Shown one piece after another: positions 1-58,085 of a DNA stretch of 58,085 nt. The notes under the pieces are model-generated. The model did not search any database, was not told where the DNA came from, and worked only from the letters and a program-made list of their open reading frames with translations. Numbering within the stretch: position 1 is the stretch's first letter; each line of letters opens with the position of its first letter. Location: positions 1 through 58,085 of the forward strand of contig CACKBA010000005.1 in NCBI GenBank assembly GCA_902598295.1, given 5' to 3'. Source of the DNA: an uncultured Bacteroidota bacterium (GTDB lineage: Bacteria > Bacteroidota > Bacteroidia > Flavobacteriales > Flavobacteriaceae). The position numbers were made by a program, and so were the translations under genes.

Positions 1-674
1 TTTATAGAATTTAAATTATTTAACGATAGTTGAGTATTTATATCAAACTCCCTTATGCTGTCAATTAAATCATCATCAAATTCAATTCTTATTGGATCAG
101 TATTGGAAAAAGAAAAAATATCTAGAATATTTCCTCTTGATGAAAATTCACCGGGTTCATGAACAAAATCTTTTTTTGTAAAATCAAGTTCAAATAGATG
201 CTCAATAAATTCCATAAGATTGAGCTTATCACCCTTCTTTAAATCAAGATTTTTTTTGGAAATTTTTTCTAAATCTGGGACTTTTTCTGTTATAGAGTTC
301 GTTGAAAAAATACAAACTTGTTTTTTATTTTGATGTATTTCGTTCAGTATTTTAGTTCTGCTAAGAATATTACTTTTATCCTCTACCTTATTTGAATTTT
401 TTCTAAATCTCGACGGAAAATAATTAAGTCCTTTTTCAATAGTATCATCTAAATCTGTGTATATATATGACGATTTTTCACTGTCATTGGTTAAATAAAA
501 AATAGGCCTATCTAATTTTTTAAATAGTTTATGGATTAAAACAGAAATTGAAGATCCTGAAATTCCTTTTACTTTGATTTCACTTTGATTTTGGGCAATA
601 GAATTTAATAGGTTATCAAAAATTGATACCTTAATTTTTTTTGAATCAAATTTGTTTTCATCAATTTTATTCAT
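1..674 (-). CDS. mfd: Transcription-repair coupling factor Mfd, N-terminal part (cut by window edge)
   Basis: The reverse strand is open from an ATG at 674 to the window edge, giving 224 residues. The C-terminal part of the visible stretch reads EPGEFSSRGNILDIFSF followed by PIRIEFDDDLIDSIREFD. This is the conserved UvrB-like segment of Mfd that normally reads RGGIIDIFPP...RIEFFGDEIESIR. Mfd removes RNA polymerase stalled at DNA lesions and recruits UvrA. The helicase and RNA-polymerase-interaction domains lie outside the window. The gene is divergent from the GNAT-lysC pair, with a perfect palindrome in the gap. Confidence 0.85.
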   Translation of the reverse strand, partial: MNKIDENKFDSKKIKVSIFDNLLNSIAQNQSEIKVKGISGSSISVLIHKLFKKLDRPIFYLTNDSEKSSYIYTDLDDTIEKGLNYFPSRFRKNSNKVEDKSNILSRTKILNEIHQNKKQVCIFSTNSITEKVPDLEKISKKNLDLKKGDKLNLMEFIEHLFELDFTKKDFVHEPGEFSSRGNILDIFSFSNTDPIRIEFDDDLIDSIREFDINTQLSLNNLNSI

Positions 675-701
675 TCGTTGGAAAATCCATGAAAAGCACA
701 G

Positions 702-737
702 CGAATATAAAAAGACTAAGTTACATATGTAACAAAA
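702..737 (-). promoter_or_regulatory. Possible mfd promoter with palindromic operator
   Basis: On the reverse strand a TTTG at 736-733 and TATATTCG at 709-702 are separated by 23 bases. This resembles the Bacteroidetes -33/-7 pair, with one mismatch in the -7 element. The perfect 14-base palindrome GTTACATATGTAAC (720-733) sits in and against the spacer. Promoter activity and protein binding are inferred only. Confidence 0.3.
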
Positions 738-790
738 TCTGTTTATTATATTGAAGTATTCTTAAAATTATGTTTTTATTAGGATTCAAT

Positions 791-798
791 TAGTTTTG
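791..798 (+). promoter_or_regulatory. Bacteroidetes-type -7 element before GNAT-lysC
   Basis: TAGTTTTG matches the TAnnTTTG -7 consensus of Bacteroidetes sigma factors and lies 9 bases before the ATG at 808. No convincing -33 TTTG is visible at the usual spacing. Confidence 0.3.
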
Positions 799-807
799 TA
801 ATTAAAT

Positions 808-1293
808 ATGAACTTTATAATTAGAAAAGCAAATCAAGACGATATGCATGATGTTTTGAATCTAATCAAAGAGCTTGCATTATTTGAAAAAGAACCTGAC
901 GAGGTTGAGATTAGTACAGAGGAATTAGTCAAAGATGGTTTTGGAAAAGAAAAGAACTTTAGATGTTTAGTAGCTGAAGTTGAATCAAAAGTTGTTGGAA
1001 TGGCTTTGTTCTATCCAAGATATTCAACTTGGAAAGGAAATGTATTACATTTGGAGGACTTGATTGTAACAGAAAAATTTAGAGGCAAGGGTATTGGATA
1101 TGCTTTATTCTCAGAGTTTATAAGGTATGCTCATAATAAGAAAGTAAAAAGAGTTCAATGGGTTGTACTGGATTGGAATGCAAATGCAATAAAGTTCTAC
1201 AAACGAAATGGAGGAGAAATTTTGAATGACTGGAGGGTTACCGTTATGAACAAAAATTCTATTAAGAAATTTATTGAAAATGAAAGTATTTAA
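808..1293 (+). CDS. GNAT-family N-acetyltransferase
   Basis: 161 residues covering one GNAT domain. The acetyl-CoA pyrophosphate-binding motif RGKGIGYALF is at about residues 92-101, preceded by the LEDLIVTEKF strand and followed by a WNANAIKFYKRNG segment typical of motif B. The layout, including LFEKEPDEVE near the N-terminus, resembles the spermidine/diamine acetyltransferase-like branch, but the substrate cannot be told from sequence. The 3' end overlaps lysC by 14 bases, so the two are probably co-transcribed and translationally coupled. Confidence 0.8.
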   Translation: MNFIIRKANQDDMHDVLNLIKELALFEKEPDEVEISTEELVKDGFGKEKNFRCLVAEVESKVVGMALFYPRYSTWKGNVLHLEDLIVTEKFRGKGIGYALFSEFIRYAHNKKVKRVQWVVLDWNANAIKFYKRNGGEILNDWRVTVMNKNSIKKFIENESI

Positions 1294-2530
1294 GTTTGGT
1301 GGGGCTTCTGTAAAAAACTCAGAAAGTATCAGAAATATTCTAAATATCATAAGTTCACACAATATAAATGACTTGATTGTTGTAGTATCTGCAATGGATA
1401 AAACAACGAATGCACTGGAGGAGGTGGTAAAAATGTATCTGGAAAACAATCAGGAACACTTACATAAGGTGGATGAAATATTTACCTTTCATGAAAAAAT
1501 TTGTTTGGATCTGTTTCCAAAAAATCATGAAGTTTTTTCTGGATTAAGAAAATTAATCACAAAAATAGTTTCATTTTTAAAAAACAATAAATCTCCAAAT
1601 CATTCTTTTGTCTATGATCAAGTTGTCTCACATGGTGAGCTTATTTCAACTTTTATTATAAACACTTACTTTTCTGAGCAAAAATTAAATCCAAATTTTA
1701 TAGATGCCAGGAATTGTATAAAAACAGATTCCAAATACAGGGAAGGAAACATAATCTGGGATAAAACAAATGAAAATATAAGAAATCATGTAAAGATAAA
1801 TCAGCTAAACTTGACCCAAGGATTTATAGCTAGTGATAAGAATAATTTTAATGTTACATTGGGAAGAGAGGGATCAGACTACAGTGCGGCTGTTTTTGCT
1901 TACGCGATCAATGCAGATTCACTAACAATATGGAAGGATGTTGAGGGCTTACTTAATGGTGACCCAAAATACTTTAAGAACACGAAGTTGATTAAAAGCA
2001 TATCTTACTCTGAAGCCATAGAACTTGCTTTTTATGGCGCATCAGTAATTCACCCCAAAACATTACAACCTGTGCAAAAGAAAGAAATTCCACTCCATGT
2101 TAAATCTTTTGAAAAGCCCAATCAAAAAGGTACTGAAATAAATAAAAACCTTAGTTTAAGCCCTAAAGTACCTTGCTATATTTTTAAAAATAATATGATT
2201 TTTATAAAGATTTTTTCTCTTGATTTTTCCTTTGCGATTGATAAAAATCTTAGTCATATATTTAAAAAAATTGATGAGTTTAAAATGAAAGTCGATATCA
2301 TCCAAAATTCTGCCATTAGTTTTTCTATTTGCTTGTTTGATAAGTATAATCAAATTGATAATTTGATTAAAAGTCTTGAGGGGAAATTTAAAATAGAGGT
2401 ATATAAGAATATTTCACTTTACACAATTAGACACTTTGATGAACAAGCTATTAAAGTTGTAAGTGCAGGGAAGAAATTGTTGCTTGAACAAAGGTCAGAA
2501 AAGACAGTCAAATTAATTTTTAAGAATTAA
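1280..2530 (+). CDS. lysC: Aspartate kinase
   Basis: 416 residues. It catalyses ATP-dependent phosphorylation of aspartate, the first step to lysine, threonine, methionine and diaminopimelate. The nucleotide-binding start MKVFKFGGASV, SHGELIST, GREGSDYSAAV and YGASVIHPKTLQPV are all class signatures. The C-terminal 130 residues should carry the ACT regulatory domains but are divergent, so feedback control cannot be predicted. The ATG at 1280 gives the canonical N-terminus; an in-frame TTG at 1274 would add two residues. It overlaps the GNAT gene by 14 bases and converges on the hydroxyacid dehydrogenase gene across 25 bases. Confidence 0.9.
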   Translation: MKVFKFGGASVKNSESIRNILNIISSHNINDLIVVVSAMDKTTNALEEVVKMYLENNQEHLHKVDEIFTFHEKICLDLFPKNHEVFSGLRKLITKIVSFLKNNKSPNHSFVYDQVVSHGELISTFIINTYFSEQKLNPNFIDARNCIKTDSKYREGNIIWDKTNENIRNHVKINQLNLTQGFIASDKNNFNVTLGREGSDYSAAVFAYAINADSLTIWKDVEGLLNGDPKYFKNTKLIKSISYSEAIELAFYGASVIHPKTLQPVQKKEIPLHVKSFEKPNQKGTEINKNLSLSPKVPCYIFKNNMIFIKIFSLDFSFAIDKNLSHIFKKIDEFKMKVDIIQNSAISFSICLFDKYNQIDNLIKSLEGKFKIEVYKNISLYTIRHFDEQAIKVVSAGKKLLLEQRSEKTVKLIFKN

Positions 2531-2555
2531 TTTCATACTCTAAACTTAATAAAGG

Positions 2556-3485
2556 TTATAAATCTAAAAACTCTTTGATTTTATTAACCGTAATTTGAGC
2601 AAGCTTAACTTTACTCTCTTTGGACCATCCAGCAATGTGGGGAGTTAAAATAACATTTTCAAATTTTTTTAACTTATCTAGGTTTTGATCAACTGCAATC
2701 CCTTCAAAATCTTTATTTTCATTTTCCAAAACATCTAACCCTGCACCAATAATTTTATCACTTTCTAGTCCATAAATTAAATCGTGATTACTAATGCATT
2801 CTCCTCTCGCTGTATTAATAAGATAAAATGACTTCTTACAATCGTCAATAAATTGTTTATCAATAATATGACGGCTGGATTGGTTCAAATTTGTATGAAG
2901 ACTGATAATATCTGAAGTTTCTTTTAGCTCATTTATTTTGACTTCCCTTGCATAATTATCTCCTAAATTTGTTTTTATATCACAGAATATAATATTGCAA
3001 TTAAACCCTGAAAGTTTCTTGGCAAAGCTCTTACCTGTTTTTCCATAGCCAATCAGGCCTATTGTTTTTCCTTCAATTTCAAAACCTCTATTTTCTTCTC
3101 TTTTTCTTATCCCATTTTTCATCTCGATGTTGGATTTTGTAATTTTTTTAGATAAACTGAGAAGCAATCCTAGTGCGTGTTCCCCAACAGCATTTGAATT
3201 ACCCTCCCCTGATGATATTAACTCAATTTTCTTTTCCTTTAAATATTCACAATCAATATTTTCAGTTCCAGACCCCACTCTTGCAATGAATTTTAAATTA
3301 ATGGCTTTTTCAATGAAACCTTTATCAATTGTGATTCTGCTTCTTATAACAACACCATCATAATTACTTATTATATTTTCTATTTCACTTTTGGTAGATT
3401 TCAAATCAACATGATTTTCAATCCCTAGCGCAGATAGCTCTTCATAAATCACATCATGATTACTATCTAGATGAATAATTTTCAT
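2556..3485 (-). CDS. D-2-hydroxyacid dehydrogenase (3-phosphoglycerate dehydrogenase-like)
   Basis: 309 residues, the short form without an ACT/regulatory tail. The Rossmann motif GLIGYGKTGKSFAKKL is in mid-protein. The substrate and catalytic region RVGSGTENID, the loop NTARGE, and the catalytic-His motif TPHIAGWS near the C-terminus are all present. The family oxidises D-2-hydroxyacids with NAD. A role as SerA in serine synthesis is plausible but not proven, since glyoxylate and lactate dehydrogenases share these motifs. It is the last gene of the leftward run and starts 4 bases after mgtE. Confidence 0.8.
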   Translation of the reverse strand: MKIIHLDSNHDVIYEELSALGIENHVDLKSTKSEIENIISNYDGVVIRSRITIDKGFIEKAINLKFIARVGSGTENIDCEYLKEKKIELISSGEGNSNAVGEHALGLLLSLSKKITKSNIEMKNGIRKREENRGFEIEGKTIGLIGYGKTGKSFAKKLSGFNCNIIFCDIKTNLGDNYAREVKINELKETSDIISLHTNLNQSSRHIIDKQFIDDCKKSFYLINTARGECISNHDLIYGLESDKIIGAGLDVLENENKDFEGIAVDQNLDKLKKFENVILTPHIAGWSKESKVKLAQITVNKIKEFLDL

Positions 3486-3489
3486 TGTC

Positions 3490-4848
3490 TTAAAAACCTA
3501 AGATTATTTTAGCTGTGTAGAAAAAGAGCAAAATACCAATAACATCATTTCCTGTAGTGATGAATGGTCCAGTAGCAATTGCAGGGTCTATATCTAATTT
3601 ATCAAGTATAATTGGCACTGCTGTTCCAATAAGAGCAGCAACGATAATTACAAAAATCATAGACACACTGATTGTTAGGCTCATTTCGATTGGTTGATTT
3701 ACAATTTGTCCAAAACCAATAATTAACAAACTCAATATAATTCCATTTAAAACGGTCAAACTTACTTCCTTTACCAATCTTTTTAAAACACTCCCTTTGA
3801 TAAGGTCATTTGCTAATCCTTGAACAACAATGGCTGAAGATTGTACACCAACATTACCAGCCATTGCAGCAATTAATGGTGTATAGAAAAATAATGCTCT
3901 TAGTGATTCAGAAGCCATAATCTCTTCAAAACTTTCTAGTATAAATACGCTGCCAAGTCCACCGAAAAGTCCTAAAATTAGCCAAGGTAGTCTTGCTTTT
4001 GATAGTTCGAATATTGAATCATCAGCTTCAACATCGTTAGATACTCCAGCAGCCAATAAATAATCTTCCTCAGCCTCATCTTTGATAAAATCAACTATAT
4101 CATCTATTGTAATTCTTCCCAGTAATTGTCTATCATCATTGGTGACGGGAATTGCCTCTAGATCATATTTTCTCATCAATTTAGCAACGTCCTCAGCACT
4201 GTCATTTACATTTACATAATCAACCTTAGGTATGTAGATTTGCTTAATTTTCTTTTTTGATGGAGACATAATCAAATCCTTTAATGATAGCCTTCCAATG
4301 AGTTCTTCTTTTTTATTTAAAACGTAAATAGAGTGAACTCTTGTAATATCTTTTGCTTGTTTTCTAATTTCTCTTAAACATTTTAGTACGCTCCAATTTT
4401 CATTTACACTTATAAGTTCTTTAGCCATTAATCCTCCAGCAGTGTCTTCATCATAACTTAGAAGTTCTCGAATGTTTTCCGTTATGTTCTCATCCTTGAT
4501 TAAAGAGATAACCTTTTCTTTCTTTTCCTCAGAAAGTTCAGAAAGAATATCAACAGCATCATCACTATCTAATTCCTTAATTTCTCCGGCAATTTCTTTT
4601 TCGGAAAATTCTTTTAAAACCCTTTCTCTTAAATCATCATCAAGTTCAGTAAGTACATCGGAAGTTTTATCACTATCAATTAATTTGAGCAAATAAAGGC
4701 TTTCATCAAATTTTAACTCATTGACCAATTCTGCTAAATCTGCGTAGTGGAGGTTTCTAACAATTTTCTTAATTTCCTTGTTATTCTTGTTAAGAATTAA
4801 ATCTGAGATATTATCAATTAGTTCTTTTGATAGTTCAAATGTTTTCAT
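3490..4848 (-). CDS. mgtE: Magnesium transporter MgtE
   Basis: 452 residues in the usual MgtE order. An acidic N-terminal superhelical domain (roughly 1-130, with repeated LSEEKKEKV-like helices) is followed by two CBS domains (about 135-255). The C-terminal channel domain has about five membrane helices, including GNVGVQSSAIVVQGL and the final GPFITTGNDVIGILLFF segment, which holds the conserved acidic ion-site residue. It is a Mg2+-gated inner-membrane channel. The ATG at 4848 overlaps the end of rsmA by 14 bases. Confidence 0.93.
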   Translation of the reverse strand: MKTFELSKELIDNISDLILNKNNKEIKKIVRNLHYADLAELVNELKFDESLYLLKLIDSDKTSDVLTELDDDLRERVLKEFSEKEIAGEIKELDSDDAVDILSELSEEKKEKVISLIKDENITENIRELLSYDEDTAGGLMAKELISVNENWSVLKCLREIRKQAKDITRVHSIYVLNKKEELIGRLSLKDLIMSPSKKKIKQIYIPKVDYVNVNDSAEDVAKLMRKYDLEAIPVTNDDRQLLGRITIDDIVDFIKDEAEEDYLLAAGVSNDVEADDSIFELSKARLPWLILGLFGGLGSVFILESFEEIMASESLRALFFYTPLIAAMAGNVGVQSSAIVVQGLANDLIKGSVLKRLVKEVSLTVLNGIILSLLIIGFGQIVNQPIEMSLTISVSMIFVIIVAALIGTAVPIILDKLDIDPAIATGPFITTGNDVIGILLFFYTAKIILGF

Positions 4849-5608
4849 TATTCAACAAATTAGTTAAATTAATAAAATCTAAAACCCCCAACTCTTCAGG
4901 TCTTTTGTCAAAGATAGGACTATCAAATTTAATCTGTGAATAATTTAATGTCTTTAAACTATTTCTTATTTTTTTTCTTCTGAGATTAAAAGTAGTTTTT
5001 ACGATCTTTTTAAATAGTTTTTCATCACAGTCCAATTGTTCACAATTTTTAACAATCTTTATTACAGCAGAATCAACTTTTGGACTAGGATAAAAACTGT
5101 CAGGTTTAATTTTGATTTTCATTTCCACATCATAATAAGCCTGAATAAGTACGGATAGAATTCCGTATTTTTTTGAACCAGCACCACTACAAATTCTCTC
5201 TGCAACTTCATATTGAAACATACCAACCATAGATTGTACGATGTCTCTATTTTCATAAATTTTAAATAATATTTGATTTGAGATATTATATGGAAAGTTT
5301 CCAACGATTAATAAAGGTGCTTCAAAACTTTTTAAATTAATTTTGAGAAAATCATCATTTATAATTTTACTACTTATTTCAGGTATTGATTTTTGTAAAT
5401 AATCAATGCAATCTTTATCTATTTCAACAAACTTCTTCTCCTTAATACTTATATCTAAAAGTTTCCTTGTAAGGAAACCTAGACCCGGACCAACTTCAAT
5501 TAAAGATTTACAATTCGTGGGGTTAACATATGATGCAATCTTAGAACAAAGATTTTCATCATTTAAAAAATTTTGTCCGAACTTTTTTTTTGGCTTAAAT
5601 CGAATCAA
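4835..5608 (-). CDS. rsmA: 16S rRNA (adenine1518/1519-N6)-dimethyltransferase
   Basis: 257 residues, normal for RsmA/KsgA. The N-terminus FKPKKKFGQNFL, the SAM-binding motif IEVGPGLGFLT, and GNFPYNIS (motif IV, usually NLPYNIS) are present. The C-terminal LRRKKIRNSLK region matches the RNA-contacting helices. The enzyme dimethylates two adenines in 16S helix 45 during 30S maturation. The only start that keeps the conserved N-terminus is a TTG at 5608, 4 bases after the serS stop. Confidence 0.93.
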   Translation of the reverse strand: MIRFKPKKKFGQNFLNDENLCSKIASYVNPTNCKSLIEVGPGLGFLTRKLLDISIKEKKFVEIDKDCIDYLQKSIPEISSKIINDDFLKINLKSFEAPLLIVGNFPYNISNQILFKIYENRDIVQSMVGMFQYEVAERICSGAGSKKYGILSVLIQAYYDVEMKIKIKPDSFYPSPKVDSAVIKIVKNCEQLDCDEKLFKKIVKTTFNLRRKKIRNSLKTLNYSQIKFDSPIFDKRPEELGVLDFINLTNLLNNENI

Positions 5609-5612
5609 AAGA

Positions 5613-6884
5613 TTACTTTATTTGTTTAAAACCAGTGTATTTATGAAGTTTTTCAGGAATATTTATATGATCTTTTTCTTGAAAATTTTCTAAAATACAT
5701 GCAACAATCCTTGGAAGTGCTAGAGAGCTTCCATTAAGTGTATGTGCATAATTTTTTTTCTTATCCCCATGGTCAATTTTAAGATTTAATCTATTTGATT
5801 GGAAACTTTCAAAATTTGATACAGAGCTTACTTCAAGCCACTTATTTTGCCCCATTGAATAGACTTCAAAATCATATGTTAAAGCAGAGGTAAAACCTAA
5901 ATCTCCACCACAAAGGCGTACAATCCTGAACGGAAGTTCAAGTTCGAGGAGAAGATTTTTCACATGCTCAACCATTTCATCTAGAACCTCATAAGATTTA
6001 CTTGGCTCTTCAATTCTAACAATTTCAACTTTATCGAACTGATGCAACCTGTTCAATCCCCTCACATCAGAACCATAACTTCCTGCTTCTCTCCTAAAAC
6101 AAGGTGTGTAACCTGTAAGCATTATTGGAAGACTATTTTTACTGATTGTTTTGTTTCTATAAAAATTTGTTATTGGAACTTCAGCAGTAGGTATTAAGTA
6201 AAGGTTTTCATTTTCAATTTTATACATTTGACCCTCTTTGTCTGGCAATTGACCAGTGCCATGACCCGAACTCTCGTTAATTAATATTGGGGGTTGAACC
6301 TCTGTATAACCACCTTTAATGTTATAATCTAGAAAAAAGTTTATGAGTGATCTTTCCAGTTTAGCACCTTTGTCTATATATGCAGGAAATCCTGATCCGG
6401 AAATTTTATTTCCAAGTTCAAAACTAATCAGATTATAATCAGAAGCTAATTCCCAATGTGGCTTTGCTTTGGGTGATAGTTTGTCAATGTCATCCGATTG
6501 ATAGATAATCTCGTTGTCTTCTTCATTTTTACCTTTTCGAACTAGTTCGTGTGGAACGTTTGGAACATTATTTAAATTCTCAAATAAGTCTACTTTTATT
6601 TTATTTAAATCTTCCTCTAATTTTTTTTGGTCAGGCTTTAACGCTTCGACTTCTTTTTTTAATTGATTTCCAGAAGCATGGTCTCCCGACTGAAAATATT
6701 CACCAATTTTTTTTGAAAGTTTGTTTTGTTGGGAAAGCAATTCATCAAGTTTAGATTGAGTACTTCTTCTTTTTTTATCAAGATCAATAATTAAATGAAT
6801 TTCTTTAGAAAAATCTTTATTTCTTTTTTTTAAACTCTCAATAATTTCTATCCCATTATTAATTAAGTCAGATACAATAAGCAT
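5613..6884 (-). CDS. serS: Seryl-tRNA synthetase
   Basis: 423 residues, full length. The N-terminal coiled-coil arm (about 30-105) contacts the long variable arm of tRNA-Ser. The class II motifs follow: LYLIPTAEVPITNFYRN, then FRREAGSYGSDVRGLNRLHQF (motif 2), and LNGSSLALPRIVACILENFQ (motif 3). It charges tRNA-Ser such as the one at 43492 and also supplies Ser-tRNA-Sec where that exists. It lies between ribF (9 bases) and rsmA (4 bases) in the leftward run. Confidence 0.95.
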   Translation of the reverse strand: MLIVSDLINNGIEIIESLKKRNKDFSKEIHLIIDLDKKRRSTQSKLDELLSQQNKLSKKIGEYFQSGDHASGNQLKKEVEALKPDQKKLEEDLNKIKVDLFENLNNVPNVPHELVRKGKNEEDNEIIYQSDDIDKLSPKAKPHWELASDYNLISFELGNKISGSGFPAYIDKGAKLERSLINFFLDYNIKGGYTEVQPPILINESSGHGTGQLPDKEGQMYKIENENLYLIPTAEVPITNFYRNKTISKNSLPIMLTGYTPCFRREAGSYGSDVRGLNRLHQFDKVEIVRIEEPSKSYEVLDEMVEHVKNLLLELELPFRIVRLCGGDLGFTSALTYDFEVYSMGQNKWLEVSSVSNFESFQSNRLNLKIDHGDKKKNYAHTLNGSSLALPRIVACILENFQEKDHINIPEKLHKYTGFKQIK

Positions 6885-6893
6885 ATTATAAAA

Positions 6894-7829
6894 CTAGTTA
6901 TTATATGTTGAATTCATGTAACTTTTACAAGTTTCTCTATCAATTTTTATTTGCTTAATGAGTTCATCAATGTTCTGAAACTTGATTTCATTTCTAATAA
7001 ATTTGATAAATTCTATTCTAACATTTTCACCATATACATCCTGTTCAAAATCAAAAATATTGACTTCAATGGTTAATTTTTTATTGCCAAAGGTTGGGTT
7101 GAACCCTATATTCATCATTCCAAATTTTTGAATATTTCTAATCTTGCAACTCACAAAATATACTCCATTTTTTGGGATGATTTTGTAATTTTCCTCAACT
7201 TTAATATTTGCTGTCGGAAACCCAATCTTTTTTCCTCTAGATTTTCCTTCAACTATATTGCCATAAATTGAAAAATTGTAACCAAGATATTGATTGCAAA
7301 GATCCACTTGACCATCCCTAATGGCATTACGAATTTTTGTAGAACTGATATTAATCTGATTAATATCAAATGCATCAATTTCGCAAACATCAAAGTTGTA
7401 TCTATTTCCATAAACCTTTAATTCATCAATACCAGCTTCCCTGTCTTTTCCAAATTTGTGGTTAAATCCAACTACGATTTCTTTTATTTTACAAGATTTT
7501 AATAAATGCCTCATAAATTCATCTGCACCTAGGTTGGAAAATTCATCATTAAATTCTTGAATAATCAATTCATCAACACCTAATTGATTCAATATTTCCT
7601 TCTTCTCATCTATTGTATTAATCATTTTTAAGTCATCAGATTTTGATAAAAAATTCCTGGGATGGGGAAAGAAAGTTAAAATACAAGATCTTAGTTTTTT
7701 TCTTTTTGCCGATTCAACCAATTTTTTAATGATTTTTTTATGTCCCAGATGAACCCCATCAAAAGTTCCTATAGTTAATATTGCAGGAATGTTTGAGTTT
7801 GAATTTTCTATATTTTTTGTTGTAATCAA
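6894..7829 (-). CDS. ribF: Bifunctional riboflavin kinase / FAD synthetase
   Basis: 311 residues, typical of bacterial RibF. The N-terminal FMN adenylyltransferase domain carries TIGTFDGVHLGHKKI and later ISSTKIRNAIRDG. The C-terminal riboflavin kinase domain carries GRGKKIGFPTANI-like residues (GKSRGKKIGFPTANI) and NGVYFVSC. It converts riboflavin to FMN and then FAD. The start is a TTG at 7829 immediately after the pth stop; no ATG lies upstream of the conserved N-terminal strand. Confidence 0.92.
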   Translation of the reverse strand: MITTKNIENSNSNIPAILTIGTFDGVHLGHKKIIKKLVESAKRKKLRSCILTFFPHPRNFLSKSDDLKMINTIDEKKEILNQLGVDELIIQEFNDEFSNLGADEFMRHLLKSCKIKEIVVGFNHKFGKDREAGIDELKVYGNRYNFDVCEIDAFDINQINISSTKIRNAIRDGQVDLCNQYLGYNFSIYGNIVEGKSRGKKIGFPTANIKVEENYKIIPKNGVYFVSCKIRNIQKFGMMNIGFNPTFGNKKLTIEVNIFDFEQDVYGENVRIEFIKFIRNEIKFQNIDELIKQIKIDRETCKSYMNSTYNN

Positions 7830-8438
7830 TTAGTTGTATTTATTCATCGTATTTTCAACACCGTGCTTTATAATATGAAGAATCATTTCACTATTAGTAT
7901 CTATCAGATGCTCTAAACTATTTTTTTCAACAGAGGACCATTTTCCAAGAACATAATCAGTTTGTTTACCAGTCTTAAAATTATTACCTATACCAAACCG
8001 AAGTCTAATAAAATTTTCAGTATTTATTTTTTCAATTATGCTTTTCAATCCATTATGCCCACCATCTTTTCCAGATGGTCTAATCCTTGATTTTCCAAAA
8101 TCTAAATTTAAATCATCAACTATCACAATTAGATTGGAGGGTTTAATTTTTAATTTATTCAACCAGTATCTAATTGGATTACCACTTAAGTTCATGTAGG
8201 TATTTGGTTTGAGGATGTGTATAGATTTACCTGTATATTTAAATTTTCCAGTAAAACCATAACGGTCCTCAGACAGGACTATATTTCTAGATTTACATAA
8301 GTGATTAACAATCTCAAATCCTATATTATGTCTAGTTCCAGTGTATTCGTTTTCTGGATTTCCAAGTCCTACAACAAGAAACTTACCCATATCAAATTCT
8401 TTTTTTTGATTAAAAAAAAATTTAAATAAATTCTTCAC
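7830..8438 (-). CDS. pth: Peptidyl-tRNA hydrolase
   Basis: 202 residues. It frees tRNAs from prematurely released peptidyl-tRNA. FLVVGLGNPENEYTGTRHNIGFE contains the catalytic-His region, and DDLNLDFGKSRIRPSGKDGGHNGLKSI contains the conserved Asp and GGHNGL. The GTG at 8438 gives a 16-residue basic extension before the ATG at 8390 (MGKFLVVGLGN). As far as I recall such extensions occur in flavobacterial Pth, so I kept the long form; the shorter start is equally possible. Confidence 0.92.
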   Translation of the reverse strand: MKNLFKFFFNQKKEFDMGKFLVVGLGNPENEYTGTRHNIGFEIVNHLCKSRNIVLSEDRYGFTGKFKYTGKSIHILKPNTYMNLSGNPIRYWLNKLKIKPSNLIVIVDDLNLDFGKSRIRPSGKDGGHNGLKSIIEKINTENFIRLRFGIGNNFKTGKQTDYVLGKWSSVEKNSLEHLIDTNSEMILHIIKHGVENTMNKYN

Positions 8439-8485
8439 CTAAACAAAAATATAAAAGCTTAAGTCAAAAGAAAATAAATGAAAGA

Positions 8486-9169
8486 TTAAGAATCTTCTTT
8501 TTTCTCCTCTTTGGTTTCACCCGACTCAGTTGATACATCAGTTTTGGATTCAGATTCTGTGGAACCTTCCTCTCCTTCCTCACCTTCTTCTTCCTCAGTC
8601 TCAGTTTCGAGTGACATGGATGCTCTAGACATCTTGACTTGACAAACAACCATATTATCCGGATGAATGAAAGAATAATTCTCATCTTTTAAATCTTCAA
8701 TTGTAATTTTGTCATTTAGATTCAAAGTTGATATATCAGCTTTTATAAAATCAGGTAAATTTTTTGGTAGCGCTTTTACAAAAAGTTTTCTTTTGTTTTT
8801 GGATAAGATACCACCCTGTAATCGAACACCTGGAGAATTACCTTCAAACTTTACAGGGATAATCATTTTAACTTCTTTATCATCAAACACTTCCAAAAAG
8901 TCAATGTGAAGAATTTTTTCACTCACGGGGTGAAATTGAATATCTTGTATTACCGCATTAATTTTACTTTCGTTCTCAAGTTCAATAACTACTGTATGCG
9001 CATCAGGTGTATACACTAGTTTGGAAAAACTTAATTCATCTGCTGAAAAGTGAATAGGTTTATCTCCTCCGTATACAACGCAAGGAACCTTTCCAGCATT
9101 ACGTAGAGCTTTAGTCGATGACTTCCCAACGTTTTCTCTTTTAGATCCATTTATTGTTATTGATTTCAT
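8486..9169 (-). CDS. rplY: Large ribosomal subunit protein bL25 (Ctc family)
   Basis: 227 residues. The N-terminal 5S-rRNA-binding L25 domain ([23 protein letters not shown], about 12-34) is followed by the TL5/Ctc beta-domain and a very acidic Glu/Ser/Thr-rich tail of about 40 residues. The tail is low complexity and probably disordered. The gene follows prs with a 6-base gap, a pairing common in bacteria, so the two are likely co-transcribed. Confidence 0.9.
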
Positions 9170-9175
9170 TGTAGT

Positions 9176-10117
9176 TTATTTTATAAAAAATGAGTTTATT
9201 GATTGATTACTATTGACATTTTGCATAACATCAGCAAATAGTTTAGAACATGTCAATACTTTAATTTTTTTTGACTTCTTTTTTTGAGGAATCGAGTCAG
9301 TTATAATTAATTCTTTGAGTTTAGATTTATCTATTTTTTCATAAGCATCTCCTGACAGGAGCGCATGAGTTGCAACGGCTCGTACAGATTTAGCCCCTCT
9401 ATTAACCATCAAGTCTGCAGCTTTTGTCAGTGTCCCTGCTGTATCAACCATATCATCAACAATTATAACATTTTTACCAGTTACATCACCGATTAATTCC
9501 ATGTGAGATATGATATTCGCTTTTTTTCTTTGCTTATAACATACAACAACATTGCTTTCCAAAAACCTGGAGTAGGCATAAGCTCTTTTTGAACCCCCCA
9601 TATCAGGTGATGCAATAGTAAGTTCCTCCAATTTCAAAGAATCAATGTAAGGGATAAATATTGTGGAAGCATATAAATGATCAACTGGTTTTTCAAAAAA
9701 ACCTTGAATTTGATCAGCGTGCAAATCCATAGTAATTATCCGGGTTGCACCGGCCGCTATGAGTAAATTCGCAACCAATTTTGCTCCGATAGGGACCCTA
9801 GGTTTATCTTTTCTATCTTGTCTGGCCCATCCGAAATATGGCATAACGGCAGTAATATGTCTTGCTGACGATCTTTTTGCCGCATCTATCATAAGTAACA
9901 TTTCCATTAAATTATCAGTGCTTGGATGAGTAGAACCAATAATAAATAGCCTAGCTCCCCTTACAGATTCTTCAAAGGATGGTTGATATTCTCCGTCGCT
10001 GTAGTGAGAAAAGTTAACATTACCCAAATTTAACCCATAATGTTTTGCAATTTTGGAAGCTAATTCGCTACTTTGAGTGCAAGCGAAGATTTTTACTATT
10101 GGACTTTGACCTGCCAT
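9176..10117 (-). CDS. prs: Ribose-phosphate pyrophosphokinase
   Basis: 313 residues, class I PRPP synthetase. It makes PRPP for purines, pyrimidines, histidine, tryptophan and NAD. The flexible loop region PYFGWARQDRK, the metal-binding MDLHADQIQGFF, and the PRPP-binding VIIVDDMVDTAGTL are all present. It is the first gene of the leftward housekeeping run, with a -7 element match just upstream. Confidence 0.95.
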   Translation of the reverse strand: MAGQSPIVKIFACTQSSELASKIAKHYGLNLGNVNFSHYSDGEYQPSFEESVRGARLFIIGSTHPSTDNLMEMLLMIDAAKRSSARHITAVMPYFGWARQDRKDKPRVPIGAKLVANLLIAAGATRIITMDLHADQIQGFFEKPVDHLYASTIFIPYIDSLKLEELTIASPDMGGSKRAYAYSRFLESNVVVCYKQRKKANIISHMELIGDVTGKNVIIVDDMVDTAGTLTKAADLMVNRGAKSVRAVATHALLSGDAYEKIDKSKLKELIITDSIPQKKKSKKIKVLTCSKLFADVMQNVNSNQSINSFFIK

Positions 10118-10128
10118 TTTTTGGGGCT

Positions 10129-10136
10129 CAAATTTA
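10129..10136 (-). promoter_or_regulatory. prs: Bacteroidetes-type -7 element before prs
   Basis: The reverse strand reads TAAATTTG, matching TAnnTTTG, 11 bases before the prs ATG at 10117. The implied leader is very short. The -33 element is not evident. Confidence 0.35.
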
Positions 10137-10194
10137 ATAATTATTTGATATAAAGCCCTAGAAATTAAAACTTTTTATAAATTTGGAAACCCTT

Positions 10195-10278
10195 GCTTCG
10201 GTGGCGGAATTGGTAGACGCGCTGGATTCAAAATCCAGTTCTGGCAACAGAGTGTGGGTTCGATTCCCACCCGAAGTA
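10195..10278 (+). tRNA. tRNA-Leu (anticodon CAA)
   Basis: The 84-base cloverleaf has acceptor strands GCTTCGG and CCGAAGT with one G-U end pair. The anticodon stem is CTGGA/TCCAG around loop TTCAAAA (anticodon CAA, reading UUG). A variable arm typical of class II tRNAs and a T arm GTGGG-TTCGATT-CCCAC follow. The discriminator base is A. The full 3' CCA is not encoded. Confidence 0.95.
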
Positions 10279-10292
10279 CAAATTAACTTTCA

Positions 10293-11273
10293 TTAATTTT
10301 CTTCCACATACCATTTTATAGTCTTTTTTATTCCATCTTCAAACTTAATTTTTGATGACCAACCAAGCATTGATTGAATTTTACTAGAATCAATAGAATA
10401 CCTAAAATCATGTCCCTTTCTGTCATCTACAAACGATATTAGTTGATTATAATCGTAACCACTAGGATATAACTCACTGTATACTTTAATTATTTTAATA
10501 ACTAACTGTAAATTTGATATTTCATATCCTCCTCCTATATTGTAGGTTTCACCAACTTCTCCTTCATTAAAAATTTTTTCAATTGCAGAAACATGATCTT
10601 TTACATGTAACCAATCTCTAATATTTTTTCCTTGTCCGTAAATAGGTATTGGTTCTTTTTTCTTTAATGAAGAAATTACTTTAGGTATGAATTTTTCTTG
10701 ATTTTGAAATGGACCATAGTTATTGGAACAATTAGAAATAACTACTGGTAGATTATGAGTACTAAAATAAGATCTTACAAAGTGATCTGAGGATGCTTTT
10801 GATGCTGAATAAGGAGACTTAGGGTCATACTTTGTACTTTCTTTAAAAGAACCCTTTAAGCCTAAAGATCCATATACTTCGTCAGTTGAAATGTGATAAA
10901 ACAGATGGTCTCTGTCTTCACTCCAATTATTTTTAGCTGCATTTAACAAATTAACAGTACCAATTACATTTGTTAATGCAAAATCAATAGAGTTTTCGAT
11001 TGATCTGTCAACATGTGATTCAGCAGCCAAATGGATTACATGTGTTATACTGTGGTCTTTGAAAACATCATCAATATTTTCAGCATTATTGATGTTGATT
11101 TTTAAAAATTTATAATTTTCGCAAGATTCAACATCGGTAAGGTTTTTTGGTTCAGCAGCATAGGTTAAACAATCAAGGTTGATTATTTGATCATTTGTAT
11201 ATTTTTTCACGAAGTGTTTAACTACGTGCGCTCCAATGAATCCAGCCCCACCTGTTATTAAAATTTTCTTCAT
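10293..11273 (-). CDS. rfbB: dTDP-glucose 4,6-dehydratase
   Basis: 326 residues, extended SDR fold. It converts dTDP-glucose to dTDP-4-keto-6-deoxyglucose, step 2 of dTDP-rhamnose synthesis. The NAD motif GGAGFIGAHV opens the protein, STDEVYG carries the catalytic Asp-Glu region, and YSASKASSD carries the Tyr/Lys pair. The start is ATG 11273, which overlaps the rfbD stop by one base (TAATG); a longer reading frame upstream adds non-conserved residues. Confidence 0.94.
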   Translation of the reverse strand: MKKILITGGAGFIGAHVVKHFVKKYTNDQIINLDCLTYAAEPKNLTDVESCENYKFLKININNAENIDDVFKDHSITHVIHLAAESHVDRSIENSIDFALTNVIGTVNLLNAAKNNWSEDRDHLFYHISTDEVYGSLGLKGSFKESTKYDPKSPYSASKASSDHFVRSYFSTHNLPVVISNCSNNYGPFQNQEKFIPKVISSLKKKEPIPIYGQGKNIRDWLHVKDHVSAIEKIFNEGEVGETYNIGGGYEISNLQLVIKIIKVYSELYPSGYDYNQLISFVDDRKGHDFRYSIDSSKIQSMLGWSSKIKFEDGIKKTIKWYVEEN

Positions 11274-12124
11274 TATATTTTTTTTAGAAATTTCTTTAGT
11301 GAATCCTTCCAATGCGGTATTTCTAAATTAAATACTGATATTATTTTTGCTTTACTAGTAACTGCAAATTTAGGTCTTTTAGACAATTGACTAATTTCAT
11401 TTGTTTTAATTTCTTCTAAATTGTAATTATCACTAACATAGTCTAATATAATTTTTCCAAAATTAAACCATGTGGTATACCCAAGATTCGAAAAATTATA
11501 AATTTTAGATTCTTTATTAATTCTGTCTTTAGATTTTATAATTTGTATTATGGCATTGGCCAAATCATGAGCATTTGTAGGACACCCATATTGATCTCCA
11601 ACAATTTTTAATAAATTTTCACTTCTTGCCTTTTCTAAAATAGTTTTAACAAAATTTTTACCAAATGATGAATAAAGCCATGATGTTCTAATGACAATTG
11701 ATTCCGAAATTGAATTTTCTATATGTTTTTCACCATTCAGTTTTGAGACTCCGTAGTAATTTTGTGGATTAACATATTCGTGCTCTGAAATTTCTGATTT
11801 ATTAATTCCATTGTAAACGTAGTCTGTTGATATATGAATTAATCTCAGTTTGTAAATTTCAGATATCTCGGCTAAATTTTTAACAGCATTACAATTTAAT
11901 TCATCGGCTTTTTCTTTTTCGATTTCCGCTTTATCAACGTTAGTATATGCAGCACAATTGACAATACATTTTATATTGTATTTTTTTATAAATAATTCAA
12001 TTTCTTTTTTTTTTGTTATATCTAAACTATTTATATCAGTAAAAATAAATTTAGTGTTCTTTTTTACAATAGATTGAATTGTTTTACCTAACTGTCCGTT
12101 TGACCCAGTAACAAGTGTTATCAT
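11273..12124 (-). CDS. rfbD: dTDP-4-dehydrorhamnose reductase
   Basis: 283 residues, SDR fold. It is the final step of dTDP-L-rhamnose synthesis, reducing the 4-keto group with NAD(P)H. The start is [28 protein letters not shown] is the family's substrate and cofactor motif, and YYGVSKLNGE is the catalytic Tyr-x3-Lys. It overlaps rfbC by 4 bases (ATGA) and rfbB by 1 base. Confidence 0.93.
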   Translation of the reverse strand: MITLVTGSNGQLGKTIQSIVKKNTKFIFTDINSLDITKKKEIELFIKKYNIKCIVNCAAYTNVDKAEIEKEKADELNCNAVKNLAEISEIYKLRLIHISTDYVYNGINKSEISEHEYVNPQNYYGVSKLNGEKHIENSISESIVIRTSWLYSSFGKNFVKTILEKARSENLLKIVGDQYGCPTNAHDLANAIIQIIKSKDRINKESKIYNFSNLGYTTWFNFGKIILDYVSDNYNLEEIKTNEISQLSKRPKFAVTSKAKIISVFNLEIPHWKDSLKKFLKKI

Positions 12125-12681
12125 AGATAAAATCTAAATTTAGGTGAATCCTCAAGATTTGGATGAATTGAATCCTTTTGGCTCCTTATAATTTTATCGC
12201 AGTGAGATTTTAAGTCAAAGTTAAGTTTTGGATCAAGTGAATTTATTCCGTGATCAAATTCCTTATTGTAATAGTTATCTACTTGATAATGAACTTCTGC
12301 AATATTACTTAATACCAAGAAACCGTGAGCAAAGCCTTTGGGAACTAATAAGTGATAACGGTTTATATCATTTAAAATAATTTGGATTCCCTTTCCATAT
12401 GTCTTGGATTCCTTTCTAATATCAATAATTAAATCTAAAATTTCACCTTTTGAAACACTGACTATTTTTGTTTGAGCAAATGGATAAGTTTGAAAATGAA
12501 GCCCTCTCAAAACTCCTTTTTTACTTTTTGACAAATTGCTTTGACAAAAATTAAATTTTTCATTTATGAAATCTTCGAGAAGATCTTTCCTGAAAACTTC
12601 TGCAAAAAAACCTCTTTCATCCTTTATGATTTTTGGTTTACAGAGAACGGGACCTCCAATATCAAATTTTTCAAATTCCAT
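12121..12681 (-). CDS. rfbC: dTDP-4-dehydrorhamnose 3,5-epimerase
   Basis: 186 residues, RmlC cupin-like fold. [10 protein letters not shown], the active-site strand [10 protein letters not shown] and the conserved [13 protein letters not shown] are all present. It epimerises C3 and C5 of the 4-keto sugar. The gene overlaps rfbA by 11 bases upstream and rfbD by 4 bases downstream, indicating one A-C-D-B operon. Confidence 0.94.
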
Positions 12682-13546
12682 CTAAGATACTTTCCAAATA
12701 ATTTCCGTATTGGTTTTTACCAATTGATTTAATTAATTCTTCGAACTGCTCACTGTTAATATAACCCAATTTAAATGCAATTTCTTCCACACAAGCAATT
12801 TTAAGGCCAGTTCTTTTTTCAATCGTGTGTATAAAATTAGAGGCCTCAAGCATAGACTCATGAGTTCCTGAATCCAACCATGTAAAACTTTTATCTAGCA
12901 ACTCAACCCTCAATTGTTCTTTTTTAAGATACTCTGTATTTATAGTTGTTATTTCTAGTTCCCCCCTTTGACTTGGTTTTATTTTTTTTGCAATTTCTAC
13001 AACATTGGGAGGATAAAAATACAATCCTACAACTGCGTAATTACTCTTGGGTTTTAAAGGCTTTTCTTCAATAGAAATTACTTTATCATTAATATATTCA
13101 ACGACCCCATATCTAGAGGGGTTTTTTACATAAAATCCAAAGACTTTAGCTTTCTTATTTTTGATCAACTCTAAAACACTATTTTGAAGAATTTTTGTAA
13201 AACCGCTACCATAAAAAATATTATCTCCAAGTATCAAACACACAGGACTATTATCAATAAATTTTTCACCAATAATAAATGCTTCTGCAATACCCTTTGG
13301 TTTAACTTGTTCGGCATATTGCAATTTAATTCCAATATTTGACCCTGTTCCAAGAAGTCTTTGAAAGTTTGGTAAATCCCTTGGTGTTGAAATAATTAGG
13401 ATTTCCTTTATACCCGCAAGCATCAATATAGACAATGGATAGTAAATCATTGGTTTATCGTGAATGGCTAAAAGTTGCTTTGACTGACCTTTGGTGAGTG
13501 GATATAAACGTGTTCCACTTCCACCTGCTAAAATGATACCTTTCAT
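12671..13546 (-). CDS. rfbA: Glucose-1-phosphate thymidylyltransferase
   Basis: 291 residues. It makes dTDP-glucose from dTTP and glucose-1-phosphate, the first and usually dTDP-rhamnose-inhibited step. The signature [19 protein letters not shown] contains the nucleotide-binding loop, followed by [17 protein letters not shown] and [11 protein letters not shown]. It heads the leftward rfbACDB operon, divergent from metK across 52 bases. Confidence 0.95.
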
Positions 13547-13580
13547 GAACTGCTAAGTTATTTAATTACATGGTATTACC

Positions 13581-13588
13581 TATATTTG
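13581..13588 (+). promoter_or_regulatory. metK: Bacteroidetes-type -7 element before metK
   Basis: TATATTTG matches TAnnTTTG and ends 10 bases before the metK ATG at 13599, so the transcript would have a leader of a few bases at most. This leaves no room for a SAM riboswitch. Confidence 0.45.
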
Positions 13589-13598
13589 CACCTCAAAA

Positions 13599-14876
13599 AT
13601 GAATTATTTTTTTACATCTGAATCTGTTAGCGAAGGTCATCCAGATAAAATTGCGGATCAAATTAGTGATGCGATTTTGGATGCGTTTCTAGCAATTGAT
13701 GAAAATTCTAAGGTTGCATGTGAGGTGATGGTAACTACGGGACAGGTAATTGTATCGGGTGAAATAAAATCCTCTGCTTATGTAGATATACAGAAAGTAG
13801 TTAGAGAACAAATTAAAATAATTGGTTATGATAAAAGTGAATTGATGTTTGATTACAAATCTTGTGGAATACTTACATATATTAATGAACAATCAGAAGA
13901 TATATCAAGAGGGGTAGAAAGAATTAGTCCAGAGGACCAGGGCGCAGGTGACCAAGGAATAATGTTTGGATACGCTACTGATGAGACAAAAAATTTCATT
14001 CCTATCGGATTAGATTTATCTCATAAAATTCTTAAAGAATTAGCACTATTAAGAAAGGAATGTAATGAAATTAAGTATTTAAGACCTGATTCAAAATGTC
14101 AAGTTACAGTTGAATATGAAAAGCCTAATTTTCCAAAAAAAATTAAATCAATTGTTATATCAACACAGCACGATGAATTTGATTTGGAGGTAAAAATGCT
14201 AAAAAAAATAAAACATGATATCAAAGAAATTGTTTTACCTAGAATTTTAAATAAATATCCTGATTATAAAAATATTTTAAACGATAATGAAATTAAATAC
14301 TTTATAAATCCAACTGGCAAATTTGTAATTGGTGGTCCAAACGGAGATACTGGTTTGACTGGGAGAAAAATAATTGTTGACACTTATGGAGGTAAAGGTG
14401 CACATGGAGGAGGTTCATTTTCAGGAAAGGATCCATCAAAGGTAGATAGAAGTGCCGCATACGCAGCAAGACATATCGCCAAAAATATTATTGCAGCAAA
14501 TATTGCAAAAGAATGTCTTATACAGATTAGTTACGCAATTGGAAAATCTGAACCATTAAGTCTATATGTAAATACACTTAATACTTCTAATCTGACCATT
14601 TCAGATGAAAAACTTTCTCAAGAAATATATAAAATTTTTGATTTGAGACCATACTTTATAATTGAAAGATTAAAACTTAAGCAACCAATATATACAGAAT
14701 CAGCATCTTACGGTCATATGGGAAGAAACTCGAAATCCTTAATCAAAAACTTCATTACGAAAAAAAATATCACAAAAAAAATAAGTGTAGAATTATTTAC
14801 GTGGGAAAAGTTAGATTATGTAGATTTGCTGTCCACAAAATTTAAAAAGTACTATAAAAATGAAAAGCAAGGTTAA
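13599..14876 (+). CDS. metK: S-adenosylmethionine synthetase
   Basis: 425 residues. It forms SAM from methionine and [23 protein letters not shown] (ATP and metal site), [26 protein letters not shown] and the phosphate-loop [19 protein letters not shown] are the canonical motifs in order. It is co-directional with ahcY and overlaps it by 17 bases, so synthesis of SAM and clearance of the product SAH are coupled. Confidence 0.96.
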
Positions 14877-16182
14877 GACAACACCAAAACCAAAATTTAA
14901 GGTTAAAGATATCTCTCTTGCCAATTGGGGACGCAAAGAAATTTTGCTTGCAGAATCAGAAATGCCAGGTCTAATGTCCCTGAGAAAGGAGTTTTCAAGT
15001 TCAAAACCATTGAAAGGTGCAAGAATTGCTGGTTGTTTACATATGACAATACAGACAGCTGTTTTAATTGAAACTTTAGTTGAATTAGGAGCAGAAGTTA
15101 CTTGGAGTTCATGTAATATTTTCTCAACACAGGATCACGCTGCAGCTGCTGTGGCTAAAGCTGGAATTCCAGTTTATGCGTGGAAAGGAATGTCAGAGGA
15201 AGAATTTGATTGGTGCATTGAGCAGACAATATTTTTTGGTGATGACAGAAAACCATTAAATATGATACTGGACGATGGAGGTGACTTGACAAATATGATT
15301 CTCGATAAATACCCTGAACTGATTCCGGGAATCAAAGGTATAACGGAGGAAACAACCACAGGTGTTTTAAGATTATATGAAAGAGAGAAAAATAGCTCTC
15401 TTCCGTTGCCAGCCATTAATGTTAATGATTCAGTTACTAAAGCAAAATTTGATAACAAATTTGGTTGTAGAGAATCTGCAGTAGATGCCGTAAGAAGGGC
15501 TACCGATATAATGTTAGCAGGAAAAAGAGTCGTAGTTTGTGGATATGGTGACGTGGGTAAAGGTACTGCAGCATCTTTTGCTTCCGCAAAATGTCTAGTT
15601 ACTGTAACTGAAATAGATCCAATTTGTGCATTACAAGCAGCTATGGACGGTTTTGAGGTAAAAAAATTATCAAACATTATTGATAAAATGGATATTGTTG
15701 TCACTGCCACTGGAAATAAAGATGTTGTAGTTGATCGACACTTCCTAAAAATGAAGGATAAGGCAATCATATGTAATATTGGACACTTCGACAACGAAAT
15801 TGATATGAGATGGTTGAATCTGCACTTTGGTCCAACCAAAGAGGAAATAAAACCCCAAGTTGATAAATACAATATTAACGGTAAAGAAATAATTGTACTT
15901 GCAGAAGGAAGGTTGGTAAATTTAGGATGTGCAACTGGTCATCCTAGTTTTGTAATGAGTACATCATTTACTAATCAAGTTATGGCTCAAATTGAGTTGT
16001 GGAAAAATTCTAGTAATTATGAAAATAGAGTTTATGTTTTACCAAAAATCCTTGATGAAAAAGTAGCTTACTTGCATCTTGAAAAGTTAGGGGTTGAAAT
16101 TGAAAAATTAACTAAGGAACAATCAGAATATATTGGTGTTTGCAAAAAGGGACCATTTAAATCTGATCAATACAAATATTAA
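14860..16182 (+). CDS. ahcY: S-adenosylhomocysteine hydrolase
   Basis: 440 residues. It is NAD-dependent and reversibly splits SAH to adenosine and homocysteine. [20 protein letters not shown] and the [11 protein letters not shown] segment form the substrate domain, [16 protein letters not shown] binds NAD, and the C-terminal [19 protein letters not shown] is the family tail. The start lies inside the 3' end of metK. The gene closes the pair before the polysaccharide locus, 56 bases upstream of the dehydrogenase. Confidence 0.95.
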
Positions 16183-16238
16183 ACTTTCATTAAATGAAAT
16201 TGTCAATAAAATTAATAAGTTATTAAATTAAGAATATT

Positions 16239-17060
16239 ATGAAAAAAAATATTGGAATTATTGGAAACGGTTTTGTTGGGGAATCTCAGGCTTTTGCATT
16301 TTCACCAACTAATCCTATCTTGATTTATGATGTTGATCCACTTAGATCAAATGCTAAACTTGAAGATGTACATAATTGTGATATTATTTTTGTTTGTGTT
16401 CCAACACCTATGTTTAAGGACGGTTCCCAGGATTTGACATATATCATGGATGTCTTTAAGAATGCAAAAGGAAAGGGCATATATGTTATAAAATCTACTA
16501 TCTTACCTGGAACAACAAATAAAATTAAACAAACTTACCCCGAAATTAATGTTATTTTTTCACCTGAATTTCTAAGCGAAAGGACTGCAAAACTTGATGT
16601 AATTACTCAGGCAAGAATAATTTTAGGAGGTTCGCCAAACTTGACTAAAACTGTCAGGAAGGTATTTGAAAACAGGTTTGCAAATCGTAATATAATTGAA
16701 ACTGATTCAATTACAGCTGAAATGATCAAATACATGAACAACACCTTTTTTGCTACCAAGGTGGCAATAATGAATGAATTTAAATTAGTTTGTGATAAAA
16801 TTGGTGCTAACTGGGATGATGCTTTAGCCGGCTTTGTTGCTGACCACAGAATTGGTGATAGTCATTTAGATGTTCCTGGTCCTGACGGAAAAATGGGTTA
16901 TGGCGGTACTTGTTTCCCTAAAGATGTGAATGCGCTAATCATTTTTGCTAGATCTTACGGAGTAGAATTAAATTCAATTCTAGGAGGCTGGAAAACAAAT
17001 CTTACTGTAAGACCAGAAAAAGATTGGGAAAAAGATAAGGGAAGAGCAGTCAGTGAATAA
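16239..17060 (+). CDS. Short UDP-glucose/UDP-GlcNAc dehydrogenase-family protein
   Basis: 273 residues. The NAD domain GIIGNGFVGES and CVPTP are followed by the central domain with SPEFLSERTAK, active-site Lys in EMIKYMNNTFFATKV (about 164) and catalytic Cys225 in GYGGTCFPKD. The family oxidises the C6 alcohol of a nucleotide sugar to a uronate in two NAD steps. Usual members have about 430 residues; this one ends before the C-terminal UDP-binding domain. The context (WbpE, WbpD and WbpB homologues next) suggests a WbpA-like role making UDP-GlcNAcA, but the substrate is not certain. Confidence 0.8.
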   Translation: MKKNIGIIGNGFVGESQAFAFSPTNPILIYDVDPLRSNAKLEDVHNCDIIFVCVPTPMFKDGSQDLTYIMDVFKNAKGKGIYVIKSTILPGTTNKIKQTYPEINVIFSPEFLSERTAKLDVITQARIILGGSPNLTKTVRKVFENRFANRNIIETDSITAEMIKYMNNTFFATKVAIMNEFKLVCDKIGANWDDALAGFVADHRIGDSHLDVPGPDGKMGYGGTCFPKDVNALIIFARSYGVELNSILGGWKTNLTVRPEKDWEKDKGRAVSE

Positions 17061-17076
17061 ATAATCTTTACTATTT

Positions 17077-18210
17077 ATGAATAATATTCAAATGGTTGAC
17101 TTGAAAAGTCAGTATTTAAAAATTAAAAAAGAGATAGATAAAGAAGTATTAGATACAATTAATTCAACAAAATATATTAATGGTCCAAAAGTTCACGAAT
17201 TCGCATCAAACCTTGCTAAATATTTAAAATGTAAATACGTTATTCCGTGTGCAAATGGAACAGATGCATTACAGATTGCTTTGATGTCTTGTGATTTAAG
17301 TCCAGGTGATGAAGTGATTTGTCCATCTTTTACTTACGTTGCTACAGCTGAGGTGGTTGCTTTACTTGGTCTTGTTCCGGTGATGGTAGATGTTGATGAA
17401 AAAACTTTTAATATTAAAGCAGAAAATATTAAACCATTTATTAATTCAAAGACAAAAGCCATAGTACCTGTGCATTTATTTGGACAGTCTGCTGATATGG
17501 AAGATATACTATCCCTTGCTCAAGAACATGATTTATATGTCATAGAGGATAATGCTCAAGCAGTTGGTGCAGAATACACTTTTACAAATGGAGAAACAAA
17601 AAAAACTGGTACGATAGGGCACATAGGTACAACTTCATTTTTTCCTTCAAAGAATCTAGGATGTTATGGTGACGGTGGTGCAATTTTTACTAATGATGAA
17701 GAATTAGCTTCAAAAATAAAGATGATTGCGAATCATGGTCAAGAAAAGAGATATTACCACAAGGTAACAGGGTGTAATTCTAGGTTAGATTCTCTGCAAG
17801 CAGCAATTTTAAATGTTAAATTAAAGTATTTAGATGAATACAATCAAAATCGATTAAAAATGGCAAATAAATATGACGAGGCATTTAGAGATTTAGAACA
17901 AATAACCATTCCAAATAGATCGAAAAAATCAACACATGTTTTCCATCAGTATACATTAAAATCTGAATCAATTAACAGAGATGATATATTGAAGTATTTA
18001 AGTAATAGAGGAATTCCTGCCATGATTTATTATCCAGTTCCTTTGTATAAGCAAGAGGCTTTTTCAAAGTATGTAGACCCAAATTTTAAAATTGCTAACA
18101 TTGAAAATTTGTGCAATAATGTATTTTCTTTACCAATCCACTCTGAAATTGAAAATTCAAAACAAGATGTTGTAATTGAGGCTGTACAATCATTTATTAA
18201 GTCAGTTTAA
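17077..18210 (+). CDS. DegT/DnrJ/EryC1-family sugar aminotransferase (WbpE-like)
   Basis: 377 residues, PLP-dependent. EDNAQAVGAEY holds the Asp that binds the pyridine nitrogen, and SFFPSKNLGCYGDGGA holds the PLP Lys (about 192). Such enzymes transaminate 3- or 4-keto nucleotide sugars from glutamate. Next to WbpD- and WbpB-like genes it most likely makes the 3-amino sugar of UDP-GlcNAc3NA. It starts 16 bases after the dehydrogenase gene. Confidence 0.88.
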   Translation: MNNIQMVDLKSQYLKIKKEIDKEVLDTINSTKYINGPKVHEFASNLAKYLKCKYVIPCANGTDALQIALMSCDLSPGDEVICPSFTYVATAEVVALLGLVPVMVDVDEKTFNIKAENIKPFINSKTKAIVPVHLFGQSADMEDILSLAQEHDLYVIEDNAQAVGAEYTFTNGETKKTGTIGHIGTTSFFPSKNLGCYGDGGAIFTNDEELASKIKMIANHGQEKRYYHKVTGCNSRLDSLQAAILNVKLKYLDEYNQNRLKMANKYDEAFRDLEQITIPNRSKKSTHVFHQYTLKSESINRDDILKYLSNRGIPAMIYYPVPLYKQEAFSKYVDPNFKIANIENLCNNVFSLPIHSEIENSKQDVVIEAVQSFIKSV

Positions 18211-18232
18211 TTTGAAACAAGAAAAATCTAAC

Positions 18233-18868
18233 TTGAAAAAGATTTTCAGAAATATTACAATTTTCTCCTCATTATTTGTATTTCAAATTATAAATAGTCA
18301 AGTTGAAGTTAAGACTAACTTGCTGACATCAATCCTTTTAGTACCAAATTTTGGTGTTGAGATAAAAGTCAATAAAAAGTCAAGTTTTCAAATTGATTTC
18401 CTTGGTTCATTTTGGGACTCAGTTGAGCCACTAAATAACTCACCCTTTCATGTTAATCAAAATTTTATTGAATATAGAATTTATAAAAATGAAGATCTAA
18501 CCGGATTTTTTTATGGACCAAATATTGGTTATGGCATGTTTACCATGCAAAAACCAAATTTTGCAATAATCTACGATCATTGGAGAGATAAAAATTATAG
18601 CTCTAGCGATGATGATTCGTATAAATCTGGTAGAGCAGCATTTTATGGAATTACCTTTGGATATAAAAAAAAAATTGGTAAGAATTTTGCTCTTGAAGCT
18701 TTTGTCGGCGCTGGTTTAACACAATCAGTTTATAGGTCTTATGAGGGTTTGATTAGAACTGATTTTAATGAAGATAACCCAAGAGACTTTGATAAAAGTG
18801 GAGAAGTAGCAATTTACAAAGGAGGTTTAATGTTGGTTTATAAGTTTAATTCTAAGAAACAGCAATAG
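18233..18868 (+). CDS. Secreted outer-membrane-type protein, DUF3575-like
   Basis: 211 residues from a TTG at 18233. An N-terminal signal peptide (MKKIFRNITIFSSLFVFQII then NSQ) precedes KTNLLTSILLVPNFGVEI, which resembles the start of DUF3575 proteins, and a Tyr/Phe/Gly-rich body with alternating strands that suggests a small beta-barrel. Other in-frame starts exist (TTG 18212; TTG 18176 inside the aminotransferase gene), but 18233 gives the cleanest signal peptide. Its function is unknown. It interrupts the sugar-nucleotide pathway genes, so it could contribute to surface glycan attachment or simply share the operon. Confidence 0.65.
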   Translation: MKKIFRNITIFSSLFVFQIINSQVEVKTNLLTSILLVPNFGVEIKVNKKSSFQIDFLGSFWDSVEPLNNSPFHVNQNFIEYRIYKNEDLTGFFYGPNIGYGMFTMQKPNFAIIYDHWRDKNYSSSDDDSYKSGRAAFYGITFGYKKKIGKNFALEAFVGAGLTQSVYRSYEGLIRTDFNEDNPRDFDKSGEVAIYKGGLMLVYKFNSKKQQ

Positions 18869-18925
18869 TTTTTAAATTCAATATTATATTCTACCTATTT
18901 AATATAAAGTGATTAAATTTGGCAC

Positions 18926-19510
18926 GTGGAACATGCCCAAGATTATTTTATTCACGAAAGTGCTATTGTGGATACCCCCTCAAAAATTGGTAAAGGAACC
19001 AAAATTTGGCATTTCAGTCATATTATGCAAAACTCTGTAATAGGCCTAAATTGTAATATTGGTCAAAATGTAGTGGTTTCACCATATGTAACTTTAGGTA
19101 ACAATGTAAAAGTTCAAAATAATGTATCAATTTATACTGGCGTCACATGTAATGATGATGTTTTTCTTGGACCCTCAATGGTATTTACAAATATCATTAA
19201 CCCAAGAAGTGCTATTATTCGGAGAGATAAATATGTTGAAACTCTTGTTGATAAAGGCGCATCAATTGGAGCTAATGCAACTATAATTTGTGGAAATAAA
19301 ATAGGAAAATATTCTCTAATTGGGGCTGGATCAGTAGTTACTAAAGATGTATTGAATTATTCACTTGTCGTAGGAAACCCAGCAAGGCACATTGGGTGGG
19401 TTAGTGAGTATGGTCATAAATTAATATTTAATTCTGATGGAATGGCAACATGTCCAGAAAGTGGTGACAGGTACTCATTGACTGAAAATATGGTAGTAAA
19501 AATAGTATGA
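18926..19510 (+). CDS. Hexapeptide N-acetyltransferase, WbpD/WlbB-like
   Basis: 194 residues made of left-handed beta-helix hexapeptide repeats (IGKGTKIWHFSHI, IGLNCNIGQNVVV, LGNNVKVQNNVSI, IGANATIICGNKIG). The sequence follows the UDP-2-acetamido-3-amino-2,3-dideoxyglucuronate N-acetyltransferase pattern, including NPRSAIIRRDKY. It would acetylate the 3-amino group made by the upstream aminotransferase. The start is GTG at 18926, since no ATG is available. It overlaps the next gene by 4 bases. Confidence 0.88.
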   Translation: MEHAQDYFIHESAIVDTPSKIGKGTKIWHFSHIMQNSVIGLNCNIGQNVVVSPYVTLGNNVKVQNNVSIYTGVTCNDDVFLGPSMVFTNIINPRSAIIRRDKYVETLVDKGASIGANATIICGNKIGKYSLIGAGSVVTKDVLNYSLVVGNPARHIGWVSEYGHKLIFNSDGMATCPESGDRYSLTENMVVKIV

Positions 19511-20487
19511 AGATGAAAAATTTTACAATAATTGGTGTTGCAGGATATATAGCGCCTAGGCATTTAAAAGCAATAAAGGATACTAATAATAATTTGTTAG
19601 CTGCCTTAGATCCTTGTGATAATGTGGGGGTAATAGACTCTTTTTTTCCAAAATGTGATTTTTTCACTGAGCCTGAAAGATTTGACAGGCACATCGAAAA
19701 GTTAAAATATGAACAAAATATGTCTGTTGATTATATGACGGTATGTACACCTAATTTCATGCATGATTCTCACATTAGAATGGCTTTGAGGCGAGAGGCT
19801 GATGCTATTTGTGAAAAGCCATTGGTTTTGAATCCATGGAATCTGGATTCTTTACAAAAAGTTGAATCCAAATCTGGAAAAAAAATTTGGACTGTCTTAC
19901 AATTAAGACACCACGATAGTATACAAAAACTTAAAAAAATGGTTGATAACTCACCACCCGAAAAAATATTTGATATTGATTTAACATATATCACATCAAG
20001 GGGCAAATGGTATTATACATCATGGAAAGGAGATTCCAGTAAGTCTGGTGGTATAGCAACTAATATAGGTGTACATTTTTTTGATATGCTTTCATGGATT
20101 TTTGGAGATGTAAAAAATAATACAGTTCATATACATACCCATGACAGAGCAGCTGGATTTTTAGATTTTAAAAAAGCTAGAGTAAGATGGTTTTTATCAA
20201 TAAATTCTGATTTACTTCCTGCCGAAATTAAGCAGAAAAATCAAACTACTTACAGGTCAATATCAATTGAATCAAAAGAATTGGAGTTTAGTAATGGATT
20301 TAATGATTTACATACAGAAGTTTACAAAAATATTTTGAAATCTAATGGATATGGTTTAGAAGATGCTCGTAAGGCAATTGATATTGTTCATGAGATTAGA
20401 TCGAAAAAAACTGTTGGTTTAAAGGGTGATTATCACCCTTTTGCAAAAAACAAACTATCAGTCCATCCTTTTTCAAGAAATCTATAA
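19507..20487 (+). CDS. Gfo/Idh/MocA oxidoreductase, WbpB/WlbA-like
   Basis: 326 residues. The N-terminus FTIIGVAGYIAPRHLKAIKD, the cofactor-domain ICEKPLVLNPWNL and the C-terminal KNKLSVHPFSRNL follow the WbpB/WlbA pattern. That enzyme oxidises UDP-GlcNAcA at C3 to the 3-keto sugar used by the WbpE aminotransferase. The ATGA overlap with the acetyltransferase gene shows tight coupling. Together with the neighbouring genes it defines a UDP-2,3-diacetamido-2,3-dideoxyglucuronate route. Confidence 0.88.
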   Translation: MKMKNFTIIGVAGYIAPRHLKAIKDTNNNLLAALDPCDNVGVIDSFFPKCDFFTEPERFDRHIEKLKYEQNMSVDYMTVCTPNFMHDSHIRMALRREADAICEKPLVLNPWNLDSLQKVESKSGKKIWTVLQLRHHDSIQKLKKMVDNSPPEKIFDIDLTYITSRGKWYYTSWKGDSSKSGGIATNIGVHFFDMLSWIFGDVKNNTVHIHTHDRAAGFLDFKKARVRWFLSINSDLLPAEIKQKNQTTYRSISIESKELEFSNGFNDLHTEVYKNILKSNGYGLEDARKAIDIVHEIRSKKTVGLKGDYHPFAKNKLSVHPFSRNL

Positions 20488-20497
20488 TATTAAAATA

Positions 20498-21688
20498 ATG
20501 AAAATACCATTTAAAGATTTAAATGTCATAAACCATCCTTACACAACACTTTTACACAAGCAACCATACAGAGTTTGTTCTAAGACTATAATGGACACAT
20601 CAGACATTGATATACAATTTGATAAAGATGGAGTAAGTAATCATTATTACTTGTATCAGGACTTTAAAAAAGAGTGGTATACAAAAGATCCACAAGAAAT
20701 TCTAATGGATTCTGTTAAGAAAATAAAAGAAAAAAGAAAAAATAAAGAATATGATTGTATACTTGGTATTAGTGGTGGTATTGATAGTTCTTTTTTAGCC
20801 CACTATGCAACTAAAATTTTAGGATTAAAAGTTTTACTTCTTCACGTTGATACTGGTTGGAATTCTGAAATTGCTGTTCAAAATATAAGAAACCTTGCAA
20901 AAAAACTTAATCTATCACTCCACACATATGTATTGGATTGGGAAGTAATTAAGGATTTACAGAGGTCATTTTTCTTTTCCTCTGTTGCAAACCTAGATAT
21001 TCCACAAGACCACGCCTTTACTGCATGTATGTACAATGAGGCAAATAAAAATAAAATAAATTATATTTTAAGTGGTGGAAATATGACAACAGAGTCAATA
21101 CTTCCAAACTCTTATGGGTACGATTCAAACGATTCCATTCACCTAATTGATGTACACAAAAAATTTGGTTTGAAAAAACTAAAAGATTACCCAGTTTTTA
21201 CACTTTACAAGAGGTTTTTTTATTATCCTTTAATAAAGTCAATCAAGACATTCAGACCACTTGATTACATTGAATATAATAAAAATGATGCTCAGTCGTT
21301 ACTCATGAAGGAATATGGTTGGCGTTCCTATGGTCAAAAGCATCATGAATCAAGATTTACTAAATTTTTTCAAAACCATTACTTACCTAAAAAATTTGGT
21401 TTTGATAAGAGAAAAGCACACCTGTCAAGCCTAATTTCATCAGGACAACTAACACGAAAAAATGCTATAAAAGAATTCAATAAACCACTCTATGACTTAA
21501 ATGATTTGGACCTAGACAGAGAGTATTTTATTAAAAAACTTGATTTAACTCAAAACAAATATGATGAAGTTATGAATATGAAACCTAAATTCTATTACGA
21601 TTATAAGTCCTATCACAAGCTTTATAATTTTTTAAGAAAAAATAGTAAATGGTTTACATACATAAAAAAGTCATTGAATAAAATGTAA
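20498..21688 (+). CDS. N-acetyl sugar amidotransferase, WbuX/WbpG/PseA family (zinc-cysteine-poor copy)
   Basis: 396 residues. The PP-loop ATP pyrophosphatase motif GISGGIDSS is at about 90-98, followed by HVDTGWNSEIAVQNIRNL and SGGNMTTES. The family replaces an acetamido oxygen with nitrogen to form acetamidino sugars, using ammonia from HisH/HisF-like partners; both partners occur downstream at 25306 and 25910. Odd: the N-terminal four-cysteine zinc site seen in the copy at 34147 is reduced here to C27, with T30, S47 and Y50 at the other ligand positions. The start is ATG 20498, after the WbpB-like stop. Confidence 0.85.
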   Translation: MKIPFKDLNVINHPYTTLLHKQPYRVCSKTIMDTSDIDIQFDKDGVSNHYYLYQDFKKEWYTKDPQEILMDSVKKIKEKRKNKEYDCILGISGGIDSSFLAHYATKILGLKVLLLHVDTGWNSEIAVQNIRNLAKKLNLSLHTYVLDWEVIKDLQRSFFFSSVANLDIPQDHAFTACMYNEANKNKINYILSGGNMTTESILPNSYGYDSNDSIHLIDVHKKFGLKKLKDYPVFTLYKRFFYYPLIKSIKTFRPLDYIEYNKNDAQSLLMKEYGWRSYGQKHHESRFTKFFQNHYLPKKFGFDKRKAHLSSLISSGQLTRKNAIKEFNKPLYDLNDLDLDREYFIKKLDLTQNKYDEVMNMKPKFYYDYKSYHKLYNFLRKNSKWFTYIKKSLNKM

Positions 21689-21698
21689 ATAATTCTTG

Positions 21699-22901
21699 AT
21701 GAAATTCCGCGTAAGCGAAAGTTTAGTTTTAACCATATTATTAGTATACAACAGTACACAATCATCTGTAATTGCATTTTCCCCGATCACCTTAATTCTT
21801 TCCCTTTTATTTGCTTTGTATTTATTTATCAAGAATAAAAAGAATATTGATAAATTATTTGTTAATTTCTCCTTATTATTTTTTTTAGTAAACATTTTTC
21901 TTTTTTTTTCATTGTTAAAATTTGATATTTTTTTATCAGGATATATGTATCTAAAGTTTTTGTATGCATATTTATCAATCAAAAATATAGGTCTCGATTT
22001 TTTTAAAAACATAGTAAAAATTGGATATTATGGAGCAATTATATCTTTAACATTTTTTTCCTTTCAAATTATAAATTATGATTTCACATTCAAGTTTGTA
22101 GGTTTTTTGCAGAATAGTTTTGATTTTTTAACCTTTAGGAATGAGTCTTTTGCTAATAATATTCTATTTACTGTAAATTCTTCAGCAGAGTTTAGAAATA
22201 GTGGATTTATGTGGGAGCCAAAAGGGTTTGCAAATTTTTTAATTATTTCTATTTTCTTTCAATTAGTAATAGGAAGTTTTAAAGTATTCAATAAAAAAAT
22301 GTTAATTATGTTAATCGCTTTAATTACTACCTTTTCAACTACTGGTTTTATTGCTCTTTTTTCCCTTTTAATTTTTTATTTTTTAAATAAAAATTTAAAA
22401 ACCTCCTTAATTTTTTTCCCAATATTTATTTTGTTTTCTTCAATCATTTTTTTTAATACAGACTTCTTGTATGACAAAATAGTTTATGAGTTATCATTGA
22501 CTAAAGAATATGAAAATTTATTGTATGAAAAGAAAGACTACAAAGATGATGTATACTCGCTTGGTCGAACGGGATCATTTATTGTTGATATAAATGATTT
22601 AAAAAATCGTCCTTTTTTTGGATATGGGTTCACTAGAGAAAATAGAACTCAGAGCGACTTTGTAAAGTTGATTAGAGTTAATGGATTATCAGATTTACTT
22701 GCAGTGTATGGGATTGTAGGCTTCATTCTATATTTTTATATGCACCATATATTTTTGAAAAAAATGCAAAATCAATTGAATTTTAAATTTGCACCAATAA
22801 TACTAATCACATTAATCATAATTTATACTGCATCGACTCTAACTTCCCATCCTCTTTGGATTTCATTTCTTTTTTTGAGTTTAGTGTATAAAAAAATTTA
22901 A
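21699..22901 (+). CDS. Wzy-like O-antigen/capsule polymerase (multi-spanning membrane protein)
   Basis: 400 residues, extremely hydrophobic, with roughly ten membrane helices and a larger polar loop near residues 255-320 containing GRTGSFIVDINDLKNRPFFGYG. That loop resembles the periplasmic loop of Wzy/O-antigen ligase-type proteins (pattern RxGxxxxxxxDL...PxxGxG). Position between amidotransferase and glycosyltransferase, with a flippase two genes on, supports a polymerase role. Sequence divergence is normal in this group, so Wzy versus ligase is not settled. The ATG at 21699 is preferred over a TTG 3 bases earlier. Confidence 0.7.
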   Translation: MKFRVSESLVLTILLVYNSTQSSVIAFSPITLILSLLFALYLFIKNKKNIDKLFVNFSLLFFLVNIFLFFSLLKFDIFLSGYMYLKFLYAYLSIKNIGLDFFKNIVKIGYYGAIISLTFFSFQIINYDFTFKFVGFLQNSFDFLTFRNESFANNILFTVNSSAEFRNSGFMWEPKGFANFLIISIFFQLVIGSFKVFNKKMLIMLIALITTFSTTGFIALFSLLIFYFLNKNLKTSLIFFPIFILFSSIIFFNTDFLYDKIVYELSLTKEYENLLYEKKDYKDDVYSLGRTGSFIVDINDLKNRPFFGYGFTRENRTQSDFVKLIRVNGLSDLLAVYGIVGFILYFYMHHIFLKKMQNQLNFKFAPIILITLIIIYTASTLTSHPLWISFLFLSLVYKKI

Positions 22902-24026
22902 ATGAAAATATTAATCATAGCTTATACTGATCTTAAAATGGATCCAAGACCATACAGACAAATTAATTGTCTAAATAAGCTGTATAGTGTATATACAGTA
23001 GGTAAATCAAATTCTGGTTTGGAAAAATCTTTTTTTCCACTTAAAAAACACAGTTTTATTATAAATATGATTAGAATATTTGTACTAAAAATGGGTTTTA
23101 ACAAATGGTATTACTGGGACAAATACAAAAAAAACCTTCTAAAATTAATTGATAAAAATAATTTTGATTTAGTTATTGCACATGAAATAAAAACTCTTCC
23201 TCTAGCTCTAAGAATAGCCAAAGGAAGTCCTGTTATTTTAGATGCACACGAATATTCACCAAATAATTTTGATGATGATTTTTTATGGCGTTTTTTTTTA
23301 AAAAAACATTTTATTTGGTTGTGTAAAAGTTACCTTCCCAAGATTGATAAACTAGTATCTGTTTCACCAGGCATTGTGGATAAGTATAGCAGTGAATTTA
23401 ATACAAAATCAATTTTATTAACCAACGCAGCGAATTATTTTAAATCTCTAAAACCCAAAATTGTTTCAGAAACCAAAATAAAAATAATCTATCATGGTCT
23501 ACTATCTAAATCAAGACGTATTGACTTGTTTATCGATATGATGAGATATTTAGATAATGATATATATGAGTTAACATTGATGCTTGTCTCTGGGACTTAT
23601 GAAAAACTTCTGTATAAAAAATTAAAGAAAAAAGCGAAGGGTCTAAACATAAAATTTGAGAAACCTGTAAAAAGGAAAAATTTAATTAAATTTTCAAATA
23701 AATTTGATTTAGGTTTATGTTTTTTTCAGCCTATTAATTTCAATCTAAAATATGCATTGCCTAATAAATTCTTTGAACTTATTCAGTCAAGAGTAGCCGT
23801 TGTTATTGGTCCTGACATTGAAATGTCTAAATATGTAAAAAAATATAAAATTGGTATAATATCTAAAGATTGGAGTGCTAAATCGCTGGCTAACATCATT
23901 GCAAATACAAATAAAGAACAAATTATGTTTCACAAGGTCCAATGTCACAAAAATGCAATGAAACTATCCTCAATTAACAATAATAAATTTTTCATAAAAA
24001 CCATTGAATCTTATGATAAAAATTAG
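22902..24026 (+). CDS. Glycosyltransferase, GT4-like (GT-B fold)
   Basis: 374 residues. The N-terminal domain has DLVIAHEIKTLPLALRIA and VILDAHEYSPNN; the C-terminal domain has KIIYHGLLSKSRRIDLFIDM and a late FELIQSRVAVVIG segment like the donor-binding region of GT4 enzymes. The donor and acceptor cannot be read from the sequence. It starts directly after the polymerase stop and overlaps the flippase gene by 14 bases. Confidence 0.75.
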   Translation: MKILIIAYTDLKMDPRPYRQINCLNKLYSVYTVGKSNSGLEKSFFPLKKHSFIINMIRIFVLKMGFNKWYYWDKYKKNLLKLIDKNNFDLVIAHEIKTLPLALRIAKGSPVILDAHEYSPNNFDDDFLWRFFLKKHFIWLCKSYLPKIDKLVSVSPGIVDKYSSEFNTKSILLTNAANYFKSLKPKIVSETKIKIIYHGLLSKSRRIDLFIDMMRYLDNDIYELTLMLVSGTYEKLLYKKLKKKAKGLNIKFEKPVKRKNLIKFSNKFDLGLCFFQPINFNLKYALPNKFFELIQSRVAVVIGPDIEMSKYVKKYKIGIISKDWSAKSLANIIANTNKEQIMFHKVQCHKNAMKLSSINNNKFFIKTIESYDKN

Positions 24027-25245
24027 TGATTATTTAAGAAATATTTTTACCATGATTACGGGTGCTTTTGTTGCTCAGTTAATTCTTATACTTGGATCAC
24101 TTGCAATTACTAGAATATATAAACCAGAAGATTTAGGATTAATTGCATTATTCCTCTCTTTAGTTAATATTGTTAGTGTTATATCTACTGGACAGTTTGA
24201 ACATTCTATTATTTTACCGAAAAGAAATATAGATGCTTACAATTTAATTTTTTATACATGTTTTCTAGTTCTCGTAGTCTGCGGTTTTTGTTTTATTATG
24301 ATTTTACCTTTCACAACTGAAATTTCAAATTTTTTAAATCAAGATAATTTTGATACGTGGTTATATTTTTTACCAATTATGGTTGTTTTAAATGCTTTTT
24401 TTTATGTTTTCAGAGCATGGTTAATAAGAAAAAAGAACTTTAATCGTATTACAAAAGGAACTGTATTAAAATCTGTAATTTTAAATACCATTATCATAAC
24501 AGGAGGATTGTATATTGCCAATCCCATATTTTTTTTAATTGGTAATTTAGTTGCACAATTCTCTGAGACCCTTTATTTATATATAAAAATTGAAAAAACT
24601 AAAACAGATTTAAGCGTACTCAACGCTAAAGTTCTTTTAAAAGAATACAAAAATTTTCCAACTTTTCTATTACCTGCCGAACTTATTAACACTTATACAA
24701 GTCAAAACCCTATAATTTTATTAAACCTTTTTTTTGGTGCATCAACAGTTGGGTTTTTTTCACTAACCCAAAGAGTTTTAGGGCTACCAATTAAATTGAT
24801 TTCAAATACAACGAGGGAAGTATTTAAACAACGTGCCACTGAAGAATTTAATAACCACGGAAATTGTAGAAAATCTTTTGGTGAAACCTTCAAATTATTA
24901 TTTTTTGTATCACTTGTTCCTGCCATTATATTATATTTTTTATCACCAGTTTTATTTTCCTTTTTCTTTGGAAGTGATTGGGTAATATCTGGGTTATACG
25001 CTAAATATTTATTAATTATGTTTTGTTTTCAATTTTCTGTTAGCCCACTTTCTTATGTTCTATTTATTAGGAATAAACAAAAATATGATATGTACTGGCA
25101 GATTGGATTGCTCATTTTTACTACAATTGGAATTCTTGTTGGTGTTTACTTTGATTCAGCCGATATCTCAATTATTGGATATAGTATTACTTATGCTTTT
25201 ATGTACCTAGTTTACCTTAAATTAATTTATGATGCTTCGAAATAG
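24013..25245 (+). CDS. Polysaccharide flippase (Wzx/oligosaccharide flippase family)
   Basis: 410 residues with about twelve predicted membrane helices. The opening MITGAFVAQLILILGSLAITRIYKPEDLG is typical of Wzx/RfbX proteins: a first helix pair and an RxYxPxDxG turn. Later FFGASTVGFFSLTQRVLGLP matches the second-half repeat. It would flip lipid-linked repeat units across the inner membrane. The ATG at 24013 is used; a TTG at 24004 is in frame. Its end precedes a 60-base gap with a promoter-like element before the HisH-like gene. Confidence 0.82.
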   Translation: MIKISDYLRNIFTMITGAFVAQLILILGSLAITRIYKPEDLGLIALFLSLVNIVSVISTGQFEHSIILPKRNIDAYNLIFYTCFLVLVVCGFCFIMILPFTTEISNFLNQDNFDTWLYFLPIMVVLNAFFYVFRAWLIRKKNFNRITKGTVLKSVILNTIIITGGLYIANPIFFLIGNLVAQFSETLYLYIKIEKTKTDLSVLNAKVLLKEYKNFPTFLLPAELINTYTSQNPIILLNLFFGASTVGFFSLTQRVLGLPIKLISNTTREVFKQRATEEFNNHGNCRKSFGETFKLLFFVSLVPAIILYFLSPVLFSFFFGSDWVISGLYAKYLLIMFCFQFSVSPLSYVLFIRNKQKYDMYWQIGLLIFTTIGILVGVYFDSADISIIGYSITYAFMYLVYLKLIYDASK

Positions 25246-25278
25246 TATATATAAAAGTGTAATGAAATAATTAAGTAT

Positions 25279-25286
25279 TATATTTG
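25279..25286 (+). promoter_or_regulatory. Bacteroidetes-type -7 element before the HisH-like gene
   Basis: TATATTTG matches TAnnTTTG and ends 19 bases before the ATG at 25306. This 60-base gap is one of the few breaks in the polysaccharide locus, so an internal promoter for the second half is plausible. Confidence 0.35.
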
Positions 25287-25305
25287 AAAAACTCCAACTT
25301 TAAAT

Positions 25306-25917
25306 ATGATAGTTATTGTTGATTATGGACTTGGCAACCTTCGATCAATTTACAAATCATGTAAAAAATACACCAAAGAGGTTATAATTTCATCTTCTAA
25401 AGATGAAATTCTCAAATCAAAAAAAATCATCCTACCGGGTGTAGGTCAATTCAAAACAGCAATGGAAAATTTAAAGAGTTTAGATTTAATACCTACTTTA
25501 AATTCTCATGTTTCAATGAATAAACCAATTCTTGGTATTTGCCTAGGCATGCAAATAATGACAAATTTTAGTGAGGAAGGTGAGGTAAAAGGTCTTGGTT
25601 GGATTAATGCGAATACAAAAAAATTTAATGTTAAAATGAGAATTCCTCAGGTTGGTTGGAATTCTGTACACGTTCTAAAATCCAATAATTTGTTGGATAA
25701 AAAAGATTTAAGCAAAATTAGAAATGAATTTTTTTTTGTTCACTCTTACCATGTAGAATTAGTTAATTTGAAAGACGGTTTATTTGAAACTACATATTCA
25801 AATAAAAAATTTATTTCAGGTTTTAGTTCAAAAAATATATATGGAGTTCAATTCCATCCGGAGAAAAGCTATGATGTAGGTGAAAAATTAATTTCAAATT
25901 TTATCTTGGATGTTTAG
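25306..25917 (+). CDS. HisH-like glutamine amidotransferase (WbuY/HisH2 type)
   Basis: 203 residues, class I glutaminase. The opening VDYGLGNLRS, oxyanion PGVGQF, nucleophile Cys79 in LGICLGMQ and the catalytic His/Glu in QFHPEKS are intact. It resembles the glutaminase half of imidazole glycerol phosphate synthase, but no other his gene is near. It sits with a HisF-like gene and a WbuX-type amidotransferase. In such trios it is thought to release ammonia from glutamine for sugar amidation. It overlaps the next gene by 8 bases. Confidence 0.85.
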   Translation: MIVIVDYGLGNLRSIYKSCKKYTKEVIISSSKDEILKSKKIILPGVGQFKTAMENLKSLDLIPTLNSHVSMNKPILGICLGMQIMTNFSEEGEVKGLGWINANTKKFNVKMRIPQVGWNSVHVLKSNNLLDKKDLSKIRNEFFFVHSYHVELVNLKDGLFETTYSNKKFISGFSSKNIYGVQFHPEKSYDVGEKLISNFILDV

Positions 25918-26650
25918 AAGAAGGAAAACTCCAGTTCTGTTACTTAAAGACCAAGGTCTGGTTAAAACAATAAAATTTGATAAAAAAAATTCTAAGTATG
26001 TAGGAGATCCAATAAATGCAGTAAAAATATTTAATGACTTCCAAGCAGATGAGTTAATTTTTTTGGATATTGAAGCAACTTCACAAAAACGAACGATTAG
26101 TCTTGATATTGTAAAAAACATTGGTGATGAGGCTTTTATGCCCTTTGCAGTAGGTGGAGGAATTGATAATTTAAAACAAGTTGAAAGCATACTAAAATTA
26201 GGTGCAGAAAGGGTTATAATTAATTCAGCTTCTTTTAAAAATCCCAACCTAGTTGGAAATATTGTAAAGGAATTCGGATCATCAACTGTAATAGTTGCTA
26301 TTGACTTGAAGAAAAATTTTTTTGGAAAATATGTTTTATACACAAATTGTGGGAAATCAAAGTCCCGCTACCCATTAACTGATTATTTAAAATTTATTGA
26401 AGATCAAGGTGCAGGTGAAATTTTTGTTCAATCAATTTCAAATGATGGAACTTATAAGGGTTATGATTTAGATATGATTAATTTCGTTTTGAAAAATACT
26501 CATACTCCAATTATACCTTGTGGTGGTTGTTCATCATTTAAAGAGTTTGAAAAAATGGAAAAAATAGAAGGTATTAACTCCTATGCTGCAGGTAGTGTTT
26601 TTGTTTTTTTTGGACCTAGAAAAGCGGTACTAATTAACTATCCTGAATAA
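25910..26650 (+). CDS. HisF-like (beta/alpha)8 protein of sugar amidation (WbuZ/HisF2 type)
   Basis: 246 residues, HisF fold: GDPINAVKIFND, VGGGIDNL, VIINSASFKNP, GSSTVIVAIDLK and the late IIPCGGCSSF strand. In true HisF the catalytic general acid/base is Asp11 in CLDVKDG. Here residues 8-14 read PVLLLKD, so position 11 is Leu, while the second catalytic Asp (IDLK, D132) remains. This fits the WbuZ/HisF2 branch, whose role is to pass ammonia to a WbuX partner rather than to make imidazole glycerol phosphate. It overlaps the HisH-like gene by 8 bases and shares one base with the next gene. Confidence 0.85.
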   Translation: MFRRRKTPVLLLKDQGLVKTIKFDKKNSKYVGDPINAVKIFNDFQADELIFLDIEATSQKRTISLDIVKNIGDEAFMPFAVGGGIDNLKQVESILKLGAERVIINSASFKNPNLVGNIVKEFGSSTVIVAIDLKKNFFGKYVLYTNCGKSKSRYPLTDYLKFIEDQGAGEIFVQSISNDGTYKGYDLDMINFVLKNTHTPIIPCGGCSSFKEFEKMEKIEGINSYAAGSVFVFFGPRKAVLINYPE

Positions 26651-27738
26651 TGAAAATCTTGGTTGATATAGGACATCCTGCACATGTTCATTACTTTAGA
26701 AATTTTATTAAAAAAATAAAGAAGCATAATAATCAAATATTGATAATAGCTAGAAACAAAGATGTTACCCATGAATTATTAAAAACTTATGATTTAAAGT
26801 ATGTTTCAAGAGGCAAGGGAGGAAATAATATTTTTAGTAAAATTTTATATTTTCCATATGCTGTTTTCAAAATATTAAAAGAAGCAACTAAATTCAGACC
26901 AGATTTTTATTTAAGTTTTGCTTCACCGTATGTTCCTATTGCCTCATTATTCTTAAAAAAACCAGTAATTACAGTGGATGATACAGAAAACGATTGGTTA
27001 AGTCATATGTTCTATTCACCATTTTCAGATTTAATTATAACACCAATTTTCTTTAAAAAAAATTTTGGTAAGAATCATATTAAAATAAATACTCTATTTG
27101 AACTGGGAAGTATACATCCTAAGTATTTTAAACCAGATAAAAATTTCAAGAAAAAAATTGGATTAAAGGATTCGGAGAATTATGTTGTATTAAGATTTGT
27201 TAATTGGAACGCTACTCATGATATTAATGAAGAGGGATTCAATTTAAAATCAAAAAAAAATATTGTTGAAATTCTTTCAAAATATGCAAAGGTGTTAATT
27301 TCATCAGAGGGAGAACTTCCAAATGAGTTAAATAAGTTTAAAATTAAAATACCCGTTGATCAAGCACATAATTTATTGAAACATGCCGCATTATATGTTG
27401 GTGAGTCTGGAACAATGGCGGTTGAGGCCTCAATGTTAGGTACGCCTTCTATTTTGTATTCATCTTTAGCAAAAAAGCTTGGAAATTTTATATCTCTTTC
27501 TGAAGAATTTTCCCTTTTAGAGTTATGTGATAATGAAGATGAATTAATTTCTTCAATTATAAATATTTTTGAAAATAAAAAATCAAAATTTATGTGGGAA
27601 AAAAAATCTTTAAATTTTATTTTAGAAAAAATTGATTTTACAAAATTTTTAGTTTGGTTGTTTACTAACTACCCTGAAAGTAAAAGACAACTTCTAATTG
27701 GCAGCAATCAAATTGAAAAAATTGATGACAAACTTTAA
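26650..27738 (+). CDS. DUF354-family protein (GT-B / UDP-GlcNAc 2-epimerase-like fold)
   Basis: 362 residues. The start MKILVDIGHPAHVHYFRNFI and the later YVGESGTMAVEASMLGTPSI are typical of DUF354 proteins, which resemble GT-B enzymes of the UDP-GlcNAc 2-epimerase type. The position in the locus suggests either a glycosyltransferase or a 2-epimerase giving the manno form of the diacetamido uronate (a WbpI-like step is otherwise missing here). Which of these applies cannot be told from sequence. Confidence 0.72.
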   Translation: MKILVDIGHPAHVHYFRNFIKKIKKHNNQILIIARNKDVTHELLKTYDLKYVSRGKGGNNIFSKILYFPYAVFKILKEATKFRPDFYLSFASPYVPIASLFLKKPVITVDDTENDWLSHMFYSPFSDLIITPIFFKKNFGKNHIKINTLFELGSIHPKYFKPDKNFKKKIGLKDSENYVVLRFVNWNATHDINEEGFNLKSKKNIVEILSKYAKVLISSEGELPNELNKFKIKIPVDQAHNLLKHAALYVGESGTMAVEASMLGTPSILYSSLAKKLGNFISLSEEFSLLELCDNEDELISSIINIFENKKSKFMWEKKSLNFILEKIDFTKFLVWLFTNYPESKRQLLIGSNQIEKIDDKL

Positions 27739-28672
27739 AATAAATAACATTTTAGAACTTAATTTCCAAAATAAGAAGGACACAATTCAGTGCAACACAC
27801 ATATTAATAAGATTAAGAACTTGAACTTATTTTTAAGAACTGTAAATTATAAATTAAAAATTAACGGTATTTTCAGAGGAAAGTTTGTCCCCAATGATAA
27901 CTTTAGAATTAATCTCAAAAAAAAATATATTTATCCTATCTATATCTTTTTGTATGCTTTTGATTATATAATTAATAGACTCTTTCCAAGAATATTATTT
28001 TTCAGAACTTTATATTTTTTTTTTACTAAGGGGAAACTGATTAGAATATCGAAGGCTGAAATGTTTGGGCGTTTGTATTATAACGGATTCATTTTTCATG
28101 AAGAAACAATACATGATAATGATATACATTTTACCTTCATAAAAAAAAGAGAGTGTTCTAATAATACTGATTTAAATTATGGTCCAATAATTAAACTTGA
28201 CAGAATTGGTAAAAATGGGAAAATATTCAAGGTATATAAACTGAGAACAATGCACTCCTACTCAGAGTTTATTCAAGAATATATTTATGATCAAAATAAT
28301 TTGAGTGATAAAGGCAAAATAAAAAATGACTTTAGAATTTCTAAAGAAGGAAAAATTTTTAGAAAGTTATGGATTGATGAAATCCCTATGGTCATTAATG
28401 TATTGAGAGGGGAGATGAAAATTGTTGGAGTAAGACCACTTAGCCCCCATTACTTTAGTTTGTATTCAGAAAATTTAAAAAAAATGAGAATTAAGCACAA
28501 ACCCGGTTTAATACCGCCATTTTATTATGATATGCCAAAATCATTTAATCAGATTTTGGAATCCGAAAAAAAATATTTAATCTCTTATGAAAAAAATCCC
28601 CTAAAAACAGATATAAAATATTTTTTTGGGGTATTTAAAAATATCATAATTAAAGGTGCTAGAAGTGGATAA
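27725..28672 (+). CDS. Initiating sugar transferase (bacterial sugar transferase family)
   Basis: 315 residues. After an N-terminal extension and a hydrophobic stretch (about 75-110, IYPIYIFLYAFDYII), the catalytic region shows VYKLRTMHSYSE, a DELP-like WIDEIPMVINVLRGEM and VGVRPLS. These are the PF02397 signatures of polyisoprenyl-phosphate hexose-1-phosphate transferases (PglC/WbaP class). It would load the first sugar phosphate onto undecaprenyl phosphate. The start is ATG 27725, overlapping the DUF354 gene by 14 bases; an in-frame TTG at 27698 lies further inside it. Confidence 0.85.
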   Translation: MTNFKINNILELNFQNKKDTIQCNTHINKIKNLNLFLRTVNYKLKINGIFRGKFVPNDNFRINLKKKYIYPIYIFLYAFDYIINRLFPRILFFRTLYFFFTKGKLIRISKAEMFGRLYYNGFIFHEETIHDNDIHFTFIKKRECSNNTDLNYGPIIKLDRIGKNGKIFKVYKLRTMHSYSEFIQEYIYDQNNLSDKGKIKNDFRISKEGKIFRKLWIDEIPMVINVLRGEMKIVGVRPLSPHYFSLYSENLKKMRIKHKPGLIPPFYYDMPKSFNQILESEKKYLISYEKNPLKTDIKYFFGVFKNIIIKGARSG

Positions 28673-28695
28673 GTCTAGAAATTGGATAAAATGAA

Positions 28696-28703
28696 TATAT
28701 TTG
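28696..28703 (+). promoter_or_regulatory. Bacteroidetes-type -7 element before the export gene
   Basis: TATATTTG, 17 bases before the ATG at 28721. Its last bases overlap a possible longer reading frame, which supports the downstream ATG as the true start. Confidence 0.4.
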
Positions 28704-28720
28704 CAACTCAAAATTTAAAA

Positions 28721-31345
28721 ATGAATAAATTTTTTTTTGTCCTTTTTGTTCTCCTTACTCAGTTAAATTTCGCTCAAACTCAAGAAGAAATACTTAAGGA
28801 AGCAGATAATAGAAATATATCAACAAAACAACAGGTCCTAAATGAATTAGCACAAAACGGTATTTCTGAGCAAGCTGCCAGAGAGATGGCTGTAATGAGA
28901 GGTATTGATTTTGACACTTTTTTAAATGAATATTTTTCCAACAACAAGTCTGCAAAATCCACCTCTAGTAAGTTAGACCAATCTGAAAATACAGTTGATA
29001 AAATTTCAATTAAAAATGATTTCAAGTTGCAAGATGTTGATTCTGTTACAACATCTAATATTACATTCAAAAATGAAAATAAATTTTTTGGTTACTCAAT
29101 TTTTGAAACTAACCCTTTCAAAAACAAGGAATATTTGATTGGTAATATTGACGAGGGATACATATTGGCACCAGGTGATGAATTAAAAATTATGGTCTTT
29201 GGTAACAATTCTCTTGAGGCTGTATTGAAAATTGATTTAAATGGTAATATTTCCATTCCTAATTTAGGTGTTTTTCAAGCTGCAGGAAATACATTTAAAA
29301 CCTTAAAAACAAGGTTAAAATTATTTTTAGGGAAGTTTTATATTGGTCTGTTGAGTTATCCCCAAGAAACATTTTTGGATATTTCATTAACTCAAATTAG
29401 ACCAGTAAATGTTACTGTTCTGGGTGAAGTTAATTCTCCAGGTTCACATCTTGTTAATGGTTTAGCTACTACTCTTAATGCACTTTATGCAGCTGGTGGA
29501 GTAAAAACATCTGGAACTTTAAGAGAAATCAAAATTTTCAGAAATAATAAACTAATAAGTACAGTTGACCTTTATGACTATATCACAGGCAACAGGTTAA
29601 ATTCTGATGTTAGGCTCTCAAATAATGACATTATTTTTGTAGGGTCTCGAATTTCAAGCATTGAACTAATTGGGGAAGTTAAAAACCAGTCAATATTTGA
29701 AATAAAAAAAGATGAAACTTTAGATAATCTTATTTATTTCTCTGGTGGACTACCATCCACTGCTTCCACATATAATGTCAATATTTCAAGAATTAATTCG
29801 ATAGATAAAAGGTTTGATAACGAGAAATTTGATAGATTTTTAACAACAGTTGATTTGTCAAAGAACACAGCAGAAAAGTTTAAATTACAAGACGGAGATG
29901 TAGTTGAGTTCAGAAAAATACTTGATGAACAGTTAAATGAAGTTACCATAAATGGAAATGTTAATATTGAAGGTAAATTTTCAATTTTAAAATTCTCAAA
30001 TCTTAAAGATTTAATCATCAATGGAGCAAATGGTTTAAAAGAAAACACATACTTTAAAAAGTTAGATATAATTAGAACAGATGAATCTGGAAAAAAATAT
30101 TTTAAATCCTACTCTTTGGCTGACATATTAAGTGAAAATATCAAAGTAAATCTTGAGGATAGAGATGAAATAAAAATTTACAATTTAGAGGATGTTAGAG
30201 GAAAATCAGAGATAACTATTACAGGTTTTGTTTCCAGTCCAAAAACAACATTTTGGAAAGAGGGGATGACCCTTTTTGATTTAATTTTTGAATCGACATC
30301 ATTTGAAGAATTGAATTTTCAAAAAAGAGTTTTAAAATCTAGAGTTGATTTGAAAAGATTTGATGAAAAAACTGGACTATATGAAACTTTAGTTTTTAGT
30401 TTGACAGACTTAAACGAATTGAATCAGATTACTTTAATTCCAAACGATAATATAGTTTTATATACTAGAAATGTTTTTGAAGTTGTTGACAAGAAAGTTT
30501 ATGTTTTGGGATCTGTCAAAAATTCAAATGTATTTGATTTAGAAAAAGAAATGTATGTTGAAGATGCGATTCTTAATGCAGACGGATTTAACGAGGATGC
30601 TCTAAAATCATCTGTAATGGTTTATTCATACGATAGAAATATAGAAAATGGAACATATTCTAATGTTTCTAAATACGAAGTAGATATGGATTATATGCTG
30701 GGTAAGGTTTCAAAACCTTCTAACCCATTTATACTTAATCATAATGATGTAGTATCGGTGTCTAGCGTAATTAGAGCGTTTAATTTACAAGTAGTAGAAA
30801 TTGAAGGTGAAATTAATAACCCATCTCCAATAGTCTTAAACAAGGACTCATTATCCTTTGAAGAAGCACTTAGCAGAACTGGGGGATTAACTAATTTAGC
30901 TGAACTTAAGAGTTCATACATAATTAGAGACGAAAAAATACTTTTCTATGATTTGACTAAAGCTTCTAACAAAAAATCTTTAAATCTAATTTCTGGCGAT
31001 AGAATTGTAATTGCATCTAAACTCAAACCAATAAAAACAGAAGGAGCTTTTTTAAATCCTAGTTCTTTTAGTGACGAACAAAAGAGGGCAAAATATTATA
31101 TTAGACTTTCTGGAAAAAAAATGAACAGAGTTGAATCTACATTAGTTGTAAGAAATAATGGTTCTAGTAAAAAAGTAAATATGTTCTCTAATCCAAAGGT
31201 CTATCCTGGTGATACCATAGTTGCTAATAGTAAGCCTGAGAAAGACGAAAATGATAATTCTCAGAAATTTTTCGATAATTTTGCTAGAATTTTTTCTTTG
31301 ATTACTGGAGCATTGACAACCCTTTACATCACCTCAAAGTTATAA
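28721..31345 (+). CDS. Polysaccharide export protein with poly-export and multiple SLBB domains
   Basis: 874 residues. The signal peptide MNKFFFVLFVLLTQLNFAQ is followed by a poorly conserved N-terminal region. The poly_export domain (GYILAPGDELKIMVFG, about 145-235) comes next. Several SLBB-like units follow, each opening with a VLGEV/LIGEV/GFVSSP-type strand, and a C-terminal hydrophobic helix (FSLITGALTTLYITSKL) ends the protein. It is probably the outer-membrane export channel for capsule or O-polysaccharide. The usual Wza has about 380 residues with two SLBB units; this is the long Bacteroidetes form. It shares one base with the Wzz-like gene. Confidence 0.85.
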   Translation: MNKFFFVLFVLLTQLNFAQTQEEILKEADNRNISTKQQVLNELAQNGISEQAAREMAVMRGIDFDTFLNEYFSNNKSAKSTSSKLDQSENTVDKISIKNDFKLQDVDSVTTSNITFKNENKFFGYSIFETNPFKNKEYLIGNIDEGYILAPGDELKIMVFGNNSLEAVLKIDLNGNISIPNLGVFQAAGNTFKTLKTRLKLFLGKFYIGLLSYPQETFLDISLTQIRPVNVTVLGEVNSPGSHLVNGLATTLNALYAAGGVKTSGTLREIKIFRNNKLISTVDLYDYITGNRLNSDVRLSNNDIIFVGSRISSIELIGEVKNQSIFEIKKDETLDNLIYFSGGLPSTASTYNVNISRINSIDKRFDNEKFDRFLTTVDLSKNTAEKFKLQDGDVVEFRKILDEQLNEVTINGNVNIEGKFSILKFSNLKDLIINGANGLKENTYFKKLDIIRTDESGKKYFKSYSLADILSENIKVNLEDRDEIKIYNLEDVRGKSEITITGFVSSPKTTFWKEGMTLFDLIFESTSFEELNFQKRVLKSRVDLKRFDEKTGLYETLVFSLTDLNELNQITLIPNDNIVLYTRNVFEVVDKKVYVLGSVKNSNVFDLEKEMYVEDAILNADGFNEDALKSSVMVYSYDRNIENGTYSNVSKYEVDMDYMLGKVSKPSNPFILNHNDVVSVSSVIRAFNLQVVEIEGEINNPSPIVLNKDSLSFEEALSRTGGLTNLAELKSSYIIRDEKILFYDLTKASNKKSLNLISGDRIVIASKLKPIKTEGAFLNPSSFSDEQKRAKYYIRLSGKKMNRVESTLVVRNNGSSKKVNMFSNPKVYPGDTIVANSKPEKDENDNSQKFFDNFARIFSLITGALTTLYITSKL

Positions 31346-32445
31346 TGAGAAATAATCAAAAGGAAAATAGAAGCAATGAAGATTATTATGAATTTGACTT
31401 AAAAAAATTAGTTAATATTTTATTGCATGAAAAAAAACTTTTCATAAAAATTTCTTTGATATTTTTATTTGTTGGACTCGTAATTGCGGTTTTTTCTAAA
31501 AACTTCTATACATCACAAACTACTTTTGTCCCACAACTAAATTCAAACCTAAAATCAAGCAACAATTTAAGTGGTCTTGCTTCTTTGGCAGGTATAAATT
31601 TATCAAGTAATCAAGGAGAAATTAATCCAGATGTATATCCTGAGATTATTAATAGTATACCTTTCAAAATTGACTTGCTTGATAGTAAAATATTCTTTGA
31701 AAATGATTCAATAAATTATAGAAATTATTTACAAATAAAAAACAGAAAATTCTCACTAGTCCGTACTTTAAAGAAGTATACTTTAGGTTTACCTAGTTTA
31801 ATCCTTTCAAAACTGAAAACAAAAGGTGATTTAACATTTACCAATGCCCAGAATAAAATGTTTTTCATAAATGAAGAAGATTTTAAACTTTTCAAACTAG
31901 TAAATTCTGCCCTAAAAATTGAACTATTTCCCAAAGAGGGATATATAAAACTAAGTTACACTGACAATAATCCATATATTTCTGCTCAGGTTGCTTTCAA
32001 CGCCCAAGATATTTTACAACAAAAAATTATCAGTTATAAAAGTCAATCTGCTAATGAATTTTTAAAATATTCTAATAATCAATACAATCTTAAAAAACAA
32101 GAAAATATTACATTACAGGATAAGATTGGACTTTTTAAAGACCAAAATTTTGGAATTTCTAGATCTTTATATCAAAATAAATTAGACCGTTTAGAAAGTG
32201 AGTTATCAATATCAAATTCCGTTTTACAGCAATTGGCTAATCAGGTTGAGCAAGCCAAGTTACAAGTTAGCAAAGACACCCCTGTATTTAGTATAATTCA
32301 ACCTGTTTTTGTTCCCAATGAGAAAAGTGGACCAAAACGCTCTCTTATAGTATTATCATCTGGTTTTTTAGGAATATTTTTCTCTATTTTATTTATAGTT
32401 TTTAAACAAGATTTAGTTTCTTTCTTCAAAAATCTCAGAGAGTAA
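31345..32445 (+). CDS. Wzz-type chain-length determinant protein
   Basis: 366 residues. The first membrane helix is at about 36-55 (ISLIFLFVGLVIAVFS), followed by FYTSQTTFVPQ, which is the usual Wzz strand. A long periplasmic coiled-coil section (about 235-300) precedes the Pro-rich second membrane region (PVFVPNEKSGPKRSLIVLSS). No tyrosine kinase domain follows, so it is the Wzz form and not a full Wzc. It is the last gene of the rightward polysaccharide run and faces umuD across 3 bases. Confidence 0.83.
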   Translation: MRNNQKENRSNEDYYEFDLKKLVNILLHEKKLFIKISLIFLFVGLVIAVFSKNFYTSQTTFVPQLNSNLKSSNNLSGLASLAGINLSSNQGEINPDVYPEIINSIPFKIDLLDSKIFFENDSINYRNYLQIKNRKFSLVRTLKKYTLGLPSLILSKLKTKGDLTFTNAQNKMFFINEEDFKLFKLVNSALKIELFPKEGYIKLSYTDNNPYISAQVAFNAQDILQQKIISYKSQSANEFLKYSNNQYNLKKQENITLQDKIGLFKDQNFGISRSLYQNKLDRLESELSISNSVLQQLANQVEQAKLQVSKDTPVFSIIQPVFVPNEKSGPKRSLIVLSSGFLGIFFSILFIVFKQDLVSFFKNLRE

Positions 32446-32448
32446 GTT

Positions 32449-32880
32449 CTACATAGATTTAATTACATATGTCACAATCCCCCAAATAATTAAATTATTT
32501 TCCTCATCAACTTTAATTGCTTTGTAATTTTTATTTTCTGGTTTTAAATACAAGTCAGAGCCCCTTTTAATTATTCTTTTTACAGTAAAATCGCCATCAA
32601 TGAAACAAACTGCTATTTTATTGTGCTCTGGATCTAAACTACGATCAATCACAATCAAATCTCCATCGCTTAATCCCGCATTTATCATTGAGTCTCCGCT
32701 TACTTTCGCGTAAAAAGTAGCATCACCATTTTTCACTAGTTCTCTGTCCAAGCTTATTCTAATTTCCTTAAAATCGTCTGCAGGTGATGGAAATCCTGCC
32801 GATATTCCTTGTTCCATTAACCATTGACCTAAATTTTTTTCTTCCTCTGGTTGAAAGAAGTTTAATTTATCTTTTTTCAT
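32449..32880 (-). CDS. umuD: UmuD-like SOS mutagenesis peptidase
   Basis: 143 residues, S24/LexA family. The self-cleavage site is SAGFPSPADDF (Ala28-Gly29), the catalytic Ser64 is in SGDSM and Lys101 is in FTVKR. RecA-triggered cleavage would give the active UmuD' for polymerase V. It lies downstream of umuC with a 4-base ATGA overlap, which is the reverse of the usual umuD-umuC order. Confidence 0.92.
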   Translation of the reverse strand: MKKDKLNFFQPEEEKNLGQWLMEQGISAGFPSPADDFKEIRISLDRELVKNGDATFYAKVSGDSMINAGLSDGDLIVIDRSLDPEHNKIAVCFIDGDFTVKRIIKRGSDLYLKPENKNYKAIKVDEENNLIIWGIVTYVIKSM

Positions 32881-34136
32881 TTTACTCTTAGTATATCATT
32901 GATTTTTGTAGTATAGAGATTACTTAACCTTTCTTGTTTCATTTTCCATCTTTTTTTAAGGTCTTGACTTGCTAGCTTTATTTTACTTTGCCCATCTTTT
33001 TTTTGAATGTAGTCAATGGTTTTCATCAGTTTCCTATGTTTAGGATTTTCGTTCTCAAATAAATTTGTTTGATAATTTTTAATTGAGTTGATTGCCATTA
33101 CAATAACACCTGATTTTTTATAATTAAAACCAGACTTAAATATTTTTTTTAATCCTTCAGTTGCATATTTGCTTATTACCATATTAGAGTTTGTTGCAAA
33201 TGGTATTGTCATAAGTATCCCGTTCCTATATTGAGGTTTATTTTTCTGGAACTTATTACTTCTTACAAAAACATAAACTGCATTACATGTACTTTGTTGT
33301 AACCTTAGCTTTTCTGCGCAGCACACTGCAAAAGTTGATACCCTTTCTTTTATTTTTTCAAAATCTGTAATTGTGCCTTCAAAACTTCGGGTTGTAGCAA
33401 TTGCTTTTTTAGGTGATCGATTTTCTTCTAGACATAGGACAGATTCCCCATCCAATTCTTTTTTAAGCCTTAACCCTACAACACTCATTTGTTTTCTTAC
33501 CCAGTCATCGGGAAGAGATACAAAATCATAAGCACTATTTATTTCAAAACTTCTCAGTTTTTTTGCATGTCTAAATCCTATTCCCCAAACATTTTCAACT
33601 TCTAGCCATTTCAAGGCTTTAGTTCTTTTTTGTTTTGAATCAATTATATAAACCCCATTGGTTTTTTTTGGAAACTTTTTTGAAATTCTATTTGCTACCT
33701 TAGCCAAGGCTTTTGTAGGTGCTATACCTATACTTATGGGTATTCCCGTCCATTTAAGAACCTTTTTCTGTATTTCCTTGCAGTAGACTTCCAAGTTATA
33801 TTCTTGAAATCCCTTAAATTCTAAAAAAGCTTCATCGATACTATATATTTCAATATTAGGAGTGTAAGAGGATAGGATATTCATCACTCTACTACTCATG
33901 TCCCCGTAAAGGGGAAAGTTGGATGAAAATATTTTCACATTATTCTCTTTGAAAATTTTTTCATATTTGAAAGCCGGTGCGCCCATTGGAATACCAAGTT
34001 TCTTAGCTTCATTACTTCTTGAAATTGCACAACCATCATTATTAGATAAAACTATAACGGGTTTGTTATTTAGGCTTGGGTCAAAGACCCTTTCACATGA
34101 GACATAAAAATTATTACAATCGACTAAAGCAAACAT
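32877..34136 (-). CDS. umuC: Y-family translesion DNA polymerase UmuC
   Basis: 419 residues, full length. MFALVDCNNFYVSCERVFDP and YSIDEAFLEF provide the catalytic acidic residues; NNDGCAISRSNEAKKLGI is the UmuC finger motif. It is the catalytic subunit of DNA polymerase V. The gene begins 10 bases after the stop of the amidotransferase gene, so there is almost no room for its own promoter or SOS operator unless these lie inside that gene. Confidence 0.94.
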   Translation of the reverse strand: MFALVDCNNFYVSCERVFDPSLNNKPVIVLSNNDGCAISRSNEAKKLGIPMGAPAFKYEKIFKENNVKIFSSNFPLYGDMSSRVMNILSSYTPNIEIYSIDEAFLEFKGFQEYNLEVYCKEIQKKVLKWTGIPISIGIAPTKALAKVANRISKKFPKKTNGVYIIDSKQKRTKALKWLEVENVWGIGFRHAKKLRSFEINSAYDFVSLPDDWVRKQMSVVGLRLKKELDGESVLCLEENRSPKKAIATTRSFEGTITDFEKIKERVSTFAVCCAEKLRLQQSTCNAVYVFVRSNKFQKNKPQYRNGILMTIPFATNSNMVISKYATEGLKKIFKSGFNYKKSGVIVMAINSIKNYQTNLFENENPKHRKLMKTIDYIQKKDGQSKIKLASQDLKKRWKMKQERLSNLYTTKINDILRVK

Positions 34137-34146
34137 AATTTAAATA

Positions 34147-35295
34147 CTATTTGTTATTTAATTTGAAGTATTTATTAATCAATGAGTCTGGAATCATACC
34201 GAGTTTATTTGCAATGTACAGAGGTCCTTTTAATAATTTTATCAAACTATAGCTTGTTGGATAATCCTTAAAAGACTTTATTTTTTTATTCATGATTAAG
34301 TCAAACTCTTTTCCTGTTATCCCCAGTTTTTTAAGCGTATATATTTTTTGTGTCTCTCCGCCTATATAAGGGTCTTTTTTAAGTTTTATTATAGCACTTG
34401 ACCTATTAATTTGACCTGAACGAATCAATGCGGATAAGTGCAATTTTCTTTTATCAATTTTAAATTTTTTCATCAAAATATATGATTGAAAAAAAGAGGT
34501 ATATGATGATTCAAAGTGTTTGCCACCATAATCCCTCCATTTTAGTTTTGTCTTTAAAAGTTTTATGATTTTTTTTTCATCATAATCTAAATAGTAAAGA
34601 ATTCGTATCTGTTTAATTTTATAAAAAAAAGTGTATTTAAAGTAGTCAAATGCAGACATTAGAGGAAAACTTTTAATTTTTTTTCTACCAAATATTTTAT
34701 GAACAGATTTTACATATTTTCCATCCATATATGTCCAACTGAGAGGTGTAGATCCTTCTGTTCTAAAAGAATGTCCATGAATTATAAATTTTATATTTTC
34801 TTTTTTTGCAACTTCATATAAAACAGAAAAAATTACCCAATCTGTTGGCACTTCAGCATCAGGAACGGAAGCCTTTAAAAATGACAACTGTAAATCCTTA
34901 AATTCTTCCCAGTCTGCAACAACAGTTTCCAAGTCTACATTTAAAATTTTAGTTGCATTCCTAATGTTTTCAACTGCGATATCAGAGTTCCATCCATTAT
35001 CAAAATGGACTGCTAAGGGGTTCAACCCTAATTTTACAGCTTGAAATAAAGTGTACGTACTGTCTCTTCCTCCACTTACTCCTAATACACAATCATATTT
35101 TCTACTTCTTTTTTGATTCTTTATTTTCCTTATAACACTATCGAGTTCTTTTTTAGTTTTTTCAGTATTTAAAGGATATTTAGCTTCTAGTTCTTCGTGT
35201 ATTTTACAAAAATTACATATGTTATTATTATCAAATTGGATTTCTTCAATAGTATTATCAAGTACACACTTTGAGCAAACTTTTTCTACCGCCAT
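34147..35295 (-). CDS. N-acetyl sugar amidotransferase, WbuX/WbpG/PseA family (intact zinc site)
   Basis: 382 residues. The N-terminal zinc site is complete (C7, C10, C27, C30). The PP-loop is GVSGGRDSTYT and the HFDNGWNSDIAVENIRNATK region matches the paralogue at 20498. RTEGSTPLSWTYMDG replaces the SGGN segment of that copy. It probably activates an acetamido group or related carbonyl with ATP for amidation. There are no HisH/HisF genes beside it, so it may share those at 25306 and 25910. It is preceded by a nucleotidyltransferase-like gene (3-base gap). Confidence 0.85.
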   Translation of the reverse strand: MAVEKVCSKCVLDNTIEEIQFDNNNICNFCKIHEELEAKYPLNTEKTKKELDSVIRKIKNQKRSRKYDCVLGVSGGRDSTYTLFQAVKLGLNPLAVHFDNGWNSDIAVENIRNATKILNVDLETVVADWEEFKDLQLSFLKASVPDAEVPTDWVIFSVLYEVAKKENIKFIIHGHSFRTEGSTPLSWTYMDGKYVKSVHKIFGRKKIKSFPLMSAFDYFKYTFFYKIKQIRILYYLDYDEKKIIKLLKTKLKWRDYGGKHFESSYTSFFQSYILMKKFKIDKRKLHLSALIRSGQINRSSAIIKLKKDPYIGGETQKIYTLKKLGITGKEFDLIMNKKIKSFKDYPTSYSLIKLLKGPLYIANKLGMIPDSLINKYFKLNNK

Positions 35296-35298
35296 TTT

Positions 35299-36306
35299 TT
35301 AAGTATTAAATTTTTTGAATACATATTTTCGGTATTTACTATCAAAAATAAATTCAAAAAATTGCAAAAATCTAGTTGGAATAACCTTTATTAAACCAAC
35401 AATAAAATTATCAATTAAATAATAAAACTTATAGGTTTTCTTAAAATAAAACCTTATCAAAATTATTCTGTCTACTAGATTGATTTTCTTAATATTATGA
35501 GTAATACCAAGTGTGTCTGTTATTAAAAAAAAATTTCTAATATCTCTAATTTTAAAATCCTTTGAGTCCATTTCATGTTTTTTGCTTAATAGAACATAGT
35601 CATAAATTGATCTAAAACTGTAGGAAAGGCTTGTTGCTCCGTAGTCATTTACTTGATAATTCAAAACACAAAGTTTAAGTAGATAATTATTTTTTTTTAA
35701 TCTCTTCGATTCTAACAGTTCTTTTGCAGGTAACAAATTTCTCTTAAAATACCTTAGTTGTTCACGGTGTATTTCTACAGAAAAAAGTTTTTTGGTATTT
35801 ATCAACTTTGGAATATGAGGTCGAATCCAAAATTTTTTTGTGTCAACTTTACTATTTTTATATCCATTTTTTAATAGTATTTTTTCTGTGAGATTTAAAT
35901 CACTTTTATTCACTAAAAAATCTATATCACCAACCATTCTTTCTCCTAAATTATCATAAAGGTTGGTTTTTATATTATAAGCTCCTTTTACAAATAGATG
36001 AGAAATATTATTTTCTGCTAAAATTTTAGAAAGTTCATTTAATTCTTTTATTAAAATTTGATTTCTTCGATTATTTTCTTCAAATATCTTTTTTAAAAAA
36101 GAATTTAAATCTTCAGGAAAGAATTTTAATAAGTTCTTTTTTTTTGCGTTTGAGTACAGCGCAGGAAGTATCAAATGTGAACTGGCAATTTTAACTAACT
36201 TTTCAAAACAAACGTTTTTAAATTCATCTAGTTCAATGTCTTCTTTTTTAAAAAGGATACTTATGATTAGTTTTTCCTCATTAGATATTATTAAATTAAA
36301 ATACAT
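35299..36306 (-). CDS. Nucleotidyltransferase-family protein (NTP_transf_5-like)
   Basis: 335 residues. The motif LFVKGAYNIKTNLYDNLGERMVGDIDFLV contains the GDxD metal-binding pattern of the NTP_transf_5 type, which is frequent in polysaccharide loci. The C-terminal 100 residues are basic and hydrophobic. The substrate is unknown. It is the first gene of the leftward unit with the amidotransferase and umuC-umuD, divergent from the cupin gene across 34 bases. Confidence 0.7.
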   Translation of the reverse strand: MYFNLIISNEEKLIISILFKKEDIELDEFKNVCFEKLVKIASSHLILPALYSNAKKKNLLKFFPEDLNSFLKKIFEENNRRNQILIKELNELSKILAENNISHLFVKGAYNIKTNLYDNLGERMVGDIDFLVNKSDLNLTEKILLKNGYKNSKVDTKKFWIRPHIPKLINTKKLFSVEIHREQLRYFKRNLLPAKELLESKRLKKNNYLLKLCVLNYQVNDYGATSLSYSFRSIYDYVLLSKKHEMDSKDFKIRDIRNFFLITDTLGITHNIKKINLVDRIILIRFYFKKTYKFYYLIDNFIVGLIKVIPTRFLQFFEFIFDSKYRKYVFKKFNT

Positions 36307-36340
36307 TAATTAAATTTAATTAAATCAACGGTTTTAATCA

Positions 36341-36823
36341 GTGAACTATTTAGAAAAAATAGAAAAAGACATTCTTGACAAAGATTTAAAAATTATCGAC
36401 AAAGATTTTAAAAGACCGTGGGGTGGATTTATTGTAATAGACGAAAATGATATTCAATCATTTAAGTCAATTTTTTTTCCAAAAATTCATTCAAATACTA
36501 TTGAACAATTTGATAAATTAAGTCCCAAGATTCTAATTTTGAAACCAAGATCAAGACTTTCTTGGCAATATCATTACAGGAGAGAAGAAATTTGGATGGT
36601 ATATAAGGGTAATGTTGGTGTAGTTGTTAGTGATACAGATGAAGAAAAAGAAATGATAAAACTAAGTGAGGGAGATCAAATTAAGCTCAAAAAAGAACAG
36701 AGACACAGGTTGATTGGATTGGATGATTGGTCAGTGATTGCTGAGATTTGGCAACACATAGAAAAGGACAATCCCTCAGATGAAGATGATATTGTTAGAA
36801 TTAGTGATGATTATGGAAGATAA
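36341..36823 (+). CDS. Cupin-domain protein (mannose-6-phosphate isomerase type II-like)
   Basis: 160 residues. The cupin strands hold RPWGGFIVID, LSWQYHYRREEIWMVYKGN (His and Glu metal ligands) and GDQIKLKKEQRHRLIG. This is the pattern of the C-terminal cupin of phosphomannose isomerase/GDP-mannose pyrophosphorylase proteins. In flavobacteria such single cupins are often labelled phosphoheptose or phosphomannose isomerase; activity is unproven. The start is GTG at 36341. Confidence 0.65.
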   Translation: MNYLEKIEKDILDKDLKIIDKDFKRPWGGFIVIDENDIQSFKSIFFPKIHSNTIEQFDKLSPKILILKPRSRLSWQYHYRREEIWMVYKGNVGVVVSDTDEEKEMIKLSEGDQIKLKKEQRHRLIGLDDWSVIAEIWQHIEKDNPSDEDDIVRISDDYGR

Positions 36824-36873
36824 GTACTGAAAATACCGGGATAAGTTGTAATTTTATAATGTAATCGGATTAT

Positions 36874-39609
36874 ATGGATCCTTACTCTTTTTTAAATACT
36901 GCGCACACAGCATTTTTTGCAGAATTATACAATGAATATCTACTAGATCCTTATTCTGTTGAACCTACTTGGAGAGCATTTTTTCAAGGTTTTGAATTTG
37001 GTGTTGATAAGAAATCAAAAAATGAAGATTTTTTAATACCGGAAAATATTCTCAAAGAGTTTAGGGTTGTTGAATTAATTAATGCTTACAGAACAAGAGG
37101 ACACCTTTTTACAAAAACAAATCCGGTAAGAGAAAGAAGAAAATATTTGCCAACATTGGATATAGAAAATTTTGGTCTTTCTAATGAAGATTTGCAATCA
37201 ACATTTAATGCTGGGGAGATTATTGGAATTGGCAATTCAAGCCTTGAAAATATCTTAATTCATTTAGAAAGAATTTATTGTGATTCAATTGGTATTGAAT
37301 ACATGTATATAAGAACCCCTGAGAGAATTAAGTGGATTCAAGGTTTCTTAAATAAAAATGACAATCACCCTGAGTTCAACAATCATAAGAAAAAACAAAT
37401 ACTAAAAAAATTAATTCAGGCGTCAAGTTTTGAAAGTTTTCTCCAAAAAAAGTTTGTTGGACAAAAAAGATTTTCTTTGGAGGGGGGAGAGTCACTAATA
37501 CCCTTACTTGATTCTATTTTTGAAAGTGCAGCATTAAAAGGCGTTAAAGAGTTTGTTGTTGGAATGGCTCATCGTGGAAGACTTAATACTTTATCAAATA
37601 TTTTTGGTAAACCTGCAAAAGAAATTTTTAGTGAATTTGTGGGAAAGGATTACGAGGAACAAATTTTTGATGGAGATGTAAAATATCATCTTGGTTGGAC
37701 TTCTAAGAGAAAATCAGATTCGGGTATTAATGTTTATATTAATTTAGCCCCAAATCCGTCTCATCTTGAATCTGTTGGTCCAGTTGTGCAAGGAATAACC
37801 CGAGCTAAGCAAGATAAGTATCATAAAGAAAATATTGAAAATGTTTTACCAGTAATCATACATGGTGATGCAGCAATTTCTGGTCAAGGTGTTGTGTATG
37901 AAGTTGTTCAGATGGAAAGGCTTAAAGGTTTTAAAACTGGAGGAACCATTCATATAGTTGTAAATAATCAGATAGGTTTCACAACTAATTATATCGATGG
38001 ACGATCATCCACCTATTGTACAGATGTGGGTAAAGCAAATTTATGTCCAATATTACATGTAAACGCTGATGATGCTGAAGCTGTTGTACATGCTTCAAAT
38101 TTTGCTTTGGAGTATAGAATGAGATATAAAAGGGATGTTTTCATTGATTTGTTAGGTTATCGAAAATATGGCCATAATGAAGGTGATGAACCAAGATTTA
38201 CCCAGCCAAAACTTTATAAGTCTATTGCGAATCATCCATCAGTTAAGGAAATTTATTCTAAAAAATTAATTAAAGAAAATATCATATCTGATTCTGAATT
38301 AAAGGAAATGGAGAAACAATATGCTGATGAATTGGATTCGGATCTTGTTGATTCTAAAAAATCAAAAAATGCAATAATAACTCCTTTTATGCAACATGAG
38401 TGGAAGGGATTTAAATCCGTGAAGCAATCTGATATGATGAAAAAAGTTGAAACCTCTGTTAGTGAAAAAGATTTGGATAAAGTTTCCAGGAGCTTATTTG
38501 AACTTGATGGTCCTGATCAATATTTAAGAAAAGTTTCAAAATTAATGTCAGACAGAAAGACAATGTATTTTGAAAAGGACAAGATTGACTGGGCGATAGC
38601 TGAAACTCTTGCTTATGGTACTGTGCTAAATGAAGGTTATAACGTTAGAATTTCAGGACAAGATGTAGAAAGAGGAACTTTTTCTCACAGACATGCCATT
38701 CTTAAAAAAGAAAAGTCCGAAGAAGAGTACATACCATTAAACAATGTATCTAAAAATCAAGGTACATTTGAAATATATAATTCATCATTATCAGAATATG
38801 GTGTGATGGGTTACGAATATGGTTATGCACTTGCTTCACCTAAAACATTAACAATATGGGAAGCACAATTTGGAGACTTTAGTAACGGAGCTCAAATAAT
38901 GATAGATCAATATTTATCTTCAGCAGAGGATAAATGGAAACTCCAAAATGGATTGATATTGATGCTACCCCATGGATATGAAGGACAAGGTGCAGAACAC
39001 TCATCTGCTCGTTTAGAAAGATATCTTCAACTATGTGCAAAAGACAATATGTTTGTTGCAAATTGCACAACACCAGCAAATTTATTCCACCTTTTAAGAA
39101 GACAGATTGTTACAAAGTATAGGAAGCCTTTGGTTTTGATGACGCCTAAAAGCCTTCTAAGACATCCAAAAGTTATTTCATCAAAAAACAACTTAATTAA
39201 TGGTCAGTTTAACCCAATAATTGATGATGAAAATATTAAAAACCCCGAGAAATTGGTCTTTTGTAGTGGTAAGTTTTTTTATGATTTAATTGATTTCAGG
39301 GAAAAGAATCATATCAAAAATGTTGCGATAGTTAGAATAGAACAATTATTCCCCCTCCCTGTTGAATCTATAAAAAACCTTATTGATAAATACAATGCAA
39401 AGGACATTATTTGGGCTCAAGAAGAACCAAGAAATATGGGGGCATGGGGACACATATTAATGCATTTAGAATTTGCAAAATCATTTAGAGTTGCATCAAG
39501 AAGATTTTACAGTTCCCCAGCATCAGGTAGTGCTGTTAGGTTTAAAAGAAGACATAAGCAAGTGATTGAGTATGTATTTGATGAAAAAAAAGATAATTTT
39601 AAAAAATAA
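36874..39609 (+). CDS. sucA: 2-oxoglutarate dehydrogenase E1 component
   Basis: 911 residues. It is the thiamine-diphosphate decarboxylase that passes a succinyl group to the E2 lipoyl domain in the TCA cycle. The N-terminal E2-binding helix region (SFLNTAHTAFFAELYNEYL), GMAHRGRLNTL, GDAAISGQGVVYEVVQM (ThDP/Mg site) and the C-terminal WAQEEPRNMGAWGHI are family marks. The stop is 3 bases before the PNGase F-like gene, with the E2 gene beyond that. Confidence 0.95.
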   Translation: MDPYSFLNTAHTAFFAELYNEYLLDPYSVEPTWRAFFQGFEFGVDKKSKNEDFLIPENILKEFRVVELINAYRTRGHLFTKTNPVRERRKYLPTLDIENFGLSNEDLQSTFNAGEIIGIGNSSLENILIHLERIYCDSIGIEYMYIRTPERIKWIQGFLNKNDNHPEFNNHKKKQILKKLIQASSFESFLQKKFVGQKRFSLEGGESLIPLLDSIFESAALKGVKEFVVGMAHRGRLNTLSNIFGKPAKEIFSEFVGKDYEEQIFDGDVKYHLGWTSKRKSDSGINVYINLAPNPSHLESVGPVVQGITRAKQDKYHKENIENVLPVIIHGDAAISGQGVVYEVVQMERLKGFKTGGTIHIVVNNQIGFTTNYIDGRSSTYCTDVGKANLCPILHVNADDAEAVVHASNFALEYRMRYKRDVFIDLLGYRKYGHNEGDEPRFTQPKLYKSIANHPSVKEIYSKKLIKENIISDSELKEMEKQYADELDSDLVDSKKSKNAIITPFMQHEWKGFKSVKQSDMMKKVETSVSEKDLDKVSRSLFELDGPDQYLRKVSKLMSDRKTMYFEKDKIDWAIAETLAYGTVLNEGYNVRISGQDVERGTFSHRHAILKKEKSEEEYIPLNNVSKNQGTFEIYNSSLSEYGVMGYEYGYALASPKTLTIWEAQFGDFSNGAQIMIDQYLSSAEDKWKLQNGLILMLPHGYEGQGAEHSSARLERYLQLCAKDNMFVANCTTPANLFHLLRRQIVTKYRKPLVLMTPKSLLRHPKVISSKNNLINGQFNPIIDDENIKNPEKLVFCSGKFFYDLIDFREKNHIKNVAIVRIEQLFPLPVESIKNLIDKYNAKDIIWAQEEPRNMGAWGHILMHLEFAKSFRVASRRFYSSPASGSAVRFKRRHKQVIEYVFDEKKDNFKK

Positions 39610-39612
39610 TTA

Positions 39613-41016
39613 ATGATGTTTAAAAACATGAATCTAAAAACAATTAAGTCATTAAGTCTAGTTCTAATGGCCTTTATATTTATTTATTGCAGCAAAGATG
39701 GTGGTGATTCAAATAATGAAAATATTCCCAATAAGTCAATAGTCGTTAATCCTTCTTCAATTGATTTTTCAGATACAATGGTTACCAAAAATTCAGATGC
39801 TAAAACTGTGAATATTAACCCTAACAATTTGGATTCAAATATTACAATCTCTGTCTCTGGTGATTTTGAAATATCCTCAAATAATCTAAATTTTTCAAAC
39901 TCACTCACTGTTGATGGTTCATCAACAACTAACATTTTTGTTAGATTTTCACCAACGGAAGTTGGAAATATGAATGGAAATCTTTTATTTGAAAGTTCTG
40001 GTGCTGGTAATGCAAATGTAAGTTTAGCGGGAACTTCCACAAGGTTAAAATATAATTACAGAACTTTTTCCAATCAAAGAATTGCATGGGGAGGAGGACA
40101 TGGTCAGTCATCAGTTAAAAACTTTGACTTACATAATGATGTTAGCGATATTGAGATGATTAAAATGTATTTACGGTTGGATTGTCCGTCTGGTGGTTGT
40201 GATCCATGGGACAGATATGCCAATATTATGGTAAGAGATAAAGTAACCAACGAGTGGTTTGAAATTGGTCGTCATATTACACCTTATGGTGTAGATAATA
40301 AAGCACTATCCAGAGGTCTTGAGTTTGATGTTACGGATTTTAAAAGTTTATTAAATGGTAATGTTGAATTAAGAATTTTTGTTGAGACTTGGGTTAGTTC
40401 AGGATGGATAGTTTCTTTAGAGTTTGATTTTATTCCAGGTACCCCTGATTACAATTACTATAAAGTTTCTAGAATTATTCAATACAATGGAAACTCTTTA
40501 GGGGGAGTGCCTTACGGTGGATTGAATGGCAATCCTGAAATTGATTTAGAAAAGTTTGATTTGATAAAATCTCTTCAAATTGGAAGTAATATTGAAAGTG
40601 CTCACATAAGAACCATAGTAACCGGTTGGGGACATGCGACACCTGCTGATTCAGATGGAAGAGCATGTGCGGAATGGTGTTTTAGAACCCACAACATTAA
40701 AATTGATGATTCTAGTCTTTTTAGTCATTATATGGGACCGATTGGTTGTTCTCAAAATCCAATTAATAATCAAGGTGGTAATTGGGCACCTGATAGGGCA
40801 GGGTGGTGCCCAGGGATGACGGTTCCTGTCAGAATTGATAAATTTGGGAATGATTTATCTAACAAAACCTTGATATACGAGTATGACTTTGAGAATTGGA
40901 CAAATGATTTTGTAGGAACACCAGGATATAACAACAAAAATGCTTTTTATGCTATATCCTCATTCTTGATTTTAAAAAGTAATAGTGAAATTGAAAGAGC
41001 AATAATATCTGACTAG
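39613..41016 (+). CDS. PNGase F-like peptide-N-glycosidase, secreted lipoprotein
   Basis: 467 residues. A signal peptide ends near C26 ([11 protein letters not shown]), suggesting a lipid-anchored surface protein, though Tyr at -1 is unusual for a lipobox. Residues about 40-142 form an HYDIN/choice-of-anchor-like beta domain. Residues about 150-465 match Elizabethkingia PNGase [10 protein letters not shown] (D200, the equivalent of D60), VETW (E258, E118) and [10 protein letters not shown] (E354, E206). The cysteine pairs 191/196, 352/356 and 379/399 also match. The known enzyme cleaves N-linked glycans from asparagine. The gene lies between sucA and sucB with 3- and 1-base gaps. Confidence 0.9.
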
Positions 41017-41017
41017 A

Positions 41018-42247
41018 ATGATACTTGAAATGAAAGTCCCGTCACCAGGTGAATCTATTTCTGAGGTTGAAATAGCACAGTGGCTAGTAACTGATGGTGA
41101 TTATGTTGAAAAAGACCAAACCATTGCTGAGGTTGATTCCGATAAAGCAACACTCGACTTGCCTGCTGAGGAGTCGGGAGTTATCACATTGAAAGCAAAC
41201 GAAGGCGATGTAGTACCTGTTGGAAATGTCGTTTGCCATATTGATACATCAGTAAAAAAATCAGTTAAAAAGCATATTGAAGTTTCAAACCCAACTAAAG
41301 ATGATAAACTTATGGATAAAGATCCAGAGCTTCAATCTAAACCAGAGAAAATCATGTCTGAAAAGGCAAAAAATTCTTCTCCATCACCAGCTGCATCCAA
41401 AATTTTAAGTGAAAAGGGAATAAATCCACTTGATATAGTTGGTTCTGGAAGAGGTGGAAGAATTACCAAGGAAGATGCCCTAAAGGCATTGCCAAAAATT
41501 GATGAAACCTCAATTTCGAAAGGAAGAAAAATAGAGCGAAAGAAATTATCAATGCTTAGAAGAAAACTTTCCCAGAGATTGGTAGCTGTAAAAAATCAAA
41601 CAGCCATGTTGACAACCTTTAATGAAGTTAACATGACTCCAATTTTCGAAATAAGAAAGAAATACAAGGAAATATTTAAAGAAAAACATGGTGTTAGTCT
41701 AGGTTTTATGAGTTTTTTTACAAAAGCTGTTGTTAACGCATTAAAGGAATTTCCTGATGTTCACTCAATGATTGATGAAGATCACAAACTCAGTTTTGAT
41801 TTTTATGATATTAGTATTGCTGTCTCGGGACCTAAAGGTTTGTTGGTCCCTGTGGTTAGGGATGCTGATAAATTAACTTTTAGTGGAATTGAAAAAGAAA
41901 TTAAGCGTTTGGCAATAAAAGCAAGAGATGGTGAAATCTCCATTGAAGATATGGAAGGGGGAACTTTCACCATCTCAAACGGAGGTGTATTTGGTTCAAT
42001 GTTATCAACTCCTATACTTAATCCTCCTCAATCATCTATTTTAGGAATGCATAACATCATTGAGAGACCAATCGCAGTTGATGGGAAAGTTGAAATACAC
42101 CCAATGATGTATTTAGCCTTGAGTTATGACCATAGGATAATTGACGGAAAAGAATCAGTTGGATTTTTACTTAAAATCAAAGAAGCTCTTGAAAACCCTT
42201 TTGAAACTCTAATGAATAATAACCTTAAAAAATCTTTAGAGATTTAA
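41018..42247 (+). CDS. sucB: 2-oxoglutarate dehydrogenase E2 (dihydrolipoyl succinyltransferase)
   Basis: 409 residues in the usual E2 order. The lipoyl domain has K43 in [11 protein letters not shown], a charged linker follows, and the peripheral-subunit-binding domain (about 125-160, [19 protein letters not shown]) comes next. The catalytic domain has HRIIDG near residue 370. The start is one base after the PNGase F-like stop. The E3 subunit is not in the window. Its end overlaps the convergent retropepsin-like gene by 12 bases. Confidence 0.95.
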
Positions 42248-42670
42248 TTTCAAGTAAATTTTCCTTTCAGTAAAATTTATAAGTGCTTCATATTTACTCA
42301 AAATATCATTACCAATTATCCCATGAATTTCAATGGTCTCGTGCTCTCTCAAAGTTTTATTAATATGATTCATATCAAAAACAAATAATTTAAAATTTTC
42401 AATCCTAAAACCAACAATATCAATTGAATTGTTTGTTGATGTTTGCATGTTTTTTATCTTTTCTGTTGCACTTGATGCTTCCTCATCATAATTTTCAATT
42501 TTAATATTAAATGTTTCAACGCTGTTCGAATCAATACAAGAATTCGAAGCACCCGTATCTATAATGAATTTTGCTGATACTCCATTTACCTGGCAATCAG
42601 TTACTAAGTGTCCCGATTTAAGAATTTTAAAATCTTTTGACAGATGATTATTTGTTTTTTCAACTTCCAT
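42236..42670 (-). CDS. Retropepsin-like clan AA aspartic protease
   Basis: 144 residues. [12 protein letters not shown] is the catalytic DTG loop and [15 protein letters not shown] is the second conserved glycine turn; the single DTG implies a homodimer. The ATG at 42670 is used; a GTG at 42727 would add 19 residues and overlap the tatD start. Physiological substrate unknown. It is divergent from tatD and convergent with sucB. Confidence 0.75.
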
Positions 42671-42697
42671 ATTCAAACTAATTAGTACTAAATTAAA

Positions 42698-42705
42698 TAA
42701 CTTTG
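42698..42705 (+). promoter_or_regulatory. tatD: Bacteroidetes-type -7 element before tatD
   Basis: TAACTTTG matches TAnnTTTG and ends 5 bases before the tatD ATG at 42711. Transcription would begin at or within a few bases of the start codon. Confidence 0.4.
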
Positions 42706-42710
42706 TTGTT

Positions 42711-43493
42711 ATGGAAATAATAGACACTCACACTCATCTATATTTGAAACAATTTGATGATGATTTTGAGGATACTATAAATCGTTCTCTAGATAAGAGT
42801 ATCTCTAAATTTGTTTTTCCATCCATTTCATCAAAGTATTATGATAAAATGATAGAATGCAAAAAAAAATATCCAAAAAATATTTTCTTGATGCTTGGTT
42901 TACACCCTGTCTACGTTGATAAAAATTATCTCCAGGAGCTTGACTTTATCAAAAATGAGATAGATCATAACAATTTTGTTGCTGTTGGAGAAATTGGTTT
43001 AGACAAATATTGGGGTACAAAATTTTACAAACAACAAATTGAAGCTTTTGAAATTCAAATTGATTTGGCATTAGAGAAAAACCTACCAATAATTATACAT
43101 TGTAGAAATGCTTATGAGGATGTAATCACTATTTTAGAAAAGAAAAAAAATAAAAATCTTAGAGGAATTTTTCATTGTTTTACAGGATCTTTAGAAGATG
43201 CACAAAGAATCATAAATTTAGACTTTAGTTTAGGAATTGGTGGCGTGGTAACTTTTAAAAATGGTAAAATCGATCAATTCTTACACAAGATTAGTTTAAA
43301 AAATATAGTTCTAGAAACAGATTCCCCTTATCTGGCACCAGTTCCTTATAGAGGTAAAAGAAACGAAAGTTCATATATTATTCATGTAATAGAAAAACTA
43401 AGTGAAATTTATGATTTAAAAACTGATCAAATTATTCAGCAAACAAGTTTGAATTCACATAAAATTTTTAATTTCGATGCCCAGCAAATTTAG
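42711..43493 (+). CDS. tatD: TatD-family metal-dependent hydrolase/DNase
   Basis: 260 residues. The metal-site motifs IDTHTHLYLKQF, GEIGLDKYW, IIHCRNAYED, IFHCFTGSLEDA and ETDSPYLAPVPYRGKRN appear in order. TatD proteins are 3'-5' exonucleases or deoxyribonucleases linked to DNA repair and fragmentation. The TAG stop at 43491-43493 overlaps the first two bases of tRNA-Ser. Confidence 0.92.
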   Translation: MEIIDTHTHLYLKQFDDDFEDTINRSLDKSISKFVFPSISSKYYDKMIECKKKYPKNIFLMLGLHPVYVDKNYLQELDFIKNEIDHNNFVAVGEIGLDKYWGTKFYKQQIEAFEIQIDLALEKNLPIIIHCRNAYEDVITILEKKKNKNLRGIFHCFTGSLEDAQRIINLDFSLGIGGVVTFKNGKIDQFLHKISLKNIVLETDSPYLAPVPYRGKRNESSYIIHVIEKLSEIYDLKTDQIIQQTSLNSHKIFNFDAQQI

Positions 43494-43579
43494 AGAGGTG
43501 GCCGAGTGGCTTAAGGCGCACGCTTGGAAAGCGTGTATACGTTAATAGCGTATCGAGGGTTCGAATCCCTTCCTCTCTG
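43492..43579 (+). tRNA. tRNA-Ser (anticodon GGA)
   Basis: The 88-base class II tRNA has acceptor strands AGAGAGG and CCTCTCT and anticodon stem CACGC/GCGTG around loop TTGGAAA (anticodon GGA, reading UCC and UCU). It has a long variable arm and T arm GAGGG-TTCGAAT-CCCTT, in which the outermost pair is a G-T. The discriminator is G, as expected for serine. The CCA tail is not encoded. Its 5' end lies within the tatD stop codon. Confidence 0.95.
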
Positions 43580-43658
43580 CTAACCCATAATTTTAATTTA
43601 TAAAAGGAGTTTTGATTAAAAAAGCTCTTTATAATTGAATTTTAGTAATTTAGACTTA

Positions 43659-44045
43659 ATGAAAAAACTAACCTTATTATTATTTGTTGCACTTATGTTT
43701 TCTTGTGGTGGTATGAGATATGGCAGTGATGCAGAAAATAAAAGGTTTGCAAACAACTTTATGGTTAATGAGGGAATGACAAAACAAGAGGTTGTTAATA
43801 TAATGGGAAATCCTGTAGCTAGTGAATTTGATTCAGGTGTTGAGGAGTTTCACTATTGCAAAACAGGATGGGGTGCTGATGATTATGTTTCATTCTACTT
43901 TAAAGATGGTAAAGTGATTTCTAAAACATCATATAATGTTACATTTTCTGAAGTTGGTACTGCTGGTCATTGTAGTAAATTCATTAAGAGAGGAACATAC
44001 AGAACACCTGACAGGGTTGTTGAAATTAGAGCAACTATCAACTAA
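43659..44045 (+). CDS. BamE/SmpA-like lipoprotein
   Basis: 128 residues. The lipoprotein signal MKKLTLLLFVALMFSCGG (Cys16) is clear. The body contains NEGMTKQEVVNIMGNPVASE, the short helix and loop pattern of SmpA/OmlA (BamE) domains, followed by strands. It may take part in outer-membrane assembly, but SmpA-like domains are common in small lipoproteins. The ATG at 43659 gives the full signal peptide; a TTG at 43635 is in frame upstream. Confidence 0.7.
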   Translation: MKKLTLLLFVALMFSCGGMRYGSDAENKRFANNFMVNEGMTKQEVVNIMGNPVASEFDSGVEEFHYCKTGWGADDYVSFYFKDGKVISKTSYNVTFSEVGTAGHCSKFIKRGTYRTPDRVVEIRATIN

Positions 44046-44049
44046 ATAA

Positions 44050-44077
44050 TTAACCACACTATAAGTGTATTTGTTAA
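44050..44077. other. Interrupted inverted repeat in intergenic region
   Basis: TTAAC-C-ACACT-ATA-AGTGT-ATTT-GTTAA: two nested 5-base arms around an ATA centre, just past the lipoprotein stop. No T-run follows, so it does not look like an intrinsic terminator. The rest of the 234-base gap to exbB (44046-44279) is AT-rich, and I see no gene or clear promoter in it. Confidence 0.35.
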
Positions 44078-44279
44078 GTTATTTCAAAACACCTTAATTA
44101 ATACCCTACTATTTTTTAACTTAACTTTATATTTATAGACCAATGTTATAGTAAGTTCTCTATTATACATTAAAGAATAAGTATGTGCAACTTAAATGCC
44201 CAACACTTAATCGATTTTGATTTGTGTTTATAAGTTTTTTATATATATTTAGCCATCCAAAAACTATAATAAAATAAAG

Positions 44280-45077
44280 ATGAAAAAATTACTAACTCTA
44301 GCTTTTGCATTTGCATTGTTCTATTTTTTACCACAACAAATGCACGCAAACATAAATCAAGAACAAGAAGAAGAGGTTGAGGTTGTTGAAGCTCCTGTAG
44401 AAGAAACTCAAGAAGAACCTCAAATGACTGTTGCTGAAGCTCCATCTGTAGGGTTTACTCAAGAATTAAAAAATAGATTCATTGAGGGTGGTCCTGGGTT
44501 TATGGGTATTGTTTTAGCATGTCTTATATTGGGTCTAGCGATTGCAATTGAAAGGATAATTTATTTAAACTTTGCAACCACCAATACAGAAAAACTGGTT
44601 GAGGATGTAGAATCAGCGTTAAAGTCTGGTGGAGTAGACTCTGCAAAAGAAATTTGTAGGAATACCCCTGGTCCTGTTGCTTCAATTTTTTACCAGGGTC
44701 TTGATAGAGCTGGAGAAGGCGTTGAAAGTGCTGAAAAAGCTGTTGTTGCTTACGGTGGTGTTCAAATGGGACAACTAGAGAAAAATGTATCGTGGATTTC
44801 ATTGTTTATTGCTTTGGCTCCTATGCTCGGTTTTATGGGTACGGTTATCGGTATGATTCAAGCCTTTGATAAAATTCAGGCGGCAGGTGATATGCAGCCA
44901 TCTCTGGTTGCTGGTGGTATTAAGGTTGCACTTCTAACAACTGTATTCGGTTTGATTGTTGCCATCATTTTACAAATATTTTATAATTACATTGTAGCTA
45001 AAATTGACAGTATTGTCAATGATATGGAGGATGCTTCAATTACATTGATAGATATTTTAGTATCTCACAAGAAATAA
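44280..45077 (+). CDS. exbB: ExbB/TolQ/MotA-family proton channel
   Basis: 265 residues. The N-terminal signal-like segment (MKKLLTLAFAFALFYFLPQQ) and an acidic Glu/Val/Pro stretch (about 28-55) precede three membrane helices. LAPMLGFMGTVIGMIQAF and LLTTVFGLIVAIILQI are the pore-helix motifs of the family. It forms the inner-membrane proton channel that powers TonB receptors such as those at 47452 and 52270. It is the first gene of a five-gene run. Confidence 0.92.
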   Translation: MKKLLTLAFAFALFYFLPQQMHANINQEQEEEVEVVEAPVEETQEEPQMTVAEAPSVGFTQELKNRFIEGGPGFMGIVLACLILGLAIAIERIIYLNFATTNTEKLVEDVESALKSGGVDSAKEICRNTPGPVASIFYQGLDRAGEGVESAEKAVVAYGGVQMGQLEKNVSWISLFIALAPMLGFMGTVIGMIQAFDKIQAAGDMQPSLVAGGIKVALLTTVFGLIVAIILQIFYNYIVAKIDSIVNDMEDASITLIDILVSHKK

Positions 45078-45083
45078 TTTCAG

Positions 45084-45533
45084 ATGAATATTCAAAAAAT
45101 AACTAATATAGTTTCTTGGACACTCGGATTATTGGGCTTGTTGTTCTTATTTATTTTAATATTTCAAGGTGATGATTCGATTGAAGCAAATGCTATGCAG
45201 GGAAATTATGGTTTTGTCTCGTATATGATTTGGTTAGCGATAATTGTTTTATCCCTAGTTACCTTATCAACCCTTGTTTTTTCTCTAAAAAATATTGCAT
45301 CAGATAAATCTAAACTCAAAAAGTTTGGAATGTCAATTGGTACTTTTTTTGTTGTGATTATAGTTGCTTTTATTTTTTCATCTGGTGTTGAAACTCCAAT
45401 GGGTGATGGTAAAGTTTTATCTGCTACTGGATCTAGGTTTGTTGAAACTGGAATCAAGACTTTTTATTTCCTAGTTTTAATTGCGGGGGGTTTAATGGTT
45501 TTTAATTCCATAAGTAAATTATTCAAAAAATAG
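45084..45533 (+). CDS. Four-helix inner-membrane protein of the ExbB-ExbD operon
   Basis: 149 residues with about four membrane helices (roughly 10-27, 46-66, 83-100, 125-142). No catalytic motif is visible. A protein of this size and topology between ExbB and ExbD is a recurring Bacteroidetes arrangement as far as I recall, which suggests a part of the energy-transducing complex. Function unknown. Confidence 0.7.
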   Translation: MNIQKITNIVSWTLGLLGLLFLFILIFQGDDSIEANAMQGNYGFVSYMIWLAIIVLSLVTLSTLVFSLKNIASDKSKLKKFGMSIGTFFVVIIVAFIFSSGVETPMGDGKVLSATGSRFVETGIKTFYFLVLIAGGLMVFNSISKLFKK

Positions 45534-45536
45534 AAT

Positions 45537-46160
45537 ATGGCAAGAAGATCAGCACCTGAAGTTAATGCTGGTTCAATGGCGGACATCGCGTTTTTGCTAT
45601 TGATTTTTTTTCTTGTTACAACCACAATTGAAACTGATTCTGGTATAAACAGAAAACTTCCTCCTATGGAAGAAATAATTGATCCTCCTATAATCAAAGA
45701 AAGAAATATTTTTACCGTTGTAGTAAACAAAAATAATCAGATACTTGTCGAGGAGGAGTTGATGAATCTTAGTGATTTAAGAAAAGAAGCCGTAGCTTTT
45801 TTAGATAATGGTGGAGGACTGGCTGAGGAAGCTTGCGATTATTGTCAAGGTGAAAGAGATCGTTCATCGTCTGATAACCCTGATAAAGCGATTATTTCTC
45901 TCAAGAATGATAGAGAAACTGATTATAAAGTTTACATATCTGTCCAAAACGAATTAGTGGCCGCTTATAATCAACTCAGAAATAGAGAATTTGCAAGGTT
46001 ATATCCTGAGGAAAACATGAGTTATGTTGAGGCTGATAAGAAGTATTCTGATCCTAGGACTGATAAATCTGTCAAGGAAAAACTAAAAGAAAAAATTTCT
46101 GTAATAAAATTGATGTTTCCAATGAAATTATCAGAAGCAGAGCCAAATAAAACGAGTTAA
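45537..46160 (+). CDS. exbD: ExbD/TolR-family protein (long form)
   Basis: 207 residues. A short cytoplasmic start precedes the single helix SMADIAFLLLIFFLV with the essential Asp16. The periplasmic domain is extended and holds a CDYC pair (EEACDYCQGERDR, about 99-111) and a late charged tail. It starts 3 bases after the four-helix protein gene. The CxxC suggests a disulfide or metal site, not present in classical ExbD. Confidence 0.88.
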   Translation: MARRSAPEVNAGSMADIAFLLLIFFLVTTTIETDSGINRKLPPMEEIIDPPIIKERNIFTVVVNKNNQILVEEELMNLSDLRKEAVAFLDNGGGLAEEACDYCQGERDRSSSDNPDKAIISLKNDRETDYKVYISVQNELVAAYNQLRNREFARLYPEENMSYVEADKKYSDPRTDKSVKEKLKEKISVIKLMFPMKLSEAEPNKTS

Positions 46161-46162
46161 TT

Positions 46163-46642
46163 ATGTCTAAATTCAAGAAAAAAGGAAGTGGTGAGTTACC
46201 AAAGATTTCAACAGCATCTTTGCCAGATATTGTTTTCATGCTTCTTTTCTTTTTTATGGTTGCTACTGTTTTAAGAGATAATACCTTACTTATTCAGAAC
46301 ACATTACCTGCTGCAGATCAGGTACAAAAATTAGATAAAAAGGACCGTGTAATATATATATATGCTGGAAAGCCAAGTTCTAGGTATCAAGACAAATATG
46401 GTAATCAGCCAAGAATACAACTTAATGACAAATTTGCTACGGTAGCTGATGTTGGAGCTTATGTATTGGCAGAAAGAGCTGCTAAAAGGGAAGAACTTCA
46501 AAATGTACTAACTACTGCACTCAAAGTAGATGGTGAAACAAAAATGGGTTTAATAAGTGACATCAAACAAGAACTTAGAAAGGTTAACGCTTTAAAAATA
46601 AATTACACCACTAGAATTGGTGATTACTCACAGAATCAATAA
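46163..46642 (+). CDS. exbD: ExbD/TolR-family protein (second copy)
   Basis: 159 residues. The helix TASLPDIVFMLLFFFMVATV carries the essential Asp22. The periplasmic domain follows, ending in a TRIGDYSQNQ tail. Two ExbD paralogues after one ExbB are usual in this phylum. It starts 2 bases after the first exbD copy. Confidence 0.87.
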   Translation: MSKFKKKGSGELPKISTASLPDIVFMLLFFFMVATVLRDNTLLIQNTLPAADQVQKLDKKDRVIYIYAGKPSSRYQDKYGNQPRIQLNDKFATVADVGAYVLAERAAKREELQNVLTTALKVDGETKMGLISDIKQELRKVNALKINYTTRIGDYSQNQ

Positions 46643-46684
46643 TTACCTACATCATACTTTTTTTATCTTTATCAAAATTACCCA

Positions 46685-47338
46685 ATGAAGATAAGATGCT
46701 TTATTTTTTACATTATACTGTTTCTCTCTCTTGACTTATTTTCACAAGAAAATCAAAAGTATTTTGAAGATCAATTTTACCTCGGTTTGGCTTACAATTC
46801 GCTTGGGGCAAAAGTTGAAGATTTTAAAGAAAATAAATTCTCTTATTCTCTTAATTATGGTTTTATCAAGGATATTCCCGTAACTAAAAATGGAAAGATT
46901 GCACTTGGATTAGGTTTAGGATTTTCACACAATTCACTCAATAATAATCTAAAGTTTAAAAATCCGGGCTTTGAGTTTCAACAAAATGTTGGCTCAATCA
47001 ATATCAACAGGTATAACTATACAGAATTCCAAATCCCTTTCGAAATCAGATGGAGAAATTCCTCCGTAGATAATTATAAATTTTGGAGAATTTATTCTGG
47101 ATTAAGATATTCTAGAGTTATTAATTCAAAATATACTTACAAGGATAATACGTTAATAAATGAAATTGATTTTTTGCCAATCAATAAGAATCAGTTGGGA
47201 TTAACTCTTAATATTGGTTTCAACACTTGGAATATTAGCCTGTACCAGTCATTAAATTCTTTTTTTAACCCAGGTTTAAACAGCAACATTAAAGATTTAA
47301 AGCAATTCAGATTGGGAATAATCTTTTACATATTATAA
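46685..47338 (+). CDS. Outer-membrane beta-barrel protein (PorT-like)
   Basis: 217 residues. The signal peptide (MKIRCFIFYIILFLSLDLFS, then QEN) is followed by alternating aromatic/glycine strands and a C-terminal FRLGIIFYIL strand ending in an aromatic/hydrophobic residue. This fits the small PorT/OMP_b-brl family. It follows exbD by 42 bases; a link with TonB uptake is suggested by position only. Confidence 0.7.
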   Translation: MKIRCFIFYIILFLSLDLFSQENQKYFEDQFYLGLAYNSLGAKVEDFKENKFSYSLNYGFIKDIPVTKNGKIALGLGLGFSHNSLNNNLKFKNPGFEFQQNVGSININRYNYTEFQIPFEIRWRNSSVDNYKFWRIYSGLRYSRVINSKYTYKDNTLINEIDFLPINKNQLGLTLNIGFNTWNISLYQSLNSFFNPGLNSNIKDLKQFRLGIIFYIL

Positions 47339-47390
47339 TCTAAGAAGGCATTTTTTTAACGAATTCTCTGAAATAGATGCTCAAAAATAT

Positions 47391-47398
47391 TATTTTTG
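47391..47398 (+). promoter_or_regulatory. Bacteroidetes-type -7 element before the TonB-dependent receptor
   Basis: TATTTTTG matches TAnnTTTG, with a leader of about 50 bases to the ATG at 47452. No -33 TTTG is evident at 17-23 bases upstream. Confidence 0.35.
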
Positions 47399-47451
47399 CA
47401 GAAATCTTTTATATTTACAGAATATAAACGACTAATATTAAATTTAAAAAT

Positions 47452-50355
47452 ATGAGAAATATTTTGTCTATGATGTTTGTATTACTAAGTACATTCATTT
47501 TCGCACAAACTAATGTAACAGGTGTGGTTGTTGATAGTAATAACACTCCTATACCTGGTGCTAATGTTGTTTTTGATGCAACGACTGGTGCAGTTGCTGA
47601 CTTTAACGGTGAGTTTTCAATTGATGTAGATGCAAAACCTCCATTTAGTTTAACTGTCTCAAGTATTGGATTTGAAACAACTTCAATAACAGTAAGTTCA
47701 TCTGATGCAACTTTTACTGTTACATTAAGTGACTCTGAGAATTTACTTGATGAGGTAGTACTGTCTGCATCACGATCTGCACAAAGTCTATTTGAGTCTC
47801 CAGTTACAATTGAGAGATTTGATTTTCAGGACATAGCTGCATCAACAGGAGCAGACTTCTATCAAAGTTTAGAACAATTGAAAGGTGTTCAAGTCATTTC
47901 CACAGGTATAATTAACCAAACCCTAAATGCGAGAGGTTTTTCAACAGCTTGGAATGAAGGTTTTGTTCAACTTGTTGATGGAATGAATAATGAGGCTCCT
48001 GGTCTAAACTTTTCTGCTGGTAACTTGGCAGGGGTAAACGAATTAGATCTTTACAATATTGAGTTCCTACCTGGTGCATCTTCTGCACTTTATGGACCTA
48101 ATGCTTATAAAGGTATTTTATCAATAAACACAAAAAACCCATTTGATTTTCAGGGATTTAGTGCCTATTTAACACAAGGTATTACTTCTCAAGACGTAGC
48201 TGGTGATAATCATTATTACGATTTCGGAATGCGTTTTGCTCATGCTTTTAACGATAAGTTTGCGGTAAAAGCAACTCTCGGATATGTTAAAGGTAAAGAT
48301 TGGGTAGCAGCAGATTATTCTGATTGGAACAGACCAAACAGTTATGTTCCAGGAACGTTGCAAGATGCTGATCCATCATTATTTCCTACCTATGATGGTA
48401 AAAATGTTTATGGAGAACAATCATCAAATTGGAACATGACAAGTATATTTACGAACTTAGTTTTACCTGGTTTAGGTGCACAATTTGGATTACCTGCGGC
48501 CCAAACAAGTTATTATGCATCATTATTTAATGCATTTGCACCAAACTACTTTGGATCTCAACAAATTATGACTACGGGATATAAGGAAATGGCTGTCGAT
48601 CCAACTGGTGATGCCTCAAACTTTAAGTTCAATATTGCTGCCCACTATCGATTTAATGGAAACTCAGAACTTAGTTACGTATTTAATAATGGTCGTGGTA
48701 ATACTGTTTTACAGGGTGCTGCTAGATATAAAATGCTTAATTTTGGTATCCAACAACACAAACTAGAGTATAAAACAAAGAATTTTACTGCTAGAGCTTA
48801 CAAAACAATAGAAAGTTCAGGTAATACTTTCCAGTTTGATGCAATGGGTGGATATTTATTTGCTGCACAACCTGGTGGTCCCGGAGCTTGGTTTGGGGGA
48901 TACTTTAACTCCTATTTCCAAACATTAGCAGGTCAAATTAATCCTAACCCGCTATTAGCAATCAATGATATGCTTGTAGGTATATTATTTTATGGAGATA
49001 CTAGTATGTATGATGCTGTGGTAAGTCCAGCTATGAACTTTAATGCACACGCTGCCGCAAGAACAGCGGCGAACGCCAATATGTTGGTTCCTGGAACTGC
49101 TGCATTTAATGCTGCTTATGATAGAATTGCCAATACACCAATTAAAGATGGTGGTGCAGTAGTATTAGATAATACAATTTCTAATAGTTTTGAAGCTAGT
49201 TATAACTTAAGTGACCTAGTAGAAGGATTTGATATGGTCGTTGGAGGTTCATTTAGAGAGTATGTTTTAAGATCAGACGGAACACTGTTTACAGATTATG
49301 ATGGTCCAATAAAAACTAATGAAACAGGAATTTTTACAAGTGTCCAAAAAGATATTTTGGATGGAGCCATAAGTTTAAATGGTGCTTTAAGATATGATAA
49401 AGCTCAAAATTATGAGGGTAGTTTTACACCTAGAGTTGGTGCCCTATTTAATTTTGCACCAAGACATAATTTAAGAGTTTCTTATCAAACAGCGATGAGA
49501 ACACCTACAATGCAAGATATGTACATTGGTTTAGATGGTGGTCCTGCAATCCTAATGGGATCTTCACCTGATAGTGTCGAAAGATTTTTTTATGAATTCC
49601 CAGATTTGGCTACAGGAGGTACTTACACCGTAACTGGTGATATGGTTATGAACAATTCATATAGGTTACAAGATTTCCAAGCAGGAAACTTTGTAGGAGC
49701 TAATCTTGACAATGTTGAACCAGAGTACGTTCAGTCTAGAGAAGTTGGTTATAGATATAACGGTAAAAGACTTTCTGTAGATATTAATGCCTATTGGGCG
49801 AAGTATCAAAACTTTATTGCTTCAAAAGAAGTACTGGTACCTTTTTATGGTAGTGTTTCAAACGGATCTGCTTTAGCAGCTATGCAGGCGGGTGATTTTG
49901 AAGTATTTAGTGTTGACAATAATACTGATGAGGTTGTTAGTACTATGGGATTAGATGTTGGTTTAGATGCAAAAGTGTTTGGTAAGTTTGATTTCGGTGC
50001 AAAATTCGCTTACAACGAAATGAATAGAAGTAATATTGATCCTGCATACTCAACTGCATTCAATACACCAAAAGTAAGAGGAAGATTGTCTCTTGGATCA
50101 ACTGAAATTGGAGACAATATAGGGTTTAATGTTTCAGCGAGTTATCACAATGCATTTTTATATGAGTCAGCGTTTGCTGATGGCATAATTCCAGCAAACT
50201 GGATATTTAATGCATCCATGAGCTTTGATGTTCCTGAATTAGACGGAAGAATCAAGGTTGGAGCAGTGAATTTAACAGGTGATGATTATATGAGTATTCC
50301 TGTGACGGGTATGGTTGGTAGTCAGTACTACGTTAAATTTACCTTGAACCCCTAA
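47452..50355 (+). CDS. TonB-dependent receptor with carboxypeptidase-like regulatory domain
   Basis: 967 residues. The signal peptide MRNILSMMFVLLSTFIFAQ is followed by a CarboxypepD_reg domain (about 23-98, VTGVVVDSNNTPIPGANVVF), then DEVVLSASR, the TonB box/plug region. The plug (about 120-225) has ALYGPNAYKGILSI, and the rest is a 22-strand-type barrel ending in SQYYVKFTLNP with an aromatic-rich last strand. The substrate is unknown. No SusD-like gene follows, so this is not a classical SusCD pair. A terminator lies directly downstream. Confidence 0.9.
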   Translation: MRNILSMMFVLLSTFIFAQTNVTGVVVDSNNTPIPGANVVFDATTGAVADFNGEFSIDVDAKPPFSLTVSSIGFETTSITVSSSDATFTVTLSDSENLLDEVVLSASRSAQSLFESPVTIERFDFQDIAASTGADFYQSLEQLKGVQVISTGIINQTLNARGFSTAWNEGFVQLVDGMNNEAPGLNFSAGNLAGVNELDLYNIEFLPGASSALYGPNAYKGILSINTKNPFDFQGFSAYLTQGITSQDVAGDNHYYDFGMRFAHAFNDKFAVKATLGYVKGKDWVAADYSDWNRPNSYVPGTLQDADPSLFPTYDGKNVYGEQSSNWNMTSIFTNLVLPGLGAQFGLPAAQTSYYASLFNAFAPNYFGSQQIMTTGYKEMAVDPTGDASNFKFNIAAHYRFNGNSELSYVFNNGRGNTVLQGAARYKMLNFGIQQHKLEYKTKNFTARAYKTIESSGNTFQFDAMGGYLFAAQPGGPGAWFGGYFNSYFQTLAGQINPNPLLAINDMLVGILFYGDTSMYDAVVSPAMNFNAHAAARTAANANMLVPGTAAFNAAYDRIANTPIKDGGAVVLDNTISNSFEASYNLSDLVEGFDMVVGGSFREYVLRSDGTLFTDYDGPIKTNETGIFTSVQKDILDGAISLNGALRYDKAQNYEGSFTPRVGALFNFAPRHNLRVSYQTAMRTPTMQDMYIGLDGGPAILMGSSPDSVERFFYEFPDLATGGTYTVTGDMVMNNSYRLQDFQAGNFVGANLDNVEPEYVQSREVGYRYNGKRLSVDINAYWAKYQNFIASKEVLVPFYGSVSNGSALAAMQAGDFEVFSVDNNTDEVVSTMGLDVGLDAKVFGKFDFGAKFAYNEMNRSNIDPAYSTAFNTPKVRGRLSLGSTEIGDNIGFNVSASYHNAFLYESAFADGIIPANWIFNASMSFDVPELDGRIKVGAVNLTGDDYMSIPVTGMVGSQYYVKFTLNP

Positions 50356-50378
50356 CATATCAACAAATAATGTTAATA

Positions 50379-50404
50379 AAGGCGCTTTTTTAAGCGCCTT
50401 TTTT
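50379..50404 (+). terminator. Intrinsic terminator after the TonB-dependent receptor
   Basis: Stem AAGGCGCTT/AAGCGCCTT (9 pairs) with a TTTT loop, followed by a T run. It lies 23 bases after the receptor stop and separates it from atpD. Confidence 0.9.
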
Positions 50405-50428
50405 ATTTGTTTTAATAAAATAAAATAA

Positions 50429-51985
<1,557 letters not shown>

Positions 51986-51989
51986 GAAT

Positions 51990-52259
51990 ATGCAATTAGA
52001 AATTGTAAGTCCTGAGAAAACTATTTTTAGTGGTGAAGCCAAATCAGTCCATTTGCCTGGCTCAGAAGGTCACTTCCAGGTTTTAAATAATCATGCACCA
52101 ATTGTATCTACACTTAAGAAAGGTGAAATTCTAATTGACGGAGTTGATAATAACCCAGAAAGTGACTTTTTAGATTTTTCAAATGGAAAGGCATCATTGG
52201 AGATAAAATCTGGAGTAGTAGAAATGAAAAAAAATAAGTTAATTATTTTGGTTGATTAA
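51990..52259 (+). CDS. atpC: ATP synthase F1 epsilon subunit (short form)
   Basis: 89 residues, beta-sandwich domain only. MQLEIVSPEKTIFSGEAKSV and GHFQVLNNHAPIVSTLKKGE are the classic N-terminal signature. The usual C-terminal helical domain (about 45 residues) is absent, so the inhibitory helix is missing. The ATG at 51990 lies 4 bases after the atpD stop. Confidence 0.92.
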   Translation: MQLEIVSPEKTIFSGEAKSVHLPGSEGHFQVLNNHAPIVSTLKKGEILIDGVDNNPESDFLDFSNGKASLEIKSGVVEMKKNKLIILVD

Positions 52260-52269
52260 TTTTTATTTT

Positions 52270-54081
52270 TTGAAAGAAAAACTAATTCTAATACTAATCT
52301 TAATTTCGCTAACGATTAGTTCCCAAACTACTCAGCAGCTTGAAGAGGTTGTTGTTTCAGACTCAAAAATCAATATTCCTTTCAGTAAAAATTTTAGGTC
52401 AATTCAACTAATTGATTCAAAAACTATCCAGGAGATTGGAGCAAGAGATGTTACGGAGTTATTACAACTTCTCACAGGAATTGATATAAGAAGAAGAGGA
52501 GTTTCTGGAACACAAGCTGACTTATACATAAGAGGAGGTGGTTTTGATCAAACATTACTACTAATTGATGGAATGAAAATGGATGATATTCAAACAGGTC
52601 ATCACACACTAAACTTACTCTTACCGGTTCAGTTAATTGAAAGAATAGAAATAATAAAAGGACCTGCTGCTAGGATTTTTGGACAAAATGCGTTTAGTGG
52701 TGCAATTAATATCATAACAAAAACCCTTAAAAAATCCAATAATAAAGTTCTTGAGATTTACGCTAACGACATCTCATACGGATCATACGACCAACTTAAC
52801 TATTCGATAAAAATGAGAACCAGTATTGAAGATAAATTCAATTCATTGATATCCTTTCATAAGGCTAAGTCTGATGGATATAGATATAATACAGACTTTA
52901 AACATGATTTTATTTTTATGAAAAATAATATAAAATCTAAAAATGGATATATTGATATCATTTCTGGATTTACAGAGAAAAAGTTTGGTGCAAATGGCTT
53001 TTATGCCAGTCCAGAGGCAATTGATCAATATGAGGAAACACAATCAAGTTTTTTTGGATTTTCAACAAAATTCAAAAAAGAAAAACTGGTAGTTAAACCT
53101 AAATTGTACTGGAGAAGAAATCAAGACGAATATGTTTACATTAGAGATAATCCCGATATATATAGAAATTTACATATCTCAAATAAAATTTATCTTGATT
53201 TGAACTTCATTAAGTTTTATGATTCAGGTAGTTTTTCAAATTTTGGTATTGATAATTCACAGTCCTATATTTCAAGCAACAATTTAGGTTCTCATAAAAG
53301 ATTTACATCAACAGTTTATTTTGACCATACATTTCATTTGATAGATGATAAACTTATTGTTTCTCCAGGATTTTCTGTCTCATATTTTTCGGACCTGTCT
53401 TTTCATTTCTTTCCTGGCATAGATTTAGGGTATCACCTTTCAGAGAAATCCAAATTGTATGCAAATTTTGGTAAAACTTATAGAATTCCAACGTACACTG
53501 ATCTTTATTATTCTGACCGAAATACCATTGGAAATCCTGATTTAGATCCAGAGCATGCTATAAGTAACGAGCTGGGGTTTAAATTTGAAAATCAGAACAT
53601 TCAACTATCATCTTCCTTTTTTCAAAGAAAGTCGACAAATATAATCGACTATGTTAAAGAAAATGAAACCGAAAAGTGGAGGGCTACTAACATCAGGAAT
53701 TTGGATACAAAAGGTTTTGATGTTGAAATAAATTATGTAAAAGTATTTAGAATTGGTTACACTTATCTTTTTGATGATTCTTATGTAAATGATATCAATT
53801 TTTCTCGTTACTCAATAAATTCACTCAAACACCAATTAACATCAAGAATATTATTGAATTATTCTAAAAGATTATCTCAAAACTTAATGCTCAAGTATGG
53901 GGAAAGGTCAGATAAGTTGAATCACTCCGTTTTGGATACAAATATTAAGTATAGCCTAGGAAGCAAAGGTTATTTATTTTTTTCTTTAAATAATATATTT
54001 GACGAGTCATATTCAGAAACCAATTTGGTACCTATGCCCGGGAGAAATTTTTTATTTGGATTTATTAACTATTTCGAGTAA
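52270..54081 (+). CDS. TonB-dependent receptor (BtuB-like size)
   Basis: 603 residues from a TTG at 52270, which gives the signal peptide MKEKLILILILISLTISSQ; a TTG at 52252 would overlap atpC. LEEVVVSD is the TonB box region, and the plug contains RRRGVSGTQADLYIRGGGFD, LLIDGMKMDDIQTGHH and IFGQNAFSGAINIIT. The C-terminal strand ends in RNFLFGFINYFE. It lacks a CarboxypepD domain. The ligand is unknown; vitamin B12 or a siderophore are possible from size alone. Its 3' end overlaps the convergent amidohydrolase by 13 bases. Confidence 0.88.
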   Translation: MKEKLILILILISLTISSQTTQQLEEVVVSDSKINIPFSKNFRSIQLIDSKTIQEIGARDVTELLQLLTGIDIRRRGVSGTQADLYIRGGGFDQTLLLIDGMKMDDIQTGHHTLNLLLPVQLIERIEIIKGPAARIFGQNAFSGAINIITKTLKKSNNKVLEIYANDISYGSYDQLNYSIKMRTSIEDKFNSLISFHKAKSDGYRYNTDFKHDFIFMKNNIKSKNGYIDIISGFTEKKFGANGFYASPEAIDQYEETQSSFFGFSTKFKKEKLVVKPKLYWRRNQDEYVYIRDNPDIYRNLHISNKIYLDLNFIKFYDSGSFSNFGIDNSQSYISSNNLGSHKRFTSTVYFDHTFHLIDDKLIVSPGFSVSYFSDLSFHFFPGIDLGYHLSEKSKLYANFGKTYRIPTYTDLYYSDRNTIGNPDLDPEHAISNELGFKFENQNIQLSSSFFQRKSTNIIDYVKENETEKWRATNIRNLDTKGFDVEINYVKVFRIGYTYLFDDSYVNDINFSRYSINSLKHQLTSRILLNYSKRLSQNLMLKYGERSDKLNHSVLDTNIKYSLGSKGYLFFSLNNIFDESYSETNLVPMPGRNFLFGFINYFE

Positions 54082-55697
54082 ACAAGTTCACCGTCAATAT
54101 AGGTTTGTATTACTTCTGTATTTGGAATTAAGTCTGCTTCTATTTCCATTATATTTTGACTTAAAACAATAAAATCTGCACTTTTCCCAACTTCCAAACT
54201 TCCTTTTTCATGCTCCTCAAAATTAAAATAAGCCCCCCATATAGTCATGCCTTTAAGCGTTTCTTCTCTTGTTAGGGAATTTTCCATTTGGAATCCATTT
54301 TCTGGATAACCGTTTAGGTCCTTCCGCTCAACTGAACTATAAAAAGTATGAAATGGATTTACTTTTTCAACGGGAAAATCAGTTCCTAGGGCTACCCTAG
54401 TAGATGCATTTAGTAAATCTCTGAAAGCATATGCTCCTTTTATTCTTGATCCTAACCTATCGTATGCCCAGTACATATCACTTGTTGCATGTGTAGGTTG
54501 AATGGATGGTAAAATTTTTTCATTATACAACTCAAATTCATTGATGTCAACAACTTGGGAATGTTCAATTCTCCAACGTGGGTCATCAATATTCCTAAGA
54601 ATTTTTTTATACTCATTTAATAGAACAGAAACAGTAGAATCTCCTATGGCATGAGTATTCATTTGAAACCCCATTTCGGCAATTTCCTTCGCATAAAACT
54701 TTAAATCTTCTGTACTTGTTCTAAGGATTCCATAATTGTGAGGATCATCACAATATGGGCTTTTCAATACAGCACCTCTTGAACCTAATGCTCCATCACC
54801 ATAAACTTTAAACGATCTAATATTTAGCCTTTTGGATTTATATATCCCTTCTTTTTTAAACTTTTCAATATTTTTTTTGGACACACTTATCATTGCATAT
54901 ATTTTAATTTTCAAATCATTGGACTTGTGTAAGCTATCAATGATAGATGTTATGTTGGTACTTAAACCTGCGTCATCAACAGTTGTTAGACCATAACTAA
55001 AACAAATTTCTTCAGCTTGTTTTAGTGCATTAATTTTTTCATTCAATGTTTTCTCAGGTAAAATTTTATCAACCAATGACATAGGACCGTCAATTAAAAC
55101 ACCAGTAGGTTTATTGTCTTTTAATAGAACAAGACCTCCACGAACCAACGTATTTTTATCAATCCCAGCTAGTTTAAGAACATTATCGTTTACAATATAT
55201 GCATGTCCATCTACTCTTTCTAGAACAACCAACTTATCTTTAAATTCCTCATTAAGTTTTGTATTTACAGGAAAACTTTTATTTTTCCAATCATTTTGAT
55301 CCCAACCTCTACCAAGTATTACGTTAGTTTGATTATTTAATTCATAGTTTTTTAATCTTTGAATAATCTCATCAAAAGATTTAGTTTCTCTTAAGTCAAC
55401 AACTTGTTGATCGAGACCAAGATTATAAAAATGACAATGTGAGTCAATAATTCCCGGTATGATGGTTTCTCCATTTAAATCAATAATTTTAGTTGAAGAA
55501 TATTTTGAGTCTAAATTTTCAACATCTATTTCTATTATTTTTCCATTATTTATAGCCATCGATTTTGCAATTGAAAAATTATTATCAACTGTGTATATTT
55601 TGGCATTTATGACTATTAGGTCAACTTCATTTTTTCCAAAACTGTAAATAAAAAAAACAGATGCTAAAAAAAAGAGTTTAAAGTTTATTGATTTCAT
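54069..55697 (-). CDS. Secreted amidohydrolase, YtcJ/Amidohydro_3 family
   Basis: 542 residues. The N-terminal signal peptide or anchor (MKSINFKLFFLASVFFIYSF) is followed by the amidohydrolase fold with IIPGIIDSHCHFYNLGL (metal His pair), HSQVVDINEFEL and LGTDFPVEKVNPFH. YtcJ-like enzymes hydrolyse N-formyl or N-acyl substrates and related amides; the substrate here is unknown. The ATG at 55697 is used. Its start overlaps recX by 20 bases, so it is translated from the same message. Confidence 0.82.
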   Translation of the reverse strand: MKSINFKLFFLASVFFIYSFGKNEVDLIVINAKIYTVDNNFSIAKSMAINNGKIIEIDVENLDSKYSSTKIIDLNGETIIPGIIDSHCHFYNLGLDQQVVDLRETKSFDEIIQRLKNYELNNQTNVILGRGWDQNDWKNKSFPVNTKLNEEFKDKLVVLERVDGHAYIVNDNVLKLAGIDKNTLVRGGLVLLKDNKPTGVLIDGPMSLVDKILPEKTLNEKINALKQAEEICFSYGLTTVDDAGLSTNITSIIDSLHKSNDLKIKIYAMISVSKKNIEKFKKEGIYKSKRLNIRSFKVYGDGALGSRGAVLKSPYCDDPHNYGILRTSTEDLKFYAKEIAEMGFQMNTHAIGDSTVSVLLNEYKKILRNIDDPRWRIEHSQVVDINEFELYNEKILPSIQPTHATSDMYWAYDRLGSRIKGAYAFRDLLNASTRVALGTDFPVEKVNPFHTFYSSVERKDLNGYPENGFQMENSLTREETLKGMTIWGAYFNFEEHEKGSLEVGKSADFIVLSQNIMEIEADLIPNTEVIQTYIDGELVYSK

Positions 55698-56139
55698 TAT
55701 AAATAATTTCGTGTTCCCAACCTCTGTAGTTAAAATAATCAAAAATTTTTTTCTTCATTATTATTTTCTTTTCATTTTTGAATTTTTTAGTTAAAAAATC
55801 AAAACGTTGTTTAAACTTTGCTTCGTAAACACTCTGATTGATTTGTTTCATAGCAATTTCAATATTCTTTTTTGATATTGATCTCTTTTTTAGTTCTAAA
55901 CTTAATCTAATTCTACCCCAATTTTTGTTTTTGAATTTTCCTCTAACAAAACTTTCTGAAAAACGTGTTTCATTTAAAAAGTCGTCTGCAATTAGTTTAC
56001 TAATTACTTCGTTGATATCTGAATTTGACGAGGTATATGTTTTAAGTTTTTTATAAACTTCTGTGTGACATCTTTCTTGGTATGAACAATAATATTCTGC
56101 TTTTCTTCGAAGTTCTGGAATACCTAAATATTTATTCAT
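55678..56139 (-). CDS. recX: Regulatory protein RecX
   Basis: 153 residues, three-helix RecX repeats: YCSYQERCHTEVYKKL at the start, LIADDFLNETRFSESFVRGKFKNKNWGR in the middle and the RGWEHEIIYNEIN end. RecX binds RecA filaments and limits recombination. The ATG at 56139 is preferred over a GTG 3 bases upstream. A terminator separates it from rng. Confidence 0.85.
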   Translation of the reverse strand: MNKYLGIPELRRKAEYYCSYQERCHTEVYKKLKTYTSSNSDINEVISKLIADDFLNETRFSESFVRGKFKNKNWGRIRLSLELKKRSISKKNIEIAMKQINQSVYEAKFKQRFDFLTKKFKNEKKIIMKKKIFDYFNYRGWEHEIIYNEINKL

Positions 56140-56155
56140 CACAAATAATATAAAA

Positions 56156-56179
56156 AAAAAGCGGCATAAGCCGCTTTTT
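56156..56179 (-). terminator. Intrinsic terminator after rng (palindromic, works both ways)
   Basis: GCGGC-ATAA-GCCGC (56161-56174) flanked by A and T runs. On the reverse strand the stem directly follows the rng stop codon and is followed by a run of T. A 5-base G/C stem with flanking A-T pairs extends it. Confidence 0.85.
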
Positions 56180-57728
56180 AATGATGATTAATCTTTCCTT
56201 TAATATTGAAAAATCTATAATGTAGGTAAGTATATGAATCTCTCGGAATTACCTTAATCCACTTTTTATACTTAAAAAACCACATTACTCTCTTAGAAAT
56301 TAAACCTTTAGTTATGTAAGCTGCTATAAATGGATGTAGATGCAACTTAAGGTTCTTTTTTGAAATGTATTTATTTCTGAGAATTTTTTCAATGGAATTA
56401 TTAATCTTATCTATAATAACAATAGGGGCTTCAATCTTTCCATTACCGTTGGGGTTATTTTCCTTAGTAGTAATATTCATTTCGGGTCTTACCCTTTGTC
56501 GAGTCATTTGTATCAACCCTATTTTACTTATAGGTAGAATTTTGTGTTTTGCTCTGTCTGATTCCATTTCAGATTTGAAATGATCAAACAACTTTTTTCT
56601 GTTCTCTACTTTAATCATATCAATAAAATCTAAAACAATTATTCCACCCATGTCTCTGAGCCTTAACTGTCTTGCAATTTCAGAAGCAGCAATTAAATTT
56701 ACCTCTAATGCTGTTTCCTCTTGATTTGAACTTTTATTAGAACGATTTCCACTATTTACATCAACAACATGAAGAGCTTCAGTATGTTCAATAATTAGGT
56801 AAGCACCCTTACTCATTGAAACTGTTCTTCCAAATGCCGATTTTATTTGACGTTCAATACTGAAATGCTCAAATATTGGAGTATCAGATTTATAATATTT
56901 AACAATTGAATTTTTACTAGGAGCAATTTGTTCGATATAATCTTTTAGCTCGTAACATAAACTCTTGTCATTACAATACACACCTTTAAATTTTTCGTCG
57001 AAAACATCTCTGAGTATAGAGGAACCTCTGTTCAATTCGCTCAGGATTCGTGAAGGTACTTTCGATCCATTAATTTTTTTACAGAGATTTATCCATTGAT
57101 TGTATAAACCCTGTAAGTCTTTACTTAATTCAGCTGTTTTTTTTCCTTGTGCAACTGTTCTGATTATAACACCAAAACCTTTTGGTCTAAATTCTTCAAT
57201 CAACTCTTTTAATCTATTCCTTTCGTCTTTACTCCTAATTTTTTGAGATACAGAAATTCTATTAGAGAAGGGAATAAGCACCAAAAATCGACCGGCAAAT
57301 GATAATTCAGAACTGATTCTTGGACCTTTTGTTGAAATTGGTTCTTTTATTATTTGAACTAATAAGTTTTGATTTGCTTTAATTACATCATCAATCTTAC
57401 CTTGTTTTTCAATTTCTTTTTCAAATTTAAATTTTTCAAGAGAGTAATTAGTGATTTTCCCATCACTAACTAACTTTGTAAATTTAATCAGAGACCTAAC
57501 TCTTGGTCCTAAATCATGATAGTGAAGAAAAGCATCTTTTTCATATCCAACATCAACAAAAGATGCATTTAAACCTGTGATTGTTTTCTTTATTTTGGAT
57601 ATAAATATATCACCAACCCCAAATTTATTATTATCTTTTTCCCTTTGTAGTTCAATGAGTCTACCATCTTGTAAAAGAGCATAATCAACAGCTGAATTAA
57701 TTGATCTTACAATTAATTCTTTATTCAC
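56178..57728 (-). CDS. rng: Ribonuclease G/E family endoribonuclease
   Basis: 516 residues, RNase G length. The S1 domain includes GDIFISKIKKTITGLNASFVDVGYEKDAFLHYHDLGP. The catalytic region has RDMGGIIVLDFIDM (the Asp pair region) and LIQMTRQRVRPE. It cuts single-stranded RNA, including rRNA precursors. The GTG at 57728 fits the family N-terminus MNKELIVRSINSAVDYALLQ. Its leader contains a 7-base-pair hairpin at 57760-57777. Confidence 0.93.
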   Translation of the reverse strand: MNKELIVRSINSAVDYALLQDGRLIELQREKDNNKFGVGDIFISKIKKTITGLNASFVDVGYEKDAFLHYHDLGPRVRSLIKFTKLVSDGKITNYSLEKFKFEKEIEKQGKIDDVIKANQNLLVQIIKEPISTKGPRISSELSFAGRFLVLIPFSNRISVSQKIRSKDERNRLKELIEEFRPKGFGVIIRTVAQGKKTAELSKDLQGLYNQWINLCKKINGSKVPSRILSELNRGSSILRDVFDEKFKGVYCNDKSLCYELKDYIEQIAPSKNSIVKYYKSDTPIFEHFSIERQIKSAFGRTVSMSKGAYLIIEHTEALHVVDVNSGNRSNKSSNQEETALEVNLIAASEIARQLRLRDMGGIIVLDFIDMIKVENRKKLFDHFKSEMESDRAKHKILPISKIGLIQMTRQRVRPEMNITTKENNPNGNGKIEAPIVIIDKINNSIEKILRNKYISKKNLKLHLHPFIAAYITKGLISKRVMWFFKYKKWIKVIPRDSYTYLHYRFFNIKGKINHH

Positions 57729-57759
57729 AATTAATAATTTAAGTTAAACTTTTTTTAAC

Positions 57760-57777
57760 GAACTTGTGTGCAAGTTC
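57760..57777 (-). other. Stem-loop in the rng leader
   Basis: Perfect inverted repeat GAACTTG-TGTG-CAAGTTC. On the transcript of rng this is a 7-pair hairpin with a CACA tetraloop, 32 bases before the GTG. No T run follows it on either strand, so it is not a simple terminator. Confidence 0.45.
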
Positions 57778-57803
57778 TAAATTTCAATGATCGTACAGAC
57801 TTT

Positions 57804-57893
57804 TTACTTTTTCTTGTGTCTGTTGGCTCTACTTCTTTTTTTTCTTTTATGAGTAGCAACCTTGTGTCTTTTTCTCTTTTTTCCGCTAGGCAT
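57804..57893 (-). CDS. 29-residue Lys/Arg/His-rich protein, Bacteroidetes small basic type
   Basis: ATG at 57893 to TAA at 57804: starts MPSGKKRKRHKVATHKRKKR and ends in KKK, with 20 of 29 residues basic (Lys, Arg or His). Short proteins with this start occur beside rng in Bacteroidetes as far as I recall and are sometimes annotated as ribosomal; a ribosomal or RNA-binding role is likely from composition but not proven. The start lies 3 bases downstream of the HU stop. Confidence 0.75.
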   Translation of the reverse strand: MPSGKKRKRHKVATHKRKKRSRANRHKKK

Positions 57894-57896
57894 AAG

Positions 57897-58085
57897 TTAG
57901 TTGTTATTTTTTACATCTTCAACAAAAATTTTTGCTGGTTTAAATGATGGTATCGAGTGAGCAGGAATTTTTATGGTAATATTTTTTGAAATATTCCTAC
58001 CTGTTTTTTCAGCTCTTCTTTTTACAATAAAACTACCAAAACCTCTCAAATAAACATTTTCACCTTCACTTAATGAATTTTTAAC
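57897..58085 (-). CDS. HU/IHF-family DNA-binding protein, C-terminal part (5' end outside window)
   Basis: 62 residues are visible. GENVYLRGFGSFIVKRRAEKTGRN is the HU beta-arm hinge, and ISKNITIKIPAHSIPSFKPA carries the conserved Pro-arm and the final helix start. HU-family proteins bend DNA and compact the nucleoid. The N-terminal helices lie outside the window. Its stop is followed by the small basic protein gene and rng, so the three are probably co-transcribed. Confidence 0.9.
   Translation of the reverse strand, partial: VKNSLSEGENVYLRGFGSFIVKRRAEKTGRNISKNITIKIPAHSIPSFKPAKIFVEDVKNNN

Follow-up and report, generated by a model that had tools for sequence, protein, structure and literature searches.

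A predicted PNGase F-type lipoprotein gene between sucA and sucB of a small-genome flavobacterium

Results

The window (the whole 58,085-nucleotide stretch of DNA analyzed here) comes from a flavobacterium with a small genome, in which a predicted N-deglycosylase gene is wedged between two genes of the citric acid cycle, sucA and sucB. The 2-oxoglutarate dehydrogenase E1 gene sucA (36874..39609, + strand, 911 aa) was identified by Pfam and NCBIfam equivalog matches, passing TIGR00239 with 1036 bits vs. a cut-off of 770, and a probe from its C-terminal part found a single match in the window genome. The E2 gene sucB (41018..42247, + strand, 409 aa) was identified by NCBIfam equivalog matches and passed TIGR01347 (478.3 bits vs. 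a cut-off of 378.65). Between them lies an intact open reading frame (ORF) of 467 aa (39613..41016, + strand), the second half of which is a PNGase F. It begins after a 3-base gap behind the end of sucA at 39609 and leaves 1 base before the sucB start at 41018, the spacing that the initial annotation of this DNA had described. A recent phage or plasmid origin of the gene was ruled out, as phages gave no match, no match in viral contigs was confirmed, and plasmids yielded one distant match (32%).

Upstream, the window carries a polysaccharide-type cluster that comprises genes of the exopolysaccharide export and chain-length types (28682-32445) as well as wbuX (34147-35295). A umuC-like translesion polymerase gene with a small adjoining ORF (32449-34136, - strand) lies between the polysaccharide genes and sucA, and this region stays near sucA in several congeneric genomes. 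Downstream, a small gene for a retropepsin-like aspartyl protease (42236-42727, - strand) is convergent to sucB, and its homologues are found near sucB in many relatives.

Residues 147-465 match PNGase F of Elizabethkingia meningoseptica (1pnf) with an E value of 1.3e-108 and 46-50% identity over about 320 aligned residues. Both Pfam domains passed their cut-offs (PF09112, 29.0 bits vs. 22.4; PF09113, 37.9 vs. 25), defining a two-domain catalytic region at 40051..41013 (+ strand). In the 1pnf alignment, the codons of D200 (40210..40212), E258 (40384..40386), and E354 (40672..40674; all + strand) correspond to D60, E118, and E206, which we take to be the key acidic residues of PNGase F, and six cysteines of the catalytic half (C191, C196, C352, C356, C379, and C399) align with those of the E. 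meningoseptica enzyme. The homology, the acidic residues, and the cysteines noted in the initial annotation are thus confirmed by Pfam, the 1pnf alignment, and the homologues. PNGase F also ranked first in the PDB in Foldseek searches with both AlphaFold2 models (TMt 0.70-0.76). As these models were built on 8-row alignments and reached a mean pLDDT of only 61.0 and 59.8, with the N-terminal stalk as the sole well-modeled part, the assignment of the catalytic half to the two-domain jelly-roll fold relies mainly on sequence.

The catalytic part is under purifying selection as strong as that on its neighbors: omega was 0.044, 0.035, and 0.071 in three pairwise comparisons, in which sucA gave 0.043, 0.051, and 0.059 and sucB 0.066, 0.066, and 0.064. 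D200 and E354 were invariant in 49/49 homologues checked, distant ones included. Position 258 varies in the distant homologue group and is aspartate in one congeneric genome (G309; L036/L042). This aspartate is what would favor an inactive relic or a binding protein, a reading that we consider scarcely credible given the low omega and the retention of the other two acidic residues throughout. The chemistry of PNGase F would be carried over from the family, of which the window enzyme is a new member.

The protein starts with a signal peptide and a lipobox (39613..39690, + strand; FIYC, with the cysteine at residue 26, followed by SKDGGD). A lipobox-type cysteine was present in 34/34 homologues that reached at least 47% identity and whose 5' ends were complete, a set that omits two sequences cut by contig ends (L022 and L023) and the distant L025-L031. 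Published surface-export signals include C-X-K-(D/E)2-X, SDDDD, and SDDFE (PMC5080379). Of these, the window motif CSKDGGD has the lysine and one aspartate of the lipoprotein export signal (LES) pattern in place and lacks the second acid. At least two acidic residues at positions +2 to +6 of the cysteine occurred in 26/34 homologues, vs. one in the window protein. From these motifs, surface exposure of the window lipoprotein appears likely.

An Ig/ASH (HYDIN-like) stalk domain follows (39724..40050, + strand, boundaries approximate). Profile scores remained under cut-off (ASH, 23.1 vs. 27; Cep192_D4, 27.1 vs. 35.5; choice_anch_D, 25.8 vs. 45; Pfam and NCBIfam), while the stalk model, with pLDDT values of 70-94, matched HYDIN (2ys4; TMt 0.57, rmsd 3.4) and, by Foldseek, the SPD-2 structures of CEP192. 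The stalk changes faster than the enzyme (omega of 0.10-0.29 vs. 0.035-0.07). The distance from the lipobox cysteine to the first catalytic cysteine falls into four classes, 60-68 (n = 4), 164-173 (n = 24), 269-281 (n = 5), and 389 (n = 1), which we read as zero, one, two, or three stalk units in 4, 24, 5, and 1 proteins. Direct support for this reading comes from the longest homologue (L005), which contains three matches to the N-terminal domain of the window protein. Two of the earlier proposals on this region therefore stand, the lipoprotein-type start through the lipobox-type cysteine and the HYDIN-like fold through the structural match, its Pfam scores being below cut-off. The proposal that the N-terminal domain is an addition peculiar to this version does not hold, since by spacing at least one unit is present in 30/34 close homologues and exactly one in 24/34. 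Judged in this way, the anchored stalk form is not special to the window protein and is common in the family to which this genome belongs.

A PNGase match was found in 15/23 congeneric genomes, and in 12/23 the gene lies directly upstream of sucB, so that the insertion that the initial annotation had suggested surveying is conserved in relatives and no accident of assembly. Assembly artefact as the source of the arrangement was ruled out by these 12 genomes together with the contigs L032-L036, which agree with the 12 and are not independent of them (L032 and G149 share the same coordinates; L033-L036 pair with G318, G307, G303, and G309 by equal identities). In 9 of the 12, sucA is directly upstream of the PNGase gene (G000, G149, G318, G307, G303, G309, G315, G313, and G316). 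In the other three (G305, G308, and G317) sucA and the PNGase gene are separated by about 3.0 kb that carry metK, ahcY, and a small ORF of methyltransferase type, labels that derive from Pfam searches of the window metK and ahcY and of the small ORF of G308. The small ORF inside the sucA-sucB gap is PEMT/ICMT-like (L097 in G308, L098 in G317, and L099 in G305). In the window, metK-ahcY (13599-16182) is next to the polysaccharide cluster, at a distance of about 21 kb upstream from sucA.

Three further genomes (G301, G314, and G299) have the PNGase outside sucAB, with identities of 60-63%. In the sister genomes G314 and G312 sucA and sucB are 9 bases apart, and in G004, of another genus, 12 bases, counted from the last aligned codon. 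G301 has an opposite-strand ORF of 345 aa without a Pfam match separating sucA and sucB (L100, 7915-8952). G306, whose sucB fragment lies over metK in opposite orientation at the end of a contig, was left uncounted, and the junction was out of view in G299, G300, G302, G304, G310, G311, and G319, which showed no true sucB (best matches of 28-36% identity).

In the PNGase tree, the 12 proteins located in sucAB form one clade (100/100), with the PNGases of G301, G314, G299, and MED-G65 outside it. The same 12 genomes also cluster in the sucB tree, with a support of 88/80, which is under the mark for strong support. Because the 12 group in both trees, a single move in the ancestor of this clade is the simplest reading, and on this phylogenetic evidence the insertion looks old and apparently single. 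The three genomes with the metK group do not form one clade in either tree, so this group was acquired and later lost, or acquired on two occasions. Synonymous divergence (pS) of the window from G309 is 0.68 in the PNGase gene, i.e., near saturation, vs. 0.43 in sucA and 0.28 in sucB. Allele exchange through the flanks would explain this divergence; faster change is the alternative. Across the stretch compared (32877-47338; L109), the gene at 46685-47338 is also at a pS of 0.68.

Spacing was measured in ten relatives, G313 being omitted. The sucA-PNGase gap was 3-8 bases in 7/10, the other three having the metK group between, and the PNGase-sucB gap was 1-41 bases in 10/10. A separate promoter and terminator, which would have set the gene apart from sucA and sucB, showed no sign beyond chance: sigma-70-like sites (35 vs. 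30.7 expected) and terminator-like sites (2 vs. 2.7 expected, one of them inside the 3' end of sucA at 39518-39535) were at chance level, and the Bacteroidetes-type promoter pattern occurred three times in the window vs. 5.2 expected, with none between 36542 and 41018. One promoter-like site with 10 of 12 matching positions (40991-41019) runs into the start codon of sucB. RNA folding at the sucA-PNGase and PNGase-sucB junctions was weaker than in most shuffles. Owing to the tight spacing and the lack of promoter, terminator, or junction folding signals beyond chance, a common transcript of the PNGase gene with sucA and sucB is the most likely arrangement.

Across the family, we surveyed the gap in those 90 of 289 Flavobacteriaceae genomes that had both genes among the matches listed, measuring from the last aligned sucA codon. 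Gaps were 12-143 bases (n = 75), 420-465 (n = 4), 980-1083 (n = 9), and 1411 (n = 2), both of the latter in genomes of the window's genus. Among the matches listed, 13/88 Flavobacteriaceae outside the genus thus carry a different protein at the junction, each as one ORF on the sucAB strand with a signal-peptide-like start as judged by eye. Pfam searches of nine of these 13 identified the five ORFs of about 1 kb as M23 peptidases that include a DUF3887 region (cut-off passed in 4/5), and the short ones as DUF3887 (three, above cut-off in 2/3) and Dabb (one); the remaining four of the nine long ORFs were classed by similar visible N-terminal sequence alone. The long ORFs (L116-L124, in G008, G018, G126, G129, G148, G176, G217, G218, and G222) encode about 320-370 aa, and the short ones are L125, L126, and L128 (in G068, G193, and G282) and L127 (in G199). 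Beyond the genus, 21 PNGases reached at least 47% identity, and none had sucA or sucB within 1.5 kb, two of these loci being cut by contig ends; in G117 the PNGase is about 7 kb from sucA.

Four glycosidase families (GH92, GH38, GH18, and GH20) were surveyed in the 23 congeneric genomes. GH92 was found in 1/23 (G301), GH38 in 0/23, GH20 in 16/23, and GH18 in 15/23. The six closest genomes (G000, G149, G303, G307, G309, and G318) had no match to any of these families. Their completeness is 57-87%, and the chance that all six miss a common gene is about 1.7e-4 if losses are independent. GH18 and GH20 matches were present in the remaining six genomes of the 12 (G305, G308, G313, G315, G316, and G317), and SusD-type proteins in 23/23 genomes. 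In G299 (L103), the same-strand neighbors of the PNGase gene encode a protein without a Pfam match, an NHL-repeat protein, and a BNR sialidase-like protein.

Discussion

With a probability of roughly 0.6, we favor the reading that a membrane-anchored PNGase F moved into sucAB, is co-transcribed there, and deprotects glycoproteins for proteases. A lipid-modified cysteine would anchor the enzyme, probably at the cell surface, with one Ig/ASH-like domain serving as a stalk. The two-domain catalytic part would hydrolyze the Asn-GlcNAc bond via the conserved acidic residues, by analogy with PNGase F. The gene would have been relocated from elsewhere into the sucA-sucB junction in the ancestor of the 12-genome clade. 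Since co-transcription with sucA and sucB is most likely in view of gaps of 3 and 1 bases and of promoter- and terminator-like sites at chance level, expression would track respiration and growth and would not depend on whether glycoproteins are present. Removal of N-glycans would open planktonic eukaryotic glycoproteins to proteases, and the presumed gain is peptide, not sugar. Among NS5 marine flavobacteria, according to PMC9122927, PULs are almost absent from the small-genome genus NS5_A (1.17 Mbp), which may depend more on proteins.

Whether the position matters for regulation is the point on which a different account has considerable weight, although we put it somewhat short of even odds. 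The PNGase would be a working passenger in a rearranging region near the polysaccharide cluster, at a junction that accommodates additional genes, and its move would have brought no gain. Other cargo at this junction consists of the metK-ahcY-methyltransferase group of three genomes, the opposite-strand ORF of G301, and the exported proteins at the junction in 13/88 genomes outside the genus, among the matches listed; the pS of the G309 gene relative to its flanks likewise looks as if alleles had been exchanged. However, the gene is kept in all 12 clade members with tight same-strand spacing, and 13/13 additional genes seen outside the genus share the sucAB strand. The broader idea that the junction is a recurrent docking site for exported hydrolases of different lineages (PNGase F here, M23 peptidase with DUF3887 in nine other genomes), so that surface digestion runs in step with the TCA cycle instead of being induced by substrate, with a surface deglycosylase unaccompanied by the usual glycosidases opening glycoproteins for proteolysis in this clade, is tentative, and the odds are against it.

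As to the substrate, the initial annotation suggested that the cell may free glycans, and an extension of this, in which released N-glycans are imported and eaten, is what PMC12381499 gives as the role of PNGases in prokaryotes. The SusD-type importers in all genomes fit such feeding, as do GH18 and GH20 in half of the 12, the sialidase-like neighbor of the G299 PNGase outside sucAB, and the combination of GH92, GH18, and GH20 in G301. GH92 is absent from 22/23 genomes and GH38 from 23/23, however, and the six closest lack all four families. Freeing of glycans for use is thereby weakened; some room is left for it, because GH18 and GH20 occur in the other six of the 12 and SusD-type proteins in all 23 genomes. 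We regard glycan feeding as unlikely and by inference prefer deglycosylation that opens the protein to proteases. A bacterial substrate, i.e., a glycoprotein or surface glycan of the cell itself or of its neighbors, would suit the polysaccharide-type genes in the same window, yet PNGases outside sucAB do not share this neighborhood and the known target of PNGase F is Asn-linked GlcNAc (PMC12381499 and PMC10154615), making this quite improbable.

Enzymes of this superfamily serve as glycobiology tools, and the usual explanation for them is food gathering. The present PNGase is an anchored orphan retained within the 2-oxoglutarate dehydrogenase pair of small-genome planktonic flavobacteria, and its closest relatives show no mannosidase match in the families surveyed, which points instead to the opening of glycoproteins. 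Repeated use of the junction by exported proteins raises the testable question of whether surface digestion is wired to central metabolism. Our literature search found no paper on a PNGase together with sucA/sucB. The conserved location of a PNGase inside this gene pair is apparently new, and so is the occupation of the junction by other exported proteins; we found neither described.

The window protein shares with E. meningoseptica PNGase F (1pnf, 1pgs, and 3pms) the acidic triad, the six cysteines, the W-D-R motif, and the arginine and tryptophan of the C-terminal site, and differs from it in its lipoprotein start, its Ig/ASH stalk, and its place in sucAB. PNGase F-II (4r4x/4r4z) and the B. 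massiliensis PNGase (7zgn) belong to the same superfamily and likewise have an accessory domain before the catalytic part. In both this is an N-terminal bowl-like domain, and Foldseek identity of 4r4z and 7zgn to the window model is only 12-16%; a bowl-like domain of the PNGase F-II type was not seen in the window protein, whose front domain matches the ASH domains of HYDIN and CEP192 in Foldseek. PNGaseL of Flavobacterium akiainvivens is another flavobacterial member of the superfamily and, as described in PMC12381499, is set apart by a C-terminal module and a T9SS signal where the window protein has a lipid anchor. According to the same paper, most of the six PNGases studied are orphans in their genomes, and by that account an orphan PNGase is ordinary. 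The exported M23 peptidase/DUF3887 genes of other Flavobacteriaceae resemble the PNGase gene in using the same junction on the same strand for a product bearing a signal peptide. They belong to an unrelated protein family, and a separate insertion is probable.
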